This document shows, piece after piece, positions 1 through 64,000 of a stretch of DNA of 64,000 nucleotides (positions within the stretch are counted from its first letter, which is position 1; each line of letters begins with the position of its first letter). The notes beneath the pieces were generated by a model. The model saw nothing but the letters and a program-made list of their open reading frames with translations. It searched no databases and had not been told where the DNA came from. Where the stretch lies: positions 41,214 through 105,213 of the forward strand of contig JAPYKE020000547.1 in the NCBI GenBank assembly GCA_028554795.2, read 5' to 3'. A program made the translations under genes and the position numbers. The stretch comes from Sinohyriopsis cumingii. Taxonomy: Eukaryota; Mollusca; Bivalvia; Unionida; Unionidae.

Positions 1-1648
1 GCGAGTGGTCAAACATTTATTCTATCCGTGTATAATTATTTTTGTGCTATTATTTCCCGCATGGTTTGCATTTCTTTTCAGGTTTTATAACACATACATA
101 GAGCCATGTTGACGACAACCCTAGATTGGCGTAAATACCAATTTTTGGAAGGTCCGCCCACTCCCCCTCCCATAGCTGATTGTATACAACTGTTGAAATG
201 CCATTCATTTTGACAGGTTTAATATCTCAGAGACATATAGGAATAACATGGTGTGGAATAGACGTTTTATGTTTCCGCTAGTTTCAAATCACTTTACCAC
301 GACATAAAAGAGCGAAGATGCTTGTCTATATACCTCGAACTGGTTAATAAGAAAATTACGTTCGATAACAAATACATAAATAAATTTAAATCTTTTTATC
401 CAGTTACATTTACTACTTTATAAACACAATAATTAGAAATTCTGAGGAACGACATTTCATCGGTAGCAACGTGGTACAGTCTCTAGTGACTATCATGTAC
501 GACTAATGGTATCTGGATGCAGATGAATACATACGATGCATTGCTTTCATTATTCGTAGAATTGGTGCCACGGATCTTTGATAAAATTGCGAGTGACAGT
601 GTGAATACAACCGAACCACTTGCAGGTTGACTTGTCATTTATACATTTAGCACAAGTTTTCACTGACGGCTCTAACCTTCTGTTAGATCCAGAAGTTGCC
701 CTTATTACATACATTTAGTACAAGTTACATCTGACCGTTCTCACCCCATGTTAAACCCTGATTTTGGAAAGTTACCATGGTTAACTCACATCATAACTCT
801 ACACAATAGTATTATCCAGCACGGAATAGGAGATGTCAGAGGAATTCAAGCATGGGGTAGAAAATGACATAAGAATTCCTGCGTGGGATAGGATACGTCT
901 GAGGAACTCACACTACAAATTTCTAGTTGAAATCAACTACCTAATGTTTGCGGAAGCATAAGAAAATTTAATTAACATAATTGAAGCACAAGTGGACTAA
1001 AGTTTATGTTGTCAGCATAAGGAAACCTTAATTAAAATAACTGAAGCACAAGTGACATTTTGCGTAGATGCTTTTTGGTTGCAGTAAACATCAAGGATTC
1101 ATAGATTTCAGACTAGGATATTAAACCCGCTCTGACAGAATTTGATTTGTATCTCCAAAGTGTTAGTTTCTAACGCGTGTATATGACATCTATTGCACTA
1201 CAATTATTTTAAGAAAAGATTATATACTTCTAACACATTTAAATTATATTTGATAAAGTTAGAAGCATATCTTGTTCGACGCATTTTCTAAAGCGTTGTT
1301 TGTAAATATCAGACTAATTAAAATTAGTTTAACACTCTTTCCAACATGACCGGATGTTGATGGATAACAGTGACGTCAAAGGTAGTTGTTTGTTCGTTGA
1401 TCGATAAGAATATGATTAACTGGGACTTCATGTTGATAATACCCGAACACCAACTCAATGTTTGCTCTCACCTACATATCAAAAAATTACCATGTACTTG
1501 TTTTTGTCATGTGATGTAAAGAAGGTAAAGAATTACATCGAAATCCACTATTGCTTATAATGTTTGGTTTTAAATGAATCTATTGTCCATTGAATTTTAA
1601 TTATAAAAGTATAAATGTACCATATATAGGGTTTGAATATGGAACAGA
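1..1648. other. Non-coding host DNA
   Basis: AT-rich sequence with no convincing coding exon on either strand. It contains two short local duplications, one of about 40 bp at 954-1053 and a looser one around 620-750 (both contain ACATTTAG-ACAAGTT text). No RNA gene or mobile element was recognised. Confidence 0.6.
954..1053. repeat. 60-bp-period direct duplication
   Basis: A block beginning AGCATAAG and ending GAAGCACAAGTG occurs twice, at about 954-993 and 1014-1053, with a few substitutions. This is a simple local tandem duplication with no visible function. Confidence 0.7.
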
Positions 1649-2110
1649 TATTCCCAGTAGAGGTAATCATGCAATAGGTTGTGTTGTGATATTCCCAGTA
1701 GGGACAATCGTGCAGTAGGTTTTCTTGTAAAATTCCCAGTAGGGGCAGTCATGCAGTAGGCTGTGTTGTGATATTCCCAGTATGGGTAATTATGCAGTAG
1801 GTTGTGTTGTGATATTGCCAGTTGTTGTTGTTGTTGTAGTGTTTAACTAAAAAGATTTTTCAGCACACGATAGGCTATACATGGCTGCCAGCATTAATGG
1901 TGGAGGAAGAACCCTGGAAAACCCCAGAAAGAACCACCAACCCACGAGAAGCTACTGGCAAGCTTTCTCACATACCCACATTGGCTGAATCCGAGACTCG
2001 AACCCACGCAGACAGAGGTGAGATGGCAATGATCCATAACGGTGAGCGCTTTAGACCACTCGGCCACTCGGAGCCCCGATATTACCGGTAGGGGAAATCA
2101 TGCAGTAAGT
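1649..2110. repeat. About 41-bp minisatellite interrupted by a SINE
   Basis: Units starting GATATTCCCAGTAGGG and carrying ATCATGCAGTAGGTT recur with a period of about 41 bp from 1649 to 1822, four to five diverged copies. The last unit is split by a minus-strand SINE (1823-2077) and resumes at 2078 with GATATTACCGGTAGGGG. The SINE target-site duplication is therefore made of minisatellite sequence. Confidence 0.75.
1823..2077 (-). mobile_element. tRNA-derived SINE, family A, copy 1
   Basis: On the minus strand the 5' end reads as a tRNA-Leu/Ser-like head with an A-box (GGCCGAGTGGTCTAAAGCGC) and a B-box (GGTTCGAGTCTC). A conserved body (CTTCTCGTGGGTTGGTGG) follows, and the element ends in a (GTT/AAC)n tail. 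It is flanked by imperfect 12-bp target duplications at 1811-1822 and 2078-2089. At least six other copies of the family lie in this window. Confidence 0.85.
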
Positions 2111-2466
2111 TAAAAAAGCTCTTGTATGTATTCGGTACAAAAAATTTTTATGTTAGTGTGCGCCGTCAGGTTTGTTAATCAGTAAAACAAGAAACACAGG
2201 TTGTTAAATAGAAATCAGTTATAGGATACGTGAGGATCACGTGATCAGTAATTACATTCTATACACACAAATACGTTTAGATGCATCATTTACAGCAAAC
2301 ACCGTAATTGTGCAACATCGAAATAAATCAGTGATCATATTTTGTATGTACATATTCAATTAATGAAAGCTGGCATCAGCGTCACAATTTCTTGGCGTCT
2401 GGATTAGCAACATTAAGTATTTTTGAAATATCCGAAGTAGTCAGTGTTTACATTCTAAACACGCAT

Positions 2467-2509
2467 ATATGTTCCTCTAGGATTCAACTTTTTATGGAAA
2501 TCTTACATC

Positions 2510-2548
<39 letters not shown>

Positions 2549-2720
2549 TTTCCATTTAGGATACATTTCCGTCAAGGATTCAACTATTTAAGGAAAGCTT
2601 GCAGCCTTATACATACACACATTTCCGTCTAGGATTCAGCTATTTAAGGAAAGCTTACAGTCGTATACATACATACATTTTCCGTCTAGGATTCAACGTC
2701 AAGGAAAGCTTCAAGTCTAC
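2467..2720. repeat. About 66-bp tandem repeat with embedded (CA)n
   Basis: Four diverged units share the text TCCGTCTAGGATTCA followed by TTTAAGGAAAGCTTACAG and an ATACATACA spacer. The first unit has expanded its spacer into a (CA)n tract at about 2515-2548. Confidence 0.75.
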
Positions 2721-2952
2721 AGCATGAACAATTATACAGTGTCTTAGTGTTCGGGATGAAATGTAACTTTATATGAAATACAGTGAGAGAGTATCGATCT
2801 TTCAGAATTTGCGTCACTGTAGTAATCATTTTCGCCTTGTCTACATTCACCATGAACCTCATTTGCATTGTGTATGAGTTTAGTGTTAAAATGTTTCAGG
2901 TATATTTATAAAAATGAAAATGTTGGAAAATTAGGTTCCAATAAATAAATAA

Positions 2953-2956
<4 letters not shown>

Positions 2957-3035
<79 letters not shown>
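2957..3035. repeat. (TA)n microsatellite
   Basis: Uninterrupted TA dinucleotide run of about 78 bp, preceded by (AAAT)n. Confidence 0.95.
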
Positions 3036-3036
<1 letters not shown>

Positions 3037-3650
3037 CATGCATAATCTTCGCAAATATTGTTATTGTGTGTTATCTAAATGCAAATCGCCCTTAAATCAA
3101 TGTTTTTAACAATTTTGACATAATTTACAACATTGCGGCCTTGGTAACAATTAGATAAAGATCTTGTTTCAAGTGACAACACTCACAAAATGCAACACAT
3201 AAATTGGTTAGCAGTTGTCACATTGACAGCATCATATAATAATGGGAGACAAAAACAATAGAGGATGGAAAAAATTAAGTTCAGTAAAGAAAATTATATC
3301 CAGATTATTTCTGAGATTAAACATATGATGAAAGTGCAATTTTTGTAGGAAGAGAAATTGCAGAATAACGTTCATTTTCAGGAAATAAGTTGTTTGCATG
3401 AGTTATAAGACTGGAATATGTTGACATGCCTATTCATTCCACAGTCGTAGTAGGTTTTTCCGTTGTGCTGCTGATATCATGCGTTACATTCTTGTTCACT
3501 GAATGGGTGGGTGCGATAACAATGGTGATGAACATGTTCTATCCTTATCAGTATTCCCTTTGTAAATAAAGGTGTCAAAACTATTATCAACATATGACGA
3601 TTTTCCTAAACCGTGTCAAACTGCAGTGATAAAAGTTCAACCGCTTCTTT

Positions 3651-3885
3651 GTGGCTCATATTTCGATTCCGCAGACAGAAATATGATACCAGTCAGTCGG
3701 TGACTCATATTTCGATTCCGCAGAGAGAAATACAAGTCACTCTGTGACTCATGTGTCGATTCCGCAGACAGAAATGCAATTCACTATGTAACTCATATGT
3801 CGATTTCGCAGGCATAAATACAAGTCACTCTGTGATTCATATGTCGATTCCGTAGACAGAAATTAAAGTCACTTTGTGACTCATG
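3651..3885. repeat. 44-bp minisatellite, five units
   Basis: Units start GTGACTCATATGTCGATTCC, continue with GCAGACAGAAAT and end AAGTCACTCT. Starts are at about 3651, 3700, 3744, 3788, 3832 and 3876, so the period settles at 44 bp. Units are diverged and contiguous, without unique spacers, so this is not a CRISPR array. Confidence 0.85.
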
Positions 3886-4744
3886 CTACTAAAGTTAAAT
3901 TCCACAATATATGTAAAAATCACTCAGTTTGAATAATAATGTGACTCAGGCAGACAATTACTTTTAACCGATACCTTTGTAAAAAGTCTCATCCTAATCA
4001 GTCATTGGTTTTGTTTATGTTGACCTTGTGTAAAGGCAACAGATCAATTACTTCTGAAAGATGTAACTAAGAAGAATACTTACCGTTACGTTTGCCGCCC
4101 TAAATATTATGTTTCATACACTTTGCATCAAGTAGTGGGCTGTTGTTCAATTTCTAAAACACAGTAGCAAGTACCTATTATGTGAATTCTAGATGGATGA
4201 CAACGAATTGATTTATACAGACGATACGATCCAGATGCATACATATCAGTGCCAACTTTGCAACGGACAAAGCCCTCATACATGGTAATTGGCGAAGTGT
4301 AATTGTGAATAAATTGTGTCTAACGGACAGGTCATTTGTGTTGGGCTATGCTTTCATGCTGATTTCAAAATATTAGTTAGCAGTAGATTGTGCGCTCCAT
4401 TTACACAGACAGTACAAGATAGCGGAGTATTAATACCTTTAATATTGTCGTCATTGTCATAATTATCGCCATTATTATTATCACCACGCATCACTTCTAC
4501 CACTACCGTTAGTAAAGGTATAAATCGAAAACATTGATATGGCAAGTTAACAAATGCACCTTCACATTAATAGTGCTGATAGAATTGTATGATGATATGA
4601 TGAGAGATGATTGTATTGCAGTTGTAGCAACAGCAGCAGTTGTATAAGTTGTTGTGGTAGTGGTAGTGGTAGCAGGCTTAGGAGGAGAATGAGAAGGAAG
4701 AAGAAAGGGAGAGCGAGGATTTCAACCCATATTAGTTGTTTTTG

Positions 4745-4792
4745 TTAGAGAGAGAGAGAGAGACAGACAAACCGAGAGAGAGAGAGAGAAAA
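4745..4792. repeat. (GA)n microsatellite
   Basis: Two AG/GA runs separated by a short CAGACAAACC interruption. Confidence 0.9.
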
Positions 4793-5868
4793 TAGGGGCA
4801 ATTAGTCAGGTCATTGAAGTCAAAACATAATTTAAATACATGTGTGAAAACTTCGGTGCTTTGTATTGAAACTGGACCTTTATTCATTCTTGATTCATGC
4901 ACTTCCTTGAACAAACGACAAGAATGAGGTTTACATATCGCAACAGAAGTCATTCAATTCCTGAAAAATAGATAAGTAATTTTTGGCAAAAACATATATC
5001 ACCCAGGTACGGTAAATTATTCTTGACAAATCTGGCTTGACCTCGATGTATGATAACCTATCCATAACCTAGCTTGTCGCTATATGCTAAATAAATTCTC
5101 TTCGGTATTCGACTGGTTTGTTTATAGTAACAGGATTTTGTCCAGCGAGCGAAGAAGATATACGTTGTTTTAATTCAAGAAGATTAGATTTTAAAGGATT
5201 TATTTAAAATTGTGTAAGTATCAGTCTTCTTTATATGATTATAAAATTGCACGAATACACGTTCATTGTACATGTGTTCACAACTGGAGTGGGTGGGGAA
5301 CTAGTACGTAGCAAGTATCAGTCTTCACATGCACATTCATATCAGCTGTTTCCACAATTACGGGAATTTGTATCTAGTCTGTGTATTATGTTATTGGAAT
5401 GGCATAACTGTCGAAGGTATTTATTGCTCAGTAATTGCACAGATGCATAGGAAGGTTGAGCTCAGACTTGATACAGACTTATAGAATTGTCGACTTTAGA
5501 CTGGGCAACCATTGATAACATAGTTTAGTTCAGACTTCACGCAGATGCATACACACGCATAATTATTTTCGTGGGCAAACATGTAGTGTCAAGCTGATCT
5601 CTTTACAATAATTGCTAAATTAAAAAGTAGTTATGTACATGGACTTTGGCTGGAAGTTTTTTTATTCTTCTATCTTTTGCAGCCCACGCCTAAAATCTAA
5701 ACTGTGCTAGTTTCACGGTTCACTTCAGCTAGCGTCAATACGTGTCAGTCTACAGTCAATTAAAAAGGCATGATGGCTACAGCAATGACACATGAATCTA
5801 GATGCAGTCTGGTCGAGGATGGTACTCTGGAACTAGAAACGGAAGGTACGTGATAGATAAATTGAACG

Positions 5869-5997
<129 letters not shown>

Positions 5998-7112
5998 AAA
6001 TTATACGTAACGTGTACCGACTATGTGATAAGTAGTATTCTTATAAGCTCATCTTCGTCTCCGTTAACATTACATGGTCAGAATCGTGCAGTACTTTACG
6101 ATATAGAATATATTCATATTGCACTCATGTGCACTACACGTGTGCCCAATAGTAGTATAGTATGTTAGGGACTACCTTGTAAACAGATCATGAACACTCA
6201 TGTAGTAAGCACTTTAGTTTTTGGTTGATTAAATATTTTTTCTGAATAAGCTAAAGCAGCTGTCTCTTGGACTGCCATACATCAGCTGCTTTGCAATATT
6301 CCGCGTTATATTTTTGATACAATGTGTCTGATGTAGGCTAGCGATAGACGTTATACAGGTCAAAATATTACTGGAGTCCCGTATAAAGCACACAAGTAAC
6401 AATGCAAAAAATGTGTCTTTTGTAGCGGGTAATAAGAATGGCAAAACATTTACTTAGTTCTGCAAATCCGAATTACATGAGCTATATCATGGGTCCTAAA
6501 ACTTGATTACAATCTGCAAAATTGTAATTCTGACTACATTTCAACTGCAATACAATTTTTCTTACTGCAATCAAAATGAAACAAAACATGATAATCCATA
6601 GTGTCTTTTGATAATTACAATTGAAAAAATTCATATTTATTCCTGATCATGATTCCAAGCATTCAATGACAGAACGGAAACACACTTGCAGATGAGTCAA
6701 GATTCGTACCTCCCTGCTCAAAACGACAATTTGTTTTTAAAACTGAGGTCGAGCGCGCGACTAAATTCAGAGGTCGCTGGGTGGTGCTATGTACGCATTA
6801 ATATTGTTATTTTGTATTGAAGAATCTACTGTTGTGTATTTTCCTTTTGGAATTCAGCATAAATTAAATTACTTTGTTTCTTGTAGAAAATGTTTCAAAT
6901 TAAGCTTTAGGTAGAATAAGAAAATAAGTATATGATAAAAAATGTTACTGCATATGTATGGGAAAGTATGAACTCTTTTTCTCGGACCAATACTGGCGCT
7001 CCCAAGGTCATGCAATATTAATCAGAAAATCAATCGTTCTTTTTTTCTCATGCAAATGCAGTAACCTATAAATACCTCTATGATATCATAAATTAATTTA
7101 GGACAATATATA

Positions 7113-7346
7113 GGGGCCCCGAGTGGTCGAGTGGTCTAAAGCGCTATCCGTTACGGATCACTGCCATCTCACCTCTGTCTGCGTGGCTTCGAGACTCGGA
7201 TTCGGCCAATGTGGGTATGTGAGTAGCTTCTCGTGGGTCGGTGGTTCTTTCTGGGGTTTTCCCAGGTTCTTCCTCCACCATTAATACTGGCCGCCATGTA
7301 TAGCCTATCGTGTGCCTTTAAATGGCGTTGAACCCAACAACAACGT
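7113..7346 (+). mobile_element. tRNA-derived SINE, family A, copy 2
   Basis: The plus-strand copy starts GGGGCCCCGAGTGGTCGAG. It has the pol III A-box-like GAGTGGTCTAAAGCGC region, a B-box-like TTCGAGACTC and the TTCTCGTGGGTCGGTGGTTC body, and ends in CAACAACAAC. A 9-bp target-site duplication CAATATATA flanks it at 7104-7112 and 7347-7355. Confidence 0.88.
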
Positions 7347-8154
7347 CAATATATATTATTATTAATAATATATATTCAAATTTGTGGTGTCAAAATTGTT
7401 TTCAGTGTGCGACATCACAAATTCAAATGCATGATATACATTCGGTTTATAATGTCGTAAAATAATACATCATAAATTCGATTAAATGGTATAATCAAAC
7501 AAAAAAGGAAAATTAAACCAAATGACCGTACCAGCTAAAATGGACAAATTAAATTTTAACTGACCAGTCTATATAACAAAAATACAAAAATAATGAGCAT
7601 GATATTATTTTAATCATCAGGTGAAAAATTAGAAACATGAAAATCTTTTTTTATTTATTTATTTATACTTAACATATATCATTCTTTCGTGGCCTCAAGT
7701 ATTGACACGGATGCAAAAGTAACTAAATACAAGTCTCATATATATGATATCGGTGGTAAATTAAAATATAATGTAAAGAAGTTGTAACTAGCACAAGGAA
7801 ATAACTAGATGAACGAAATTCCTATATATATATATATATTTATGTCACTGAGCGGTGAGAAAATAACCCTCCGCACTCACCCACCACTCCAAAAATAAGG
7901 AAATACGTGTATATGTAAAATATGACAAATTCTAATGTTTTGTTTAAAAAAATAAAACAAAAATAAGGAAAGAAAGAAAATTTACATTTGCATTCTGTTG
8001 AAAATGTTTTTAAAAGATGAGTAGGAGAGGGAAAAATTACTCATCAGCAAATGCGTAAGTTATGAAAACTTCTTGTATGGAGTATCCAATTGTTGTCCTC
8101 TACGATCCATTACGTTATGTAGCCACATACATAATGCCATCATTCCCCCATTTC
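7347..8154. other. Non-coding host DNA
   Basis: AT-rich spacer between two SINEs. No coding, RNA or mobile-element signature was recognised apart from short AT runs such as the TA tract near 7825. Confidence 0.5.
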
Positions 8155-8476
8155 ATACACCACTCCGGTGGCCTAATCGTTAGGGCGTCCGCTTCGGGCT
8201 GGAGGTCGTTGATTCGATCCCGGGCCGAGTCATGCCAAAGACTTACATAAATGATACTAACAGCTACTTCGCATGGCACTCAGCATTAAGAGGCTAGTGT
8301 TAGGACTGGTCGGCCTGGTTTCAGGATAATGTGACTGGATGGGACAGCATCCTACATGTCTGCGGCATGATGCCCCAGTGCTAGACATCACTATAAGCTG
8401 CCACAATGCAGACATCGTAGCGATATGACTGAAATATTGTTAAAGCTACGTTAAAAATTCAAACACACACACACAA
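8155..8476 (+). mobile_element. tRNA-derived SINE, family B
   Basis: The head is tRNA-like, with an A-box-like TGGCCTAATCGTTAGGGCG and a B-box GATTCGATCCC. A body of about 230 bp follows, containing CATGACTGAAATATTGTTAAA-type text (here ATATGACTGAAATATTGTTAA), and the tail is (CA)n. The long 3' body and the (CA)n tail rule out an ordinary tRNA gene. The family resembles SINEs I recall from gastropods and bivalves. Confidence 0.75.
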
Positions 8477-9904
8477 TTTCAATTACTCAATGTCATGACT
8501 GTTCATTTACAATTACACCATACTGGTGATTTTCAATTTTAATTACAATTTCATATAAAGTCTAATCGTAATTAATTACTCAGTTGCACCATTTATGATG
8601 TAATTGAATGCAAGTCTGAATCGCACAGTAGACTAAGTAAATTCATGTATCTTATCTAAAACGTATCTGTATTGTTTATTCTATATTAATCCGTATACTA
8701 TTAGCCTGACACCTGACAGGTAAAATAAGTATACATTCTTTTTTAATTTGAACAATTTGTTTGGAATTAAAAAAGCCAAATATCTTTGCTTCTGTAACTG
8801 ACTTATAATTGAGCAATTCCACAAATATAGACCTTCAATTACAATTATAATTATACCATATCGGTGATGCTCAATAAGAATTACAAAATAGTGTAATTTT
8901 AAGTAATTACTCAATTACATTGTAATTGAACCCAGGTCTACTGTACAAATTGTAATGTCATGACAACCTATTCAGGTCATAGTATACATTCTGGTTGTAT
9001 CCCATAATAGACTGTTGATTAACAAACACAGTATTTGTTTAATATAAAATATTTCTACCTGCTCAGTATATCTAAATATCTGATCTGGACTGGCTTGGCT
9101 AAATATTTTATGTTTTTCTGTTTTTGTTGATATCTCACTTAAAATTAAATGCAAATTGTAATTTTGAACAAAACTGCTATGAATAGAAATATTAGAAAGT
9201 CAAAACGTATACAGACCTATAAAATAACCACAAAAAATAAATAATAAATACCATATACGGTAAAACTTCTATATTGATGGATGAATAGTTTGTATTTTAT
9301 AATTAGGTAATAAAAGATATAGTAAGATTAGTTCTATAATATTCCAAATAGCCTTCTAGAGTGTTAACTGCTAACCTGAAAAAATAATAATAAGACTGCT
9401 GTACTACTTAGTGACATTATACGTTTATATTATGGAGATAAAATACATTAGCAACAAAATGCATATGCACGATTCCTCATTGTTGAACTATCCAAATTAG
9501 CAAAAGGTTATCTCCCTTTGATAGGCATAATAAGTATTCATAACAAGCATGTTATATGTTTACTAGAAGGAAAGGATGTTGATGATAAATTATAGTATGT
9601 TCAATGAACTTCTGTGATTGGACTGGGGGCCATTGGTGGAAACATTATATCCAAGAAGACGAAACAGAAAAGACCTATGCAAATAGCATGTCCTATATTT
9701 GATTATGGTTGGCAATGGTATTCTGTTTATAACATTTTATCTGGAACTGTAAGTTAATTTTAAAACAGTATGGTCTGGAGATTCGGGAGGGTGAGATTCT
9801 TGAAGTTTTTAAATATTTTTTGCCAAACTATCTAGAAATGTTGTCCCATGGAGAAAATAAAACAAGAGATACAAACGCTTACATTTTCTTCAGGGAGATG
9901 GGGG
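8477..9904. other. Non-coding host DNA
   Basis: AT-rich sequence with repeated TAATTACAATTACTCAATTAC-like text at about 8480-8590 and 8835-8930, suggesting a diverged dispersed or inverted repeat. No gene is supported. Confidence 0.5.
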
Positions 9905-10137
9905 TTTACCGATAGTTTTCATTATACGATAGACTGTACATGTTGGCCATTATAACTGGTAGAGCAAGAACAAGGGAAAACTGCGATAAGAACCACCAAC
10001 CCACAGGAAGCTAATGGCATGCTGTCTCAAATACCCACAATGGTTGAACCCGAGATTGAAACCCACATGGACAGATAGGACATAGCAATGATTCAAAATG
10101 AAGTACATTCTTGACCACTCAGCCACCTGGGGGCCAT
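9905..10137 (-). mobile_element. tRNA-derived SINE, family A, copy 3 (decayed)
   Basis: A diverged minus-strand copy. It keeps CATTATACGATAGACTGTACATG near its 3' end, the AAGAACCACCAACCCAC body and a GACCACTCAGCCACCTGGGGGCC tRNA-like head. Many substitutions mark it as older than copies 1, 2 and 4. Confidence 0.75.
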
Positions 10138-11628
10138 CGCTTGGTACAACAGCTTAGGTTAGAATACTTGCTTCACAAAAAGGATGTTTTGAAATTAGGA
10201 TACAAAATGGTTATGATGCTGTAAACCTACATGTTGTGCTGTTCACCTTCAAACGCTGAAGGCAATTCATAATACTGTTAATACAATAAATAATGAGAAA
10301 CATTTTTCACAGATGAACAGTCAGATATAATGAGCTTCAGTTAATTTATATTTTCTGATTACAACACATATAATGGATACAAAGTATAAAATGTAAGAAT
10401 GGAGTTATTAATATAATTTAGGGTGTTACAGACACATACTTTGCTATCACACATTATCATTCTGTGTATGAAATTCGACAAAATACAAGAAATAGACTTT
10501 CTTCAATAAATATTCATATAACTGTGTTGAATCCACATTTGAAAACCAAAAGATATTTTAAAAAAATAATGGATGAGTGGGACTTGCATTACCTAATGAT
10601 GATACTGCCTGCTTGCACAAACCAAGTAAGTGTTCATAGCATGCATGCACATTATGACAAATAAAAGCAGTTTTACTGAGTATTGTTAGGCGTGACTGGA
10701 TTGAATACGAAACATGATGATCTCAAAGTTCCCATTGGTCATATGGAGAATTTTTTAAATATGATGTCATGTCCACTCACAAACATTAAGTAAAGGCCAA
10801 TGGAATAGGTGTGAAGAAAGCCGATGCTTTGGCTTTCTTAACAAGTAATTGGTCATGCATATGTTGAACACATGTAACTTGAAGACATTGTAGAATGTGA
10901 ATTTAATTCACAGGACAGTTCAAGTGGATGTCGGTAATCGGTGATAATGTGCTGCCCATTCGCAGGTCGTGATTGAAACTTATAAATAAGCGCCTTAAAA
11001 TTCAGTAAATATGAAAATACTTGAATTGATTTAATTCGGACAACACTGAATAGCTTCTCTGGAATAAAAAACACAACGAATTCACAGTATACTATAGGCA
11101 AGGGCTGTATAAGGTACCATTTAGCCACGTTTTGAGCTCCTTTATTTATCAGAACTATAGCTCTTGTTTTTAAGATATTGCCATCTTTGCATTCAGCCTA
11201 GTCACTAAATTGCCAGAAACATTTAGAACAGGCAAATACGTCCAAAGCAATTGCTCTAAGAAACTAATCCTGTCTACCCAGTAAGGAAATTTGAAATAGA
11301 CGATAAATGAAGCCTCGTTCACATAAACTGCTGATCACTTTATACTCAATGTGCAACTAGAGCAGTCTATGCATAAAACAATGCGGAGGTTTTATAATCA
11401 TAATTTAAAGGGAAATAATGGGCAAGCTAAATTTATTTATGTTGAAACTCTATCAACAAACCTGTACTTGGAACGTACCAATTACAACCATATTGTTATG
11501 GTACTCTTCCTTACATATTCAAGTTACAGAAGAGTGGAAATATACTAAAAAGCAGTCTGCGCCATTTTTAAAAACAAATAGTGTAGGTAGGTACATATAC
11601 TGTTCTCCTATCGTACTTTATACATAAA
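10138..11628. other. Non-coding host DNA
   Basis: AT-rich sequence. Short open frames at 10464-10664 and 10853-11128 have no recognisable protein features or splice context. Nothing else was identified. Confidence 0.5.
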
Positions 11629-13660
11629 ATGGTCGGTAGCTAAATACAGAATGGGAACCAGACTAAGGCGTAAACTAGTCGGGTTATTGGTTATTTATCT
11701 AATTCAATTGATGGGCCGGAGGTTCCAGTGAACCTGGTATAGTATTAATGTGCCTAGAGCGGGAGCTGTCTGGAATTTTTAGCAGAATTTTGCAGCAGAC
11801 GACAGACAGGAATGGAGAATGCGGAAGTTTACATGCAAACATGACTTTTGTTGAAGTAGTCAGGGTAATACATACTTGTAATGTTGATCACCATTTGCAA
11901 AAATTGCAGGAAGAGAGTCTATCTCTTTGAAATGTATCTCTTTAAATATTCTTTTTGATACTTTGGGTACTGATAGGGCTTCTTGTTTCCGTCAGTAAAA
12001 ACGAAAACTATGGGCAACACCCACTCTCATTTTACGAGTTTTTAGAAATTGAGCGGGTATTTTTAATTGTTACTTTTTACTGATATAAACGAATGCCTAT
12101 ACTGAGCGATGATTGTTTCTCTCTTGCTTTGTATAGCCACTGTTTTAATTCGTCTCAGAATATGAACGTTAAATGCTTCGTATTTCACTGGAAAGGCTTA
12201 TCACTTTTTTCTCTCTCTCTTTACGTAGAATTAATTCTTCATTCGCCAGGCGTTCTATCCTCTATGTAAGTGTTCACTGGTTTTTAAAATAGAAATTAAA
12301 TTTACTGTCATTCTTTGTGCATTATTTGATAATTTTACGCATACTATTCCGTTTGTTTTTATCACTTACCGATTTTAAAAACGAAATGTATCAAGGCTAT
12401 GCAAAATATAAAAAATGTTGTCATTTCATTCATCAATTTTAGTCATTTATTTCATCATTTCGTTCATCTATTTTAGTCATTTCATTCGTCAATTTTAGTC
12501 ATTTCGTTAATGAATTTTAGTCATTTCGTTCATCAATTTTAGTCATTTCGTTCATCTATTTTAGTCATTTCTTTCATCAATTTCAGTCCTTTCATTCGTC
12601 AATTTTTATATCCTTGATGACGTATGTTTTCAAAAATCCATATTGGGCTACACACAAATACTATGACAACAATCAACATCTTGAATTATGTTGATGTTAA
12701 ACATCTGGGTGGTAACTAAATACGGTCTGGGAACCAGGCTAACCCGACAACTATTCGGATTATTGGTTATTTATCAAATACACTAGATAGGCCGGAAGTT
12801 CAAATGAACCTGGTAGTGTATTAATGCGCATAGAGCGCGAGCTATCTGGAATTTGTAGCAGTATTTTGTAACAGACAACAGACAGGAATGGACAATGCAG
12901 AAGTTACATACAACAGGAGTTTTCTTTGAAGTAGTCAGGGTAATATATATTTGTAATAATCATCATTGGCAAATATTACAGGAACACGTAGTCTATCTCT
13001 TTAACTTTATTTTTTAAATATTGTTTTAAGTGCTGTGGGTACTGATAGGGTATCTTGTTTCCATCACTAAAAAATAAAAATATGGCCAACACCCACTCCC
13101 ATTGTACTAGTTTATAGAATGTGAATGGGTGTTTTCAATAACTGTTATCTTTTTGCTGACATAAACAATTATCTGTACTGATTGTTTATCTCTAGTTAGC
13201 ATCGCCACTCTAATGTGGATTTTATTTCGTCTAAAAATATGGACGTTAAACGCTTTATATTTCAAAGGAAAAGCATACAATTCTTTTTGTCTTTCTACGT
13301 AGAATTAATTGTTCAATCGCAGGCATTCTATTTATATCCTCCATGTAATTTTCATTGGTTTTTAAAATAGAAAATATAATTTAAATGTATTCTCATTCTT
13401 TGTGCACGATTTGATCATTTTACGTATACTCTTAAGTTTGTTTGTACTCCTTACCGATTTTAAAAGCAAAAAGCATTAAGAATATACAAAATAAAAAGCG
13501 CAGTCATTTCGTTCATCAATTTTAGTCATTTCTTTCATCAAATTTACATCCTTGATGACGTTTATTTTCATTAATCCGTATGGGGCTACACACAAACGTG
13601 AAATTATGTGAATACTATAACAGCAATCAACTGCTTGAATTATATGTATGTTACACATTT
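11629..13660. repeat. About 1.07-kb tandem segmental duplication
   Basis: Copy 1 (about 11629-12706) and copy 2 (about 12707-13660) align in order and orientation. Shared blocks include GGTTATTTATCTAATTCAAT/GGTTATTTATCAAATACACT, CTATCTGGAATTTGTAGCAG and CCTTGATGACGT. Copy 1 is longer because it carries an expanded 24-bp satellite. Divergence of roughly 15-20% by eye implies an old event. No coding potential is shared. Confidence 0.8.
12418..12605. repeat. About 24-bp satellite, seven units
   Basis: Units of TCATTTCGTTCATCAATTTTAG repeat with small variants. The homologous position of the second 1-kb copy (13502-13545) has only about two units, so the array expanded or shrank after the duplication. 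Confidence 0.85.
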
Positions 13661-14328
13661 ATATATCCATGTCTTCCTGTTTCGTCTGAAAATCTTAAGT
13701 TTGAGCCTAATTTATGTCAATCCTCGATCCTATTGATAACGACTGCCTTAGAGGTAAATATCAAATGTTTATGTGCATTTGTCTTTTTTTATCCAACGAA
13801 TATGTCAGTTGTACATATTTATAAGGTGAAGACCTTGGTAACTTCCGAGCAGTGACCTATGGGCTAAATCTACTGAGATAAGTGCTATTTCGCTTGCATA
13901 TAGTAATTTGTCTCTCTATGCACAGTAGGTGTATATATGGTTTTATGGTGCTAATCTCAATAGTTTCCAAGTTATTATGCAGGGAAAACAAAGTCCATTC
14001 GAGTAGGAGTGGGATGAGTTTCTTTTTCTTTAGGGTGAGGATAGACTCTGGGATACAGCCTCATGTAGTTTGAGTTGATACTTGGCCATAGATCACGTAT
14101 GGCAATGATCAGGTGTTACTTGAACTCCACGTAAAATCACCGCTACCTATTTAGTCCTACTTTATTCTGAGCAGGGTAATATTTACCAATGTAGGCTCAA
14201 ACGCATTGTTTGTAGTTAGTTCCACATATAAAAGCATATGTTCCTATCTGTAAATCGGTAAATGTTGAGGTCAATGTAACTAAAAGTACCTAAGTATTTT
14301 TAAATACTTCGTGTGACATTAATTAGGT
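13661..14328. other. Non-coding host DNA
   Basis: Spacer between the tandem duplication and a SINE. The frames at 13580-13855 and 13882-14073 have no recognisable domain and are probably chance. Confidence 0.5.
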
Positions 14329-14590
14329 TGTTATTGTTGTTGTTGTTGCTGCTGTAGGGTGTAACGCCATTTTTCAGCACACGATAGGCTTTATATGGCG
14401 GTCAGTATTAATGGCGGAGGAAGAATTCAGGAAATCCCCGGAACGAAACATCGACCGTCGAGAAGCTACTGGCAAGCTTTCTCACATACCAACATTGGCC
14501 GAATCCGAGACTCGAACCCACGCTGACAGAGTTGAGATGGCAGTGATCCGTAACGGAGAGCGCTTTAGACCACTCGGCCACTCGGGGCCT
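14329..14590 (-). mobile_element. tRNA-derived SINE, family A, copy 4
   Basis: A well-preserved minus-strand copy with (GTT)n tail, CACACGATAGGCTT 3' motif, AGAAGCTACTGGCAAGC body and GACCACTCGGCCACTCGGGGCC head. Imperfect 13-bp target duplications ACATTAATTAGGT and ACATGAATTAGGT flank it at 14316-14328 and 14591-14603. Confidence 0.87.
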
Positions 14591-14800
14591 ACATGAATTA
14601 GGTACTTTATGGAATGATCTATATAGTTATAATAAAACAAATAATACGACAATTACAATAATGATGGTGGTGGCTAAATTTGCGACTGTAGACTATTGTT
14701 TTAGGTGAGAAATAGATTTATCTATCATTGTTTACTAAATGTGTATATGTCTGTATATTGTGTATTCCGTATCCTGATGGATGCCACTTTTTCTGCACAG

Positions 14801-14869
14801 CTGGTCGTACAAACTTCTACAATGGCTTTGTGCTGAGTGAAGACACCTTGCTGGTCATAGACGAGAATG
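14801..14869 (+). CDS. Host beta-propeller gene exon, 5' part (split by the element)
   Basis: A pyrimidine-rich acceptor ending TTTTTCTGCACAG precedes the exon at 14801. The frame (codon starts 14803, 14806...) encodes NFYNGFVLSEDTLLVIDEN and is interrupted after 22 codons by the viral-type element at 14870. Its reading frame is continued exactly by 30594-31320 on the other side when one GAATG copy is removed. The entering intron is phase 1. The sequence resembles a blade of the NHL/YVTN-like propellers found at the C-terminus of TRIM-type proteins. Family assignment is tentative. Earlier exons were not found in the window. Confidence 0.75.
14865..14869. repeat. Target-site duplication GAATG, left copy
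   Basis: GAATG directly precedes the left inverted repeat and is repeated immediately after the right one at 30590-30594. A 5-bp duplication fits a staggered cut by a retroviral-type integrase; 6 bp is the usual size for Polintons. Confidence 0.85.
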
Positions 14870-15108
14870 AGCAGCAGAGGGGGCGAATCGGACATTTTGT
14901 CCAATCGTTATTTTGCTTAATTATTACTTTCTGCACTCAACGATCTAGTGTCGTCAGCGCCTGGTAAAAAAAAAACGACGACGTCGTTGGGGGATCGTCG
15001 CGTCGTCATTTGGTTTAATTAACACCTTCTGCGCGCCGATCCCCAGCGTCGTCAGCGTCCGGTAAGCACATCGACGACCGCGTCGATGTCATTGCCCCCT
15101 CTGCTGCT
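14870..15108 (+). repeat. Left terminal inverted repeat, 239 bp
   Basis: Begins AGCAGCAGAGGGGGCGA and matches the reverse complement of 30351-30589 at 238 of 239 positions, with no indel; the difference is T at 15093. The repeat's inner end, 15092-15108, is itself an inverted copy of its outer 17 bp. A diverged direct duplication lies inside it (about 14912-14966 and 15008-15064, both ending GTCGTCAGCG-CTGGTAA-like). Confidence 0.95.
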
Positions 15109-15140
15109 AAGAGGTTATTTACAATGAAAATTATTTACAA

Positions 15141-15815
15141 CTAACCGAATATTTGGTCAAGTCCGATACGATATCGTGTCCGAGGATCATGTAAATTTAT
15201 CGTTATGAATCCATGTGGGGTCGACTGAGCATGACTAAAAAAGTTTCGAAAAACATTAAAGTCCATGTCACCGCCGCACCATGTCTGCCAAATATTTCGT
15301 AGCGTGTGTGTATCAACGCCGTTGAATACAGCAAGAATATTGCAGTTATCTCTGATTACTTTTGGAATCTGAGTGTATCGTTGAGTGACATATATCACGT
15401 CAGTGTTTTTATGCCTGCCTCTGGAAAATATCCTAGCTGGGTTCTTTTGATTGTCTAACATAACATCATCGTACACGACTAGATTGTTAACGTCGCCATC
15501 AATATCATCAATACCCGGTGCATCATTGATATCCGTAATAAACTCAATAACATTCTTTTTAGCGATCGCTGATGCATTCTCGTTGAAATCTTTCAACACC
15601 TCGTAGCATCGTTGATCATCTACGCTAGGAGCAACCAAATACAACTTATCCCACTTCATCCATCTCATTATTAAATTGAGTAACAATTGCGTCTTGCCGG
15701 ATCCAGATGGTCCGATGATAATCATCCGGATCGAGTTTGGTAACGCTGCAACATGCTTAACTGGTTCTCTTGTTTTAGTCGCCGAAAAATCAATTATATT
15801 CATATCTCTATACAT
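15141..15815 (-). CDS. Genome-packaging ATPase (FtsK/HerA, A32-like)
   Basis: A 224-aa P-loop ATPase, the usual size for this family. It is expected to drive viral DNA into preformed capsids. Walker A is GPSGSGKT at residues 35-42, followed by a Leu-rich helix. Walker B is VVYDDV at 113-118. A conserved VTQRYTQIPKVIRDN segment at about 143-157 matches the arginine/glutamine sensor region of A32-type enzymes. The start ATG at 15815 is only 5 bp from the ATG of the divergent zinc-ribbon gene; an internal Met at 15803 is the alternative start. It ends about 30 bp inside the left inverted repeat boundary. A decayed paralogue lies at 50430-50948. Confidence 0.93.
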   Translation of the reverse strand: MYRDMNIIDFSATKTREPVKHVAALPNSIRMIIIGPSGSGKTQLLLNLIMRWMKWDKLYLVAPSVDDQRCYEVLKDFNENASAIAKKNVIEFITDINDAPGIDDIDGDVNNLVVYDDVMLDNQKNPARIFSRGRHKNTDVIYVTQRYTQIPKVIRDNCNILAVFNGVDTHTLRNIWQTWCGGDMDFNVFRNFFSHAQSTPHGFITINLHDPRTRYRIGLDQIFG

Positions 15816-15820
15816 AAATT

Positions 15821-16093
15821 ATGGATCTATATTGTGTGAAGTGTAGAGTGCGTACTGGCACAAATGATATGACAACCGTTACGACAAGAAATAACAGATC
15901 GGCGCTTACTGGTAAGTGTGTACAATGCGGTACAAAGAAATTTAGATTTATTTCTATTAGAGATGTTTTAAAAAAAAGCGAGGAGGTGACATCGCAGCCA
16001 AATTGGCAAAACTCCCCGGAACACCGTGGGCAAAGTATCCAGGAGAAAAACACCTCCCAGGATATAACTACTGTGGCCCCGGAACACGATTAG
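15821..16093 (+). CDS. Small zinc-ribbon protein (DUF5679-like)
   Basis: A 90-aa frame. Residues 4-9 are YCVKCR and residues 33-36 are CVQC, then GTKKFRF: two CxxC knuckles about 24 residues apart, as in the short zinc ribbons common in large DNA viruses and Polinton-like elements. The conserved part ends near residue 48. The remaining tail, after the slippery site at 15967-15973, is low in recognisable features and overlaps the PLA2 frame. The ribbon may therefore be made both alone and as the N-terminus of a frameshift product. The start is ATG 15821, divergent from the ATPase. A decayed copy is at 50974-51085. Confidence 0.85.
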   Translation: MDLYCVKCRVRTGTNDMTTVTTRNNRSALTGKCVQCGTKKFRFISIRDVLKKSEEVTSQPNWQNSPEHRGQSIQEKNTSQDITTVAPEHD

Positions 16094-16338
16094 ATATTAG
16101 ACTCGATGATCAAAATCAGCCCAAACCCGGTGAGTATCCAATAAACGCTATCGATAAGGCGTGTCATGCTCATGATGTTGCTTACAAAAGTAGCGATCTG
16201 CAACAGCGTCATATCGCGGATGTAAAATTAATTCACGCGCTAAATGCTATTCCTGATAAATCCGTCAAAGAAAAATTGGCCTCATGGTTGGTAAAATCGG
16301 CTATGAAAGGTAAATTAATGATTGGCGCTGGTAATTAA
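15961..16338 (+). CDS. Phospholipase A2 domain, probably expressed by -1 frameshift
   Basis: The frame is open from the stop codon at 15958-15960 to 16338. It carries the PLA2 calcium-binding loop YCGPGT (16069-16086) and the catalytic DKACHAHDVAY segment (16153-16185, His-Asp pair at 16171-16176), as in parvovirus VP1-unique-region PLA2 and in PLA2 domains reported in adintovirus-like elements. The family role is to breach membranes during entry. There is no ATG before the catalytic site, and the first in-frame near-start is TTG at 16003. The upstream zinc-ribbon frame meets this frame at a canonical slippery heptamer just inside its open start, so translation as a zinc-ribbon/PLA2 fusion is the simplest reading. 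Coordinates given are the open frame, not a proven start. Confidence 0.8.
   Translation, partial: RCFKKKRGGDIAAKLAKLPGTPWAKYPGEKHLPGYNYCGPGTRLDIRLDDQNQPKPGEYPINAIDKACHAHDVAYKSSDLQQRHIADVKLIHALNAIPDKSVKEKLASWLVKSAMKGKLMIGAGN
15967..15973 (+). promoter_or_regulatory. Candidate -1 ribosomal frameshift site (TTTTAAA heptamer)
   Basis: In the zinc-ribbon frame the text reads T TTA AAA, the canonical X XXY YYZ slippery pattern. A -1 slip enters the PLA2 frame 7 nt after that frame's last stop. Eight nt downstream, GGAGGTG (15982-15988) can pair with CACCTCC (16051-16057), a possible stem or long-loop structure. The pairing was found by eye and has not been folded. Confidence 0.7.
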
Positions 16339-16360
16339 TAACAATCATCCAAGAAAAACG

Positions 16361-17305
16361 ATGGATTCCATCTATTATTCTCCGAGAGGATACTGGAAGG
16401 GGAAGGCCGCAATTGGTAAGCTTGCAAGCGCTGCAAAGGTAACAAAGACCACTGCGGCTAATTGGTTATCCAAACAGGCTATATGGCAAATCTATCTACC
16501 ACCGCCTAAACAAATCAACTTCTCGCGCTTTGATGTCAGCGTACCTAATGAAGTTCATCAGGCTGATATACTATTTCTGCCGCATGACAACGGTTACAAA
16601 TACGCGCTAACCGTAGTTGATGTTGCGAGTCGATACAAACAAGCGGAACCGTTGAAAACAAAGTCAGCAACTGAAGTAGCCGATGCGTTTGAGCGGATTT
16701 ATCGAAGAGGTCCTCTGCGCTGGCCAAATCTATTACAAGTTGATCCTGGTAGTGAATTTCGCGGCGCTGTTTTATCAACGCTGAAACATCATAGCGTCGC
16801 GATACGACGAGGTCATACTGAGCTACATCGCGATCAGGCAATTGTTGAACGATTCAATCGGACTCTCGCTGAACGGTTATTTGGATATCAATACGCGAAG
16901 GAATTCATCCAAGAAAAACGATCTCGTGAATGGGTTAAAAGGTTGCCAGGTGTAATTGCAGCGTTAAATAACGAGATTACCCGAGTAATCAACATGAAGC
17001 CCAGCGACGCGATTAAATACGAGTATATACCCGGAAAATTAAAAATAAATAGCGTTTCTAAGCCGATTCTTGGCGATGTCACTGTTAGATATCTATATGA
17101 ACCAGGAGAGCTTGAAGGCGGTAAAAAAAGGGCTACCGATCCTATTTGGAGTGTTACCACACATAACATATCAACGATAACACGATCAACTGGTAGACCA
17201 CCGATCTATAGACTGGATTCAACTGCTCCTCAGCGCGGATTTACACGCGAGCAACTACAAGTGATACCTAACGATACTCAATTACCCCCGCGTGGTCTTA
17301 ACTAG
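16361..17305 (+). CDS. Retrovirus-like (DDE) integrase
   Basis: 314 aa from ATG 16361. This start is chosen because the longer frame from 16322 begins with TTG. The core shows D69 (HQADILFL), D128 (QVDPGSEF) and E163 (AIVERFNRTL), a D-x34-E spacing typical of rve-fold integrases of retroviruses, Ty3/mdg4-group retrotransposons and Polintons. The N-terminal 45 residues look like a helix-turn-helix (GKLASAAKVTKTTAANWL), with no HHCC zinc finger. The C-terminal 70 residues are a basic, beta-rich SH3-like tail. It presumably joins the AGCAGCAG termini to host DNA and made the 5-bp duplication. It starts 22 bp after the PLA2 frame and overlaps the convergent replicase by 8 bp. A decayed C-terminal fragment is at 51240-51390. 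Confidence 0.93.
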   Translation: MDSIYYSPRGYWKGKAAIGKLASAAKVTKTTAANWLSKQAIWQIYLPPPKQINFSRFDVSVPNEVHQADILFLPHDNGYKYALTVVDVASRYKQAEPLKTKSATEVADAFERIYRRGPLRWPNLLQVDPGSEFRGAVLSTLKHHSVAIRRGHTELHRDQAIVERFNRTLAERLFGYQYAKEFIQEKRSREWVKRLPGVIAALNNEITRVINMKPSDAIKYEYIPGKLKINSVSKPILGDVTVRYLYEPGELEGGKKRATDPIWSVTTHNISTITRSTGRPPIYRLDSTAPQRGFTREQLQVIPNDTQLPPRGLN

Positions 17306-20300
17306 CGCCGTTGCGTCTATTACACTCAAGACAGGTCAACCTCACATTGTTTTTGACATGACCGAGACTGTTATCGATCCTATCCACGGTAAATTGGCGA
17401 GTGTCTTTATCCGAATAACGCCAACTCATTATACAATTGCAACTCGCGCAGTGATTATTCTGTTGTTGTCGTAGCGAGATTATTAATTCGGCATCAATAT
17501 CAAAACGCCGCTGTTTTTTTTTATCCTGTTGGCGGTAACCCGAGAGTTTTCTATCAATGACGCTTGCATCGATGGTGACTTTGTCGCCGGCTTCGTCGGT
17601 GGCTTCGTCAATAACAATTCTTCGAAGCTGATTTATCCTTCGTACTCTGGACACTGCAAGATAGACTAGATTCGACCATTCGATGAGATTATCAACTATC
17701 CAAACAATTGTGTCCGTGATGGTTAGTCCCTGCGAGGAATGTATTGTTGTTGCGTATCCTAGCGTCCACGGGGATTTATCAGCACGTAGCGCGTCCTCGA
17801 CGACGCTGATATCAACGAGCACGATATCATTCAGCACGAGAATTTGTTTTTCTGTCCGACCTGGAATTTCAACTTCAATGTTCTGCCGCCGTGTGTCCGC
17901 GGGTCTATAACATAACGGCACTGGACGCGTTGGAAACTTTTCCTTATGCAACGTAAACAACTTCCGCTGAAGTGTGTCTCTGACTATCTTTCTACTCGCT
18001 ACAATCAAATCGTTTGGTCTCCATGTTTCCCAGAATTCATTTAACGGCGTTTCCGGAATCACCTCGCGAATTATTTCACATTGAATTCTATCCGGCTGTA
18101 ATCTGATTAATTTCTTAACCTCGCGCAGTTGTTCATCAAGTGCTCGGTAATCAGTATCGGTTTCTTCATAATAGTCCACAAAACCCCTTAACCAATCATG
18201 TGGACCCTCGCCGACAAATGGTGGTGGTTGGCCATGGTCCCCACACATGATTACCGCTGTATTCGCGCGCAGCAACCACTCAAGAAACATTTGTAAAGTA
18301 TCTAACGAAACAGTACATATCTCATCCCAGATGATAATGTCGGGAATAAATTTTTCACCCATTCGATCAGGAGTCCACTCACCGCCGCTGTATCGAAAGA
18401 AGCTGTGATAAGTAACGGCGTCAACATTTCGTTGTTTTATCTCTCGCGCTAGTCTATGAGTCGGTGTAAGCACGATTATACTTGCCCGCGTTCGAAATAA
18501 TTCAATTGCCCGAGTCGTCTTTCCTGACCCGCCACAGCCGCTTAAATAAACCGTCTTGTGTCTACAAATTGGATCAGAACACGATGGTGCATTAGACCAT
18601 TCTGACAATTTATCACCGCGTAAGTAGTTGTTCTCAACGGTGACATCTGCTGACGGGGAATAATCGCGTCGTATTTCATTTTTAATTCTCCATGTACCCC
18701 AACTCTCGTCCGGACTAGTAAACTCGGCTACGTTTCCCTTATACGCTACGTCAACATAAAACGAATCAACGGCTACTCTAACCGCGGTATCGGGGAATCT
18801 ATTTATCATCGAGAATAAATTGATAGCGGCATATCCCAGCATAGACGCCCTCAAATGTGGATACGCCGGGCTGTCTCCATCGCTGTAGGTAACAACTGTA
18901 CCCAACCTCGTTCCATTGGACAAGAAAGCTGTTTTGCAGTTCACGTATCTATTTTTTGCCACTGTGTCCTTGATTACGAAATCATATTCTGCGTCATCTA
19001 TAATCAGCCGTGAGCAATATCGTTTGTAGTCGTGGTTTTTTCCACCTTGTGTGAACTTACCAATTATTCTTCTACCGAGATCTTTTGCCTCGCGGTTTCG
19101 TTGGTTAAATATCCTCCTGGACCATTCGATGATATATTCCTCGTCGGCATCAATGTTTTTTCTGGACTCGTCAATTATGCTATCTAGACGCTCCGGTTCT
19201 GGTAACCAGACTTCAGTCTGTGCCCGGTATGATATAATCGCGTCACTGACAATCAACGAAACTAGCATGCTACAATCAATCATATACCGTAGCAGCGCTA
19301 TTGGCAGCCATCTCTTTTCAGCCATGTGTCTACCGATCCAAATATAGCAACAGCGATGGAGTCCTGCCGCGAATTCAAATGATACTATGCGAGCGAATCC
19401 GGTTAAATCAAAATCAGGCAGTGGTCCATTAATAGCAACACGAGTCATTTCATGACTGGGGTGTCCAAATCGTCTAAAGTACTCAGCGGCGGATCCATAC
19501 CCGAGAAAACTCGCTGGATAACAGGCAACCATATCAACCGAGATCATAGCGTCGCGGTTGTATTCAGTGTTCCATAGTCCACCGTGATAGTATTCCAAAC
19601 AACTGGATTGTACATCCGGTAGAAATTCCCTGCGCGTTGGTCTCCACGCATTTTTCCTTGCTGCAACATGAGCTACAACCGATGGAATCGTAAAACAATT
19701 TGTTAGCAGTTGTTCATCATGCTCCTCAAATTCTATGGCGGTTTTTTTCATCCTGTTGTGAAATGCTTCAGTGCGATATAATTCACCGTTTGGTCTTACA
19801 AACTGATCAAAGGTATCCGCATCGTTTTCAGCGCTGCGAAGTAACCACATTGATACAGGGTCGTTTTTACACAAGTAGGCAATAGCATCAAATAGTTTCC
19901 TCTCCGCGAGAAAACCGTCCTTGGAGAATTGTTCTCCCAGGAATTCTTCGGGGATATACTTTACTGTTCTATCCCGTGGAAATATTGTGATCACGGGCGT
20001 CCATGCGTGTTCGTTATGATCAATAATTTTGATTGGGGCTCCCTTCGATTTATACTTCGATTCGTATAATACTTCACCGGTTATCGTTGTAACGGTTATT
20101 GGAAATCTCAGCGATGTTTCTAATCTCGCTATGTCGCTGATGGTTGCTCCACGCTCTTTTACGGTTAGTTCCCACTGGTTGATTTTGCTACGTCGTAAAT
20201 CAGTCAATTTGTTTCCTCGACATGCATTTGTAAAATGCTCTATTATTCGTTCTGCTACACAATTTATCCCAGTTGACTGTTTCATCGGTTTCAGTTTTCC

Positions 20301-20777
20301 GATATCAGGTTTCTTATTTAACGGGTATATTCCATAAACAACTGCTGTTTCAGGATACGCTCGTTCATAGTATGGTTTGTCAATTCCGGTTAACAACCCC
20401 GGCTTGGAGTCGCGGCTGACAGTGACTGTTTTCTTGTCGCTGAGAACTGGTTCAAATTTATCACGCATGATCCAATCGCCTGATTCCACCCGGACAATGA
20501 ATTTTACTCTGAAGAAATACCTTTTACCGTCAAGTTGTGATATTATCATTGCTGCGCGGTTGTCGTTCATGGTAGCATTAACAATGCCATCAATTCGAAA
20601 TGTTGACCAACTGTGAGATGCGCCATCACGCTTGAATTCATTGATACAATCGCGTATTTTACTCAACAGGGTTTTATCGTTTATTAACGCTTTTGGTGTG
20701 TCCTTGAGGACTCTATCGAGATTAAACCTAATATTTTTCCGGGGTTTAATTGCTGCCAATCTCTCGAACTCATCCAT
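17298..20777 (-). CDS. Fused replicase: polymerase-like + SF1 helicase + HNH
   Basis: 1,159 aa from ATG 20777; the longer frame to 20825 would overlap the divergent gene. The N-terminal 400 residues are unassigned, with DHNEHAW near 253-259. Polymerase-like motifs follow: A (SVDMVACYPASF, 413-424), B-like (RRIIGKFTQGG, 569-579) and C (VAVDSFYVDV, 668-677), matching the D..SLYPS / K-x-xYGK / DTDS scheme of family B loosely. An SF1 helicase occupies about 735-1060: Walker A GCGGSGKTT 747-755, IIIWDEI 814-820, GDHGQ 845-849, HSSQGLT 1013-1019, LAVSRVRR 1040-1047. The C-terminus (about 1105-1159) is an HNH/zinc module with CASC, VDRIDNSLGHVKNNVRL and CLECNRRNG. The helicase call is strong; the polymerase call is moderate. 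I do not recognise this architecture from classical Polintons. A decayed copy occurs at 51680-57180. Confidence 0.85.
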   Translation of the reverse strand: MDEFERLAAIKPRKNIRFNLDRVLKDTPKALINDKTLLSKIRDCINEFKRDGASHSWSTFRIDGIVNATMNDNRAAMIISQLDGKRYFFRVKFIVRVESGDWIMRDKFEPVLSDKKTVTVSRDSKPGLLTGIDKPYYERAYPETAVVYGIYPLNKKPDIGKLKPMKQSTGINCVAERIIEHFTNACRGNKLTDLRRSKINQWELTVKERGATISDIARLETSLRFPITVTTITGEVLYESKYKSKGAPIKIIDHNEHAWTPVITIFPRDRTVKYIPEEFLGEQFSKDGFLAERKLFDAIAYLCKNDPVSMWLLRSAENDADTFDQFVRPNGELYRTEAFHNRMKKTAIEFEEHDEQLLTNCFTIPSVVAHVAARKNAWRPTRREFLPDVQSSCLEYYHGGLWNTEYNRDAMISVDMVACYPASFLGYGSAAEYFRRFGHPSHEMTRVAINGPLPDFDLTGFARIVSFEFAAGLHRCCYIWIGRHMAEKRWLPIALLRYMIDCSMLVSLIVSDAIISYRAQTEVWLPEPERLDSIIDESRKNIDADEEYIIEWSRRIFNQRNREAKDLGRRIIGKFTQGGKNHDYKRYCSRLIIDDAEYDFVIKDTVAKNRYVNCKTAFLSNGTRLGTVVTYSDGDSPAYPHLRASMLGYAAINLFSMINRFPDTAVRVAVDSFYVDVAYKGNVAEFTSPDESWGTWRIKNEIRRDYSPSADVTVENNYLRGDKLSEWSNAPSCSDPICRHKTVYLSGCGGSGKTTRAIELFRTRASIIVLTPTHRLAREIKQRNVDAVTYHSFFRYSGGEWTPDRMGEKFIPDIIIWDEICTVSLDTLQMFLEWLLRANTAVIMCGDHGQPPPFVGEGPHDWLRGFVDYYEETDTDYRALDEQLREVKKLIRLQPDRIQCEIIREVIPETPLNEFWETWRPNDLIVASRKIVRDTLQRKLFTLHKEKFPTRPVPLCYRPADTRRQNIEVEIPGRTEKQILVLNDIVLVDISVVEDALRADKSPWTLGYATTIHSSQGLTITDTIVWIVDNLIEWSNLVYLAVSRVRRINQLRRIVIDEATDEAGDKVTIDASVIDRKLSGYRQQDKKKQRRFDIDAELIISLRQQQNNHCASCNCIMSWRYSDKDTRQFTVDRIDNSLGHVKNNVRLTCLECNRRNGAS

Positions 20778-20798
20778 ATAATTAAAACAAGTATTTAA

Positions 20799-21140
20799 AT
20801 GAAAGAATATAGTATAATGAATCACTGCAAATGGTTGATGATTGGGTCGACAACCCCGTGCAATAAATCATGTAGAGGTGAATTCTGCGGGTATCATTTA
20901 CAAAGCGTTCGTAATGGTTCTCTTGGCCCCCTCCCGTGCTTGGTTTGCCACGTCGGTGTAAGAGGAAAATCACAGTTGTGTATCAGTTGTGACGGAAAGC
21001 GATACAGGGAACTAAAACGCTATTATGACAAGCGAATTAAAAACGCCGTCATCAACCCCACCGCCGACTTCGTCATCAAAACCCCCCAAGACTACGTTGA
21101 AAGATTCATAATTAAACCAAATAATAAATTAGACAAGTAG
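20799..21140 (+). CDS. Small Cys-rich zinc-binding protein
   Basis: 113 aa from ATG 20799, or 107 aa from ATG 20817. It starts 21 bp from the divergent replicase ATG. Cysteines come in two clusters: CKWLMIGSTTPCNKSCRGEFCGYH and, further on, CLVCHVG...CISCDGKRY, suggesting two zinc-binding knuckles followed by a basic helix. I do not recognise a named family. DNA-binding or replication-accessory roles would fit its pairing with the replicase. A decayed homologue persists at 57370-57600 next to the decayed replicase, so the association is old. Confidence 0.8.
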   Translation: MKEYSIMNHCKWLMIGSTTPCNKSCRGEFCGYHLQSVRNGSLGPLPCLVCHVGVRGKSQLCISCDGKRYRELKRYYDKRIKNAVINPTADFVIKTPQDYVERFIIKPNNKLDK

Positions 21141-21153
21141 TATTATTATACAA

Positions 21154-21684
21154 ATGGACCAAGAATTTCAGCCGCATCCCCTGCTCGTCAATTACGAGGC
21201 ATCTCGCGACGGTATTGTTAGAAATCGTAGACTGAAGAAGCCGGTTGGATGGAAAAACAATCACGGGTATTTAATGTTTACTGCTGGAGGGAAAAAATAT
21301 CTCTGTCACAGAATCATCTATGAATGTTTCCACGGATTGATCAAAGATAGTCTCGTTATTGATCACATTGATTCTAATTATCAAAATAATAGACTGTGTA
21401 ATCTGCAAGCCATCTCTCAGAGTGAAAATAGTAAAAAAGGCCAAACTGGTAAATACTCAAAGAAAGCAAAACCCGTAAAGTCATTTGATACAACAACTCA
21501 CGAGGAAAAAATATTTCAGTCGATGAATGAGGCAGGAAAATATTTTGACATTTGTATCGCCTCAATACAATTTGTTGCAGAACGAATATATCAAACAGCG
21601 ATCTCAAAAAAGACGGGTCATAGAATTCGATTTTCATATATAACATCAAAGGGAGATAACTCGTTTTGTGATAGCGTCGCATGA
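21154..21684 (+). CDS. Free-standing HNH homing-type endonuclease
   Basis: 176 aa from ATG 21154. The N-terminal region (YEASRDGIVRNRRLKKPVGW...GYLMFTAGGKKYLCHRIIYECFHG) resembles a NUMOD4-type DNA-reading segment running into an HNH core: HR at about 49-50, LVIDHIDSNYQNNRLCNLQ at about 67-85. The C-terminal part (KSFDTTTHEEKIFQSMNEAGKYF) resembles a NUMOD1-type helix-turn-helix. Such enzymes are common in phage and large DNA virus genomes and nick or cut intronless alleles. Here no intron or intein is visible. It is the second HNH domain of the element, after the replicase C-terminus. It follows the Cys-rich gene by 13 bp. Confidence 0.88.
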   Translation: MDQEFQPHPLLVNYEASRDGIVRNRRLKKPVGWKNNHGYLMFTAGGKKYLCHRIIYECFHGLIKDSLVIDHIDSNYQNNRLCNLQAISQSENSKKGQTGKYSKKAKPVKSFDTTTHEEKIFQSMNEAGKYFDICIASIQFVAERIYQTAISKKTGHRIRFSYITSKGDNSFCDSVA

Positions 21685-21965
21685 CAAGAGTTATGTCCCT
21701 TGAAGTCCAATTAATGTTGCGATTAATTAATCATTTTACGATGAAAACTAATGAAATACACGCTATTATCTAACAGCTGTATTCTTTTTTTTAATGTTTT
21801 ATTCAAATATTTGGTTTCATTTAAATGCCGTGAAACACCATTAATAAGTATTTAAGGGTTTAACGATTCAAGGGAATTCAAATTAACACACACCTTGTGA
21901 CTGACGCCGCTGTATTAGTCACTTTATATACAAGATGACTCGTTATAAGCCTGGGGCTTTCGAAA

Positions 21966-22083
21966 GCCAATTCAACTAATCAAAACTAATCCACGCTCTT
22001 GACCCGGGCGTGTGGTTGTCTTTTGTTCACAATCATGCAACCGGGTTAATTTAATTGGGTTGCTTTTGATTGGTTGAATTGGC
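21966..22083. repeat. Inverted repeat with 20-bp arms
   Basis: The arm at 21966-21985 (starting GCCAATTCAACT) is inverted at 22064-22083 (ending GTTGAATTGGC) with one mismatch. A smaller nested palindrome GCAACC...GGGTTGC lies at about 22038-22063. The structure could form a cruciform or bind a dimeric factor. Confidence 0.85.
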
Positions 22084-22168
22084 CGTAGAGTTCCGCCCCG
22101 CCGTTTTATGTTTGTGCTGTCTTGTGCCGTCCCATCATCCATCAATCATTTCATTATAAATATATTCA

Positions 22169-22309
22169 TCCTTAATTAAGTACATGTAGTGATGTCCCCC
22201 AAGCATATCTTCTGGGCGGTCTACGATGACGTTTGTCACCCTAGGCCTCCCTCCCGGAGATGTATGCTTTGGGGTTCCAAGATGTGAATGTCCTTAATTA
22301 AGTATATGT
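22169..22309. repeat. Imperfect hairpin flanked by TCCTTAATTAAGTA direct repeats
   Basis: TCCTTAATTAAGTACATG (22169-22186) and TCCTTAATTAAGTATATG (22291-22308) bracket an imperfect inverted repeat. Its arms are about 22196-22216 (CCCCCAAGCATATCT...) and 22253-22274 (...AGATGTATGCTTTGGGG). This could be a small MITE-like insertion or a regulatory hairpin. Confidence 0.6.
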
Positions 22310-22310
22310 A

Positions 22311-22426
22311 TATGCCTGCAATCTGCCACAACACTCGAGTGGAGATCTACGGCATTGTACTGTCCATGTATGCCTGCAATCTGCCACAACACTCGAGTGG
22401 AGATCTACGGCATTGTACTGTCCATA
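22311..22426. repeat. 58-bp tandem duplication
   Basis: Two nearly identical units starting TATGCCTGCAATCTGCC and ending ATTGTACTGTCCAT, at 22311-22368 and 22369-22426. Both contain CTCGAG and AGATCT palindromes. They lie just upstream of the late gene block. Confidence 0.9.
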
Positions 22427-22504
22427 CAAAAAACGGGGTCAAAAATGGCCCCAATAATTTTATTAAAATTTTTGATATTAGAAATAAGATGTTTTATAAG
22501 AATA

Positions 22505-22885
22505 ATGAATATCGAAGACATCAATAATATATTAACTGAGATTTCAAAATTAAAAAATCAAGGAATTGAATTATCTGATGGTCTCGACAGTGAAAAAATA
22601 TTATCCGATTATGAGATTATTAACGAACAGTCGAAACGGGGGCGTTTTACCCTGGCCCGCGAGTATTTTTTTATAAAACGATTACAACATAAGATCAATG
22701 AAAACTTGTACCACAATGACGCAAATGCATTCATTGGACTATTCACTGCCGTTGAAATAATACGAAAAAAACTCGGACGTGTTTATGAACGACGCCGGGA
22801 GATTTCTAGTAAGATCAAAAACATTAGAAGGATTATAGACGAAAACTCCGTGGAGCCCCCGATGGTACACTCGGCGGAAAATTAG
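22505..22885 (+). CDS. Unassigned helical late-block protein
   Basis: 126 aa from ATG 22505 (MNIEDINNILTEISKLK). The open frame extends upstream to 22355 through the 58-bp repeats, but that part has repeat-derived text and an unlikely start, so I prefer 22505. It is predominantly alpha-helical and charged, with no Cys pairs, signal peptide or membrane segment. It is the first gene of the late block and lies 24 bp before the next. The family is not recognised. A small virion or scaffolding protein is a guess from position only. Confidence 0.65.
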   Translation: MNIEDINNILTEISKLKNQGIELSDGLDSEKILSDYEIINEQSKRGRFTLAREYFFIKRLQHKINENLYHNDANAFIGLFTAVEIIRKKLGRVYERRREISSKIKNIRRIIDENSVEPPMVHSAEN

Positions 22886-22909
22886 AAAATTGCGGATCAA
22901 TTTACAATA
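22886..22909 (+). promoter_or_regulatory. Late-gene upstream motif (before 22910)
   Basis: The spacer reads AAAATTG-N6-ATTTACAATA directly before the ATG. A similar AATTGAAAA...TTTACAATAA arrangement recurs before other late genes, suggesting a shared core promoter. Confidence 0.5.
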
Positions 22910-23851
22910 ATGGTAGGTGAATCACTTACTACTCGGCTAGCCAGAGAGCGGCTAGCAGCGCTTAAAAAGTTTATACCGTTACGAGACAGGGTGAGAGAGA
23001 AACTTCAAACGCGACAACAAATGCAAACCGATTTTACTGTTGGAAGCGAACAACTCTTTGCCCCGGTAACTAAAGCGACTAAGGATGTTACAGCGGCAAC
23101 TGTACCCGTTCTTGGTGCGCTTGAAAAGATAGCGGCAGAGACAAAACAAACAAAAAGGTCTTTAGAAACACTCCCTGCAAAAATAGCGGCTGCTACAACA
23201 CGGAGGCCACCACCACTCGCTATAACCGAACCACAAGAACCTTATGTTACAATGGCCGACGAGGAAGAATTAGGTGCTACTGCGAAAGAACCAGAAGAAG
23301 AAATACCCGAAGAAACACCCGAAGAAACATCGAAAGAAAAAAAGAAAGAGGGAAATATACCCCGTAATGTTCTTAAAAAGTCCGCAATAGATCAAATTAG
23401 AGACATCGACGACGATGAAGAATTAGTTAATTTTGTTGCTACAACATCAACTAAGAGCATTCGAGATGAGTATATCAATGAAGGTTACAAGAAAAAAATA
23501 ACCTCGACGGAGAACTGGGCAAGAATAGTGTATTTAGCGAGTAAACATAGAGAAGCATTACCACATCGTGGTGATCCCGATTACGATAAATTCCTCGAGA
23601 AAGTTAAGAGTAGAACACCAAAAAAAGGAAAAGGATACCCTGTTGGTAAAGAATCCTACGGCGTTACCTGCCCTAATAGTGTTCTCAGTGATATATCACG
23701 GCTGGAAGTACTAATTGGAGGAAAACGAGCCGGAAATAACTCTACGGAAATAATCAATGAGGCCGCTGATATTTGCAAGCGGTTATTTGCAGGCGGTATT
23801 ATGGACATTAATGCATATCGAACGCTCATAGACGAACTCGTGGATGATTAA
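22910..23851 (+). CDS. Unassigned late protein with conserved C-terminal region
   Basis: 313 aa from ATG 22910. The basic N-terminal 40 residues (RERLAALKKFIPLRDRVREKL) are probably coiled-coil. Residues about 118-150 are an acidic Glu/Pro-rich linker. A helical segment (DQIRDIDDDEELVNFVATTST) follows, and then a C-terminal region containing YGVTCPNSVLSDISRLEVL and GGKRAGNNS. The GKRAGNNS text resembles sequences I recall in proteins encoded by animal Polinton-like elements, but I cannot name a function. Its position just before the core and capsid genes suggests a virion component or scaffold. Confidence 0.75.
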   Translation: MVGESLTTRLARERLAALKKFIPLRDRVREKLQTRQQMQTDFTVGSEQLFAPVTKATKDVTAATVPVLGALEKIAAETKQTKRSLETLPAKIAAATTRRPPPLAITEPQEPYVTMADEEELGATAKEPEEEIPEETPEETSKEKKKEGNIPRNVLKKSAIDQIRDIDDDEELVNFVATTSTKSIRDEYINEGYKKKITSTENWARIVYLASKHREALPHRGDPDYDKFLEKVKSRTPKKGKGYPVGKESYGVTCPNSVLSDISRLEVLIGGKRAGNNSTEIINEAADICKRLFAGGIMDINAYRTLIDELVDD

Positions 23852-23877
23852 TTGGAAAACTGGTGTTTTTAATAAGG
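23852..23877 (+). promoter_or_regulatory. Late-gene upstream motif (before 23878)
   Basis: After the stop codon, TTGGAAAAC and then GTTTTTAATAAGG lead into ATG 23878. This variant of the shared late motif supports ATG 23878 over the GTG at 23863. Confidence 0.5.
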
Positions 23878-24354
23878 ATGATCATACACTACAACCATGA
23901 TAAACCAGTACTCGTCTACGTGGTAAACTCGCGATTGCCTGTTTACCGCGCGTACTATGGAGATGGTCTCGGTAGCACCATTGCGGGGTTATTTACAAGA
24001 ATGGCTCCAAAAGTAGCGCCGTTAGCCAAACAATTAGGAATGAAGGCTATTGATGTTATTCGTGATAAGGGAATCGGCGCTATTGGAGATGTTGCCGGAA
24101 GGGCGTTTTCTGCCGCACGAGACAAACTAATGTCATTGGTGAAATCCAGGAGAAAAAAACAGAAACCACCGGTAATGCCATCAACGACAGTGATGCCTGC
24201 AAATGTCAGTAAAGTAATAAATAACGCCGTGGAAGAAAAATTAGAGTCGTTGGCGACTTCGCCATTAGCCGATGCGGCAACCAACGCGCTCATGAACGCG
24301 ATAGCGGGGAGTGGTTTAAATTCAAAGAATTTACGACGAAAAAATCGCAATTGA
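23878..24354 (+). CDS. Basic core-like virion protein
   Basis: 158 aa from ATG 23878; the open frame reaches back to a GTG at 23863. The first 30 residues are followed by YGDGLGSTIAGLFTRMAPKV, then a Gly/Ala-rich amphipathic stretch (GAIGDVAGRAFSAARDKL) and a strongly basic patch (KSRRKKQKPP). The G-D-G-L-G start and basic tail resemble the small adenovirus pX/pVI-like precursor proteins found beside the capsid gene in adintovirus-like elements. Likely roles are DNA condensation in the particle or internal membrane lysis after protease cleavage. It precedes the major capsid gene by 10 bp. Confidence 0.72.
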   Translation: MIIHYNHDKPVLVYVVNSRLPVYRAYYGDGLGSTIAGLFTRMAPKVAPLAKQLGMKAIDVIRDKGIGAIGDVAGRAFSAARDKLMSLVKSRRKKQKPPVMPSTTVMPANVSKVINNAVEEKLESLATSPLADAATNALMNAIAGSGLNSKNLRRKNRN

Positions 24355-24379
24355 AAACATCAACATGATAAATAATAAA
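24353..24379 (+). promoter_or_regulatory. Late-gene upstream motif at the capsid gene
   Basis: The stop codon of the core gene overlaps AATTGAAAAC, followed by AAATAATAAA immediately before the second ATG of the capsid frame (24380). This spacing suggests that 24380 rather than 24365 is the true start. Confidence 0.5.
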
Positions 24380-25807
24380 ATGTTTGCGCGTACCGCTGAT
24401 CCCGCGTTTGATATGGATGCCCCAGTGCGCAGGGATGATTCTGTCCGTGATTATCAATATTATTCTTATTATGCAGCGCAACCCGACCTACGATCGCGAA
24501 TTGAACTTCAGGTCCAAGATACCAGTAAATACTTTCTGCCGTGTGAAGCGTTTATCGAAATTGAGGGAGAACTCGTGACAAATGCCGCCGATAATACACC
24601 ATACGCAGATGACCATCGTGTTCGAGTTGGCTTCGTCAACAACGGTATCATGGCGTTATTTGAGAGCGCCAGATATCTTATTGACGGGCGAGAAATTGAA
24701 TCAATAGAACGCGAGGTTGATGTTGCAACGACGATAATTGGGTTGGCGAGATACTCGGATGATTATACAAGATCGGCGGGCCCATCTATGATGTTTGCGA
24801 AGGACACCACCAATAACGCTGACCATATTCAGTACATCAACGTGCTGGCGGAAAGAGATACCGCAACTGACCCACAGGCTGAAGCAGCCAATCCAGACCG
24901 CAGAGCAAGACCAGGTGCTAATTTTAATATTATAAAAAGCACCAACAATGATTACAATCTAGGATTCGCAGCACGAGTAGGAATGTTGCAAGGACCACGC
25001 CGACAGTTTTCATGCGCGATTCCACTCCATCACATATTCGGATTCTGCAGAAATGTTAGAAAAGTTGTCTATGGGGCTAAGCATACAATCGCGCTGACGC
25101 GAAGGGGCGATGATAACAATGCAATATGGCATGCTGCTGGCGTCGCTGCCGGTAAAGTCATTTTAACTAAAATGGCATTGTGGATGCCGGTGCTGACTCC
25201 ATCAGTTACCACGGAAGCACGATTGTTAGCATTTATGGAACAGGGGGGAAAATCGTTGTTGAGTTGGCTAGCGGTAACAACTGATGCTAAAGAGGATAAC
25301 GTCGCCGATACGTTTACATGGCACCTGGCATCAAAACAAGGTGTTTCAGCCCCGCGTCATATATTCATAGCGCTACAGAATAGGGAACGATTGGGCAGTC
25401 AAGAACGCAGCCATATGATATTTGATCAATTAGGAGTCAGGGATGTTTCGCTGAGAATAAACGGACAACAGGAACCATCCGAGGATATACAGCTTAATTA
25501 CGGCGACAACCATATCGCACGTGTGTACCATCGATTGCTGTCGTATATGGGTCGTGATCAAAACGTCGACACTGGTTTGCAAATATCACAACTTGATTTT
25601 AAAAACCTGTATCCGATTTATTACTTTTCGTTGGAACATCTTGATTTAACGAGACAATCCGTCGTTGATATACACTTCAGAGCTCGTATAGCCCCGGGTG
25701 GTGTTAATTACAGAGCGGTTGCTGTCATTCTCAGCGATAAATCAATGCTGCTAGAAGGTGTTGGTGGACGAATGAGAATCGTTGATGCGCCAGTGGAAAA
25801 CATGTAA
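24365..25807 (+). CDS. Major capsid protein (double jelly-roll type)
   Basis: 480 aa from ATG 24365, or 475 aa from ATG 24380 (MFARTADPAFDMDAPVRRD), which fits the upstream motif better. The size, position between the core-like and pX-like genes, and beta-strand-rich sequence match the MCP of adintoviruses and Polinton-like viruses. Recognisable regions are an N-terminal conserved ELQVQDTSKYFLPCEAFIEI, a central ALFESARYLIDGREIE and a C-terminal DFKNLYPIYYFSLEHLDL followed by VVDIHFRARI, typical of the last strands of these capsomers. Trimers would form the icosahedral shell. No stops or frameshifts are present. Assignment is by sequence character and synteny; a structure prediction would settle it. 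Confidence 0.88.
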   Translation: MINNKMFARTADPAFDMDAPVRRDDSVRDYQYYSYYAAQPDLRSRIELQVQDTSKYFLPCEAFIEIEGELVTNAADNTPYADDHRVRVGFVNNGIMALFESARYLIDGREIESIEREVDVATTIIGLARYSDDYTRSAGPSMMFAKDTTNNADHIQYINVLAERDTATDPQAEAANPDRRARPGANFNIIKSTNNDYNLGFAARVGMLQGPRRQFSCAIPLHHIFGFCRNVRKVVYGAKHTIALTRRGDDNNAIWHAAGVAAGKVILTKMALWMPVLTPSVTTEARLLAFMEQGGKSLLSWLAVTTDAKEDNVADTFTWHLASKQGVSAPRHIFIALQNRERLGSQERSHMIFDQLGVRDVSLRINGQQEPSEDIQLNYGDNHIARVYHRLLSYMGRDQNVDTGLQISQLDFKNLYPIYYFSLEHLDLTRQSVVDIHFRARIAPGGVNYRAVAVILSDKSMLLEGVGGRMRIVDAPVENM

Positions 25808-25836
25808 TTGAAAGCACAAAACGCGTTTACAATAAA
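25808..25836 (+). promoter_or_regulatory. Late-gene upstream motif (before 25837)
   Basis: TTGAAAGC...GCGTTTACAATAAA directly precedes ATG 25837. It is one of the best examples of the shared late motif. Confidence 0.55.
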
Positions 25837-26313
25837 ATGTCGTATAGTGTCGTCAGTGTAGAGTTGACTGATGGTCAAGTCAAGAAATTACGATCAAAGT
25901 CGGCTAAACAATGCGGAACCACAATAACGCTGAAGCCGTCACAGATGGCAGGTGGTAATCATAAGATATCGTTGACGGCGCGTCAAATAAAACATTTCAA
26001 TGATGCGATGAAGAATAAAAAGGGTGTTCAAATAGATTTTTCGGCCGCAGCGATTAAAAACATGGAAAAGACCGGTGGAATATTTCCGCTGTTAGCTGCG
26101 ATTCCAGCGTTGATTGCCGCGGCCGCACCAGCAGTGGCTAAGGCGGCGGCGTTAGGAGCCGTTGGTACCGCGGCGGGGATGGCATTGAAGAAGGCAACCG
26201 GGAAAGGCTACAAAAAAAAACGACCCGTGGCCGGAAAGGGTCTAAGACTACCGGGAACCCCGTATTCATGGTACTCGGGAAAGGGTCTAAGACTACCGGG
26301 AACCGTTTATTGA
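25837..26313 (+). CDS. pX/pVI-like small virion protein
   Basis: 158 aa from ATG 25837. The N-terminal half holds repeated phrases ending KPSQM and TARQI (TITLKPSQM...KISLTARQIKHF...). A strongly hydrophobic Ala-rich helix (FPLLAAIPALIAAAAPAVAKAAALGAVG, about 87-114) follows, then a basic GKGYKKKRP stretch. The C-terminus contains two copies of KGLRLPGT encoded by a near-perfect 48-bp tandem duplication. The layout matches the membrane-active/DNA-binding precursor beside the MCP in adintovirus-like genomes, usually processed by the adjacent adenain-type protease. The end overlaps the upstream open part of the protease frame. Confidence 0.8.
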   Translation: MSYSVVSVELTDGQVKKLRSKSAKQCGTTITLKPSQMAGGNHKISLTARQIKHFNDAMKNKKGVQIDFSAAAIKNMEKTGGIFPLLAAIPALIAAAAPAVAKAAALGAVGTAAGMALKKATGKGYKKKRPVAGKGLRLPGTPYSWYSGKGLRLPGTVY

Positions 26314-26324
26314 CTCGGGAGTTA

Positions 26325-26777
26325 ATGACTCCAATGTCTAATTTTGATTTAATAGACGCCGCAAACGCGTTAGCGATAAAAAACTTCAGAGGTGTTTTTA
26401 TGAGGGATCAATTACCGGCGGCCCCAAGGAATACTGAAACCGGCATAATTAACCTCGATGGGTCCTCCGGAGCGGGAACTCATTGGGTTGCATACGCGAT
26501 TGATCCGCGTGCGATCGTCTATTTTGATTCATACGGGTTAGCCCCGCCGAAAGAGTTCATGCGGTATATCCGGGCGTGTTCAGCCCGGGTTTTTTATTCC
26601 ACGCTGCCAACACAGCAATTAAGTGACCCACCGATATGTGGCCGCGAGGTATTGAACGTACTTGCGGCGATTTCATCATCGCGAAAACCACCTCATATGG
26701 TTGTAAACGAATACACTAGTGGGGTCGTAGAAGCTCAACGGATTTTAGAGAATAACATTTACAATAATAATGATTGA
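26325..26777 (+). CDS. Adenain-type cysteine protease (maturation protease)
   Basis: 150 aa from ATG 26325, or 147 aa from ATG 26334; the open frame back to 26268 overlaps the upstream gene and is probably untranslated. In the 150-aa numbering the likely catalytic residues are His53 (GTHWVAYAID), Asp68 (VYFDSYG) and Cys105 (PPICGREVL), with Gln97/98 as oxyanion candidate, in the His-Asp-Gln-Cys order of adenovirus and Polinton proteases (C5/ULP-like fold). It would cleave the core-like and pX-like precursors during maturation. It overlaps the fibre gene by 8 bp. Confidence 0.9.
   Translation: MTPMSNFDLIDAANALAIKNFRGVFMRDQLPAAPRNTETGIINLDGSSGAGTHWVAYAIDPRAIVYFDSYGLAPPKEFMRYIRACSARVFYSTLPTQQLSDPPICGREVLNVLAAISSSRKPPHMVVNEYTSGVVEAQRILENNIYNNND
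26755..26769 (+). promoter_or_regulatory. Late-gene upstream motif (before 26770)
   Basis: AACATTTACAATAATA lies inside the 3' end of the protease gene, immediately before the fibre ATG. The TTTACAATAA core is identical to that before 22910 and 25837 even though it is coding here. Confidence 0.5.
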
Positions 26778-28449
26778 TATCTGGGGGCGACCGGTTTCGG
26801 CGCTGAAAGAATCCACGGAAACGGCCGCCGCCGACATAAAAAAACTAATTGAGGATGAAATCGCTGATATGTTGAATCTAACAAGTGTTGACCCGGGCGA
26901 AATAGTTGTATTTCAAGACCGCCAGGGTAAATTGAAATCCGGTAATGTGTCACTGAATGACGTTTTAATACGACATCCTAATGTCGCCAATGGCACTATC
27001 GCGTTGTATACCGGCGACGGACGACTCAAACCGGGTAAACATATATCGGAGGTGACGAATGAGATAACATCCGTTCGAGACAGACTTACATCGTTGAATA
27101 TATCTATGATCGAATTCGACGCGCGGGTGAAAAAATCTGTCACCGATATACAACTCACTACCGCTAGTTTTTTTGGGACCCCGACGGTAACCGAACCGAA
27201 TCTTGCAACAATAAAAAATACTATTTTGGAGTTTACGACGCTGTCGGGCCAATTTACCTCGTTACGAAAAAATGTTAACAGAATCGATGACAACTTTGAT
27301 AAATTCTTTGGTAAAAAAAATACCAAGCCGGATGAGATCACAATAACTATAAATGATATCACTGCGTATAGACAGGAAATAGAAACAATCAAAACTGATG
27401 TTGCAACGAACAAAAAGAGTGTAGACTCGCATGAACGGGAAATAGAAATAATCGGCGCTAATGTTGCAACGATCATAAATAATGTAGACTCGCATGGACG
27501 GAAAATAGAAACAATCAAAACTGATGTTACAACGATCATAAATAATATGGACACGCATACACAAGAAATAGGAACAATGAAAACTGATATTGAAGCGAGC
27601 AAAAAGAGTGTGGACGCGCATACACAGGAAATAGGAACAATCAAAACTGATGTTGAAGCGAACAAAAAAAATGTAGACGCGTATTGGCGGGGAATAGGAT
27701 TAATCAAAACTGATGTTGCAGCGAACAAAAAAGGTATAGACGTGCATACATATGAAATAGAAACAATCAAACTTGATGTTGCGGCGAACAAAAAAAGTAT
27801 GACCGAGAATACACGGGAAATAGAAACAATCAAAACTAATGTTGTAACGATCATAAATAATGTAGACGCGCATGGACAGAGAATAGAAACAATTAACACT
27901 AATGCTATAGCGAGCAAAAAAAGTATAGACGTGCATGAAGGGGAAATAGAAGTACTCAAAATTAATGTTATAGCGAACAAAAAAAGTATAGACACGCATA
28001 TACAGGAAATAAATACACTCATTACTAGGGTTGCAACGAACAAAAAAGATGTGGACACGCATATACAGGAAATAGGAACGATTAAAACTGATGTTGAAGC
28101 GATTAAAGACGGACTACCGAGAGTAGCAGAGCAATTCGAAAAAATAAAAATCCCTCATGAGAACATCATCAACACAGTATACACAATTCGGCATGGATCA
28201 TTCGATTGGACTCCTACACAGAATACAGTAAATATTACCGCAACTGTTAAGGGTATTTATCGATTGACACTGGTTTCAATGATGCAGTTTAATATATTAT
28301 CGTCGAGTTCATCCGGGTTTAACAATACAATATCAACAATTATAGACAGGAACGCAACTGAACAGTTTACAATTTATGCCGTTGATAGAAATCTAACCCG
28401 GGCAAACATTACATGGTATGTGGAATTTGCAGCGAATCTAAGTAATTAA
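26770..28449 (+). CDS. Trimeric fibre-like protein with 21-residue coiled-coil repeats
   Basis: 559 aa from ATG 26770. The N-terminal 110 residues form a unique tail (IVVFQDRQGKLKSGNVSLND...). A shaft from about residue 200 to 450 consists of about twelve repeats of 21 residues around EIETIKTDV-x-x-NKKSVD, a perfect multiple of the heptad. A beta-rich C-terminal head of about 90 residues (GSFDWTPTQNTVNITATVKG to WYVEFAANLSN) resembles C1q/TNF-like or viral fibre knobs. Tail-shaft-head organisation suggests the receptor-binding spike on the penton. Repeat number is likely variable between copies. A 381-aa antisense frame over the repeats is a shadow. Confidence 0.82.
   Translation: MIDIWGRPVSALKESTETAAADIKKLIEDEIADMLNLTSVDPGEIVVFQDRQGKLKSGNVSLNDVLIRHPNVANGTIALYTGDGRLKPGKHISEVTNEITSVRDRLTSLNISMIEFDARVKKSVTDIQLTTASFFGTPTVTEPNLATIKNTILEFTTLSGQFTSLRKNVNRIDDNFDKFFGKKNTKPDEITITINDITAYRQEIETIKTDVATNKKSVDSHEREIEIIGANVATIINNVDSHGRKIETIKTDVTTIINNMDTHTQEIGTMKTDIEASKKSVDAHTQEIGTIKTDVEANKKNVDAYWRGIGLIKTDVAANKKGIDVHTYEIETIKLDVAANKKSMTENTREIETIKTNVVTIINNVDAHGQRIETINTNAIASKKSIDVHEGEIEVLKINVIANKKSIDTHIQEINTLITRVATNKKDVDTHIQEIGTIKTDVEAIKDGLPRVAEQFEKIKIPHENIINTVYTIRHGSFDWTPTQNTVNITATVKGIYRLTLVSMMQFNILSSSSSGFNNTISTIIDRNATEQFTIYAVDRNLTRANITWYVEFAANLSN
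27371..28115 (+). repeat. 63-bp in-frame tandem repeats in the fibre gene
   Basis: About twelve diverged 63-bp units starting GAAATAGAAACAATCAAAAC. Each encodes 21 residues (three heptads) of the fibre shaft. Length changes by whole units keep both frame and heptad register. Confidence 0.9.
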
Positions 28450-28474
28450 AAACACTAGTTCTTTTAAAATAAAA
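28450..28474 (+). promoter_or_regulatory. Late-gene upstream motif (before 28475)
   Basis: The fibre stop codon is part of AATTAAAAACAC, followed by TTTTAAAATAAAA and the ATG: the same two-part arrangement as at other late genes, with a diverged second half. Confidence 0.45.
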
Positions 28475-29011
28475 ATGACCACCAAGGAAGTTGAATCAGA
28501 GGTATCACCGACGTCACATCAATATCGATTCGATACCGCAAAAGAATTTTCCGCGAACTTGAAAACGCTTTCCGAACAATACCGTGTAAAAATAAAAAAA
28601 TACCGTCGTAAAATAACCGCCATCGACGCGGTCGTGTACTCGGTGTCGGGTATAGTAGCTGGCGCCGGTGTTATTTTATCCACGGTGACCACGATAACCC
28701 CGATCGCTGTTCCAATCGCTGTCTCCGCAATGACAACAGTTGCTGGAGTTGCCAACGCAATCACTAGGAAGATATCATCGTGTTTTCAGAAAAAACTCAA
28801 CGAGTATACAGTAAAACATCAAATAGTATCCGACGCATACTCGAAATTATCCGGGTTGATCTCGTTATCGATTGATAATTTGTTCGTATCCGATGTTGAA
28901 TTCTCCACGATGGTCCAGTTGTATAGCTCCGCGATGTCAAAAATCGAGGATTTTCAACTGGAAGCCGGAACCACCTGGTTGTTGAAATTAGACACTAAAG
29001 ACAACGAATAA
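28475..29011 (+). CDS. Small protein with two hydrophobic helices, virion-associated?
   Basis: 178 aa from ATG 28475. The N-terminal charged helix (HQYRFDTAKEFSANLKTLSEQY) leads to two hydrophobic Gly/Ala/Val segments at about 51-70 and 74-96. A basic stretch and a C-terminal helical region (SVDVEFSTMVQLY-like, about 135-165) follow. The plan, YRF-charged helix, Gly-rich double hydrophobic segment and a short D/E-x-EF motif, resembles small proteins I recall from cnidarian and mollusc Polinton-like elements, but no function is known to me. It could be a membrane or internal particle protein. It lies between the fibre and penton genes, 5 bp before the latter. Confidence 0.7.
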   Translation: MTTKEVESEVSPTSHQYRFDTAKEFSANLKTLSEQYRVKIKKYRRKITAIDAVVYSVSGIVAGAGVILSTVTTITPIAVPIAVSAMTTVAGVANAITRKISSCFQKKLNEYTVKHQIVSDAYSKLSGLISLSIDNLFVSDVEFSTMVQLYSSAMSKIEDFQLEAGTTWLLKLDTKDNE

Positions 29012-29016
29012 TAATA

Positions 29017-30336
29017 ATGTCGCTGAACCCCGAAGGGTTTCAATTACTTCAGCGGATCGCGGAGAACACCACTCCGGTACAAACAAATATGATATCAATA
29101 ACGTCAACGAAACCCGAATTCAGTGTGAACTTCCCGTCGCCGGTTCCAGTGAAGGAAATAGCGCTGGCAAAATTGCGAGTATATCACAGTTGGCCTAATA
29201 TCCGAGCGGATGCATTTAACGGACAACAACCTAATAACTCGCTGGTTTTTGCACGGACAAATAAACCCGATGGGACCCCAGACTGGGAGGAGGTTACAAT
29301 ACCAACTGGGTCATACCAAATAGAACAAATCAATAAAGAATTTCAACGCAGGATAAAATCGATCACAGGAAAGGAATCAAAAATCGCTATTACGGTTCAT
29401 GAACCGACGTTATCGTCGACGATTGAAATAAGCACACCGGGGTATATGGTTGATATCTATAACAGTTCAATAAGAACCATACTAGGATGGCCTAAGAATC
29501 CACCTCATGAAATCCCCGCGGACTTGAACACAAATGCGCAATCGTATCATGAGGTGGATCCCAGTTATCGAGATGTTTTGTTCGTTATGAAAAACGTGTC
29601 ATCCCCCGACTGGTTTTCATTTCAAGACAGGAATACCATGCAATGGTATTTTCAGTACGAAGAAATTCCTAAATCGCGCATCAATGCCGAACTTAATTTA
29701 AATAATATCAATAGTTATTTTGCCGAGATTAATCGTATTTACCAATCACAACTAGAACAACTACGGGAAACAAAAGCACGAAAACACGTTGAGGTATTAA
29801 ATCAACTTATATCAGACATGGAATATATCAATGAACGAATCGTCGAGGTAATATCCACTGACAGAACTGGTAATAAACAAAAATTCCTAACCGAGTATAA
29901 TATCACAGAAGCCGATTTACCTGATTTCAAGTTTCCAGGATACAACGCGCCAGAACTAAGAAAGTCTCTTAATGATTTTCTCGGTCCATCAAATATCCTC
30001 AGACACGATAACGGAGATGATGGTAGGCATATTGCTCCATACAACGTAAATATTGCATCGGTGATAGCAATCAATCTAGTGTGTGATGCTATCGAAGGGA
30101 GTTACCAGGTGGATACCAAGCAATCAAATCAGGCTCAACAGGGGTACATCCTTTATTCATTTTCACCAACAGCCCCTCCGGGATTTTTAATCGTTGAGAG
30201 TCCGATTAATCCGGTCTATATGCGATGCCATGATCGGTTTTTAACGAGAATTAATTTTAGACTTACCGATCAGTCAAATAACCTAATTGATCTGCAAGAG
30301 GAGGAGTTAGTGATCACTCTGTTTGTAAGATCATAA
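29017..30336 (+). CDS. Penton / minor capsid protein (single jelly-roll type)
   Basis: 439 aa from ATG 29017. The N-terminal NMISITSTKPEFSVNFP and EIALAKLRVYHSWPNI are the familiar start of minor capsid proteins of Polintons and Polinton-like viruses. A middle helical insertion (about 225-290) contains KARKHVEVLNQLISDMEYI. The C-terminal part ends with RINFRLTDQSNNLIDLQEEE and LVITLFVRS, the last strand typical of the family. Pentamers would close the vertices and anchor the fibre encoded upstream. It is the last gene before the right inverted repeat, 14 bp away. Confidence 0.87.
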   Translation: MSLNPEGFQLLQRIAENTTPVQTNMISITSTKPEFSVNFPSPVPVKEIALAKLRVYHSWPNIRADAFNGQQPNNSLVFARTNKPDGTPDWEEVTIPTGSYQIEQINKEFQRRIKSITGKESKIAITVHEPTLSSTIEISTPGYMVDIYNSSIRTILGWPKNPPHEIPADLNTNAQSYHEVDPSYRDVLFVMKNVSSPDWFSFQDRNTMQWYFQYEEIPKSRINAELNLNNINSYFAEINRIYQSQLEQLRETKARKHVEVLNQLISDMEYINERIVEVISTDRTGNKQKFLTEYNITEADLPDFKFPGYNAPELRKSLNDFLGPSNILRHDNGDDGRHIAPYNVNIASVIAINLVCDAIEGSYQVDTKQSNQAQQGYILYSFSPTAPPGFLIVESPINPVYMRCHDRFLTRINFRLTDQSNNLIDLQEEELVITLFVRS

Positions 30337-30350
30337 AGACTTTCATTGTA

Positions 30351-30589
30351 AGCAGCAGAGGGGGCGATGACATCGACGCGGTCGTCGATGTGCTTACCGG
30401 ACGCTGACGACGCTGGGGATCGGCGCGCAGAAGGTGTTAATTAAACCAAATGACGACGCGACGATCCCCCAACGACGTCGTCGTTTTTTTTTTACCAGGC
30501 GCTGACGACACTAGATCGTTGAGTGCAGAAAGTAATAATTAAGCAAAATAACGATTGGACAAAATGTCCGATTCGCCCCCTCTGCTGCT
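30351..30589 (-). repeat. Right terminal inverted repeat, 239 bp
   Basis: Reverse complement of 14870-15108 with one difference (30366). Here the inner inverted copy of the terminal 17 bp is exact. It ends CTCTGCTGCT at 30589 and is followed by the second GAATG. Confidence 0.95.
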
Positions 30590-31320
30590 GAATGTGTGGA
30601 ACCTCCAGCTTTACAGTCGTCGTGACGGCAAACTTCTTTCTACCCCACACAGCCTGGGGACCATTCCCATGGATATATGTCTTATTAGCAAGACTGAAGT
30701 CGCTGTGTGTCTGTGGAACAGTAAGATTGTAAGCCTGTCATTTAAATCTATAGATGACGTTAAACGGGTCAAGACATTAGATGTAAGGACAGGATTTAAT
30801 TTATGTCATTCAGTGGGAAAACTGAATTCAGAGAAACTCGTTGTCAGCGGTAAGAAAGACGACAACGACAGGACGTTGTACTGGTGTGTTGTAAACCTTA
30901 TCGATGGACGTGTAGACGCAACTCACAAGATTTGTAAAGGGGGCATTAGTAGTAGTAGTCACTTGTCCATAAAAGACAACACTGTTTACATCTCGTGTTG
31001 GACTTCTGACTCTACTACTAATGGTGTGTATGCATATGATATTTTAAATCCACACACACACAAGTTTCTGTATCAACACCAGGAATTAAAAACACCCGGG
31101 TCAATAATTGTTGATAGGAGGAATTTAATTTTCGTGAGTGACAGGGACTCTTACAGAATTCATCAGCTGACAGACAGCGGTCTACTAGTGACCATACACA
31201 CAGTGTTATCAAGGCTCCGTGATGTATTCTATGATGACCAGCATGGAGTTATGTACACCACAAGTGGCTATGGAAGTAATGTGATAACTGTATACAGACT
31301 GGATTACTTACATCAAACAG
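30590..31320 (+). CDS. Host beta-propeller/NHL-like gene exon, 3' part
   Basis: The first five bases are the right target duplication. The frame (codon start 30594) continues the one broken at 14869 and runs 242 codons to a donor AAACAG|GTAATT at 31320, leaving in phase 1. The entering intron is also phase 1, so the exon is symmetrical. The protein has repeated short beta-strand blades, for example KLVVSGKKDDNDRTLYWCVV, HLSIKDNTVYISCW, GSIIVDRRNLIFVSDRDSYR and DVFYDDQHGVMYTTSG. These resemble NHL/YVTN propellers of TRIM-like proteins. The frame can be read beyond the donor to 31469, but that tail is AT-rich and unlike the rest. A frame beginning at 30555 starts inside the inverted repeat and is an artefact of the insertion. 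Confidence 0.8.
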
Positions 31321-33587
31321 GTAATTCTAGTATATTTTACATCAACGTTTACATCACACGACAACGAAAACTACATATTTGTTTACATTATTTAGATTCA
31401 CCCCTGGACACCAAAATAAGTTATAAATGTTACATTTATGACCTTATTATGAAGCCATACAAGTTTTAATGATGACAAATAAAAGCAAATACCTAAATAC
31501 AATACAACCATAAAGGAAGAAATAATTAACTACCTGTTTATTTATTTAGAATTCTCAAGGATTTAGATTTACCTTTGCAAAGAAAATTAAGTTATAAATA
31601 TTTAAATTAAATATTTATTATCAAGACAAATGTTTTAAAAATGTCAAATGAAATCAAAATATATAAAAAAATAAAACTCAAGTAGAACAAATAATTACAG
31701 TTTCATTCCTATGTCAACGTCGTCGTGTATTGATTTTAAATATTATTTGTTATTTCAAGATTTCATTCTCATGTATTTTAAATTTTCATACTAATGTAGT
31801 TTTACCTAAGTCAATTCATTATTGATATTTAAGTGATTTACATCTTAGTTGTCAGCAGAAAACTTTGACACGAAATTTATAATTTGCTCTGGATTTCGAC
31901 AATGGCGGCTGGGTAGGAAACTTGAGTTAGTGTAAGGTAATACACGTTTTACATTAGGCGAGGCTTTCAATGTGACGTCATAGCACGCGACATTCCTCTA
32001 TCCGGTTTACTCCAAATCACATCACTTAGTTCGTAGCGGCTAAATCTGTCAGGGAATTTTTAATACTGATTTTGTAGAGGGGTCTTGCATCACACCTTGA
32101 TTGGCAGCATCTTGAAATGTTCACGTTATTTATTATTTCGTAGTGTTGTACTGTGATGATCTTGCAAGTGATATTTATCTACGACCAAACAAAATAAATT
32201 AAATAATAATGAATGTACAACGGATATTTATCAACGACCAAACAAATTAAATTAAATAATCTCCATATAAAGGTATGTGTAGTCAAATTAAAAACCCATT
32301 CAAAATGATGTAGTAAGTAAAACGTTGGATAGGTATACAAAGTCAAGTGCCTGAAAGAGACATCGGTACAAGTTTTATTTAAAGAATTATTTAGGATAGT
32401 CTTACTATTGAAACCAGCCGAAGCTTCTGTGGATACAATCAATGGAAGCAGAAAGTAATGATTTATTCGATGCCTTTTATGGTTACATCAGAACGAATTT
32501 CGTTTCATTGGTTGGAGTATAGGGCTTCCCCGACGAATCTTTTGTTTTGAACCAACCATCAGACTCCTTGAAACCATTATCAGTGACGTTGATGAATTTA
32601 CCCGGGGAATTCATCTGGTTGGATAGTTTTCTTATAAAGCGTGGGTCGAATGATGAAAGGGTTGAATGAAATGTCACCAAAAACTGGCTAAAACTCAATA
32701 TGAATTTGACCGGGAATGCGATAACCCAAGAAAACGTCTTTTCAAAGATTCTTAGCTACAAGAGAGTCTTTGGCTTACGGCGAACGAAATAGAATAATCG
32801 CATCTTGTAAGTCCCAAATACCGTCGAAAATTTTATCATATCTCATCTGTAACTCAGTAACTTTGCAGGTCAGTAAATTTAAATCTGTCAACAAGTATCG
32901 AATTTGTGTCACACGAAGTATTTAAAATGAATTAAATGATTTTGGCTATATTTAATAAAACTGATTTGAGTATATTAGCTAAAATTTGATAATGCAAACG
33001 CTAAATCTGATTGGAAATAACTTGTGAATAATTTAGGCTAGACGATGATTAATAAAAACAATGTGAGCCAAATATTTAGTCGCTTAGTGCAGTATGCAGT
33101 CAGGCAGAAATAAACGATGAGCACCTGCAACGGTTGCCAGTGACATATGAAAGGTTTGAAATTGAATGTTAATAAATAAGTTGAGAGGGTAAAACCAATC
33201 ATTTATTTAGTATGTCTGGAGGGCATGAATGTCCAGATAAAGTTATACTATGGAAGTATGCACTTGCCTGACCTTTCTTTTAAAAAATAGGAGAAAAACA
33301 CTTGCCCTTGAGTAGCAACTTGGAGAATATAGGTTGGTCAACTTTTGAAAATGAATATTCCCGGATGTCGAGCTTGATGATTTGCATGTCAAGATATCAG
33401 AGCAGCCATCTTAGTGACAGGATTGAACTATAATTACAGGATGAAATTAAACTAATGAAAGAATATGAATCTTTGAGAGCCTAGTTGAAGAATATAGGAA
33501 AAATGTACCGAAAAGTAAACTATTTAGCTGACCATGAACGACTTGAGTTTGACAAAATGTCTGCACCCATGATACACATATGTATAT
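31321..33587. other. Non-coding host DNA (intron or intergenic)
   Basis: AT-rich sequence after the propeller exon donor. No further exon of that gene was recognised. An ATAATTTAATTTATTTTG-type duplication lies around 32170-32260. Confidence 0.5.
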
Positions 33588-34800
33588 ATACAGGGTTAGC
33601 ACCGTCATTAAAGGTCATTGAAAGTCATTGAGAAATGAACACCTCAATCCAAAGCCTTGAAAGTCATTGATATGTTACGTAGGTCTTTAAAGTTGAAGCT
33701 TAGAGACTCAGCTTATACAACTTAAACAAGTGATTGAATATTTTACTTCTGAGTCATTTACTTTACATAGTGTGAGTGAAGTACGGTTTTCTGTCTTATG
33801 CTAGCAATTCCACAATGTTTCTATGATCAAAAAGGAGTAATCGGATAACATGCATAGCGCCCCTTTCACATGATGTTATTAACACTCTGTCACTTCATTA
33901 AGTTTAATAGTCACAGTTGGTCTTGGACAAAACATTCTGTCGTAGTTTGTATCATGCGTTGAGGAACTTTTAGAAATGCGTGTTTAAAATACCCGCTACC
34001 AAGACAATCCAAAAGGGCCGAATCCCAGTGCGGTACATCGTAGATGATTCAGTTGTCAAATAAAAGCTGATGATAGCGATGGCAATCTATTTTCGAAGCT
34101 ATGAATTACAATTACATCAGGTTATTGGAGCATGAAAAGTGCTAAAAGTCAGTATTTTAGCTGATGGGACTTGATATAATATGCATAATAACCATTAGGA
34201 ACAATTTCCAAACGTGTTCCAGCTGCATAACTAGCTATGTATATGCCCCATCAGCATGGACGTCTCAGTACAGACCAATATTCATACACAGGCGAGGTAC
34301 ATATTAAGCTCAAAAAAATCTACAGAGGCAACATCTTTTAAAGTTTTTGATTTCAATAACTCAGTCAGAGTGTAGCTGGAATAAAGATATATGGATATAG
34401 AAATGATAGGTAATTAGTAAAGTATGGCCATTTTCTCCTCTCCTTTTTGTTCTACATCCCCTCCCCTTGTTTTCGTAACAAGTGGGAGCTCCCTGATTCG
34501 ATAAAATATCGGCAGCAGTTCTGTCTGTAGTGAAAGCACTGGAGCTGCAGCTGGAGAAGAAAGTATAGAAGCTGAAAGACAATAGTTAACATCTGAGTCC
34601 AGTTACAGTGAGTTTATTTTTAAATATCATTTGCCTTTCATATTACATTTATTTATTTCTGTATTGCTTTTGTATTTGTTTTTGTATTTAAAATAGTAAC
34701 TGAAGCAGAATACTTGATTCCGTGAGTAGTGATTGAAAACTAAAAACTCTTCGTTGAAACGTCATTGACTTTCAGCTTTCTTAACTAAAAATCCTGTATA
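33588..34800. mobile_element. Candidate degraded DNA transposon (hAT-like ends)
   Basis: The left end CAGGGTTAGCACC is followed by AAAGGTCATTGAAAGTCATTG. The right end carries GTCATTGACTTTCAGC and closes with AATCCTG. The flanks are TATATATA and TATATATG, consistent with an 8-bp duplication, but they are low-complexity. No transposase frame remains inside. Confidence 0.35.
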
Positions 34801-35037
34801 TATGTTTGTGTGTTCTGAGAATAATGTAATGTGATCATATGGTTTCAATGAATACCTAGTGATTCTGGTTTAAGCAGAGACTGGAAACAAATTCGAGTCC
34901 TTTGCTAAGTTCCTGATAAAATAATGTTTCAGAATATTTTGTCAATTTACATTTTTAGACTGTTAATACATTGTCGTCATCAAAACTGGCATTATCATGT
35001 GATTTCAGATTCAGTCATCCCTGCAGAGGTCCTAAAA

Positions 35038-35275
35038 ATGGATACAAGATCCCTTCAGATGTACAAGGAGGCTCTTGATGAGGGAAAGGAAAAGGTTTAC
35101 AACATCAGGGTGATGGTTGTAGGGCAATATGGGGTGGGGAAAACAACATTGACCCAGCGTCTTTTGGGAAAAAATGTAAACTTATCTGAGAGACAAAGCA
35201 CTGAAGGAATAGATGTTCATGTAGAATGCTCTAAAGTTTCCTTGCCAGATGGAGAGTGGACAACACAAGACAAAA
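35038..35275 (+). CDS. Roc-type GTPase gene, exon with P-loop
   Basis: From ATG 35038 the frame encodes YKEALDEGKEKVYNIRVMVV, then the P-loop GQYGVGKTTL and LLGKNVNLSERQSTEGIDV. The exon ends at donor ACAAAA|GTAGGT (35275), phase 1. It may begin upstream at an acceptor near 35008 or 35026, and the start is not certain. Together with the exons at 47607 and 49574 it makes a Ras-of-complex (Roc) domain like those in ROCO proteins and related invertebrate multidomain GTPases. Such genes are expanded in molluscs as far as I recall. Function is unknown, possibly innate immunity or cell death signalling. Confidence 0.82.
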
Positions 35276-36382
35276 GTAGGTCACATTTTTTTGTCTGATG
35301 ATTATTGTTCTCATTCACACATTTTTAAATACCATTCGTCAATCTACTTATTCATTCTTTTTTCTGAAGAGCCTGCTTCTTTAGGCAGTTGGCGGACAGG
35401 GAATATAATGCATCTAATAGGAATCAACCATTTAAATTGGAAGGGGAGTGGGCCCTGGAGTTTATTTGATAAAAAAGTTTTTCCATTCCCCAAACAGTTT
35501 GAAAAAATAATATTGTACTTGTTTGTACAACTACACTTTTTCGATTTATTTACAAAACGTCTGTAAACGATTTCAGCCACACTAGTCAGATGTCTTCTTG
35601 GTATAAAGGCTTTTCAAGTTTGTAGAATGATGCAGATCCAAATTCAGCATAAATTAGATACAATGCATTTAGAGCCAATAAATATATTTCATTTTGTTGT
35701 AAATTAATGGGGTTTGAGTATAGTATTTACAAGTTGTGTTTGTTAAATAAAAAAATGTTGCAGTAATTTTTGTGACAAAAATAGAAAGTTATGGGTCAAT
35801 ATATAAGTTTTACTCAACAAAACTATTTCACATATGACAGATACAGGTAGATCTTTTTGAGAAAATCCAAAAATAATTTCACCAGTATTTGTTAAGTCCT
35901 GTAATTTCTTTGTGAACTTCTATATTTAATAAATTCCAAACCTCTGAAGAAACAAATATATGATAAAGATAGTTTTTTTTTTTTAAATTGAAGCTATGGT
36001 TACTATTAAATATGCAATGTGAATTCTTGTTTCTTGTGTGTGTCTTTTAGCTTTTCAGATTTTTATCTATGTATTTTGCATTGTTTACATGTACTTTTAT
36101 TCGTGTTTCTTTACCTCATAGCTCTAATGCTGAAACAAGTGTTTTCTTTGGAAAGCACATTGAGCATGTTTATGTTTTATTTTAATCTCTCAAAATTTGT
36201 CCTACCAGATGCTTTTTTATTATTTATTTCAAACATATTGTGTATATGCTTTATTAATACAACTTTGATGAAATTTATCTTCTTAAGTATCTGCAATTCA
36301 GTTTGACAGTTTTCAATTTATTTGTTTATTGGACATCATATAACCACTATTGTGCTAATGTACCATAAAATCCTACATAAGT

Positions 36383-36384
<2 letters not shown>

Positions 36385-36413
<29 letters not shown>

Positions 36414-36420
36414 CACATAC
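36385..36420. repeat. (CA)n microsatellite
   Basis: Two adjacent CA runs leading into an ACATACATATA tail. Confidence 0.9.
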
Positions 36421-36442
36421 ATATATCCATACTCCTCGCCAC

Positions 36443-36640
36443 CTTGAAGAAACAGTGGCTCATTGGTTAGTATGCCAGGCTCATGACCTAAAAGAGCGCC
36501 TCTTTGAACACTATCAGACAAGCCTGGGTCAGCTCCTGTGGTGTGTACCTGGGCAAGCACTTTACTCAAATTGCCTCAGCAATAAATAACCTGCTTGTGT
36601 TGTTCTGTCATAAAACACCAAATCAAACCAAATCCTCACC
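36443..36640 (+). mobile_element. Possible third SINE-like repeat
   Basis: GTGGCTCATTGGTTAGTATGCC resembles a tRNA A-box head, and GGGTCAGCTCC is a weak B-box position. The body GTACCTGGGCAAGCACTTTACTC is text I recall from mollusc interspersed repeats. It ends in CCAAATCAAACCAAATC. No clear target duplication was seen. Confidence 0.45.
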
Positions 36641-36763
36641 ATCTCATGGTTTTGTTTTTGTTTTTTTGATTCACTCGAAGATTCTGAACCACATTGCATG
36701 CATAAATCATTTATCATATATCCTTTTTTGACGCTATATAGCCTTTCAGTGATCATAAAATCA

Positions 36764-36830
36764 CATACATACATACATTCGTACATACATACATGCATAC
36801 ATACATACATACATACATACATACATACTA
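36764..36830. repeat. (CATA)n microsatellite
   Basis: CATACATACATA repeats with a few CGTA/CATG interruptions. Confidence 0.92.
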
Positions 36831-37629
36831 GGATGTTGCTAGCTAACATGTACTGTCGTTGTCAACTATGACCATTCTGGTCTGGGCCATGGTTTAGTAA
36901 GGGCCGGTCCAGGCAACAGATTAGCCAACAACAATGGGGTTACTTATGAAAAGTCATTTGATGCATAAAGTTAGTCAACTAACTGTGTGTCTTGCACATG
37001 ACTAGTGAAATAACTTAATTTTAGTCTACAAAGGCGATATCACACGTGGAGTTAGTCAAACAAGGCCATACCAGGCACAAAGTTTGTTTAAAAAAATGTT
37101 GATTAAGTTAGGTGAAGGAGTTCATTCTGTATTAGTCAACTAATGTAGTGGAAGGCCAGTGCTCACAGATTAATTTTAGACATAGGCCCAAATCCCACAA
37201 TCTGGCTCAAATTCCACTTTTCACTTTATTTTATTAATGTTTGTCACAAAACATTGCAATTGCAGTACTTGAAATATAAAAAGATGAAGCAAAATCAATC
37301 TTGACTCAAACCGAATCATGCCTATGTTAAAACCAATTGATCATTAATTATAGGTGACAAAAGCAATGTGTTCCCATTACATCGGTCACGTGCTTTGCTT
37401 TGTAAACAAAGTTTACAGGTTTGATAGAAGTATGATACGTAGACAATCTTCATACATGGTGAGAAATATTAATAATTTACTAGTCTTTACACGTGCTGAA
37501 AATAAATTTCCTGATTTCATCAGCATGATCGAAGGTTTCTCATTGAATCATATTTTTAAACAACCCTAAAGGGCATTTCACCTTGGTTTCTTTAGCAATG
37601 AAGACATAGGGTTAGTGAAATTTTTTGTT

Positions 37630-37862
37630 GTCAAAGGCTTAGTACCCTATTTCAGCACATGATACGCTATACATATTTGCCAGTATAACTGATGGAAGAA
37701 GAGCGTTAGTATACCCTGGCAAGAACCACCGGTCCACGGGAAAATACTGGCAAGCTTTCTCACATACTAAGATGTTTTCAAATTCTGAGCCTCGAACCAT
37801 TTGGACATAAGTGAGATGGCAGTGATTGGTAAAGGTGAATTGTTTAGACCACTCGGCGAAGT
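37630..37862 (-). mobile_element. tRNA-derived SINE, family A, copy 5 (decayed)
   Basis: Minus-strand remnant with CAGCACATGATACGCTATACAT, AAGAACCACCGG, CTGGCAAGCTTTCTCACATAC and GACCACTCGGC. About 20% diverged from copies 1, 2 and 4 by eye. Confidence 0.78.
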
Positions 37863-38161
37863 TAAGTAAACATGTGCTGGGCACTGATGTTTGAGGGGTG
37901 TCAGTTTTGAGCTGTGCCAGGCATGTGAATTAGTTAAAACAGTGTTAATTAATTATCTCCACTAAAAATGCTTATTAAAATAAAAATAAAGTTCTTAGAA
38001 TTTAGACCAACATTTTATTATTTAATATTTAATAGAAAATAATAGAATTTTGTTGACTGTCATGTGCCAAAAAAATACAATATATAATTAATGTACAATG
38101 TACTGATACATACAAAAATATATGAAGGTATAATAACAACAAAAAACTGCACATGAATCAT

Positions 38162-38164
<3 letters not shown>

Positions 38165-38205
<41 letters not shown>

Positions 38206-38212
38206 CAGAGAA
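38165..38212. repeat. (AG)n microsatellite
   Basis: About 20 AG repeats with a CGAG and CAGAG interruption. Confidence 0.93.
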
Positions 38213-39607
38213 CTAGGCAGCAAGATAAGATAGTTTTAAGTTATGTTCTGGTAATTATGAATTTTGGTACAAAGATTTTTGTTTCCAACTGTATAGTATA
38301 ACTATTTTGATCTTATGTTGGCTTTCTTGTATTTACCATGAAAATAACTATAGTAAATAACATAAAGGTCATGTAATCACATTTGCTTTAATTAAATCAA
38401 AGTTTAATTTTTTTGCTAAACTTCAATACACTAAAATAGTTTGATCAAAGCATATTCAGTCCCAGAATGTTAAATGGTCTGTGCCTTAAATGTGATAAAA
38501 TGTTTCCAGAGAACAACTATTGATTGACATGGACTTTTACAAATATAGCCAGTAACTACAAGCAGTCAAGAAAAGAGAATGCCAGGTCTATCATAATAAA
38601 AAGTTATGGTGGTATGAATTTATTTTTAATGAATGCTGCATTCATTCTGACACCACTGTAAATAAGATTTAATCTGGTTTGTGCTGGATCATACCGTAAG
38701 ATGAATCTCCTCCAAAACTTAATGCACAATTTAGCATAGATATTTTCGTCAGAATTTCTCCAGGTATTTACAAGTAAATAAGGATCTTCCACGGGAATAT
38801 GGATGTAAGCGGGTCTGAATAAAGTGAATAATTTTCATGTAAAGATATGTGTAATACAAAAACAAAAAAACAGATGAAACCCAGGACCGAAATAGTCGGT
38901 TCGGAATGCCTATATGACTTGTATGACTTACTATAGTTAGTCAGATCTTTTACTTTCACTCTAACCGCTGTCCAACATCAAAAGGGAATAGCAAATATTA
39001 TATGAATGGTTGTTCGCTTTTTAACCTACCTACGCAATGTAAATATTTTGTGTAACTGCCCTGTATGTCCATTTATCTTGATTTTAACTGTTTCTTAAAC
39101 TTCTCATTATTCACATTTGCATTTAACAATTAAGCCTCAGCTTATCTTCAAGCAGAAAATTCTCTTTGTATGTATAATAAAGTGAAACACCTCAAAAACG
39201 TAATTGTTTGGGACCAGTTTTGATCTTTGGTTTCAGCTGTTTTCCATTATTAGTGACTTTTGCAGAGGCGAAAGAGGTATCTTTTGACAAGTGCTTATAT
39301 GTTAAGAGAGAAAAGAGGGAGCGATGGGGCACATTTCGTTATGAGAGAATATTGTGTGTATATGTACAAGAGTGCACAAATTAAGAAAGCTGTTTGTTAG
39401 TTGTATTGTTTAAGAAAAAATAGCCCAGTCGAATAAAATATGATCCTTCAAAAACAAATCTGGTCAAAAACATTTAAGGAAGGAAATACTTGTATCTTTA
39501 CTGTCAAGTCCATTGGAATGATAGACAATACTCCATAATGTTTAAATACTCGGTATAATGTATAATGTTCTGGAGACCCATTTGTCTCCACCATTCATCA
39601 ACATAGG

Positions 39608-39851
39608 CCGAGTGGTCTAAAGCGCTCGCCGTTACGGATCACTGCCATCTCACCTCTGTCTGCGTGAGTTCGAGTCTCAGGCTCGGCTAACGGTGGTACG
39701 TGAGAAAGCCTGCCAGTAACTTCTCGTGGGTCGGTGGTTCTTCCCCGGGTTTGTCAGGGTTCTTCCTCCACCAATTATAATGGCCGCCATATATAGTCTA
39801 TCTTGTGCTGAAAAATGGCGTCAAACCCTAAAACAACAAGAACTACAACAT
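39608..39851 (+). mobile_element. tRNA-derived SINE, family A, copy 6
   Basis: Plus-strand copy starting near CCGAGTGGTCTAAAGCGCTC, with B-box GAGTTCGAGTCTC and body TTCTCGTGGGTCGGTGGTTC. It is flanked by an exact 12-bp duplication CATCAACATAGG at 39596-39607 and 39852-39863. Confidence 0.87.
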
Positions 39852-41026
39852 CATCAACATAGGCTTTGGCCAAGATTCATAATCTTTCATAAATCTAATT
39901 CTATCCTTGAATGACTACTCAATCAGTTCACTAAACTGGTTGTTCTGACATTTTTACATAGAACTGAAGCCACAAGACAGCCATACAAAATCATCAAACT
40001 CGACTTCTAGGAATATGTATTTTCAAAAGTTGTTCAATTTAAATGTTTCAATTAGCTTGTTGGGGATAAGTACTTTCTATTCTATTTTACACAATTCAGA
40101 CAAAAGCTTATGTTGATACCAAAGCCACTTTATCTACCTATATATGGCCATCTAAACCCGCCAGACAAACTGAATGATTGATTTTACCCTGTGAATGTAT
40201 TTATTAACATCCAGTATCACATATTTCGGTTGTAATTGACAACTGTTGGATGTGCTCATAATGTATTTCTGCTTGACTGCAAACTGCCCTAAGCAAACAA
40301 ATAAAAACTTGTAAAACGAAGGCAAATATATATGATTAATTAGGAGAGTTTTAAATGGCTTCATTGTATTGTGTTTACTCAAACCAGATCCTTATGAATG
40401 ATACCCTTTGAATTTTATCGGAATCAATACATTTAAATCAGTGTAAAGCACTTTATCGACACCAGCATAAGTTACGTTATGAACTGATTAAATGGTAGTG
40501 AGGAGTCTATTCAATTTTAATTGATTATACAGTGGATTAACTTCTATACCTGATATTGAAGCGAAACAATTAGTGAATTACACTACTAAAGGATCTGTCT
40601 CTCCGTTTAAAGGACATATACGTTATGATCAACTGAGTTTTAGTTGTAAATAGCATCACAATTTCATACTATGCGGATGCAAACAAAATTTTTCTTAAAC
40701 GGCTCATGTACAAGCTTTCAGTTATTATTAATTTACCTTAAAGTTAGTTTTTACTTATGGTGCAAATATTTTGGAATTAGCCTAATGCTGGAAGAGTTAT
40801 GTGTAGGCACACTTATCAGTTATTGTTTTATGCCCTTAGGATGTCTTCTCACTGATAAGCCTGATCAAATGAGTTTTAGTTCTCAATATCATCACAATTG
40901 GATAATATTCAGACACAAATACATTTTTCTTAAATGGCTCATCTACACACAGTCGTGACTCTCCAACGAACAAGAGATCACGGACATTAAGATGTTCTGC
41001 TGTCTTGATGGCGTAGCGTTTATGGA

Positions 41027-41870
41027 ATGGACAAGACCTACAAATTCAATGATTTTCATATAAATCCGACAGTTTTCAAAAATGTGTCCGTTAAGAGGCG
41101 ATCCACAGATGACCGTTCGATTGTGTTCGGCCCAACGTTTGACCGTACCACCTCCAGCACCAAGGCATGTTCTGCATTCATGGATGACATCGCTGACAAC
41201 TTGACAGGTAACCAGCTCGAGTTACTGAAAATTGGTACAGATGAGTAATTGGCATTTTAAACCGCTATAAATCTATATTTGCCTGGTAGCACACACGTTA
41301 TTTGTACTTGCCATATAAAACAGCGCAAACAGACAAATGGAATATATAGTTAGGTTTCCGTTAAAAGATCGCAAGGACGTTCTTGATTTAGTGTTTGGCT
41401 CAAATGGTCTGGTACAAAAAAACAGACGTTGACACCCACCAAGAAAGACAAAACCAATTAAGTTTCGTCATCGATAACAAAGACTCGCATGCCTGCGAAA
41501 GAAAGTGCCATACCTACTTTGATACAAGATTGTATCCAGTGCTCAAAGAACACGTGACAGATTCGGTCAACAACGGCACAATTACAAGCACATGGACGAA
41601 CAACAAGTCCTAGAGTGCAAATTACATCCTAAAATCGGCTACAAAATATGAGCTAGCTACTGACTGTGGTAAAGACAATTCAAATAAGAAGTACTCAATA
41701 GATGGCAGAAGAACTGCAACCAGAACCCCTTCTGCAGGTCGGAAGCCGAACCAAATTCGAAGAAAGTAGGCAGAAAGGTCTAGAACACTATCAAATAAGC
41801 CAAGTGTGAAACACAAACTCTACAGTGCAGTCAAAAGAAAGCAGTTATAATGCCACACCAGGTGCCGACT
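41027..41870 (+). pseudogene. Decayed MULE-like transposase fragment
   Basis: Successive broken frames resemble a Mutator-like transposase. They include KIGTDE at about 41230 (compare the GTDGE motif), then text reading LPGSTHVICTCHIK in another frame near 41285, and YFDTRLYPVLKEHV and TWTNNK near 41515-41610, compare the WTNNNxES motif. Frames shift and stop codons interrupt it. The family call rests on recalled motifs and is moderate. Confidence 0.5.
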
Positions 41871-42855
41871 GTCGGCACATGATACTTGGATGAATTTTAG
41901 CTAATGTTCGGACAAAATATCAGCAGAATGGGGTGCATGGACGCTCGTGTAAAACAGCAAAATTAAAACATCACTTCCATTTATAACAACATCCCAAATT
42001 TTTAAAATTCAAACCGAAACAAGAATAAAAAACGACAAACGAGAGACAATATTTTACATAAATGCGCATGCATAAATTTAAAATATGTATGCCTTTTTTT
42101 GAAAGAAATCTACAAAAAAGAGATTTAGAAGCACTTTGCGCACCCGTTTTAACTTTATTGTCTGAAGCCAAAATCAAGTTTTTTATAGCAGTTTCGAAAA
42201 ATATATTTGACAGATGCAAACGAAAAGAACGTAAACCTTTGATATTACTTATTTGTTTTAATTAACAAATGTCGCGAAAATGACTTTTATTGTAACTTTG
42301 AGCGACCAAAATTTGGATTTCGGTTACGATATTATCCTCGTAGCAGTTGTGGAAACAAAGTGTATTCTGAAACATTATCAAATAAAGGAAATATTTTGTA
42401 TGGCTAACAGCTAATGTGTTTTTTAGATATAGTATAGGTTTTGGGAATAAATAAGCTTAATAATAAGTCCAAGACAACTTTTCTTGTCTTAGCTTACATT
42501 ATTTTTTGTATTATTGTCCCAACGTTTTTATACATTTTAGTAAGTTTTTGCAATTTTTCACAACTTGTTGTAATTTTCGTAACTTTTCGCACTTTAGTCA
42601 TACCCGTCTACCTCAGTAATACCGTATGACAAGGGAAGACAGCATGTGTTCGGACAAAGAGAAAGAAAGAAGCAAAAATCAAGACTTAAATACAATTACT
42701 TATAAAAAGTAAACATTGGGGACTATAAATACATTGAGTATGTAGCATACAGTATGATATGGTTAACTGAAAATATACATTAGTCAAATTATAACGGATG
42801 CCAGCCGCCATCATTGGTACTCTCAATATTCGTTAACTCAAAGTTGGATGTAGAC

Positions 42856-42963
42856 CAGTGGTTCCCAAACTTTTTCGGGTTGTTTATCTTCAGCATTAGC
42901 TACCCCCTCCTCGGTAATCCCACCGTCCCCAGGGGCTGCTACAGGCCAGTTTGGGAATCACTG
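42856..42963. mobile_element. hAT-type MITE, 108 bp
   Basis: Terminal inverted repeats CAGTGGTTCCCAAACTTTTT and CCAGTTTGGGAATCACTG are flanked by an exact 8-bp target duplication ATGTAGAC at 42848-42855 and 42964-42971. Both the TIR text and the TSD length are diagnostic of hAT non-autonomous elements. Confidence 0.9.
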
Positions 42964-43734
42964 ATGTAGACTATAAGTTATCTGCTAACAACTATTTGAA
43001 GAAGTAAACAAAATATGGAATCACAGAAAATATTAATGTCAACTGGTTCGAGCAATTCTCGCTAGTAATGCACTGATTAAAAAATGGAGACCGAATTGGG
43101 TAGCTTGGAATAATAATTATTACTGTATACATACATGTATATTTCACTCCAATATTGTCTCCCACAATAATGATCACGATATATAATAAACAGGGCTGGT
43201 ATATGCGAAAGGTTTGATACATTCATTGACCATGTTTTCAACGAAATTCAGGTGGATAACCATTCTAGCGGAGACTTATTTCCTGATAAATTGAAAAAGA
43301 AATCCCAAGTTATCTTATTTACATGTATCACATGGTCCACTTAATGTATGGAAAACCAACATTTTAGAGATGGTAAGCTCAGAAATTTTGAAGCCACACA
43401 TCTGATCATGCTTAAAATATATACTAAAACAGAACTTAAACGTTGAATACTAAATATTTTTTATCTTTGTCAGTTTTCAATAGTAAATGCCCTTTTTCAT
43501 TGAAACTTGATTGTCAGGATTTTATAAATTTCCTTTTTGAGACCACATGAAACAGTGTTAAGGAGTTATGCATACTTATTGAGTTTTCCTGATTCTTTGT
43601 TTGCGCAGCCTGTATTAGTAAATATAAATCTAAAAATGTGAATAAATACCATGTGCAAACTCAAACTCCCTCTTTTTGACACACAATCGGATCCAAATGA
43701 AGGTCAAAGGGTAAACTGTTTGCTTATTCATCTA

Positions 43735-45210
43735 ACACTACAATATGGCAGAAAGCGAATTTTCTTTGTCATCTTTTATTTCTTAATTTCATTACAAAAT
43801 GAATGAAAATAAACATTTTTTCTATATATTGCTTTCATTTAATGCAACACGTTTAAGACTTCTAATTTCCCATAATTAAGGTCAACAATACTGTTACGTT
43901 CTTTTGTGTCGTCAGTATATGTGACTGTCAACATTGTGGATGTTCGTAATTATCTATAACCATATTGTTTACAAACGAATGTGGATATGTGCATACATAT
44001 CAAAATTAATTAAATAACCAAACGCTGATTTTAAGTTCCTAGTTGAAACCAGTTGAAATAAATAAAACGATGGAATTATAATAAAAGATTCAGATCCTAA
44101 ACTTTCATATCGGCCATTTACATTGATTTCAACCATTGCTATATGAAAATGAAAGCTGCATGTTTATAATAGTAAAGAAATATTCTATATGTAACGAGTT
44201 TACTGATTATGTTACATATCCACCATCTTTTATATGTGATGGAGCGATATGCAAACAATTGCTCTCCCTTCTCTGGAAACATGCTCAGCAGGTATTGACA
44301 CGCCCACTTTGCAGCCCGTATTGGTGCTTTTATACGAATTAAAGCTATAACATTTTAGTTCCACTTTACTTATTCCGATGTCTTATATCATAATACTTTA
44401 AAATGCCCGCAAAAGCAAATGGACATGTTTTCAAGTCCTGCTGGCCTACATTTCAGTTGGCTGGAATACGATGGAAGATGGGAATACCGAAATCAATTAA
44501 AAGGATGATAGGAACCTTGAACAAAATGAAGCTATCTAAACACTTTCTTCACCTTTGATATATTGTTTGTTCATTTCGTTAATTAATGAAACATACTTCA
44601 ATTCAATCCGATTTCGGCATTAAATTTGCTTGTGCTAGAATTAGAATTTATTAGAAATAAAATATCATAGCAGGTAAACTCTAACTAAAACATTATGACC
44701 TTAATTTGTAGAAAAGCATATATATGGGCTACCTAGTATGTAAGATATTCCTGAAAATTTGACTTTTCGTTATGATATTAGTCAACATCATAACACTATA
44801 CACATTGCCGTTATTTAGACAGTAAGACATTGACACATAAAACATAAATATTATAGTCAATGGCTTACATTGTAGGACTAACACAAGCCCATACCCCAAA
44901 CCCAGGATGAAAAGTGATCTATTTTAAAATGCACATATCATTTTCTCAACATGGCAACCAATGATATGTTTAAAGACATGAAAATGAAACTTCGCACAAC
45001 TATTCCCCGGATGTCACAGTTTGAGAAGGGATGGTGGAACAGAGCAGTTTTTGTACCAAAGGTCAGAGTGTAAAATCTGCTTATTCTTTTAAGACTTGAA
45101 TATGATAGAAAGCGAATTCACTTTGTCATCAATTATTTCTTCATGTTATTACAAATGAAAGAAAAGAAACATTTTTATAACATTTTCCGCTTAAAGTCCC
45201 AATGTCACCT
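43735..45210. repeat. Pair of diverged dispersed repeats
   Basis: The text around 43741-43850 (AAAGCGAATTTTCTTTGTCATC...ATTACAAAATGAATG) recurs around 45108-45190 (AAAGCGAATTCACTTTGTCATC...ATTACAAATGAAAG). The paired blocks are about 1.36 kb apart; the unit is about 90 bp and of unknown origin. Confidence 0.55.
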
Positions 45211-45699
45211 TTGTCCATAGATTTCACCGTTTTTCCAATATATGTATGAAAGGAAATGATTTGTTAATAGAACCTACCTGATATTAACCGTTCTTTGATG
45301 TAAACAATACGTTAGGTTTTAAACGACATTCAGATATTCAGTTTAAACATAAGAGGCGCCACCTCATAATTTACTAGCTGAAGTTGCTCGTAATTCAATT
45401 CTTTGTCAGGACCAAGTCTATAACATATTTAAAGGGTTTGAGATTATTTTGATGTAAAGCCCAAATTTATTTAATGTTTGATGAATAAACAGAAACCTTT
45501 ACAGATTCTCTGTCTCATATTAGGGACTTATTCTCAAAAAGCTAGACTTTATTTTGGCTTGTATGGTCATAGTCTCTTGTCCACTGTATGTCATCTGTTC
45601 TCCATCCATTCCTTTGTTTACTGTTAGCACACGCTTATTATAACTACAGCTAATACGATATTTGGAGGATTGCCTTGAAACATTAATACTTTTATCCCA

Positions 45700-46420
45700 T
45701 AACCTGGTTGGTCCTACATGGTAATTATTCAGCTTTTACAACCAATGTGGCCACCACAGGGGCTCTGTTATACGTCTTGTGATGTCTAGTTTCTCCTAAA
45801 TAAAATTGGTGCCATTCTGAAATCAGTATGGCCACTATATCATCAACATGGAAAATCTTGTTGTCCTTACAACTGGTGAAAAGACAGTTATATCAGCATG
45901 AGGTTTTCAACAAAACACCTAGACGTCTTGTGATGTTTAGTTGATTCTAAAAGACAATGGTTTCAATCTGATAATAAAATGGCCGCTGTAGCGGAATTCT
46001 TGAAAAGCACATTATTACTACTACTTGTTCTGAATAGATGGTAATATTAACATGAAGTTTCTCTAAATACCTTTTATGTTATCTAGTTGTTCCTTAATGA
46101 GAAGGGTGCCGTATTGACAATCACTATAAATAGATTGCTATATCAGCATATTGTTATCATACCGTTTAATTGTAAATAAAAATGGCTGCAGTGATGGCTA
46201 TCTTGAAAATGTTGTTACTACCTCCCCTGAATGGAAGATCATTATCACGGGATTTCACTAAGTCCTGAATGGAAGTGGTGCCAGTTGTACATAATGTATG
46301 GTTGTCGTGACAACTTACTTAAAAATGTTGTCATTACTTCCCTGAGTGAATGATCATTATTACAGGGTATTTACCAAATGACTTCAATGATGCATACTTC
46401 CACCTAAATGAAAAGAGTGC
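45700..46420. repeat. Degenerate repeat block, about 150-bp period
   Basis: Loose repetition of CTTGTGATGTCTAGTT (45775), CTTGTGATGTTTAGTT (45926) and TTATGTTATCTAGTT (46074), each followed by TAAATGAAAA/GGTGCC-like text and an ATGGCCGC/ATGGCCAC motif. It is probably an old minisatellite; no coding sense was found. Confidence 0.4.
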
Positions 46421-47606
46421 AAAGCTGATATTCAATATTTGTACCACAGCAGCTAATCCCATTATTAATTATATAGCCAAGTTTTGTTTACACTGTGAAC
46501 AAACTCTTCTGATATTAATGTCTTAACCTGTGGAAAAAATGGACATGGAAAAAGAACTGCAACAATAAGAGTGATGAAGGAGATTAGAGACAATGCATGA
46601 AGTATATTTCTTTAAATATCCATTTTTCATAACCTATACTATTTGTTATGTAAAATACGTGATTTAATCTTCATTCAGAGAGTATTTTCCCCCATTTTCT
46701 AGTTATAATAATCAGTTCCTCAGGTCGTAGTAATATCAAGCTGGTACTGAATGAAACCTGTATATCTGACCCTTAACATGGCACCAGAATACCCATCTCG
46801 GAAATCTTTCTACCGCTAATTATTTTGCATGAATGTTGGCGTTATTGTTGTGTTTTCACTAAAACACATTTGCAGTATTTAATTAGTTTTAAATGAAAAT
46901 ATTACATATCTAATCACACCATATGCACTATTTTGTGAATGAGTTTATTTGCAAGAACTTTGGGGTGAATTTAAAAGACACCAATTACATATTGTACTTC
47001 AATGGACTAACGATCACAGTGACAGGCAGATCATGATGCGACTTGACATTTAGTTGCAGGCTGATGAACTGTTTGATAGCCAGTTCTCTGATACTGACTT
47101 TATTCCCAAATGTCTAGGCTCGCGTTTTGTAGTTGTATTGGCTTGTGAACATATCAACACAAACAAGTCTGAATGGATTTTATTACAGCACTTTTCGAAT
47201 ATACCGGAAGGATGCCTCAGATGATGCCACTTAAATGACTTCTCTCTTCGTTTACCCCCCCCCCAAAAAAAAAATTAAGTATAGATTAAACTTAGCATGT
47301 ATGTATAGTTTCACATAGAGACAAATAAAATGATTTTATATCCATCACAACAGTACCAGGGTCAGTGACAATGGGAAAGAACAATTTACTGAGATTAAGT
47401 AGTCTTATGCAGATTTTAATGTAGACCAATACGAAAATATGTTTGTTACCAGATTTGGTGTGTTGGGTTATCTCAAAAGTATAAATTATAGTTCTAATAC
47501 CCAGCCATAAAAAATAATGAAAGCATGGAATTTTTTCAGTCACTGAAGCACCAGCCCTTTGAAAGAACTCTTATTAGTTTTGTGTAATTTATTCTTTTCC
47601 TTTCAG

Positions 47607-48137
47607 ATGTAGAGAATTACTCTAGACTTCAGCGCCTTGTAAAACTTCTAAATGAGCATGTTCAGAAGCAAACTTCAGAGGGTAAACAGGAGAGGCAGGT
47701 TGAGATTGTTGACGTAGTCACCAGCAAAGAACATGATAATAGACATCCCCAACATGATCATCTTGTCAGTGCAGAACGAGACATCAGTCTAGAAGTCAAG
47801 CCACCACCTTCCCAAGGAGAACAATCACCCAGTGCAAGAGTGGTCCCAGAATCAAACAGTGAGATAGTGTCCAAGAAAAATGAGAAGGATATAGTTATGG
47901 ACATCCTCCAATTGGTCAATGAAAACTCAGGCAAGCTAGAGAAGAGTATGGTGGAATATGCAACATTAGCGTTGTGGGACTTTGCAGGACAATATGTGTT
48001 CTACACTACTCACCAGACATTCCTGACCAGTCGTGCGATTTATCTCTTGGTCATAGATCTCAGTCAACAAGTCACAGAGCCCATTAAAGATGAGTGTTTC
48101 CTTGATACGGAGGGGATACAACCGTGTAAAGTTCATG
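47607..48137 (+). CDS. Roc-type GTPase gene, exon with G3 motif
   Basis: Acceptor TTTCCTTTCAG|ATGTAG and donor TTCATG|GTAAGG define the exon. Phase 1 on both sides fits the flanking exons. It encodes [15 protein letters not shown], a charged low-complexity linker, then [20 protein letters not shown] and [20 protein letters not shown]. The DFAGQ is the G3/switch II motif of Roc domains (DxxGQ), and the following strand is its usual continuation. The long linker between P-loop and G3 is unusual and may be a lineage-specific insertion. Confidence 0.88.
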
Positions 48138-48394
48138 GTAAGGGAAGCATGTTTAAGTGTAAAGGTGAAAGTTGGATTTGTCAGGCAAAAATGTATGTAC
48201 GTAGAAAGTTAGAAAGTCAAAACATTTGAAGTTCATGCTTAAAAAAGAAAGAAAGTACCATTATCTAAAATGCGTTATCCGGCTTACTTCAGAAATTACA
48301 TACTGGTTTTAATTTTTTAAAAAACCATGACATGTTGAAAAGAGGCTTATATCATAAAACTGCTAGACAAGTAAATAATTACCAAAAAATAGTA

Positions 48395-48592
48395 TATCTT
48401 GCTGGCAAACATGTTTACAGTTTCATTCAAGAATTAGTTTTTGCTGGCAAAGAAGTTTATGTTATCATAAAAATATTACTTCTAGCTAGAAATAAAGTGT
48501 ACATTATCATTAAAGCATGACTTCTTGGTAGAAGTCAAGTTTACATTATCATAAAAACATTACTTCTTGGTAGAAGCCAAGTTTACAAATGA
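48395..48592. repeat. About 44-bp minisatellite
   Basis: Four to five units of AAGTTTACATTATCATAAAAAC plus ATTACTTCTTGGTAGAAGTC, increasingly diverged toward the left. Confidence 0.75.
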
Positions 48593-49009
48593 TGAACATG
48601 CAGGAAAACGTTTAACTAAACTTGAGCGTGAAGCATGCTACGTGTTATACTAGTAATGAAGGCCTAGATCACACCACTTATTTTGAAGTTCTGAGTCGAT
48701 CCAGCTTGGATAAAACTTGAAAGATATGCGTATTTCATCGATATCTTGGATAGTTTTGGTAGAGAACGAGAGACACACTGGTTATTAATGTGATTTTTTC
48801 CATTCTGAAACGTGTTTATCTTATCGTCTGATTTTCATCAAACTTAAAATGTGGAGTTGTAACATCAAGATCTTGGGTAGGTTTGATGAATGAGTTTCAT
48901 TGATTAATGAGGCAGTCTTTCATCTGATTGGCAGAGGTTACCACTTTCAAGGCCATAGTTCTGATACTGTTTTGATTAAACTTGCTCTGTTGCGTTTGTG
49001 AGTTCAACA

Positions 49010-49235
49010 CCATTGTTCAGAGCATGATAAGGCATTAATGGTAGCCAATATAACTGGCAGAAGAAGAACCAGGGAAAACATCAGGATCAACCAGCAGCAC
49101 AATGGAAGCTACTGTCGAGCTTTGCTCACATATCCACATTGGCCGAGTCAAGATTCAAACCCAGTTGGACAGAGGTGGGATGGCAGTGATCTGTTAAGGT
49201 GAGTACTTTGTACATCTATGTGACTCAGGGCCCCA
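49010..49235 (-). mobile_element. tRNA-derived SINE, family A, copy 7 (decayed)
   Basis: Minus-strand remnant with CAGAGCATGATAAGGCATTAATGG, AAGAAGAACCAGGGAAAAC, TCACATATCCACATTGGCCGAG and a terminal GGGCCCC. Confidence 0.72.
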
Positions 49236-49484
49236 AATCAAACGTGGAAAATATGCTATCTTACAAAACTTTGGATAATTTAAGTAACAAGCGAGATCGA
49301 GCAAGACCGCAGACCTTGTCCAAATGTTTGTGTTATTGAGACTTATTGTCAGTAACATATGTCACTGAGACTCCTTTGTCAGGGAACCCTACTAATGTCT
49401 GCATGGAGCAGTTTAAAACAGTGGCTTAGTGTATAATGTGCACATGTTAGCTAATTATTGTAATTTCAATACAGGTAAAGAGAA

Positions 49485-49485
<1 letters not shown>

Positions 49486-49541
<56 letters not shown>

Positions 49542-49542
49542 T
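49486..49542. repeat. (ATT)n microsatellite
   Basis: About 19 ATT units, some 30 bp before the splice acceptor of the next exon. Confidence 0.95.
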
Positions 49543-49573
49543 TATATAAAGTATGTCTCTGTTCTGTCTTCAG

Positions 49574-49680
49574 ACATGCTTGAGATCTGGCTTAACTCCA
49601 TACATTCCTGTGCACCATCCTCTCAACCTAGCATCCCTCCTGTGATTTTGGTGGGAACACACGTTGATAAGATTCCAGAG
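49574..49680 (+). CDS. Roc-type GTPase gene, exon with G4 motif
   Basis: A short exon between acceptor CTGTCTTCAG and donor CCAGAG|GTATGTG. The phase-1 entry matches the previous exon, and exit is phase 0. It encodes MLEIWLNSIHSCAPSS and then PPVILVGTHVDKIPE, where GTHVDK is the G4 (NKxD-equivalent) guanine-specificity motif as in Roc domains. COR and later domains were not found downstream within the window, so the gene continues beyond or is interrupted by the repeats that follow. Confidence 0.87.
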
Positions 49681-50039
49681 GTATGTGTAGATAGTTCACA
49701 ATGTGTCTTTAATGTATAGCAAATTCACTGGTTTGATATAAAACAAATTAATTACTTGTAAAGAACGAAAGATTCTTGAGTTTTTGTACAGTTTAATGCA
49801 CCTACTGTGACCACAATACAATTGAAGTCATTTCAAGAACTTGTTTACTGAGGTCCTCAAGTTAAAGAACTGTTAGGCTCATGTGGTGTACCTAATACAA
49901 AATAAATAGCTAAATGTTTTCAAAATCCCAATGGTTTAATTGCCAATTTATGAACAAATACAGAATCCTCAGGTAGTACCATCAATAATTACTTCTTCAT
50001 GCTTTGAAGGTGGGGAACCATACAGAGCCCTTTGCAAAA

Positions 50040-50040
<1 letters not shown>

Positions 50041-50092
<52 letters not shown>

Positions 50093-50140
50093 TAATAGTG
50101 ATAATAATAATAATAATAATGACTTACTACAGTACTTAAT

Positions 50141-50185
<45 letters not shown>

Positions 50186-50192
50186 GAGAAGA
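50041..50192. repeat. (AAT)n and (AG)n microsatellites
   Basis: (AAT)n at 50041-50120 with two GAT/GTG breaks, then (AG)n at 50143-50192. Frames through them are Asn/Arg-Glu repeats and not genes. Confidence 0.93.
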
Positions 50193-50429
50193 TTAATAAA
50201 AGCACTGTGAAATTACAAACAAAATGCAAATGCATGCTGTAAATAATTATGGTAATATTGTAAACTATTCAAACATTTCTTGCAGTTGAAATACGTGCAT
50301 TTTAAGAGAACTATTGAATGAGATCACACCGTCTTTTGTTGCTGTTGTGGACATTGTGACATATTTCATCACTTGATAATATATAGATGGTGGCCAATAT
50401 AGTTTTGTACCCTTAGCATGTACAAAACT

Positions 50430-50948
50430 TTTTAAACTGAGATATGTTCATATCACCGGAGCACCACGTCTGATGCATATTTCGCAGGATATGTATATCA
50501 ACACCTTTAAAGATAACCAAAATAATACAGTTATCTCTGATTATTTTGGGGATATGAAGGTAACGTAAATGACGTGTTGTTATGCCGGCCTCGTGAAAAT
50601 AGTCGGGCTGGAGATGCTTGTTTGTCAAGCATGACATCATCATAAGCCATATGAATGTTAACACTACCATCAAGATCTTCGGTGGACGGAGCATCATTGA
50701 TGTCAGGAATAAATTCAACATCTATCATTGAATTCCTTGATCACATTATAACATATCTGGTCACCAGCGGGCGGCGCTAATAAATACAGTTTGCCCCATT
50801 GAAGGCATCATATTATTATGTTGAGGTGCAACTGAGTTTTGTCAGACCCAGACGGGCCAATGATAATGGTGAAAGCAGAATTTGGTACCTGGATGATGCT
50901 TAACGGGTGCTTGTTCTTTTGTGGATGAAAAGTCAAGCAAGTTCATTT
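50430..50948 (-). pseudogene. Decayed packaging ATPase
   Basis: Two broken frames match the intact ATPase. PKIIRDNC and TWCSGDMN near the C-terminal side and EFIPDINDAP in the middle are clear, and the P-loop region near 50840-50870 is only visible at the DNA level. It has frameshifts and stop codons. Confidence 0.85.
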
Positions 50949-50973
50949 TGTAGGAACATATTATTCATAATCA

Positions 50974-51085
50974 TGAGTCTATATTGTGTTCTATACAAGA
51001 TGGTCACTGATACCATTGGTTTGAAAGTGACGATAAAGATTCATGGGTGAGCAGTTACAGGTGATGCATGTAAAATGCGGTGCAT
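50974..51085 (+). pseudogene. Decayed zinc-ribbon gene
   Basis: ATGAGTCTATATTGTG aligns with the start of the intact zinc-ribbon gene, and AAATGCGGTGC with its second CxxC. It keeps the divergent layout with the ATPase remnant. The PLA2 part is not recognisable after it. Confidence 0.65.
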
Positions 51086-51239
51086 AAATATAATTATGCG
51101 TCTTCTGGGATTGCTGTTGGTGATATCGCTCTGGCACTCAGATAATTACAGAAACCAGTGCTGGGTAACAAAGTAACAATCAGGTAATTATATGAAATTG
51201 GTGAACTGATAGGCGATAAAAGAAAGCAACCAATACTAT

Positions 51240-51390
51240 ATGGAGTGCGATCACACGTGTGGTATGATCTACGGCTAAACCTGCAATCCGTGGACTAGAT
51301 TTGTCGGCTCCTCAGCGTGGATTTCTCCGTGAACAATTACAGGTAATTCCTGACAATACACAATTACCAACATCATGGATACTGTGTTAA
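51240..51390 (+). pseudogene. Decayed integrase C-terminus
   Basis: The text GCTCCTCAGCGTGGATTT, CGTGAACAATTACAGGTAAT and CAATTACCA matches intact 17221-17290 (GCTCCTCAGCGCGGATTT, GCGAGCAACTACAAGTGAT, CAATTACCC). The catalytic part is deleted. Confidence 0.7.
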
Positions 51391-51679
51391 AATAGCAGCA
51401 CCAGGGTGCTAGCTCCTCGAAATCAGTTATATTGAAGATATGTTAGGATTAAAGTTTTGCATGTATGACCCCGACTACTAACAGTTGGGTCTATGGTAAA
51501 ATGCCGTGGTTTATTAGTTAAATATTGTCATAATATTATTGGGTTACCCTGAGCGTAGTGACTATTGTGTTGTCTCAACTTATGATGAATACAGGATCAA
51601 GATCAAACTCGTGCTTAAGTTGTTTGTTTGTCTCCTCTTTGATATTTTGTATCCTTTATAGCGGAGACATTTTTGTAAC

Positions 51680-53975
51680 TTTTAATACTACTAAATATGC
51701 TACATTTTACCATTCAACGTAGGCATCAACAATCCACAAATTGGTATCTGAGATAAGTTAATCACTGCACTGAATGAATTCTTATTGCATATCCTGGAGA
51801 CCAGCTTGATGAGAGTTGCATGGAATGACATGATGGCCACTTCAATGATGTCTCTAGCAACATTAAATCATTAAATGTTTAAGAACAAGTGTTTGTTGCC
51901 TTTTTGTTTGCACCTAGAATTTTCAACTGGAATATTCTGAAGACACAAGCTTTTACTTTAAATGATAACATAGTGGAACTGTGAACTCATGATTTTTTTC
52001 CTTATGTAGCCTGACTTATTCAGATTGGAGTGAATTGTATTATATTTTCCTGGATGCAAATAAAGGATCATTAGGATGCAATAACTTCCAAATATTGTCA
52101 GTCACTGCTGCAGTAAAAACACTGCAAATTATTGCACATTAAATCCAGTCAGATCAAACGCCTTTTAACCCTTCAGTGAGTTATCTATATCTCTATGATT
52201 TACCAACATCTCTTCGTAATAATCAATTTGAAATGTTACGAAACCCAATTATGTGCTTATTTTCCTGTGAATCGACGTGTTTGCTCCAATCTCCATACAT
52301 GATAATAGCAGTTTGTTTAATTTCTAACCAATCAAGAAACCGTTTCAACTTTTCTTTGGAAATGGTACGAAATGTCATCCCAAATGATGATTTCGGGGAT
52401 TTATTTCTCATTTGTTCCGGAGTACATTTTTCCCCTTTCCATCTAAAGAAACTGGTAAGTATAAAAATTAACTTCCTCTCGTTCATCTCTCTAGCAAGCA
52501 TCTGAGTATGCGTTAAAGCAACCATATCAGAACGGGTTTCAGTGAAACCATTGAATAATTGTGTAGCCGTCATTGTATTACCAGAACCATCAGGGTCATT
52601 CGAATTAAGTTTCATCTTGTGAGATAAGATGATATATTGATGGTGCCGTTGACTGTTTTGACAAATCACAACCAGTTTAATAGCCAGAGGAAGTGGCTTA
52701 TAACTGGCTGATTCAGAGTAACTATGCATTAACTTAATTTGTACACTCCATTGACCACATGGAGCTAACAAATCGTTTATTCGCTAATGTAAAATAAAAA
52801 TGGTAACTCTAATCAAGCCATAGGGAAAAGTTGATCATTGATAAGGCATTTATTGATGCATATGCAAGCACTGATGCATGAATATGAGTAAACTGTTTGG
52901 GAATTGCCAGCGTAGTAGCTGACAATATGACTTATTGGTTCCATCTGGCAATCTTGCATTGTTCCTGGTAGCCTTCGCTCAGTATCGTTGATTATATAAG
53001 CTAACTCTGCCTCATCCATGATTGACCTTGTACTATGGCGCTTGTTTTCATATGAGCCTCCAAATGTAAATTTACCAATAAGATTTTGGCCCATATCCTG
53101 TGCAAATGATATATTGCAGTCAGCATCTGGCTGTGTCAGGCAAACACTTTTTTAGGGCCAATATAGAATTATTGCTTTATTTACAGTCAGTGACTCTAAT
53201 GTTATCTTATTGTGCATGAATCTCAGTATCGGGCCCATCCAAGATTATGTTTCTGGCATTCATCTAATGAATTTATCATAGGATATGGTTTATTAAAAGC
53301 CTCCCAAAGCATGCAGGAATAAATGGATGAATGTTTCCTGAAAACGCAAAAGCGATTCTATCTCGGCGAAGTCTCTAATGTCCACGGGACTTTCATGGAC
53401 GTCAACTAGTAATTGTCCATTTATCGCTATTCGATTCAATGCATGCAGTGGATGTCCAAATCGCTTAAAATACAGCTTACATTCACCCATTCCAAGAAAA
53501 CTGGCTGGATAACAAGCTACCATTATCTACTGAAATAACGCCCTTCCAGTTATAATTATAAAAGCCACATTGTCCAAATTCAATACACAAGTGTTGAACA
53601 TCCTCAAGAAAGGGTTTTCGTGACTGCTGACATGAATTCTTCTGCAGTAAAAGTGACCAACAATAGATGATACCGTAAAACAATTATTCAGTAATTCATC
53701 TACAATATCCATGTTGTCAGTGTATTCTAATGCTACTCACGTCATCTGCTCAAGAAGAGCTACAGGGGCGATACCATCTAGGTAGCATATACTGATCAAA
53801 TGATGACTTTGTGACATTGTCAAATAACCAAACCGACACTTGATCTTTCCTGACAATTTAAAAATTTTGTGATAAATGTCGCAGCAATATAATATGATAT
53901 ATTTTTTTTTTAAATTGGTTATGTTTAGTCCTTGCATGAGCATTATGATCAACTATTATTATTTGGGAACCCTTT
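51680..53975 (-). pseudogene. Decayed replicase, helicase and polymerase part
   Basis: Collinear remnants: the DNA around 51715-51950 matches the helicase C-terminal region, and 52223-52771 the helicase core. 52813-53094 carries LIGKFTFGG (motif B-like) and 53293-53523 carries MVACYPASFLG (motif A). 53560-53720 and 53737-53975 match upstream residues, ending near VDHNAHA at the LINE junction. Frames are broken repeatedly. Retention of ACYPASF and IGKFT in a diverged copy supports these as constrained motifs. Confidence 0.8.
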
Positions 53976-53978
53976 GAT

Positions 53979-56620
53979 CTATCATCATCATCATCAGTCT
54001 CATGGCCTAGTGTGATCGTTGAGGCACTGTGCTCCTGAACATCTGACCAGTTCCCTTCACTTGTCATGATCATGTGCCAATGCCTGTATCTCCCCAAAAC
54101 TTTTCCCGGTCCATTCTGTGATGTTGTCAGTCCACTTTCTTCTCTGTCTACCTCTCCTTCTGTCACCCTGGACGCTGCCCTGCAGGACTGTGGATAGACT
54201 GTTGGATCTAGTGACATGGCCATATCATTTCAGTTTTCTCTTTTTGACGGTGGTGAGGAGGTCCTCATATTGGCCTACTTCGCGCCTGAAGTGATGTGGT
54301 CCATGTAAAAGATGCCAAGGATGGTTCTGTAGCATCTCATTTCAAATGACTGGATTTCCCGTTGTAATTCTGCTGTCAGGGTCCATGCCTCGCATGAGTA
54401 CAAAAAGACTGAGTTGACTAGAGTTCGCAATAGTCTGATTTTAGTTTTCAGACAGATATTCTTGTCTCTCCAGATGGGTTTCAGCTTTGACATAGCTGCC
54501 ATTGTTTGTGCTGCTCTTGACAAAATTTCTGCTCTTGACCCCTCTTTAGGGTTTATGGAACCAAGATATTTGAACTGGCTCACTGTTTCCAGTTCATGTC
54601 CTCTGGCTTTAATCTTGGCTGAGATTTGTTTGCCACTATTTGTCATCAGTTTTGTCTTCTCAGTGCTTATCTCCTTGTCAAATCTGGAAGATGTTTCATC
54701 CAGGTTATTCACTAAGGTGGTTAGCTCGTCCTCACCGCCTGCAAGCCCATCAATGTCGTCTGCAAAGCGGAGGTTGGTGATGTTACGCCCTCCAATGCTG
54801 ACTGTCCCACATTGGTTTTCCAGGGCTTCGCTCATGATGCACGCTAAGTAGATCTTGAAAAGCGTGGGTGACAGGAGATAGTCTTGACGCACTCCCACTG
54901 TTGTCTGGAACCAGTCCCCCACAGCACCTTGGGCAATTGCTGCACTGGTAGCCTTGGCGTACATCTGCTTGATGGTACTGGTTAACATTAGACCCATGTT
55001 ATACTTCTTCATTGTGGCCCACAATGCCTCATGCCACACTCTGTTAAAGGTCATTTGAAATCTATGAACACATGATAGATGTCTTGTTGGTGTTGCGAGT
55101 ACTTTTTGCACAGAACCCTGAGATTGAATATGTGTTCTGTTGTGCTTCTTCCACTCAAGAACCAGGCCTGTTCTTCAGCGATTATTTCTTATGCTTTTGT
55201 TTTTAGTCTCTTCAATATAATCTTCAGCATTACTTTACTAGGATGGCTGATCAAACTGATAGTTCTGAAATGTTGGCACAGCTGGGGAGTGCCTTTTATG
55301 GGAAGTCTTATAATCAGTGACTGAGTATATTGTGTAGGCGATTCACCTGTGTGCCACATCTTATTCCAGATTTTTTTAAGCAGCTCTTTCACTAATTCTC
55401 CCCCATTCTTGATAAGTTCAGCTGGGATGTTGTCTACTCCAGCTGCCTTCCCATTCTTCAGTGCTCTTATTTCTGACTCCACCTCTTCTTTGAGAATGGG
55501 AAGTCATCATCATTTGAGGAGTTTGGAACTTCAAGCACCTATGGGTCTCCTGTGGACTGATGTTTGTAGAGTTCTTTGCAATACTCAGTCCATCTTTCTG
55601 CAATGTCACTCGCTTCTGTGAGGCATTTTCCATTTTTGTCCTGAATGGTACTGTTTCTTGATTGTTTCTGTCTGGTGAGGTCTTTTACAATTTGGATTGC
55701 CTTTTTGCTGTTATTCTTTATCAGACTGTTCTACATTTCTGTGCACTTTTGTCCAATCCAATTTTCTTTTCCTTTGCTAAAGTTTTTTCTCATATTCTTG
55801 TTTATTTCTCGGTACTTCAATGCCCCTGTTGTGTGTCTGGTGTCTTTTAGTTCTCTTCGGGCATCACACAACATCAGAATATCTTCTGTAACCCAGGGGT
55901 TTTTCTTCGGGCGATGGAGGCCAATGATGTCTTTGGCAGCTGCTGTCATGGCTGTCATGGCTGTGTTGAAGGTGTCTGTCATCTCACTGACATCACCATC
56001 CATCACAAGGAGTGGAGCAAATTTTCCTCAAATTGTGATTTCGAATGACTTGCAGATGTTAGGGTCCTTCCGTTGTTCAAGGTTGAATTTGAGCCTGATG
56101 TTCTTTGGCTTGTTAATTTTCTTCAGCCTCACTCGGAAGTTCATAATCACGACGTCGTGATCACTCCCAACATCAGCACCTGGGAATGTCCTTGTTTTTG
56201 TTCTATTGATGCCTGATCGCTAACGGTTTTGAAACATTATGTAGTCGATCTGGTTATGATGGGTTCCATTTGGTGAGTGCCATGTCCAGCATCGTGAAGC
56301 TTTATGCTATCCCAGGGTGTTGGCTAGTACCAAGTTGTTGTAGCTTGCGAACTCGAGCAGCCGTCTCCCTCTTTCATTGGTAAGCTCATTGCAAGAAGGT
56401 CCACAATGTACTTCCCAGTCTTTTAGACCATCTTTGCCAACTTTGATATTCCAGTCTCATTGAACGATAAGGATATCTTTCTTACTGACCATGTTTAGAA
56501 TACCCTGTAGTTTATTGTAAAACTCCTCTATGTCTTCATCATCGTGATCGGTATTTGGAGCATAGACTTGGATAATTGTGGTGCTAAAGGGAGATGCTTT
56601 TGATCTATAGCCACCGGAAT
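53979..56620 (-). mobile_element. RTE-like LINE inserted in the decayed replicase
   Basis: Minus-strand non-LTR element. The endonuclease domain remnant reads through about 56600-56190, for example IIVQVYAPNTDHDDEDIEEF-like text in broken frame. Reverse transcriptase lies at 55480-54275 with SPTLFKIYLACIM and the FADDIDG catalytic box. The 3' end is a (TGA)n tract at 53981-53996. It is 5'-truncated. The replicase sequence stops at about 53978 and resumes at about 56625. The EN/RT type recalls the family often annotated as craniofacial development protein 2-like. Confidence 0.85.
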
Positions 56621-56624
56621 CATA

Positions 56625-57180
56625 TAAACGCTCGTTACTGTTTGTACCGTTATTGGGAATATTTATTTTTTTCGCGCCGTAATTTTGTTAATCTGACACA
56701 CCTACTCCCTGTTCTGCGTTCTTAAAATGTTCTGAGATTCGATGAGCTACGCAGTTAAAGACATTTTATATCCGCATTGACATGAGAGAATTTATGTATG
56801 TTCGGATTATTAATTAAATAAATCGCATAAACATCAGCTGTTACTAGATAAGACCTTTCTTAATAAAGTGTATCAATACCAGTCAATGTTCCAGGCTGAG
56901 AATGTTTGTACAAAATGATAAAATGCTGGCTACTTTTTCGTGAACAGGTTCGAGTTGATTTTGGAGACCCTTACAGTAAATTTGATCCTACAACAAAACT
57001 GATCCGGGCTATCCTGATCAGCCACCGAAAGACAATCAATAACCATGTTGCCTCTCAAGTCATTAATTGTGACATCAGTTACAATATTTTCGTGGGGATT
57101 ATCAGTCTGGAATGTTGACCAAACATGTGCTGTACTCTCTTGCATAAATTCTTCCTTACCATTGCGTATATATTCGTGTA
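56625..57180 (-). pseudogene. Decayed replicase, N-terminal part
   Basis: Resumes the replicase beyond the LINE. ATCATATAAACGCTCG... aligns with intact 20058 onward, and the frame 56930-57145 (HVWSTFQTDN...CRIKFTVRVSK) aligns with intact HSWSTFRIDG...FRVKFIVRVES. The replicase start should lie near 57270-57300. Confidence 0.78.
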
Positions 57181-57369
57181 ATTATATATAATTTGGTATG
57201 GTGGGGTGTCCTTTCTTATCAGGGCCTAATATTACTTTGTCAAAATCAAACATTGAAGCCGCTTTCCTAATTAAATACTTTCTTATATAATGTCATACTA
57301 CATAAACAATTGCATGTGGGTGCTGAGTGAAACTCAGAAATTTAATAAGACATGAAAGGTGATTACTAC

Positions 57370-57600
57370 AGATTTGTTATGGCCCCAATGCGACAAGGAG
57401 AAACAGGATCAAAGCCTTGTTTAATATGTTATCATTTGTGCTAAGCTCCAATTATGTAATAATTGTGGAGTCCCTAATTATCATGCTATTAAGTGGCATC
57501 ATAAGAAAAAAGAAGAAACAAAGGAACAAATGCCACCCGTAGAGGAGTATTTATCGACGAGGTGTAACACTAATGGGGACAGTTGTGAATCTAAATAAAG
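57370..57600 (+). pseudogene. Decayed Cys-rich zinc-binding gene
   Basis: The DNA around 57412-57470 (CCTTGTTTAATATGTTATC...TGTAATAATTGTGG) matches the second cysteine cluster of the intact 20799-21140 gene. It has the same order and divergent orientation relative to the replicase remnant. Confidence 0.65.
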
Positions 57601-57737
57601 TTTTAATGTAAAAATCTATAATTAAAGAAATATTATAAAATCAACAACCTCATCAATAAGTTAATCTATTTATAAACTTAAATCTAAAATCTATCTGTTG
57701 ACAGCAATGATCAACACATATAGTATAAGAAAGAAGA

Positions 57738-60060
57738 TTCATCATCATCATCATCATCACTATCATCATCGTCGTGATCATCAATCCCTTAACACAAGAG
57801 GTTGCTGTTGCACCACAGTTGACTTTACAACGAATTCTTTCCAGCTTTCCTTGTTCTCTACTGCCCTTTGGGAATTTTCAAACCCATGCCTGTCCACTCT
57901 TTAATGTTGTCTTCCCACCTTTTTTTATGTGTGCCTCTTCTTCTGAGCCCTCGCACTGTGCCTTGCAACATTGTTTTTGCCAGTCCAGATGATCTTGAGA
58001 CATGACCATATCACTCCAGTCTGTGTTTTTGTCACAGTGATCAAGTGGTCATGATAGGGTCCGGTAGCTCGTTGCATCCTGTTCTGGATTTCTTTGTTGG
58101 TTTTATGTTCAATATATGTGATGCGCATGATCTTCCATGTTTCACAAACATACAGAAAAATTGATATGACAATCGAACACATCAGCTTTATCTTGGAAGC
58201 AAAAGCAATGTTGGTGGCCTTCCATATTGGTCTCAACCATATTATTGCTGCAGTTTTCTAGACAATCCTGCTAAGTAATTCTAGTTTTGAACTCTCACCA
58301 GTGATAATTGATCCCATGTACTTGAAACTTGTGATTGTTTCCAGGTTCTGTCCCCTTACCTTTTTTCTGCACTGATGCCATTGGTGTTGTTTGTCATCAG
58401 TTTTTATTTTGGTGCTAATCTCTATACTGTGTGCTGTGAAGGCTGTATTTAGGCAATCAACCAAGTCAGCCAGTTCTTTTTCATCTCTTGCTACGCCATC
58501 AATATCATCTGCGAAGCAAAGGTTAACGATCATTATCCATCCAAGTCTTACAAGACATCCTCCATGATCCTTTCCAGAAAAATTTAGAAACGTGTAGGTG
58601 ACTGTATACATCCCCGTCTCACTCCAATTGTTGTTCAGAACCAATCTCCTCTGCTACCAGTGATGAGGACAGCATTGGTGGCTTTGTCATAGAGGATCTC
58701 ACCAAGCTGCACTAGGTCTGAGCTGATGTTACACTTCCTCATAGTTGCTCCTAATACCTCATGTCATACGATATGAAAAGCATTCTTGGAATCGATACAT
58801 ACATTGTGAAGATTATATTGATGCTGAAAAGGAGTATGATATTGAAAAGTTGTTCTGTGGTGCTCATTCCTGTTTTGAAACCTGCCTCCTCTTCGGCAGT
58901 AATTTTCTCTGTTTGAGGCTTAGTTTGTTGAGAATCGTCTTCAGAATGACTTTGCTTAGGTGGCTGATCAGACTGATGGTTCTCTGGTTTCGGTATAACT
59001 GTAGCTTTCCGTTCTTGTGGAGCACGATGACCACAGGCTGGGTCCATGGTGTAGGCCATTCGCCTATCTGCCATATTATTTTACATATTGTTGTTAGGAT
59101 CGTGACTACCTCTTCTCCTCCTTCTTGAATGAGCTCTGCTGTTATGTTGTTCATGCCGCTTACATTCCGTTCTTTAGTGACCTAATTGCAATTTCTATTT
59201 CCTCACGAAGTATGGGATTATCATCAATTTCTTATGTCTTATGCTAATGCTGGATTTCCTTGGCTCATATTATTGTATAATTCCAAGCAGTACTCTGTCC
59301 ATCACTGGAGGATCTCTTGATCTTATTTTTCTTCTGTGAGGCATTTTCCTGAGTTGTCTTGGATAGTAGTAGTTTTCCCTAGTGTATGAGTCGTAGGATC
59401 TTTCACCAGTGAAAACGCTGTCTTGCTGTGCAGTCTGTTTTCGATTTCACAGCATTGTCTTTCAACCCATGACTCCTTTATCACTGATATGCTTTTCCTA
59501 TGTCGTTTCGTTTATCACGCTGGATTTCTAGTTATTTCTCTTTGTTTTCTTTTCCAGTTATCTTCGTTTATCACATAGTTCTGGGACATCTGGTGTGACC
59601 CAATGTTTCTTTGTGCGACGATATTTACCAATGATCTTGTTGGCTGAATTGTGTTGAATGTGGTTGTAACATATTCTAGGTAGGCGTCTTGGTTGTCGAA
59701 GGTTATCAGATGTGAAAATTTACCAACCTATCATTATAAGGCTTCCGCGACTTTTGGACCTTGACATTTTCAAGGTCAGATCTGATTCTTGGTTAGTTGG
59801 GCTTTTTGATCATTTTCATGCAGAGGCGAAATTTTGTCATTAATAAATCATGATCATTTATATTATCTGCTCCTGGAAAATTTCGTGCCAAGGCGATATT
59901 TAGTCCTGTGCAGAATCGTCTTTTCACCAATATGTAGCCAATCTGCCTGTGATGTTGTCCTTCTGGACTGTACCTGGATTATCTCTTAAATGCTTTGTGA
60001 GGGCGTTGGCCAGCACATGGCTGTTGTGGGCGGCAAATCCAAGAGACTAAGTCCTCTTCA
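57738..60060 (-). mobile_element. Second RTE-like LINE copy
   Basis: Minus-strand copy of the same or a close family. The 3' end is (TGA)n at 57738-57775, and RT fragments lie at 58236-57925, 58644-58258 (VNLCFADDIDGVA) and 59154-58751. The endonuclease C-terminal region lies at about 60060-59750. Many frameshifts and stops; 5'-truncated. Confidence 0.82.
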
Positions 60061-61720
60061 TTTGTGCAGTTTGCTGAAATGAATAATGCTAAGATGTAGT
60101 TTGACACCTTAGGGATTTTCTGGGGGGGGGAGTGTCTTCTAACAGATTAACACTGATCAGTACAGATTCCTGTTGGCCGTAAAACAATATATTCATCAGC
60201 GTAAGGTGGCAATGCTGACATACCACTGATGGGCAAGTTACCCAGGCACAACCATCTCCGTTTGGCGATTCATGAATTGCTTATTTAAATAAATATTTTT
60301 GTTATATAATGAGTCAAGAAAATATCAATGTGATTATCTGTGTAATTTAACAATTACATAAGGATGGTCTCGCGTATGGACTTGGTTCTAAAAAAATCCA
60401 AGATGATTTTGAAATATTGCAAGAACGTATTACTGCAGCAAGCAATTACAACTTCCCTCGTTAAAGTCAGTGATAACAAATGAATTTAGTTCCTTGCAAA
60501 GGTCACATTGACGTAAAAATAACTATACACAGCAATATATGATGACCGGCAGTATCTGGATCATTGTTATATTTGAGAATATTTGATGGTGTTCTTATTT
60601 TTCCCCATGCCGCATTGATCATCAGAAAATATTCATCAGTTATGTCATTTAGATCCTTTTGCATTTGATCAGTGTCCAACACAGGCGGTTTAAATGTAGG
60701 CCATTGTACTTTGGTGATCAAATCAAATAAATCATAAAATAGCTTTTTGTATTTTATACCACTAGTATCATATGATCAACCCTGTGAGTTACTGTTGCAC
60801 TGACTAAGTGATTTTTAGTTTAAAATCATCATTTGAATATTCAAGGATAAATTGCTCAAGCAGGTTTCTCCGATCATTTTGTATATATTTTATTTTTCTG
60901 CATTATCTTATGGATTAGTAATTTTGCTTGAAAACCCCTGTATGATTCATCCACTTCTGATTCTGTTGATGTCACATCATACTTCCTTACCATAAATAAT
61001 TAGATCTTTGTGGTTGTGGTGCTCCAACATAAGCCATTGCTACCAGTAGCCATTCCGTCACATCTCTGATCGACGACAGATACATATCAACGCGTAATTG
61101 TGCATTGATATTTCAGTGGTGGTGCTCAACATTGGCTAACATGCTGTGATAGTAATCTTTGATTATTTCCCTAGTATTGATTTGATTCTGCACTGAAGTT
61201 CATTATTGATATGTTCGATTTGATCAGATTTTTAAACTTCTACCATTGGGCGCTTTTAACGGAGTGGTAAAGCTAATATTGAATAGCTGCTGCGTTGACG
61301 CACACTGCTGATATCAATGTGGCATTGTGTTAGGAATGCTCTATACCGGTCATGTAGTTATTTCTGTGGCCATTGCTATATTTATGCAAATCCTAAACGT
61401 GATGTGGACACAAATGTGGATGGGCGTACTGACTTACAAGTGCATTTGTTGCAATCGTGTTCATGTAATTTCGTTATTAAGAATACTAGCAATGCTGTCA
61501 CAAACAGAAATGCTGTTTACTATTGCTGGTAATGTGATGTATGTTGTTGCAAATGTACCCATTAACATTATTCTTCCATTGCCTACAAGAGACACAGCAT
61601 ATACAACATTGTCTATGACAATGACGCGTTTGCTATGTCACTTTGATTTTATCACATTTTTGTCAATTACATCTTTCAGTGATGTCTGTCGTGCACATTC
61701 TTGATAATACAGTCAAACCC
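60061..61720. other. Unassigned sequence, possibly decayed viral-element DNA
   Basis: Short frames such as 60503-60721 (minus) and 61327-61704 (plus) have no clear homologue among the intact genes. One frame near 61350-61480 has a CGHC ... CSC pattern that might be a decayed zinc ribbon. Placement between two viral remnants makes a viral origin plausible but unproved. Confidence 0.35.
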
Positions 61721-61721
61721 A

Positions 61722-61870
61722 CTTATATCGACCTCGGTTATCTCCAGAACCTGTTGATGTAGAGCGCTTTGGTCCAATCACGTAACAGTCCTTTGTTATG
61801 ATAATTGTTCTCGTTTATCTCGACCTGTTGGGTAGCAACACCCTTTTATGTCAGGCACAAGTTTCGGACA
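61722..61870. mobile_element. Possible pogo/Tigger-like MITE fragment
   Basis: CAGTCAAACCCACTTATATC followed by GACCTCGGTTATCTCC and a second TTTATCTCGACCTGTTGG resemble ends of pogo-like elements. Boundaries and duplication were not resolved. Confidence 0.3.
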
Positions 61871-61874
61871 AAAG

Positions 61875-62730
61875 TAACATGTGGATAAAGTTCATCGTAT
61901 TATCAAGTTTAAACAACCTCAATGGATGAAAACTTACATCGACTTCAACACAAAACAATGTGGTAAAATTACTACAAACTTCGGTAAAAATTTATTCAAA
62001 CTCATGAACAACAAGGTCTTCAGAAAAAAACATGGAAAACATTACTCGCAGAAAGAAAGTCTCAGTTTATAACCTAGGTCGACTAAGTAAGCTCGTGGAC
62101 AACGATGTCTTCGTCAATCATGAACATCTTTGAGGAATCGCTCGTTTCGATCGAATGCAAAACTACACATCTCAAGCTGGACAAACCCATCTACGTTCAT
62201 GCAGCCGCTCCCGACCTCTCCAAAATTATCATGATTGAGTTTCGTTATGACTTCATCAAACGCCACTATGGAGAAGAAGAAACACTGATCATACCGATAA
62301 CGATTCACTCATCTATTAAATTTGCACCGACGACATATACGCGGATTTCTATCAACATCAAGACCTCTTAAATTTTAGCGATTATCCTGAAACAGGTCCA
62401 TTCCACTGCAAATATAATAAAAATGAACTTGGAAAGCTTAAAGATGAAACTTGTGGGATACCCATATCAGAATTCACAGGACTGAGGTCCAAAATGTATT
62501 GTCACACACTCGATGATGATGCCATCAGGAAAAAAGCAAAAGGTGTCAAAAACATGTCATTGGTCACATCAATACTATCGATGACTACAGACAGTCCCTA
62601 CAAGGACATCTATACTACTACTCCATGAGAACTTTTCGATCGCAACAATATATATGCCATTCTCATCAACAACAAAGACTGTTATTTGATGATAACAGTT
62701 GGTATTCACACACTCACCCACGGACATTAT
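61875..62730 (+). pseudogene. Decayed Polinton protein-primed DNA polymerase B, C-terminal part
   Basis: Broken plus-strand frames match the C-terminal half of conventional Polinton/adintovirus PolB. They show HRIIKFKQPQWMKTYIDFN and FGKNLFKLMNNKVF (61881-62040), LDKPIYV and EFRYDFIKRHYG (about 62180-62275), and FSDYPETGPF, GKLKDETCGIPISEF and RKKAKGVK (about 62365-62560). Stops and frameshifts separate them, and the YTDTDS position is damaged. This is a different replicase type from that of the intact element, so it derives from another element. Confidence 0.85.
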
Positions 62731-63044
62731 CGCATGCAAAAGTAAACCCCGGACATCAGAACATCTTTATTACGAAAAGAGCCACCACACAGGTGTAAAA
62801 AAAAACAACTATTTGTTCCGTGATAGAGTCACCACGAAAACCCCATACCCAGTAGTATATAGATCCATGGGACTCTCTCGACCACTGTTTATAACATAGT
62901 GATAATAGTACATCCAGAAACCCTATTTTTATATAATGCTGCTATCTGCCAGGTGAAGAACCCAGCAACATTACTTTGAATACCGTCTTTGGTCATCGTC
63001 AACCATGAATATGTTGATTTTGCCGCCTCTATCCATGTATCTTT
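62731..63044. other. Non-coding, end of Polinton remnant
   Basis: Short broken frames after the polymerase remnant; no other gene was recognised. Confidence 0.4.
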
Positions 63045-63300
63045 GATGTAGAAAAATTATATGCATATTTGTATTATGATGTAAATTGATCTTTGTTGAC
63101 AAATAGTACTTTGTATATATTTATGTTCTGATGTAAATTACACATTGTTGACATAACTTTGCATGCATGTTGTGTTAAGATGCAAACTAATTGATGTATA
63201 CAAATATAGTTTGATATGCATATCTGTGTTAAGAGGTAAATTACTCATTATTGTTGACAAATAAAACTTTATATGCATATTTGTATTAAGATGATATGAC
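63045..63300. repeat. About 62-bp minisatellite
   Basis: Four diverged units containing TTGTTGACAAATA-ACTTT, ATATGCATATTTGTATTA and AGATGTAAATTA. Confidence 0.75.
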
Positions 63301-64000
63301 AACATACTTGTTCAGTCTTGTACTGATGGCATTATTATGTAAATAAACTGATTATATTTTCAGACTCTTATAGCAATTATTCCAATTTTGTACATGTTTA
63401 AACTCTTTGGATTTGAGTTTTCAAATAAAACCACTGAAAGCAGAATTTAGCAAAAACAATTTAAGGTAAGAATATAAAAATGCAGCATGCATGTACCAAA
63501 AATTCACAATGAATGTTATATATGTATGTAGATAAACATACAGTTCAGAGGAATGCTGGTCATCCTGGATATTGATATACACATGCCAAACATAACAACA
63601 AATCATAGTGCATCAAGACATGGTTCCTCAAAATGTATATTTAATTCATTTAAACATTATTTTTGTCAGACCTGCACTTTGTCATTAGCTGGACAAAGAA
63701 ATAACTGTGTACCAAATTTTATATATGTCTACACCCATTTGTATACATGTCCACAACTGACATTATTGATTCTTAAAATATGGCCGATATCGCTTAACCG
63801 GCTTGAAGAAGCTGTTCCTTTTTTAGTACCGTTGTTCATGATATATGTGCTTGTTGTCTGTCTTCGTCTACGTTAGTTGTTCATCATGCATTGGCGGTTA
63901 AGTCCATATGTGTTTCTTCATCTATTTGTTTTAGAAACGATAACAATTATACTTTTTCTCAGCTGTCTTGGTCCACTGCTACAACATCCTTTGTTGCTGA
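63301..64000. other. Non-coding host DNA
   Basis: AT-rich. Frames at 63421-63606 (minus) and 63553-63876 (plus) lack recognisable features. The end of the window cuts no visible gene. Confidence 0.45.

Follow-up and report, generated by a model that had tools for sequence, protein, structure and literature searches.

A predicted replicase with the architecture of pPolB-S1H fusions in a Polinton-type element of a bivalve genome

Known fused replicases and the bivalve element

A fusion of pPolB with an SF1 helicase was reportedly described in a paper of 2016. The 2024 preprint by Krupovic and colleagues proposes the name pPolB-S1H fusion for such proteins, the Tlr1-like helicases, and predicts that they have polymerase activity (PMC11071308). 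As described there, they combine a pPolB palm that contains TPR1 and TPR2, has no exonuclease and is missing the first Asp of the DTD motif with an OTU domain bearing a Cys and a His, a variable middle domain at the place of the terminal protein, a C-terminal SF1 helicase and a GIY-YIG or HNH module at the C-terminus. Krupovic et al. at first took the loss of the motif C Asp as inactivating; activity is now predicted because several PolBs are active without the same residue, among them those of mavirus, mitochondrial plasmids and pipolins and some archaeal enzymes (PMC11071308).

We analyzed a 64,000-nucleotide stretch of the Sinohyriopsis cumingii genome, referred to as the window, in which an apparently intact mobile element encodes a protein of this kind. 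The earlier note on this DNA had suggested an undescribed replication system; since pPolB-S1H fusions are already on record (PMC11071308), that claim is corrected here and the replicase is placed in a described family. What is new is the animal host and the apparently intact element. Its features are as follows:

14865..14869: left copy of the target-site duplication GAATG, 5 bp
14870..15108: left terminal inverted repeat (TIR), 239 bp, outer end starting AG
15141..15815, minus strand: genome-packaging ATPase, 224 aa (Pfam Pox_A32, E 5.1e-12)
15821..16093, plus strand: small DUF5679 protein between the ATPase and the integrase (DUF5679, E 4.8e-12)
16361..17305, plus strand: retroviral-type (RVE) integrase, 314 aa (PF00665, E 5.5e-9)
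17298..20777, minus strand: replicase with the architecture of a pPolB-S1H fusion (Tlr1-like helicase), 1,159 aa
21154..21684, plus strand: free-standing HNH endonuclease, 176 aa (HNH_3, E 3.8e-12)
24365..25807, plus strand: ORF from the Pfam scan
26268..26777, plus strand: adenain-like cysteine protease, 169 aa (weak; Peptidase_C5, E 0.011, below cut-off)
29017..30336, plus strand: candidate penton or minor capsid protein, 439 aa, assigned by position
30351..30589: right TIR
30590..30594: right copy of the target-site duplication GAATG

The left and right TIRs are 100% complementary over 239 bp. The hallmarks of a bona fide Polinton/Maverick are present, namely TIRs, the RVE integrase, the packaging ATPase and a DJR capsid protein, the last found among the element's ORFs by the Pfam scan. 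Target-site duplications of bona fide Polintons/Mavericks are 6 bp long; the GAATG repeat flanking this element stays at 5 bp, with no sixth matching base pair. Because the replicase has no conserved exonuclease acids and carries a fused helicase, the element is called Polinton-type rather than a Polinton.

The element interrupts a host exon, and its excision with one GAATG kept yields a continuous host frame. Across the rejoined empty site (one GAATG removed) runs a stop-to-stop frame of 342 residues, the other two frames giving 48 and 19. The exon part right of the junction was compared with proteins 0.55 to 1.75 times as long as the query; this gave three relatives, each of them a protein of the unionid mussel Sinanodonta woodiana with 52-53% identity over 79%. 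The rejoined frame and these relatives therefore identify the element as a true insertion and by themselves point to a probable bivalve host, perhaps in or near Unionida. The host flank also holds Roc-like (Ras of complex) ORFs at 34924-35298, just under the Pfam cut-off, and at 47588-48229.

Domain layout and conservation of the replicase

The replicase is the longest ORF of the element and runs uninterrupted from ATG to stop over 1,159 codons on the minus strand, while the plus-strand frame at 17298-20777 is full of stops. The earlier note had given its coordinates and length exactly, leaving the strand unstated. Its domains are laid out as follows, all on the minus strand:

20388..20777: residues 1-130, alpha/beta domain in the terminal protein position
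19998..20360: residues 140-260, probable OTU-like cysteine protease domain, C173 with H254/H257
18657..19979: residues 267-707, predicted protein-primed family B palm; motif A D415, GKF K574, motif C D671
17619..18566: residues 738-1053, SF1 (Pif1/RecD/Dda-like) helicase
17307..17555: residues 1075-1157, HNH/endonuclease-VII-like module

A search of 5.8 billion proteins returned 55 relatives, and a profile search, with nine relatives listed, added two new ones, giving 57 homologs that are 34-79% identical to the window replicase. Conservation was read from an alignment of the window protein with these 57, rows without a given column not being counted. The replicase gene is real and well conserved, and it is probably functional.

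None of the Pfam models detected the polymerase region of the replicase, only its helicase; the polymerase-like A, B and C motifs recognized earlier are nevertheless conserved among the homologs. Motif A reads D-x-x-x-C-Y-P, with D415 and P421 each in 55/55 rows and Y420 in 51/55 (Phe in the other four). The motif B region contains I-G-K-F-T-Q, in which K574 is invariant (57/57); at the position of the motif B Lys, 46 of 56 rows have Arg, 6 Lys, 3 Asn and 1 Cys. Motif C takes the form A-T-D-S-x-Y (A669 in 55/56, D671 and Y674 each in 56/56), the window protein itself reading A-V-D-S. Ordinary PolBs have DTDS here; in this family Ala replaces the first Asp and the second is kept, so that the string VAVDSFYVDV corresponds to motif C and its first Asp to the catalytic one.

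Structure prediction and fold search show a protein-primed palm of family B; the outcome that would have told against the earlier proposal, a model with no palm fold, did not appear. The match to phi29 polymerase starts at model residue 267 (phi29 residue 52), an adintovirus polymerase was recovered as well, and the mavirus pPolB was the second-best viral fold match. Between motif A and GKF lie 158 residues (142 in phi29) and between GKF and motif C 98 (67 in phi29), leaving room for TPR1 and TPR2. No column in residues 221-394 reached at least 90% D/E in at least 40 rows; by this measure the exonuclease catalytic acids are missing. Conserved acids D106, D133 and E220 lie upstream of the phi29-matched part. 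Given where the phi29 match begins, a remnant of the exonuclease fold is possible.

Upstream of the palm, residues 35-106 show alternating helices and strands, with weak fold matches. Residues 140-260 are probably an OTU-like cysteine protease domain, with C173 (45/45) as a catalytic candidate and either H254 (47/48) or H257 (44/48) as the catalytic His.

The SF1 helicase called in the earlier note was confirmed by Pfam matches at residues 738-853 and 1007-1044, C-terminal to the palm (AAA_19, E 1.2e-11; AAA_30, E 2.1e-8; UvrD_C_2, E 0.011, below cut-off), by two stretches matching Pif1 proteins of the PDB (E 5e-7) and by conserved motifs: the Walker A Lys in 55/56 rows, the Walker B Asp and Glu in 53/54 each and the motif VI Arg in 46/46. 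The C-terminal HNH/endonuclease-VII-like module is likewise supported, by a match to PHROG 1035 (E 1.3e-10, residues 1082-1158) and by the conservation of H1140 (45/45), C1149 (46/46) and C1152 (45/45). A polymerase palm, an SF1 helicase and an HNH module are thus united in a single protein that takes the place of the ordinary Polinton pPolB, as first noticed. The accompanying statement that the element has no PolB gene stands in part: the scan, which took in ORFs of at least 90 aa and left out those overlapping them on the opposite strand, gave no PolB match in the other 14 ORFs, but the replicase itself is a diverged pPolB without the exonuclease residues.

Placement among known systems and rival readings

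Of the features of Tlr1-like helicases, six were found in the replicase, and four more are only putative in it: TPR1 and TPR2, the loss of the exonuclease fold, the OTU fold and the alpha/beta domain at the place of the terminal protein. The Tlr1-like helicases of PLVs, Tetrahymena Tlr1 and transpovirons share with it the protein-primed palm lacking the exonuclease acids, the upstream OTU Cys/His, the missing first DTD Asp, the C-terminal SF1 helicase and the C-terminal endonuclease (PMC11071308); the Tlr1 element, like that of the window, also carries an RVE integrase. Those proteins are known from protist or giant-virus-associated elements, whereas the host here is an animal, and the likeness is one of described features. 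No animal Tlr1-like replicase was met in the literature searched, which took in few subscription papers (weak evidence of absence; PMC11071308, PMC12721341, PMC12220804, PMC11071296, PMC4642659 and PMC10328495 included).

Other systems resemble the replicase in part. Mavirus pPolB shares the protein-primed palm, the missing first motif C Asp and the lost exonuclease, but in mavirus the helicase, of SF3, is a protein of its own (PMC11071308). OmPLV of Oxyrrhis marina also has an SF1 helicase and pPolB in a single protein, differing in its N-terminal helicase and its complete exonuclease (PMC12721341); an OmPLV-type helicase-pPolB was rejected, as the helicase here lies after the palm. Cryptophyte PLVs likewise encode large proteins that unite an SF1 helicase with a homing endonuclease: a C-terminal GIY-YIG in 16 Cryptomonas PLVs, and HNH units N-terminal to the helicases (PMC12220804).

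We therefore consider it likely, at a probability of roughly 0.85, that the replicase works like the pPolB-S1H fusions, belongs with them by architecture and replicates the integrated Polinton-type element in the bivalve genome. The N-terminal alpha/beta domain, at the place of the terminal protein of related pPolBs, would prime synthesis at the TIR ends, and the OTU-like protease (C173, with H254 or H257) may cut it free from the rest of the replicase. The palm, with its predicted fold and conserved Asp, would extend from this primer. The fused helicase, its motifs conserved, would open the strand ahead and, following Krupovic et al., may accompany the loss of proofreading. The HNH module probably descends from a homing endonuclease, and replication may not need it.

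It is unlikely that the palm is a dead remnant in a protein acting only as helicase and nuclease, with a host or co-resident viral polymerase copying the element. The unconserved exonuclease acids, the mostly Arg motif B position and the loss of the first motif C Asp (A669 in 55/56), the change once thought inactivating (PMC11071308), would fit such decay; against it, neither D415 nor the second motif C Asp varies among homologs of 34-79% identity, and the mavirus, mitochondrial plasmid, pipolin and archaeal precedents act without the same Asp (PMC11071308). Less probable still is that a Polinton pPolB and a Pif1-type helicase were fused independently in an animal lineage, in convergence with Tlr1-like proteins. 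OmPLV did fuse the same parts separately and in opposite order (PMC12721341), and no link at the sequence level to Tlr1 or to the transpoviron proteins was obtained; convergence would nonetheless have to account for the coinciding domain order, exonuclease and motif C Asp losses, OTU-like Cys/His and C-terminal endonuclease (PMC11071308). An ordinary, merely diverged pPolB is highly improbable: Polintons/Mavericks and adintoviruses are the same kind of element, and the integrase, ATPase, DJR capsid protein and TIRs are as in Polintons, yet the fused helicase, altered motif C and unconserved exonuclease acids contradict it, the pPolBs of those elements keeping the exonuclease and having no fused helicase (PMC11071308).

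With the replicase read as a pPolB-S1H fusion, this seemingly intact element of an animal, which combines TIRs, integrase and capsid genes, provides a natural case for asking whether such proteins are active protein-primed polymerases. It also bears on the link between losing the exonuclease and gaining a helicase in the evolution of these elements.

Distribution, a decayed second copy and other genes

Distribution rests on the six of the 57 relatives that have a source name (the other 51 have none). Four of the 55 first found come from the sea slug Elysia crispata and one from a Candidatus Thiodiazotropha MAG. Candidatus Thiodiazotropha bacteria are lucinid clam symbionts, and this relative is for that reason perhaps host DNA. 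Another relative, from the profile search (P0057), belongs to the mycorrhizal fungus Diversispora epigaea, where it lies on a contig of 252 kb; its sequence stops within the HNH part, and it suggests either transfer between kingdoms or contamination. Taken together, these names suggest a spread in molluscs and at least one fungal case, with contamination possible for any of them. Tentatively, and at somewhat less than even odds, animals, or at least molluscs, carry a distinct capsid-encoding Polinton-type lineage with a pPolB-S1H replicase instead of pPolB, and the replicase lineage, found next to a mussel gene, in a sea slug and in a mycorrhizal fungus, crossed kingdoms, so that protists and giant-virus parasites would not be the only carriers of the type.

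The diverged copy placed at 51680-57180 had been said to conserve the same motifs, which closer comparison did not bear out: its pieces are scattered over several frames and, read by eye, its catalytic motifs are damaged. With tblastn, replicase pieces of 26-36% identity were found in all three minus-strand frames from 51408 to 57181, and the element's proteins matched decayed ATPase, integrase, replicase and candidate penton pieces from 50425 to 61228, the remains of a second Polinton-type element. By eye, LINE-like reverse-transcriptase ORFs separate the N-terminal and central replicase pieces, Asn replaces the Walker A Lys, the Walker B Asp-Glu pair is lost, and motif A is split, its Asp and its CYP lying in different frames. 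This copy is an old, diverged relative and not another working example. That the fusion is no assembly accident, for which it had been cited, is instead shown by the homologs.

The element contains two endonucleases, one fused to the replicase and the free-standing HNH protein adjoining it, which may have a NUMOD1 domain (below cut-off). The DUF5679 protein is, on our reading of its cysteines, a putative zinc ribbon. For the candidate penton, the Pfam scan gave nothing above cut-off. A 559-aa protein at 26770-28449 consists largely of repeats that resemble coiled coils, apart from a C-terminal end of another kind; it may serve for attachment in the manner of a fibre. A near-identical direct duplication of about 57 bp (18/19 residues), at 22312-22368 and from 22370 onward, marks the start of a 171-aa ORF.
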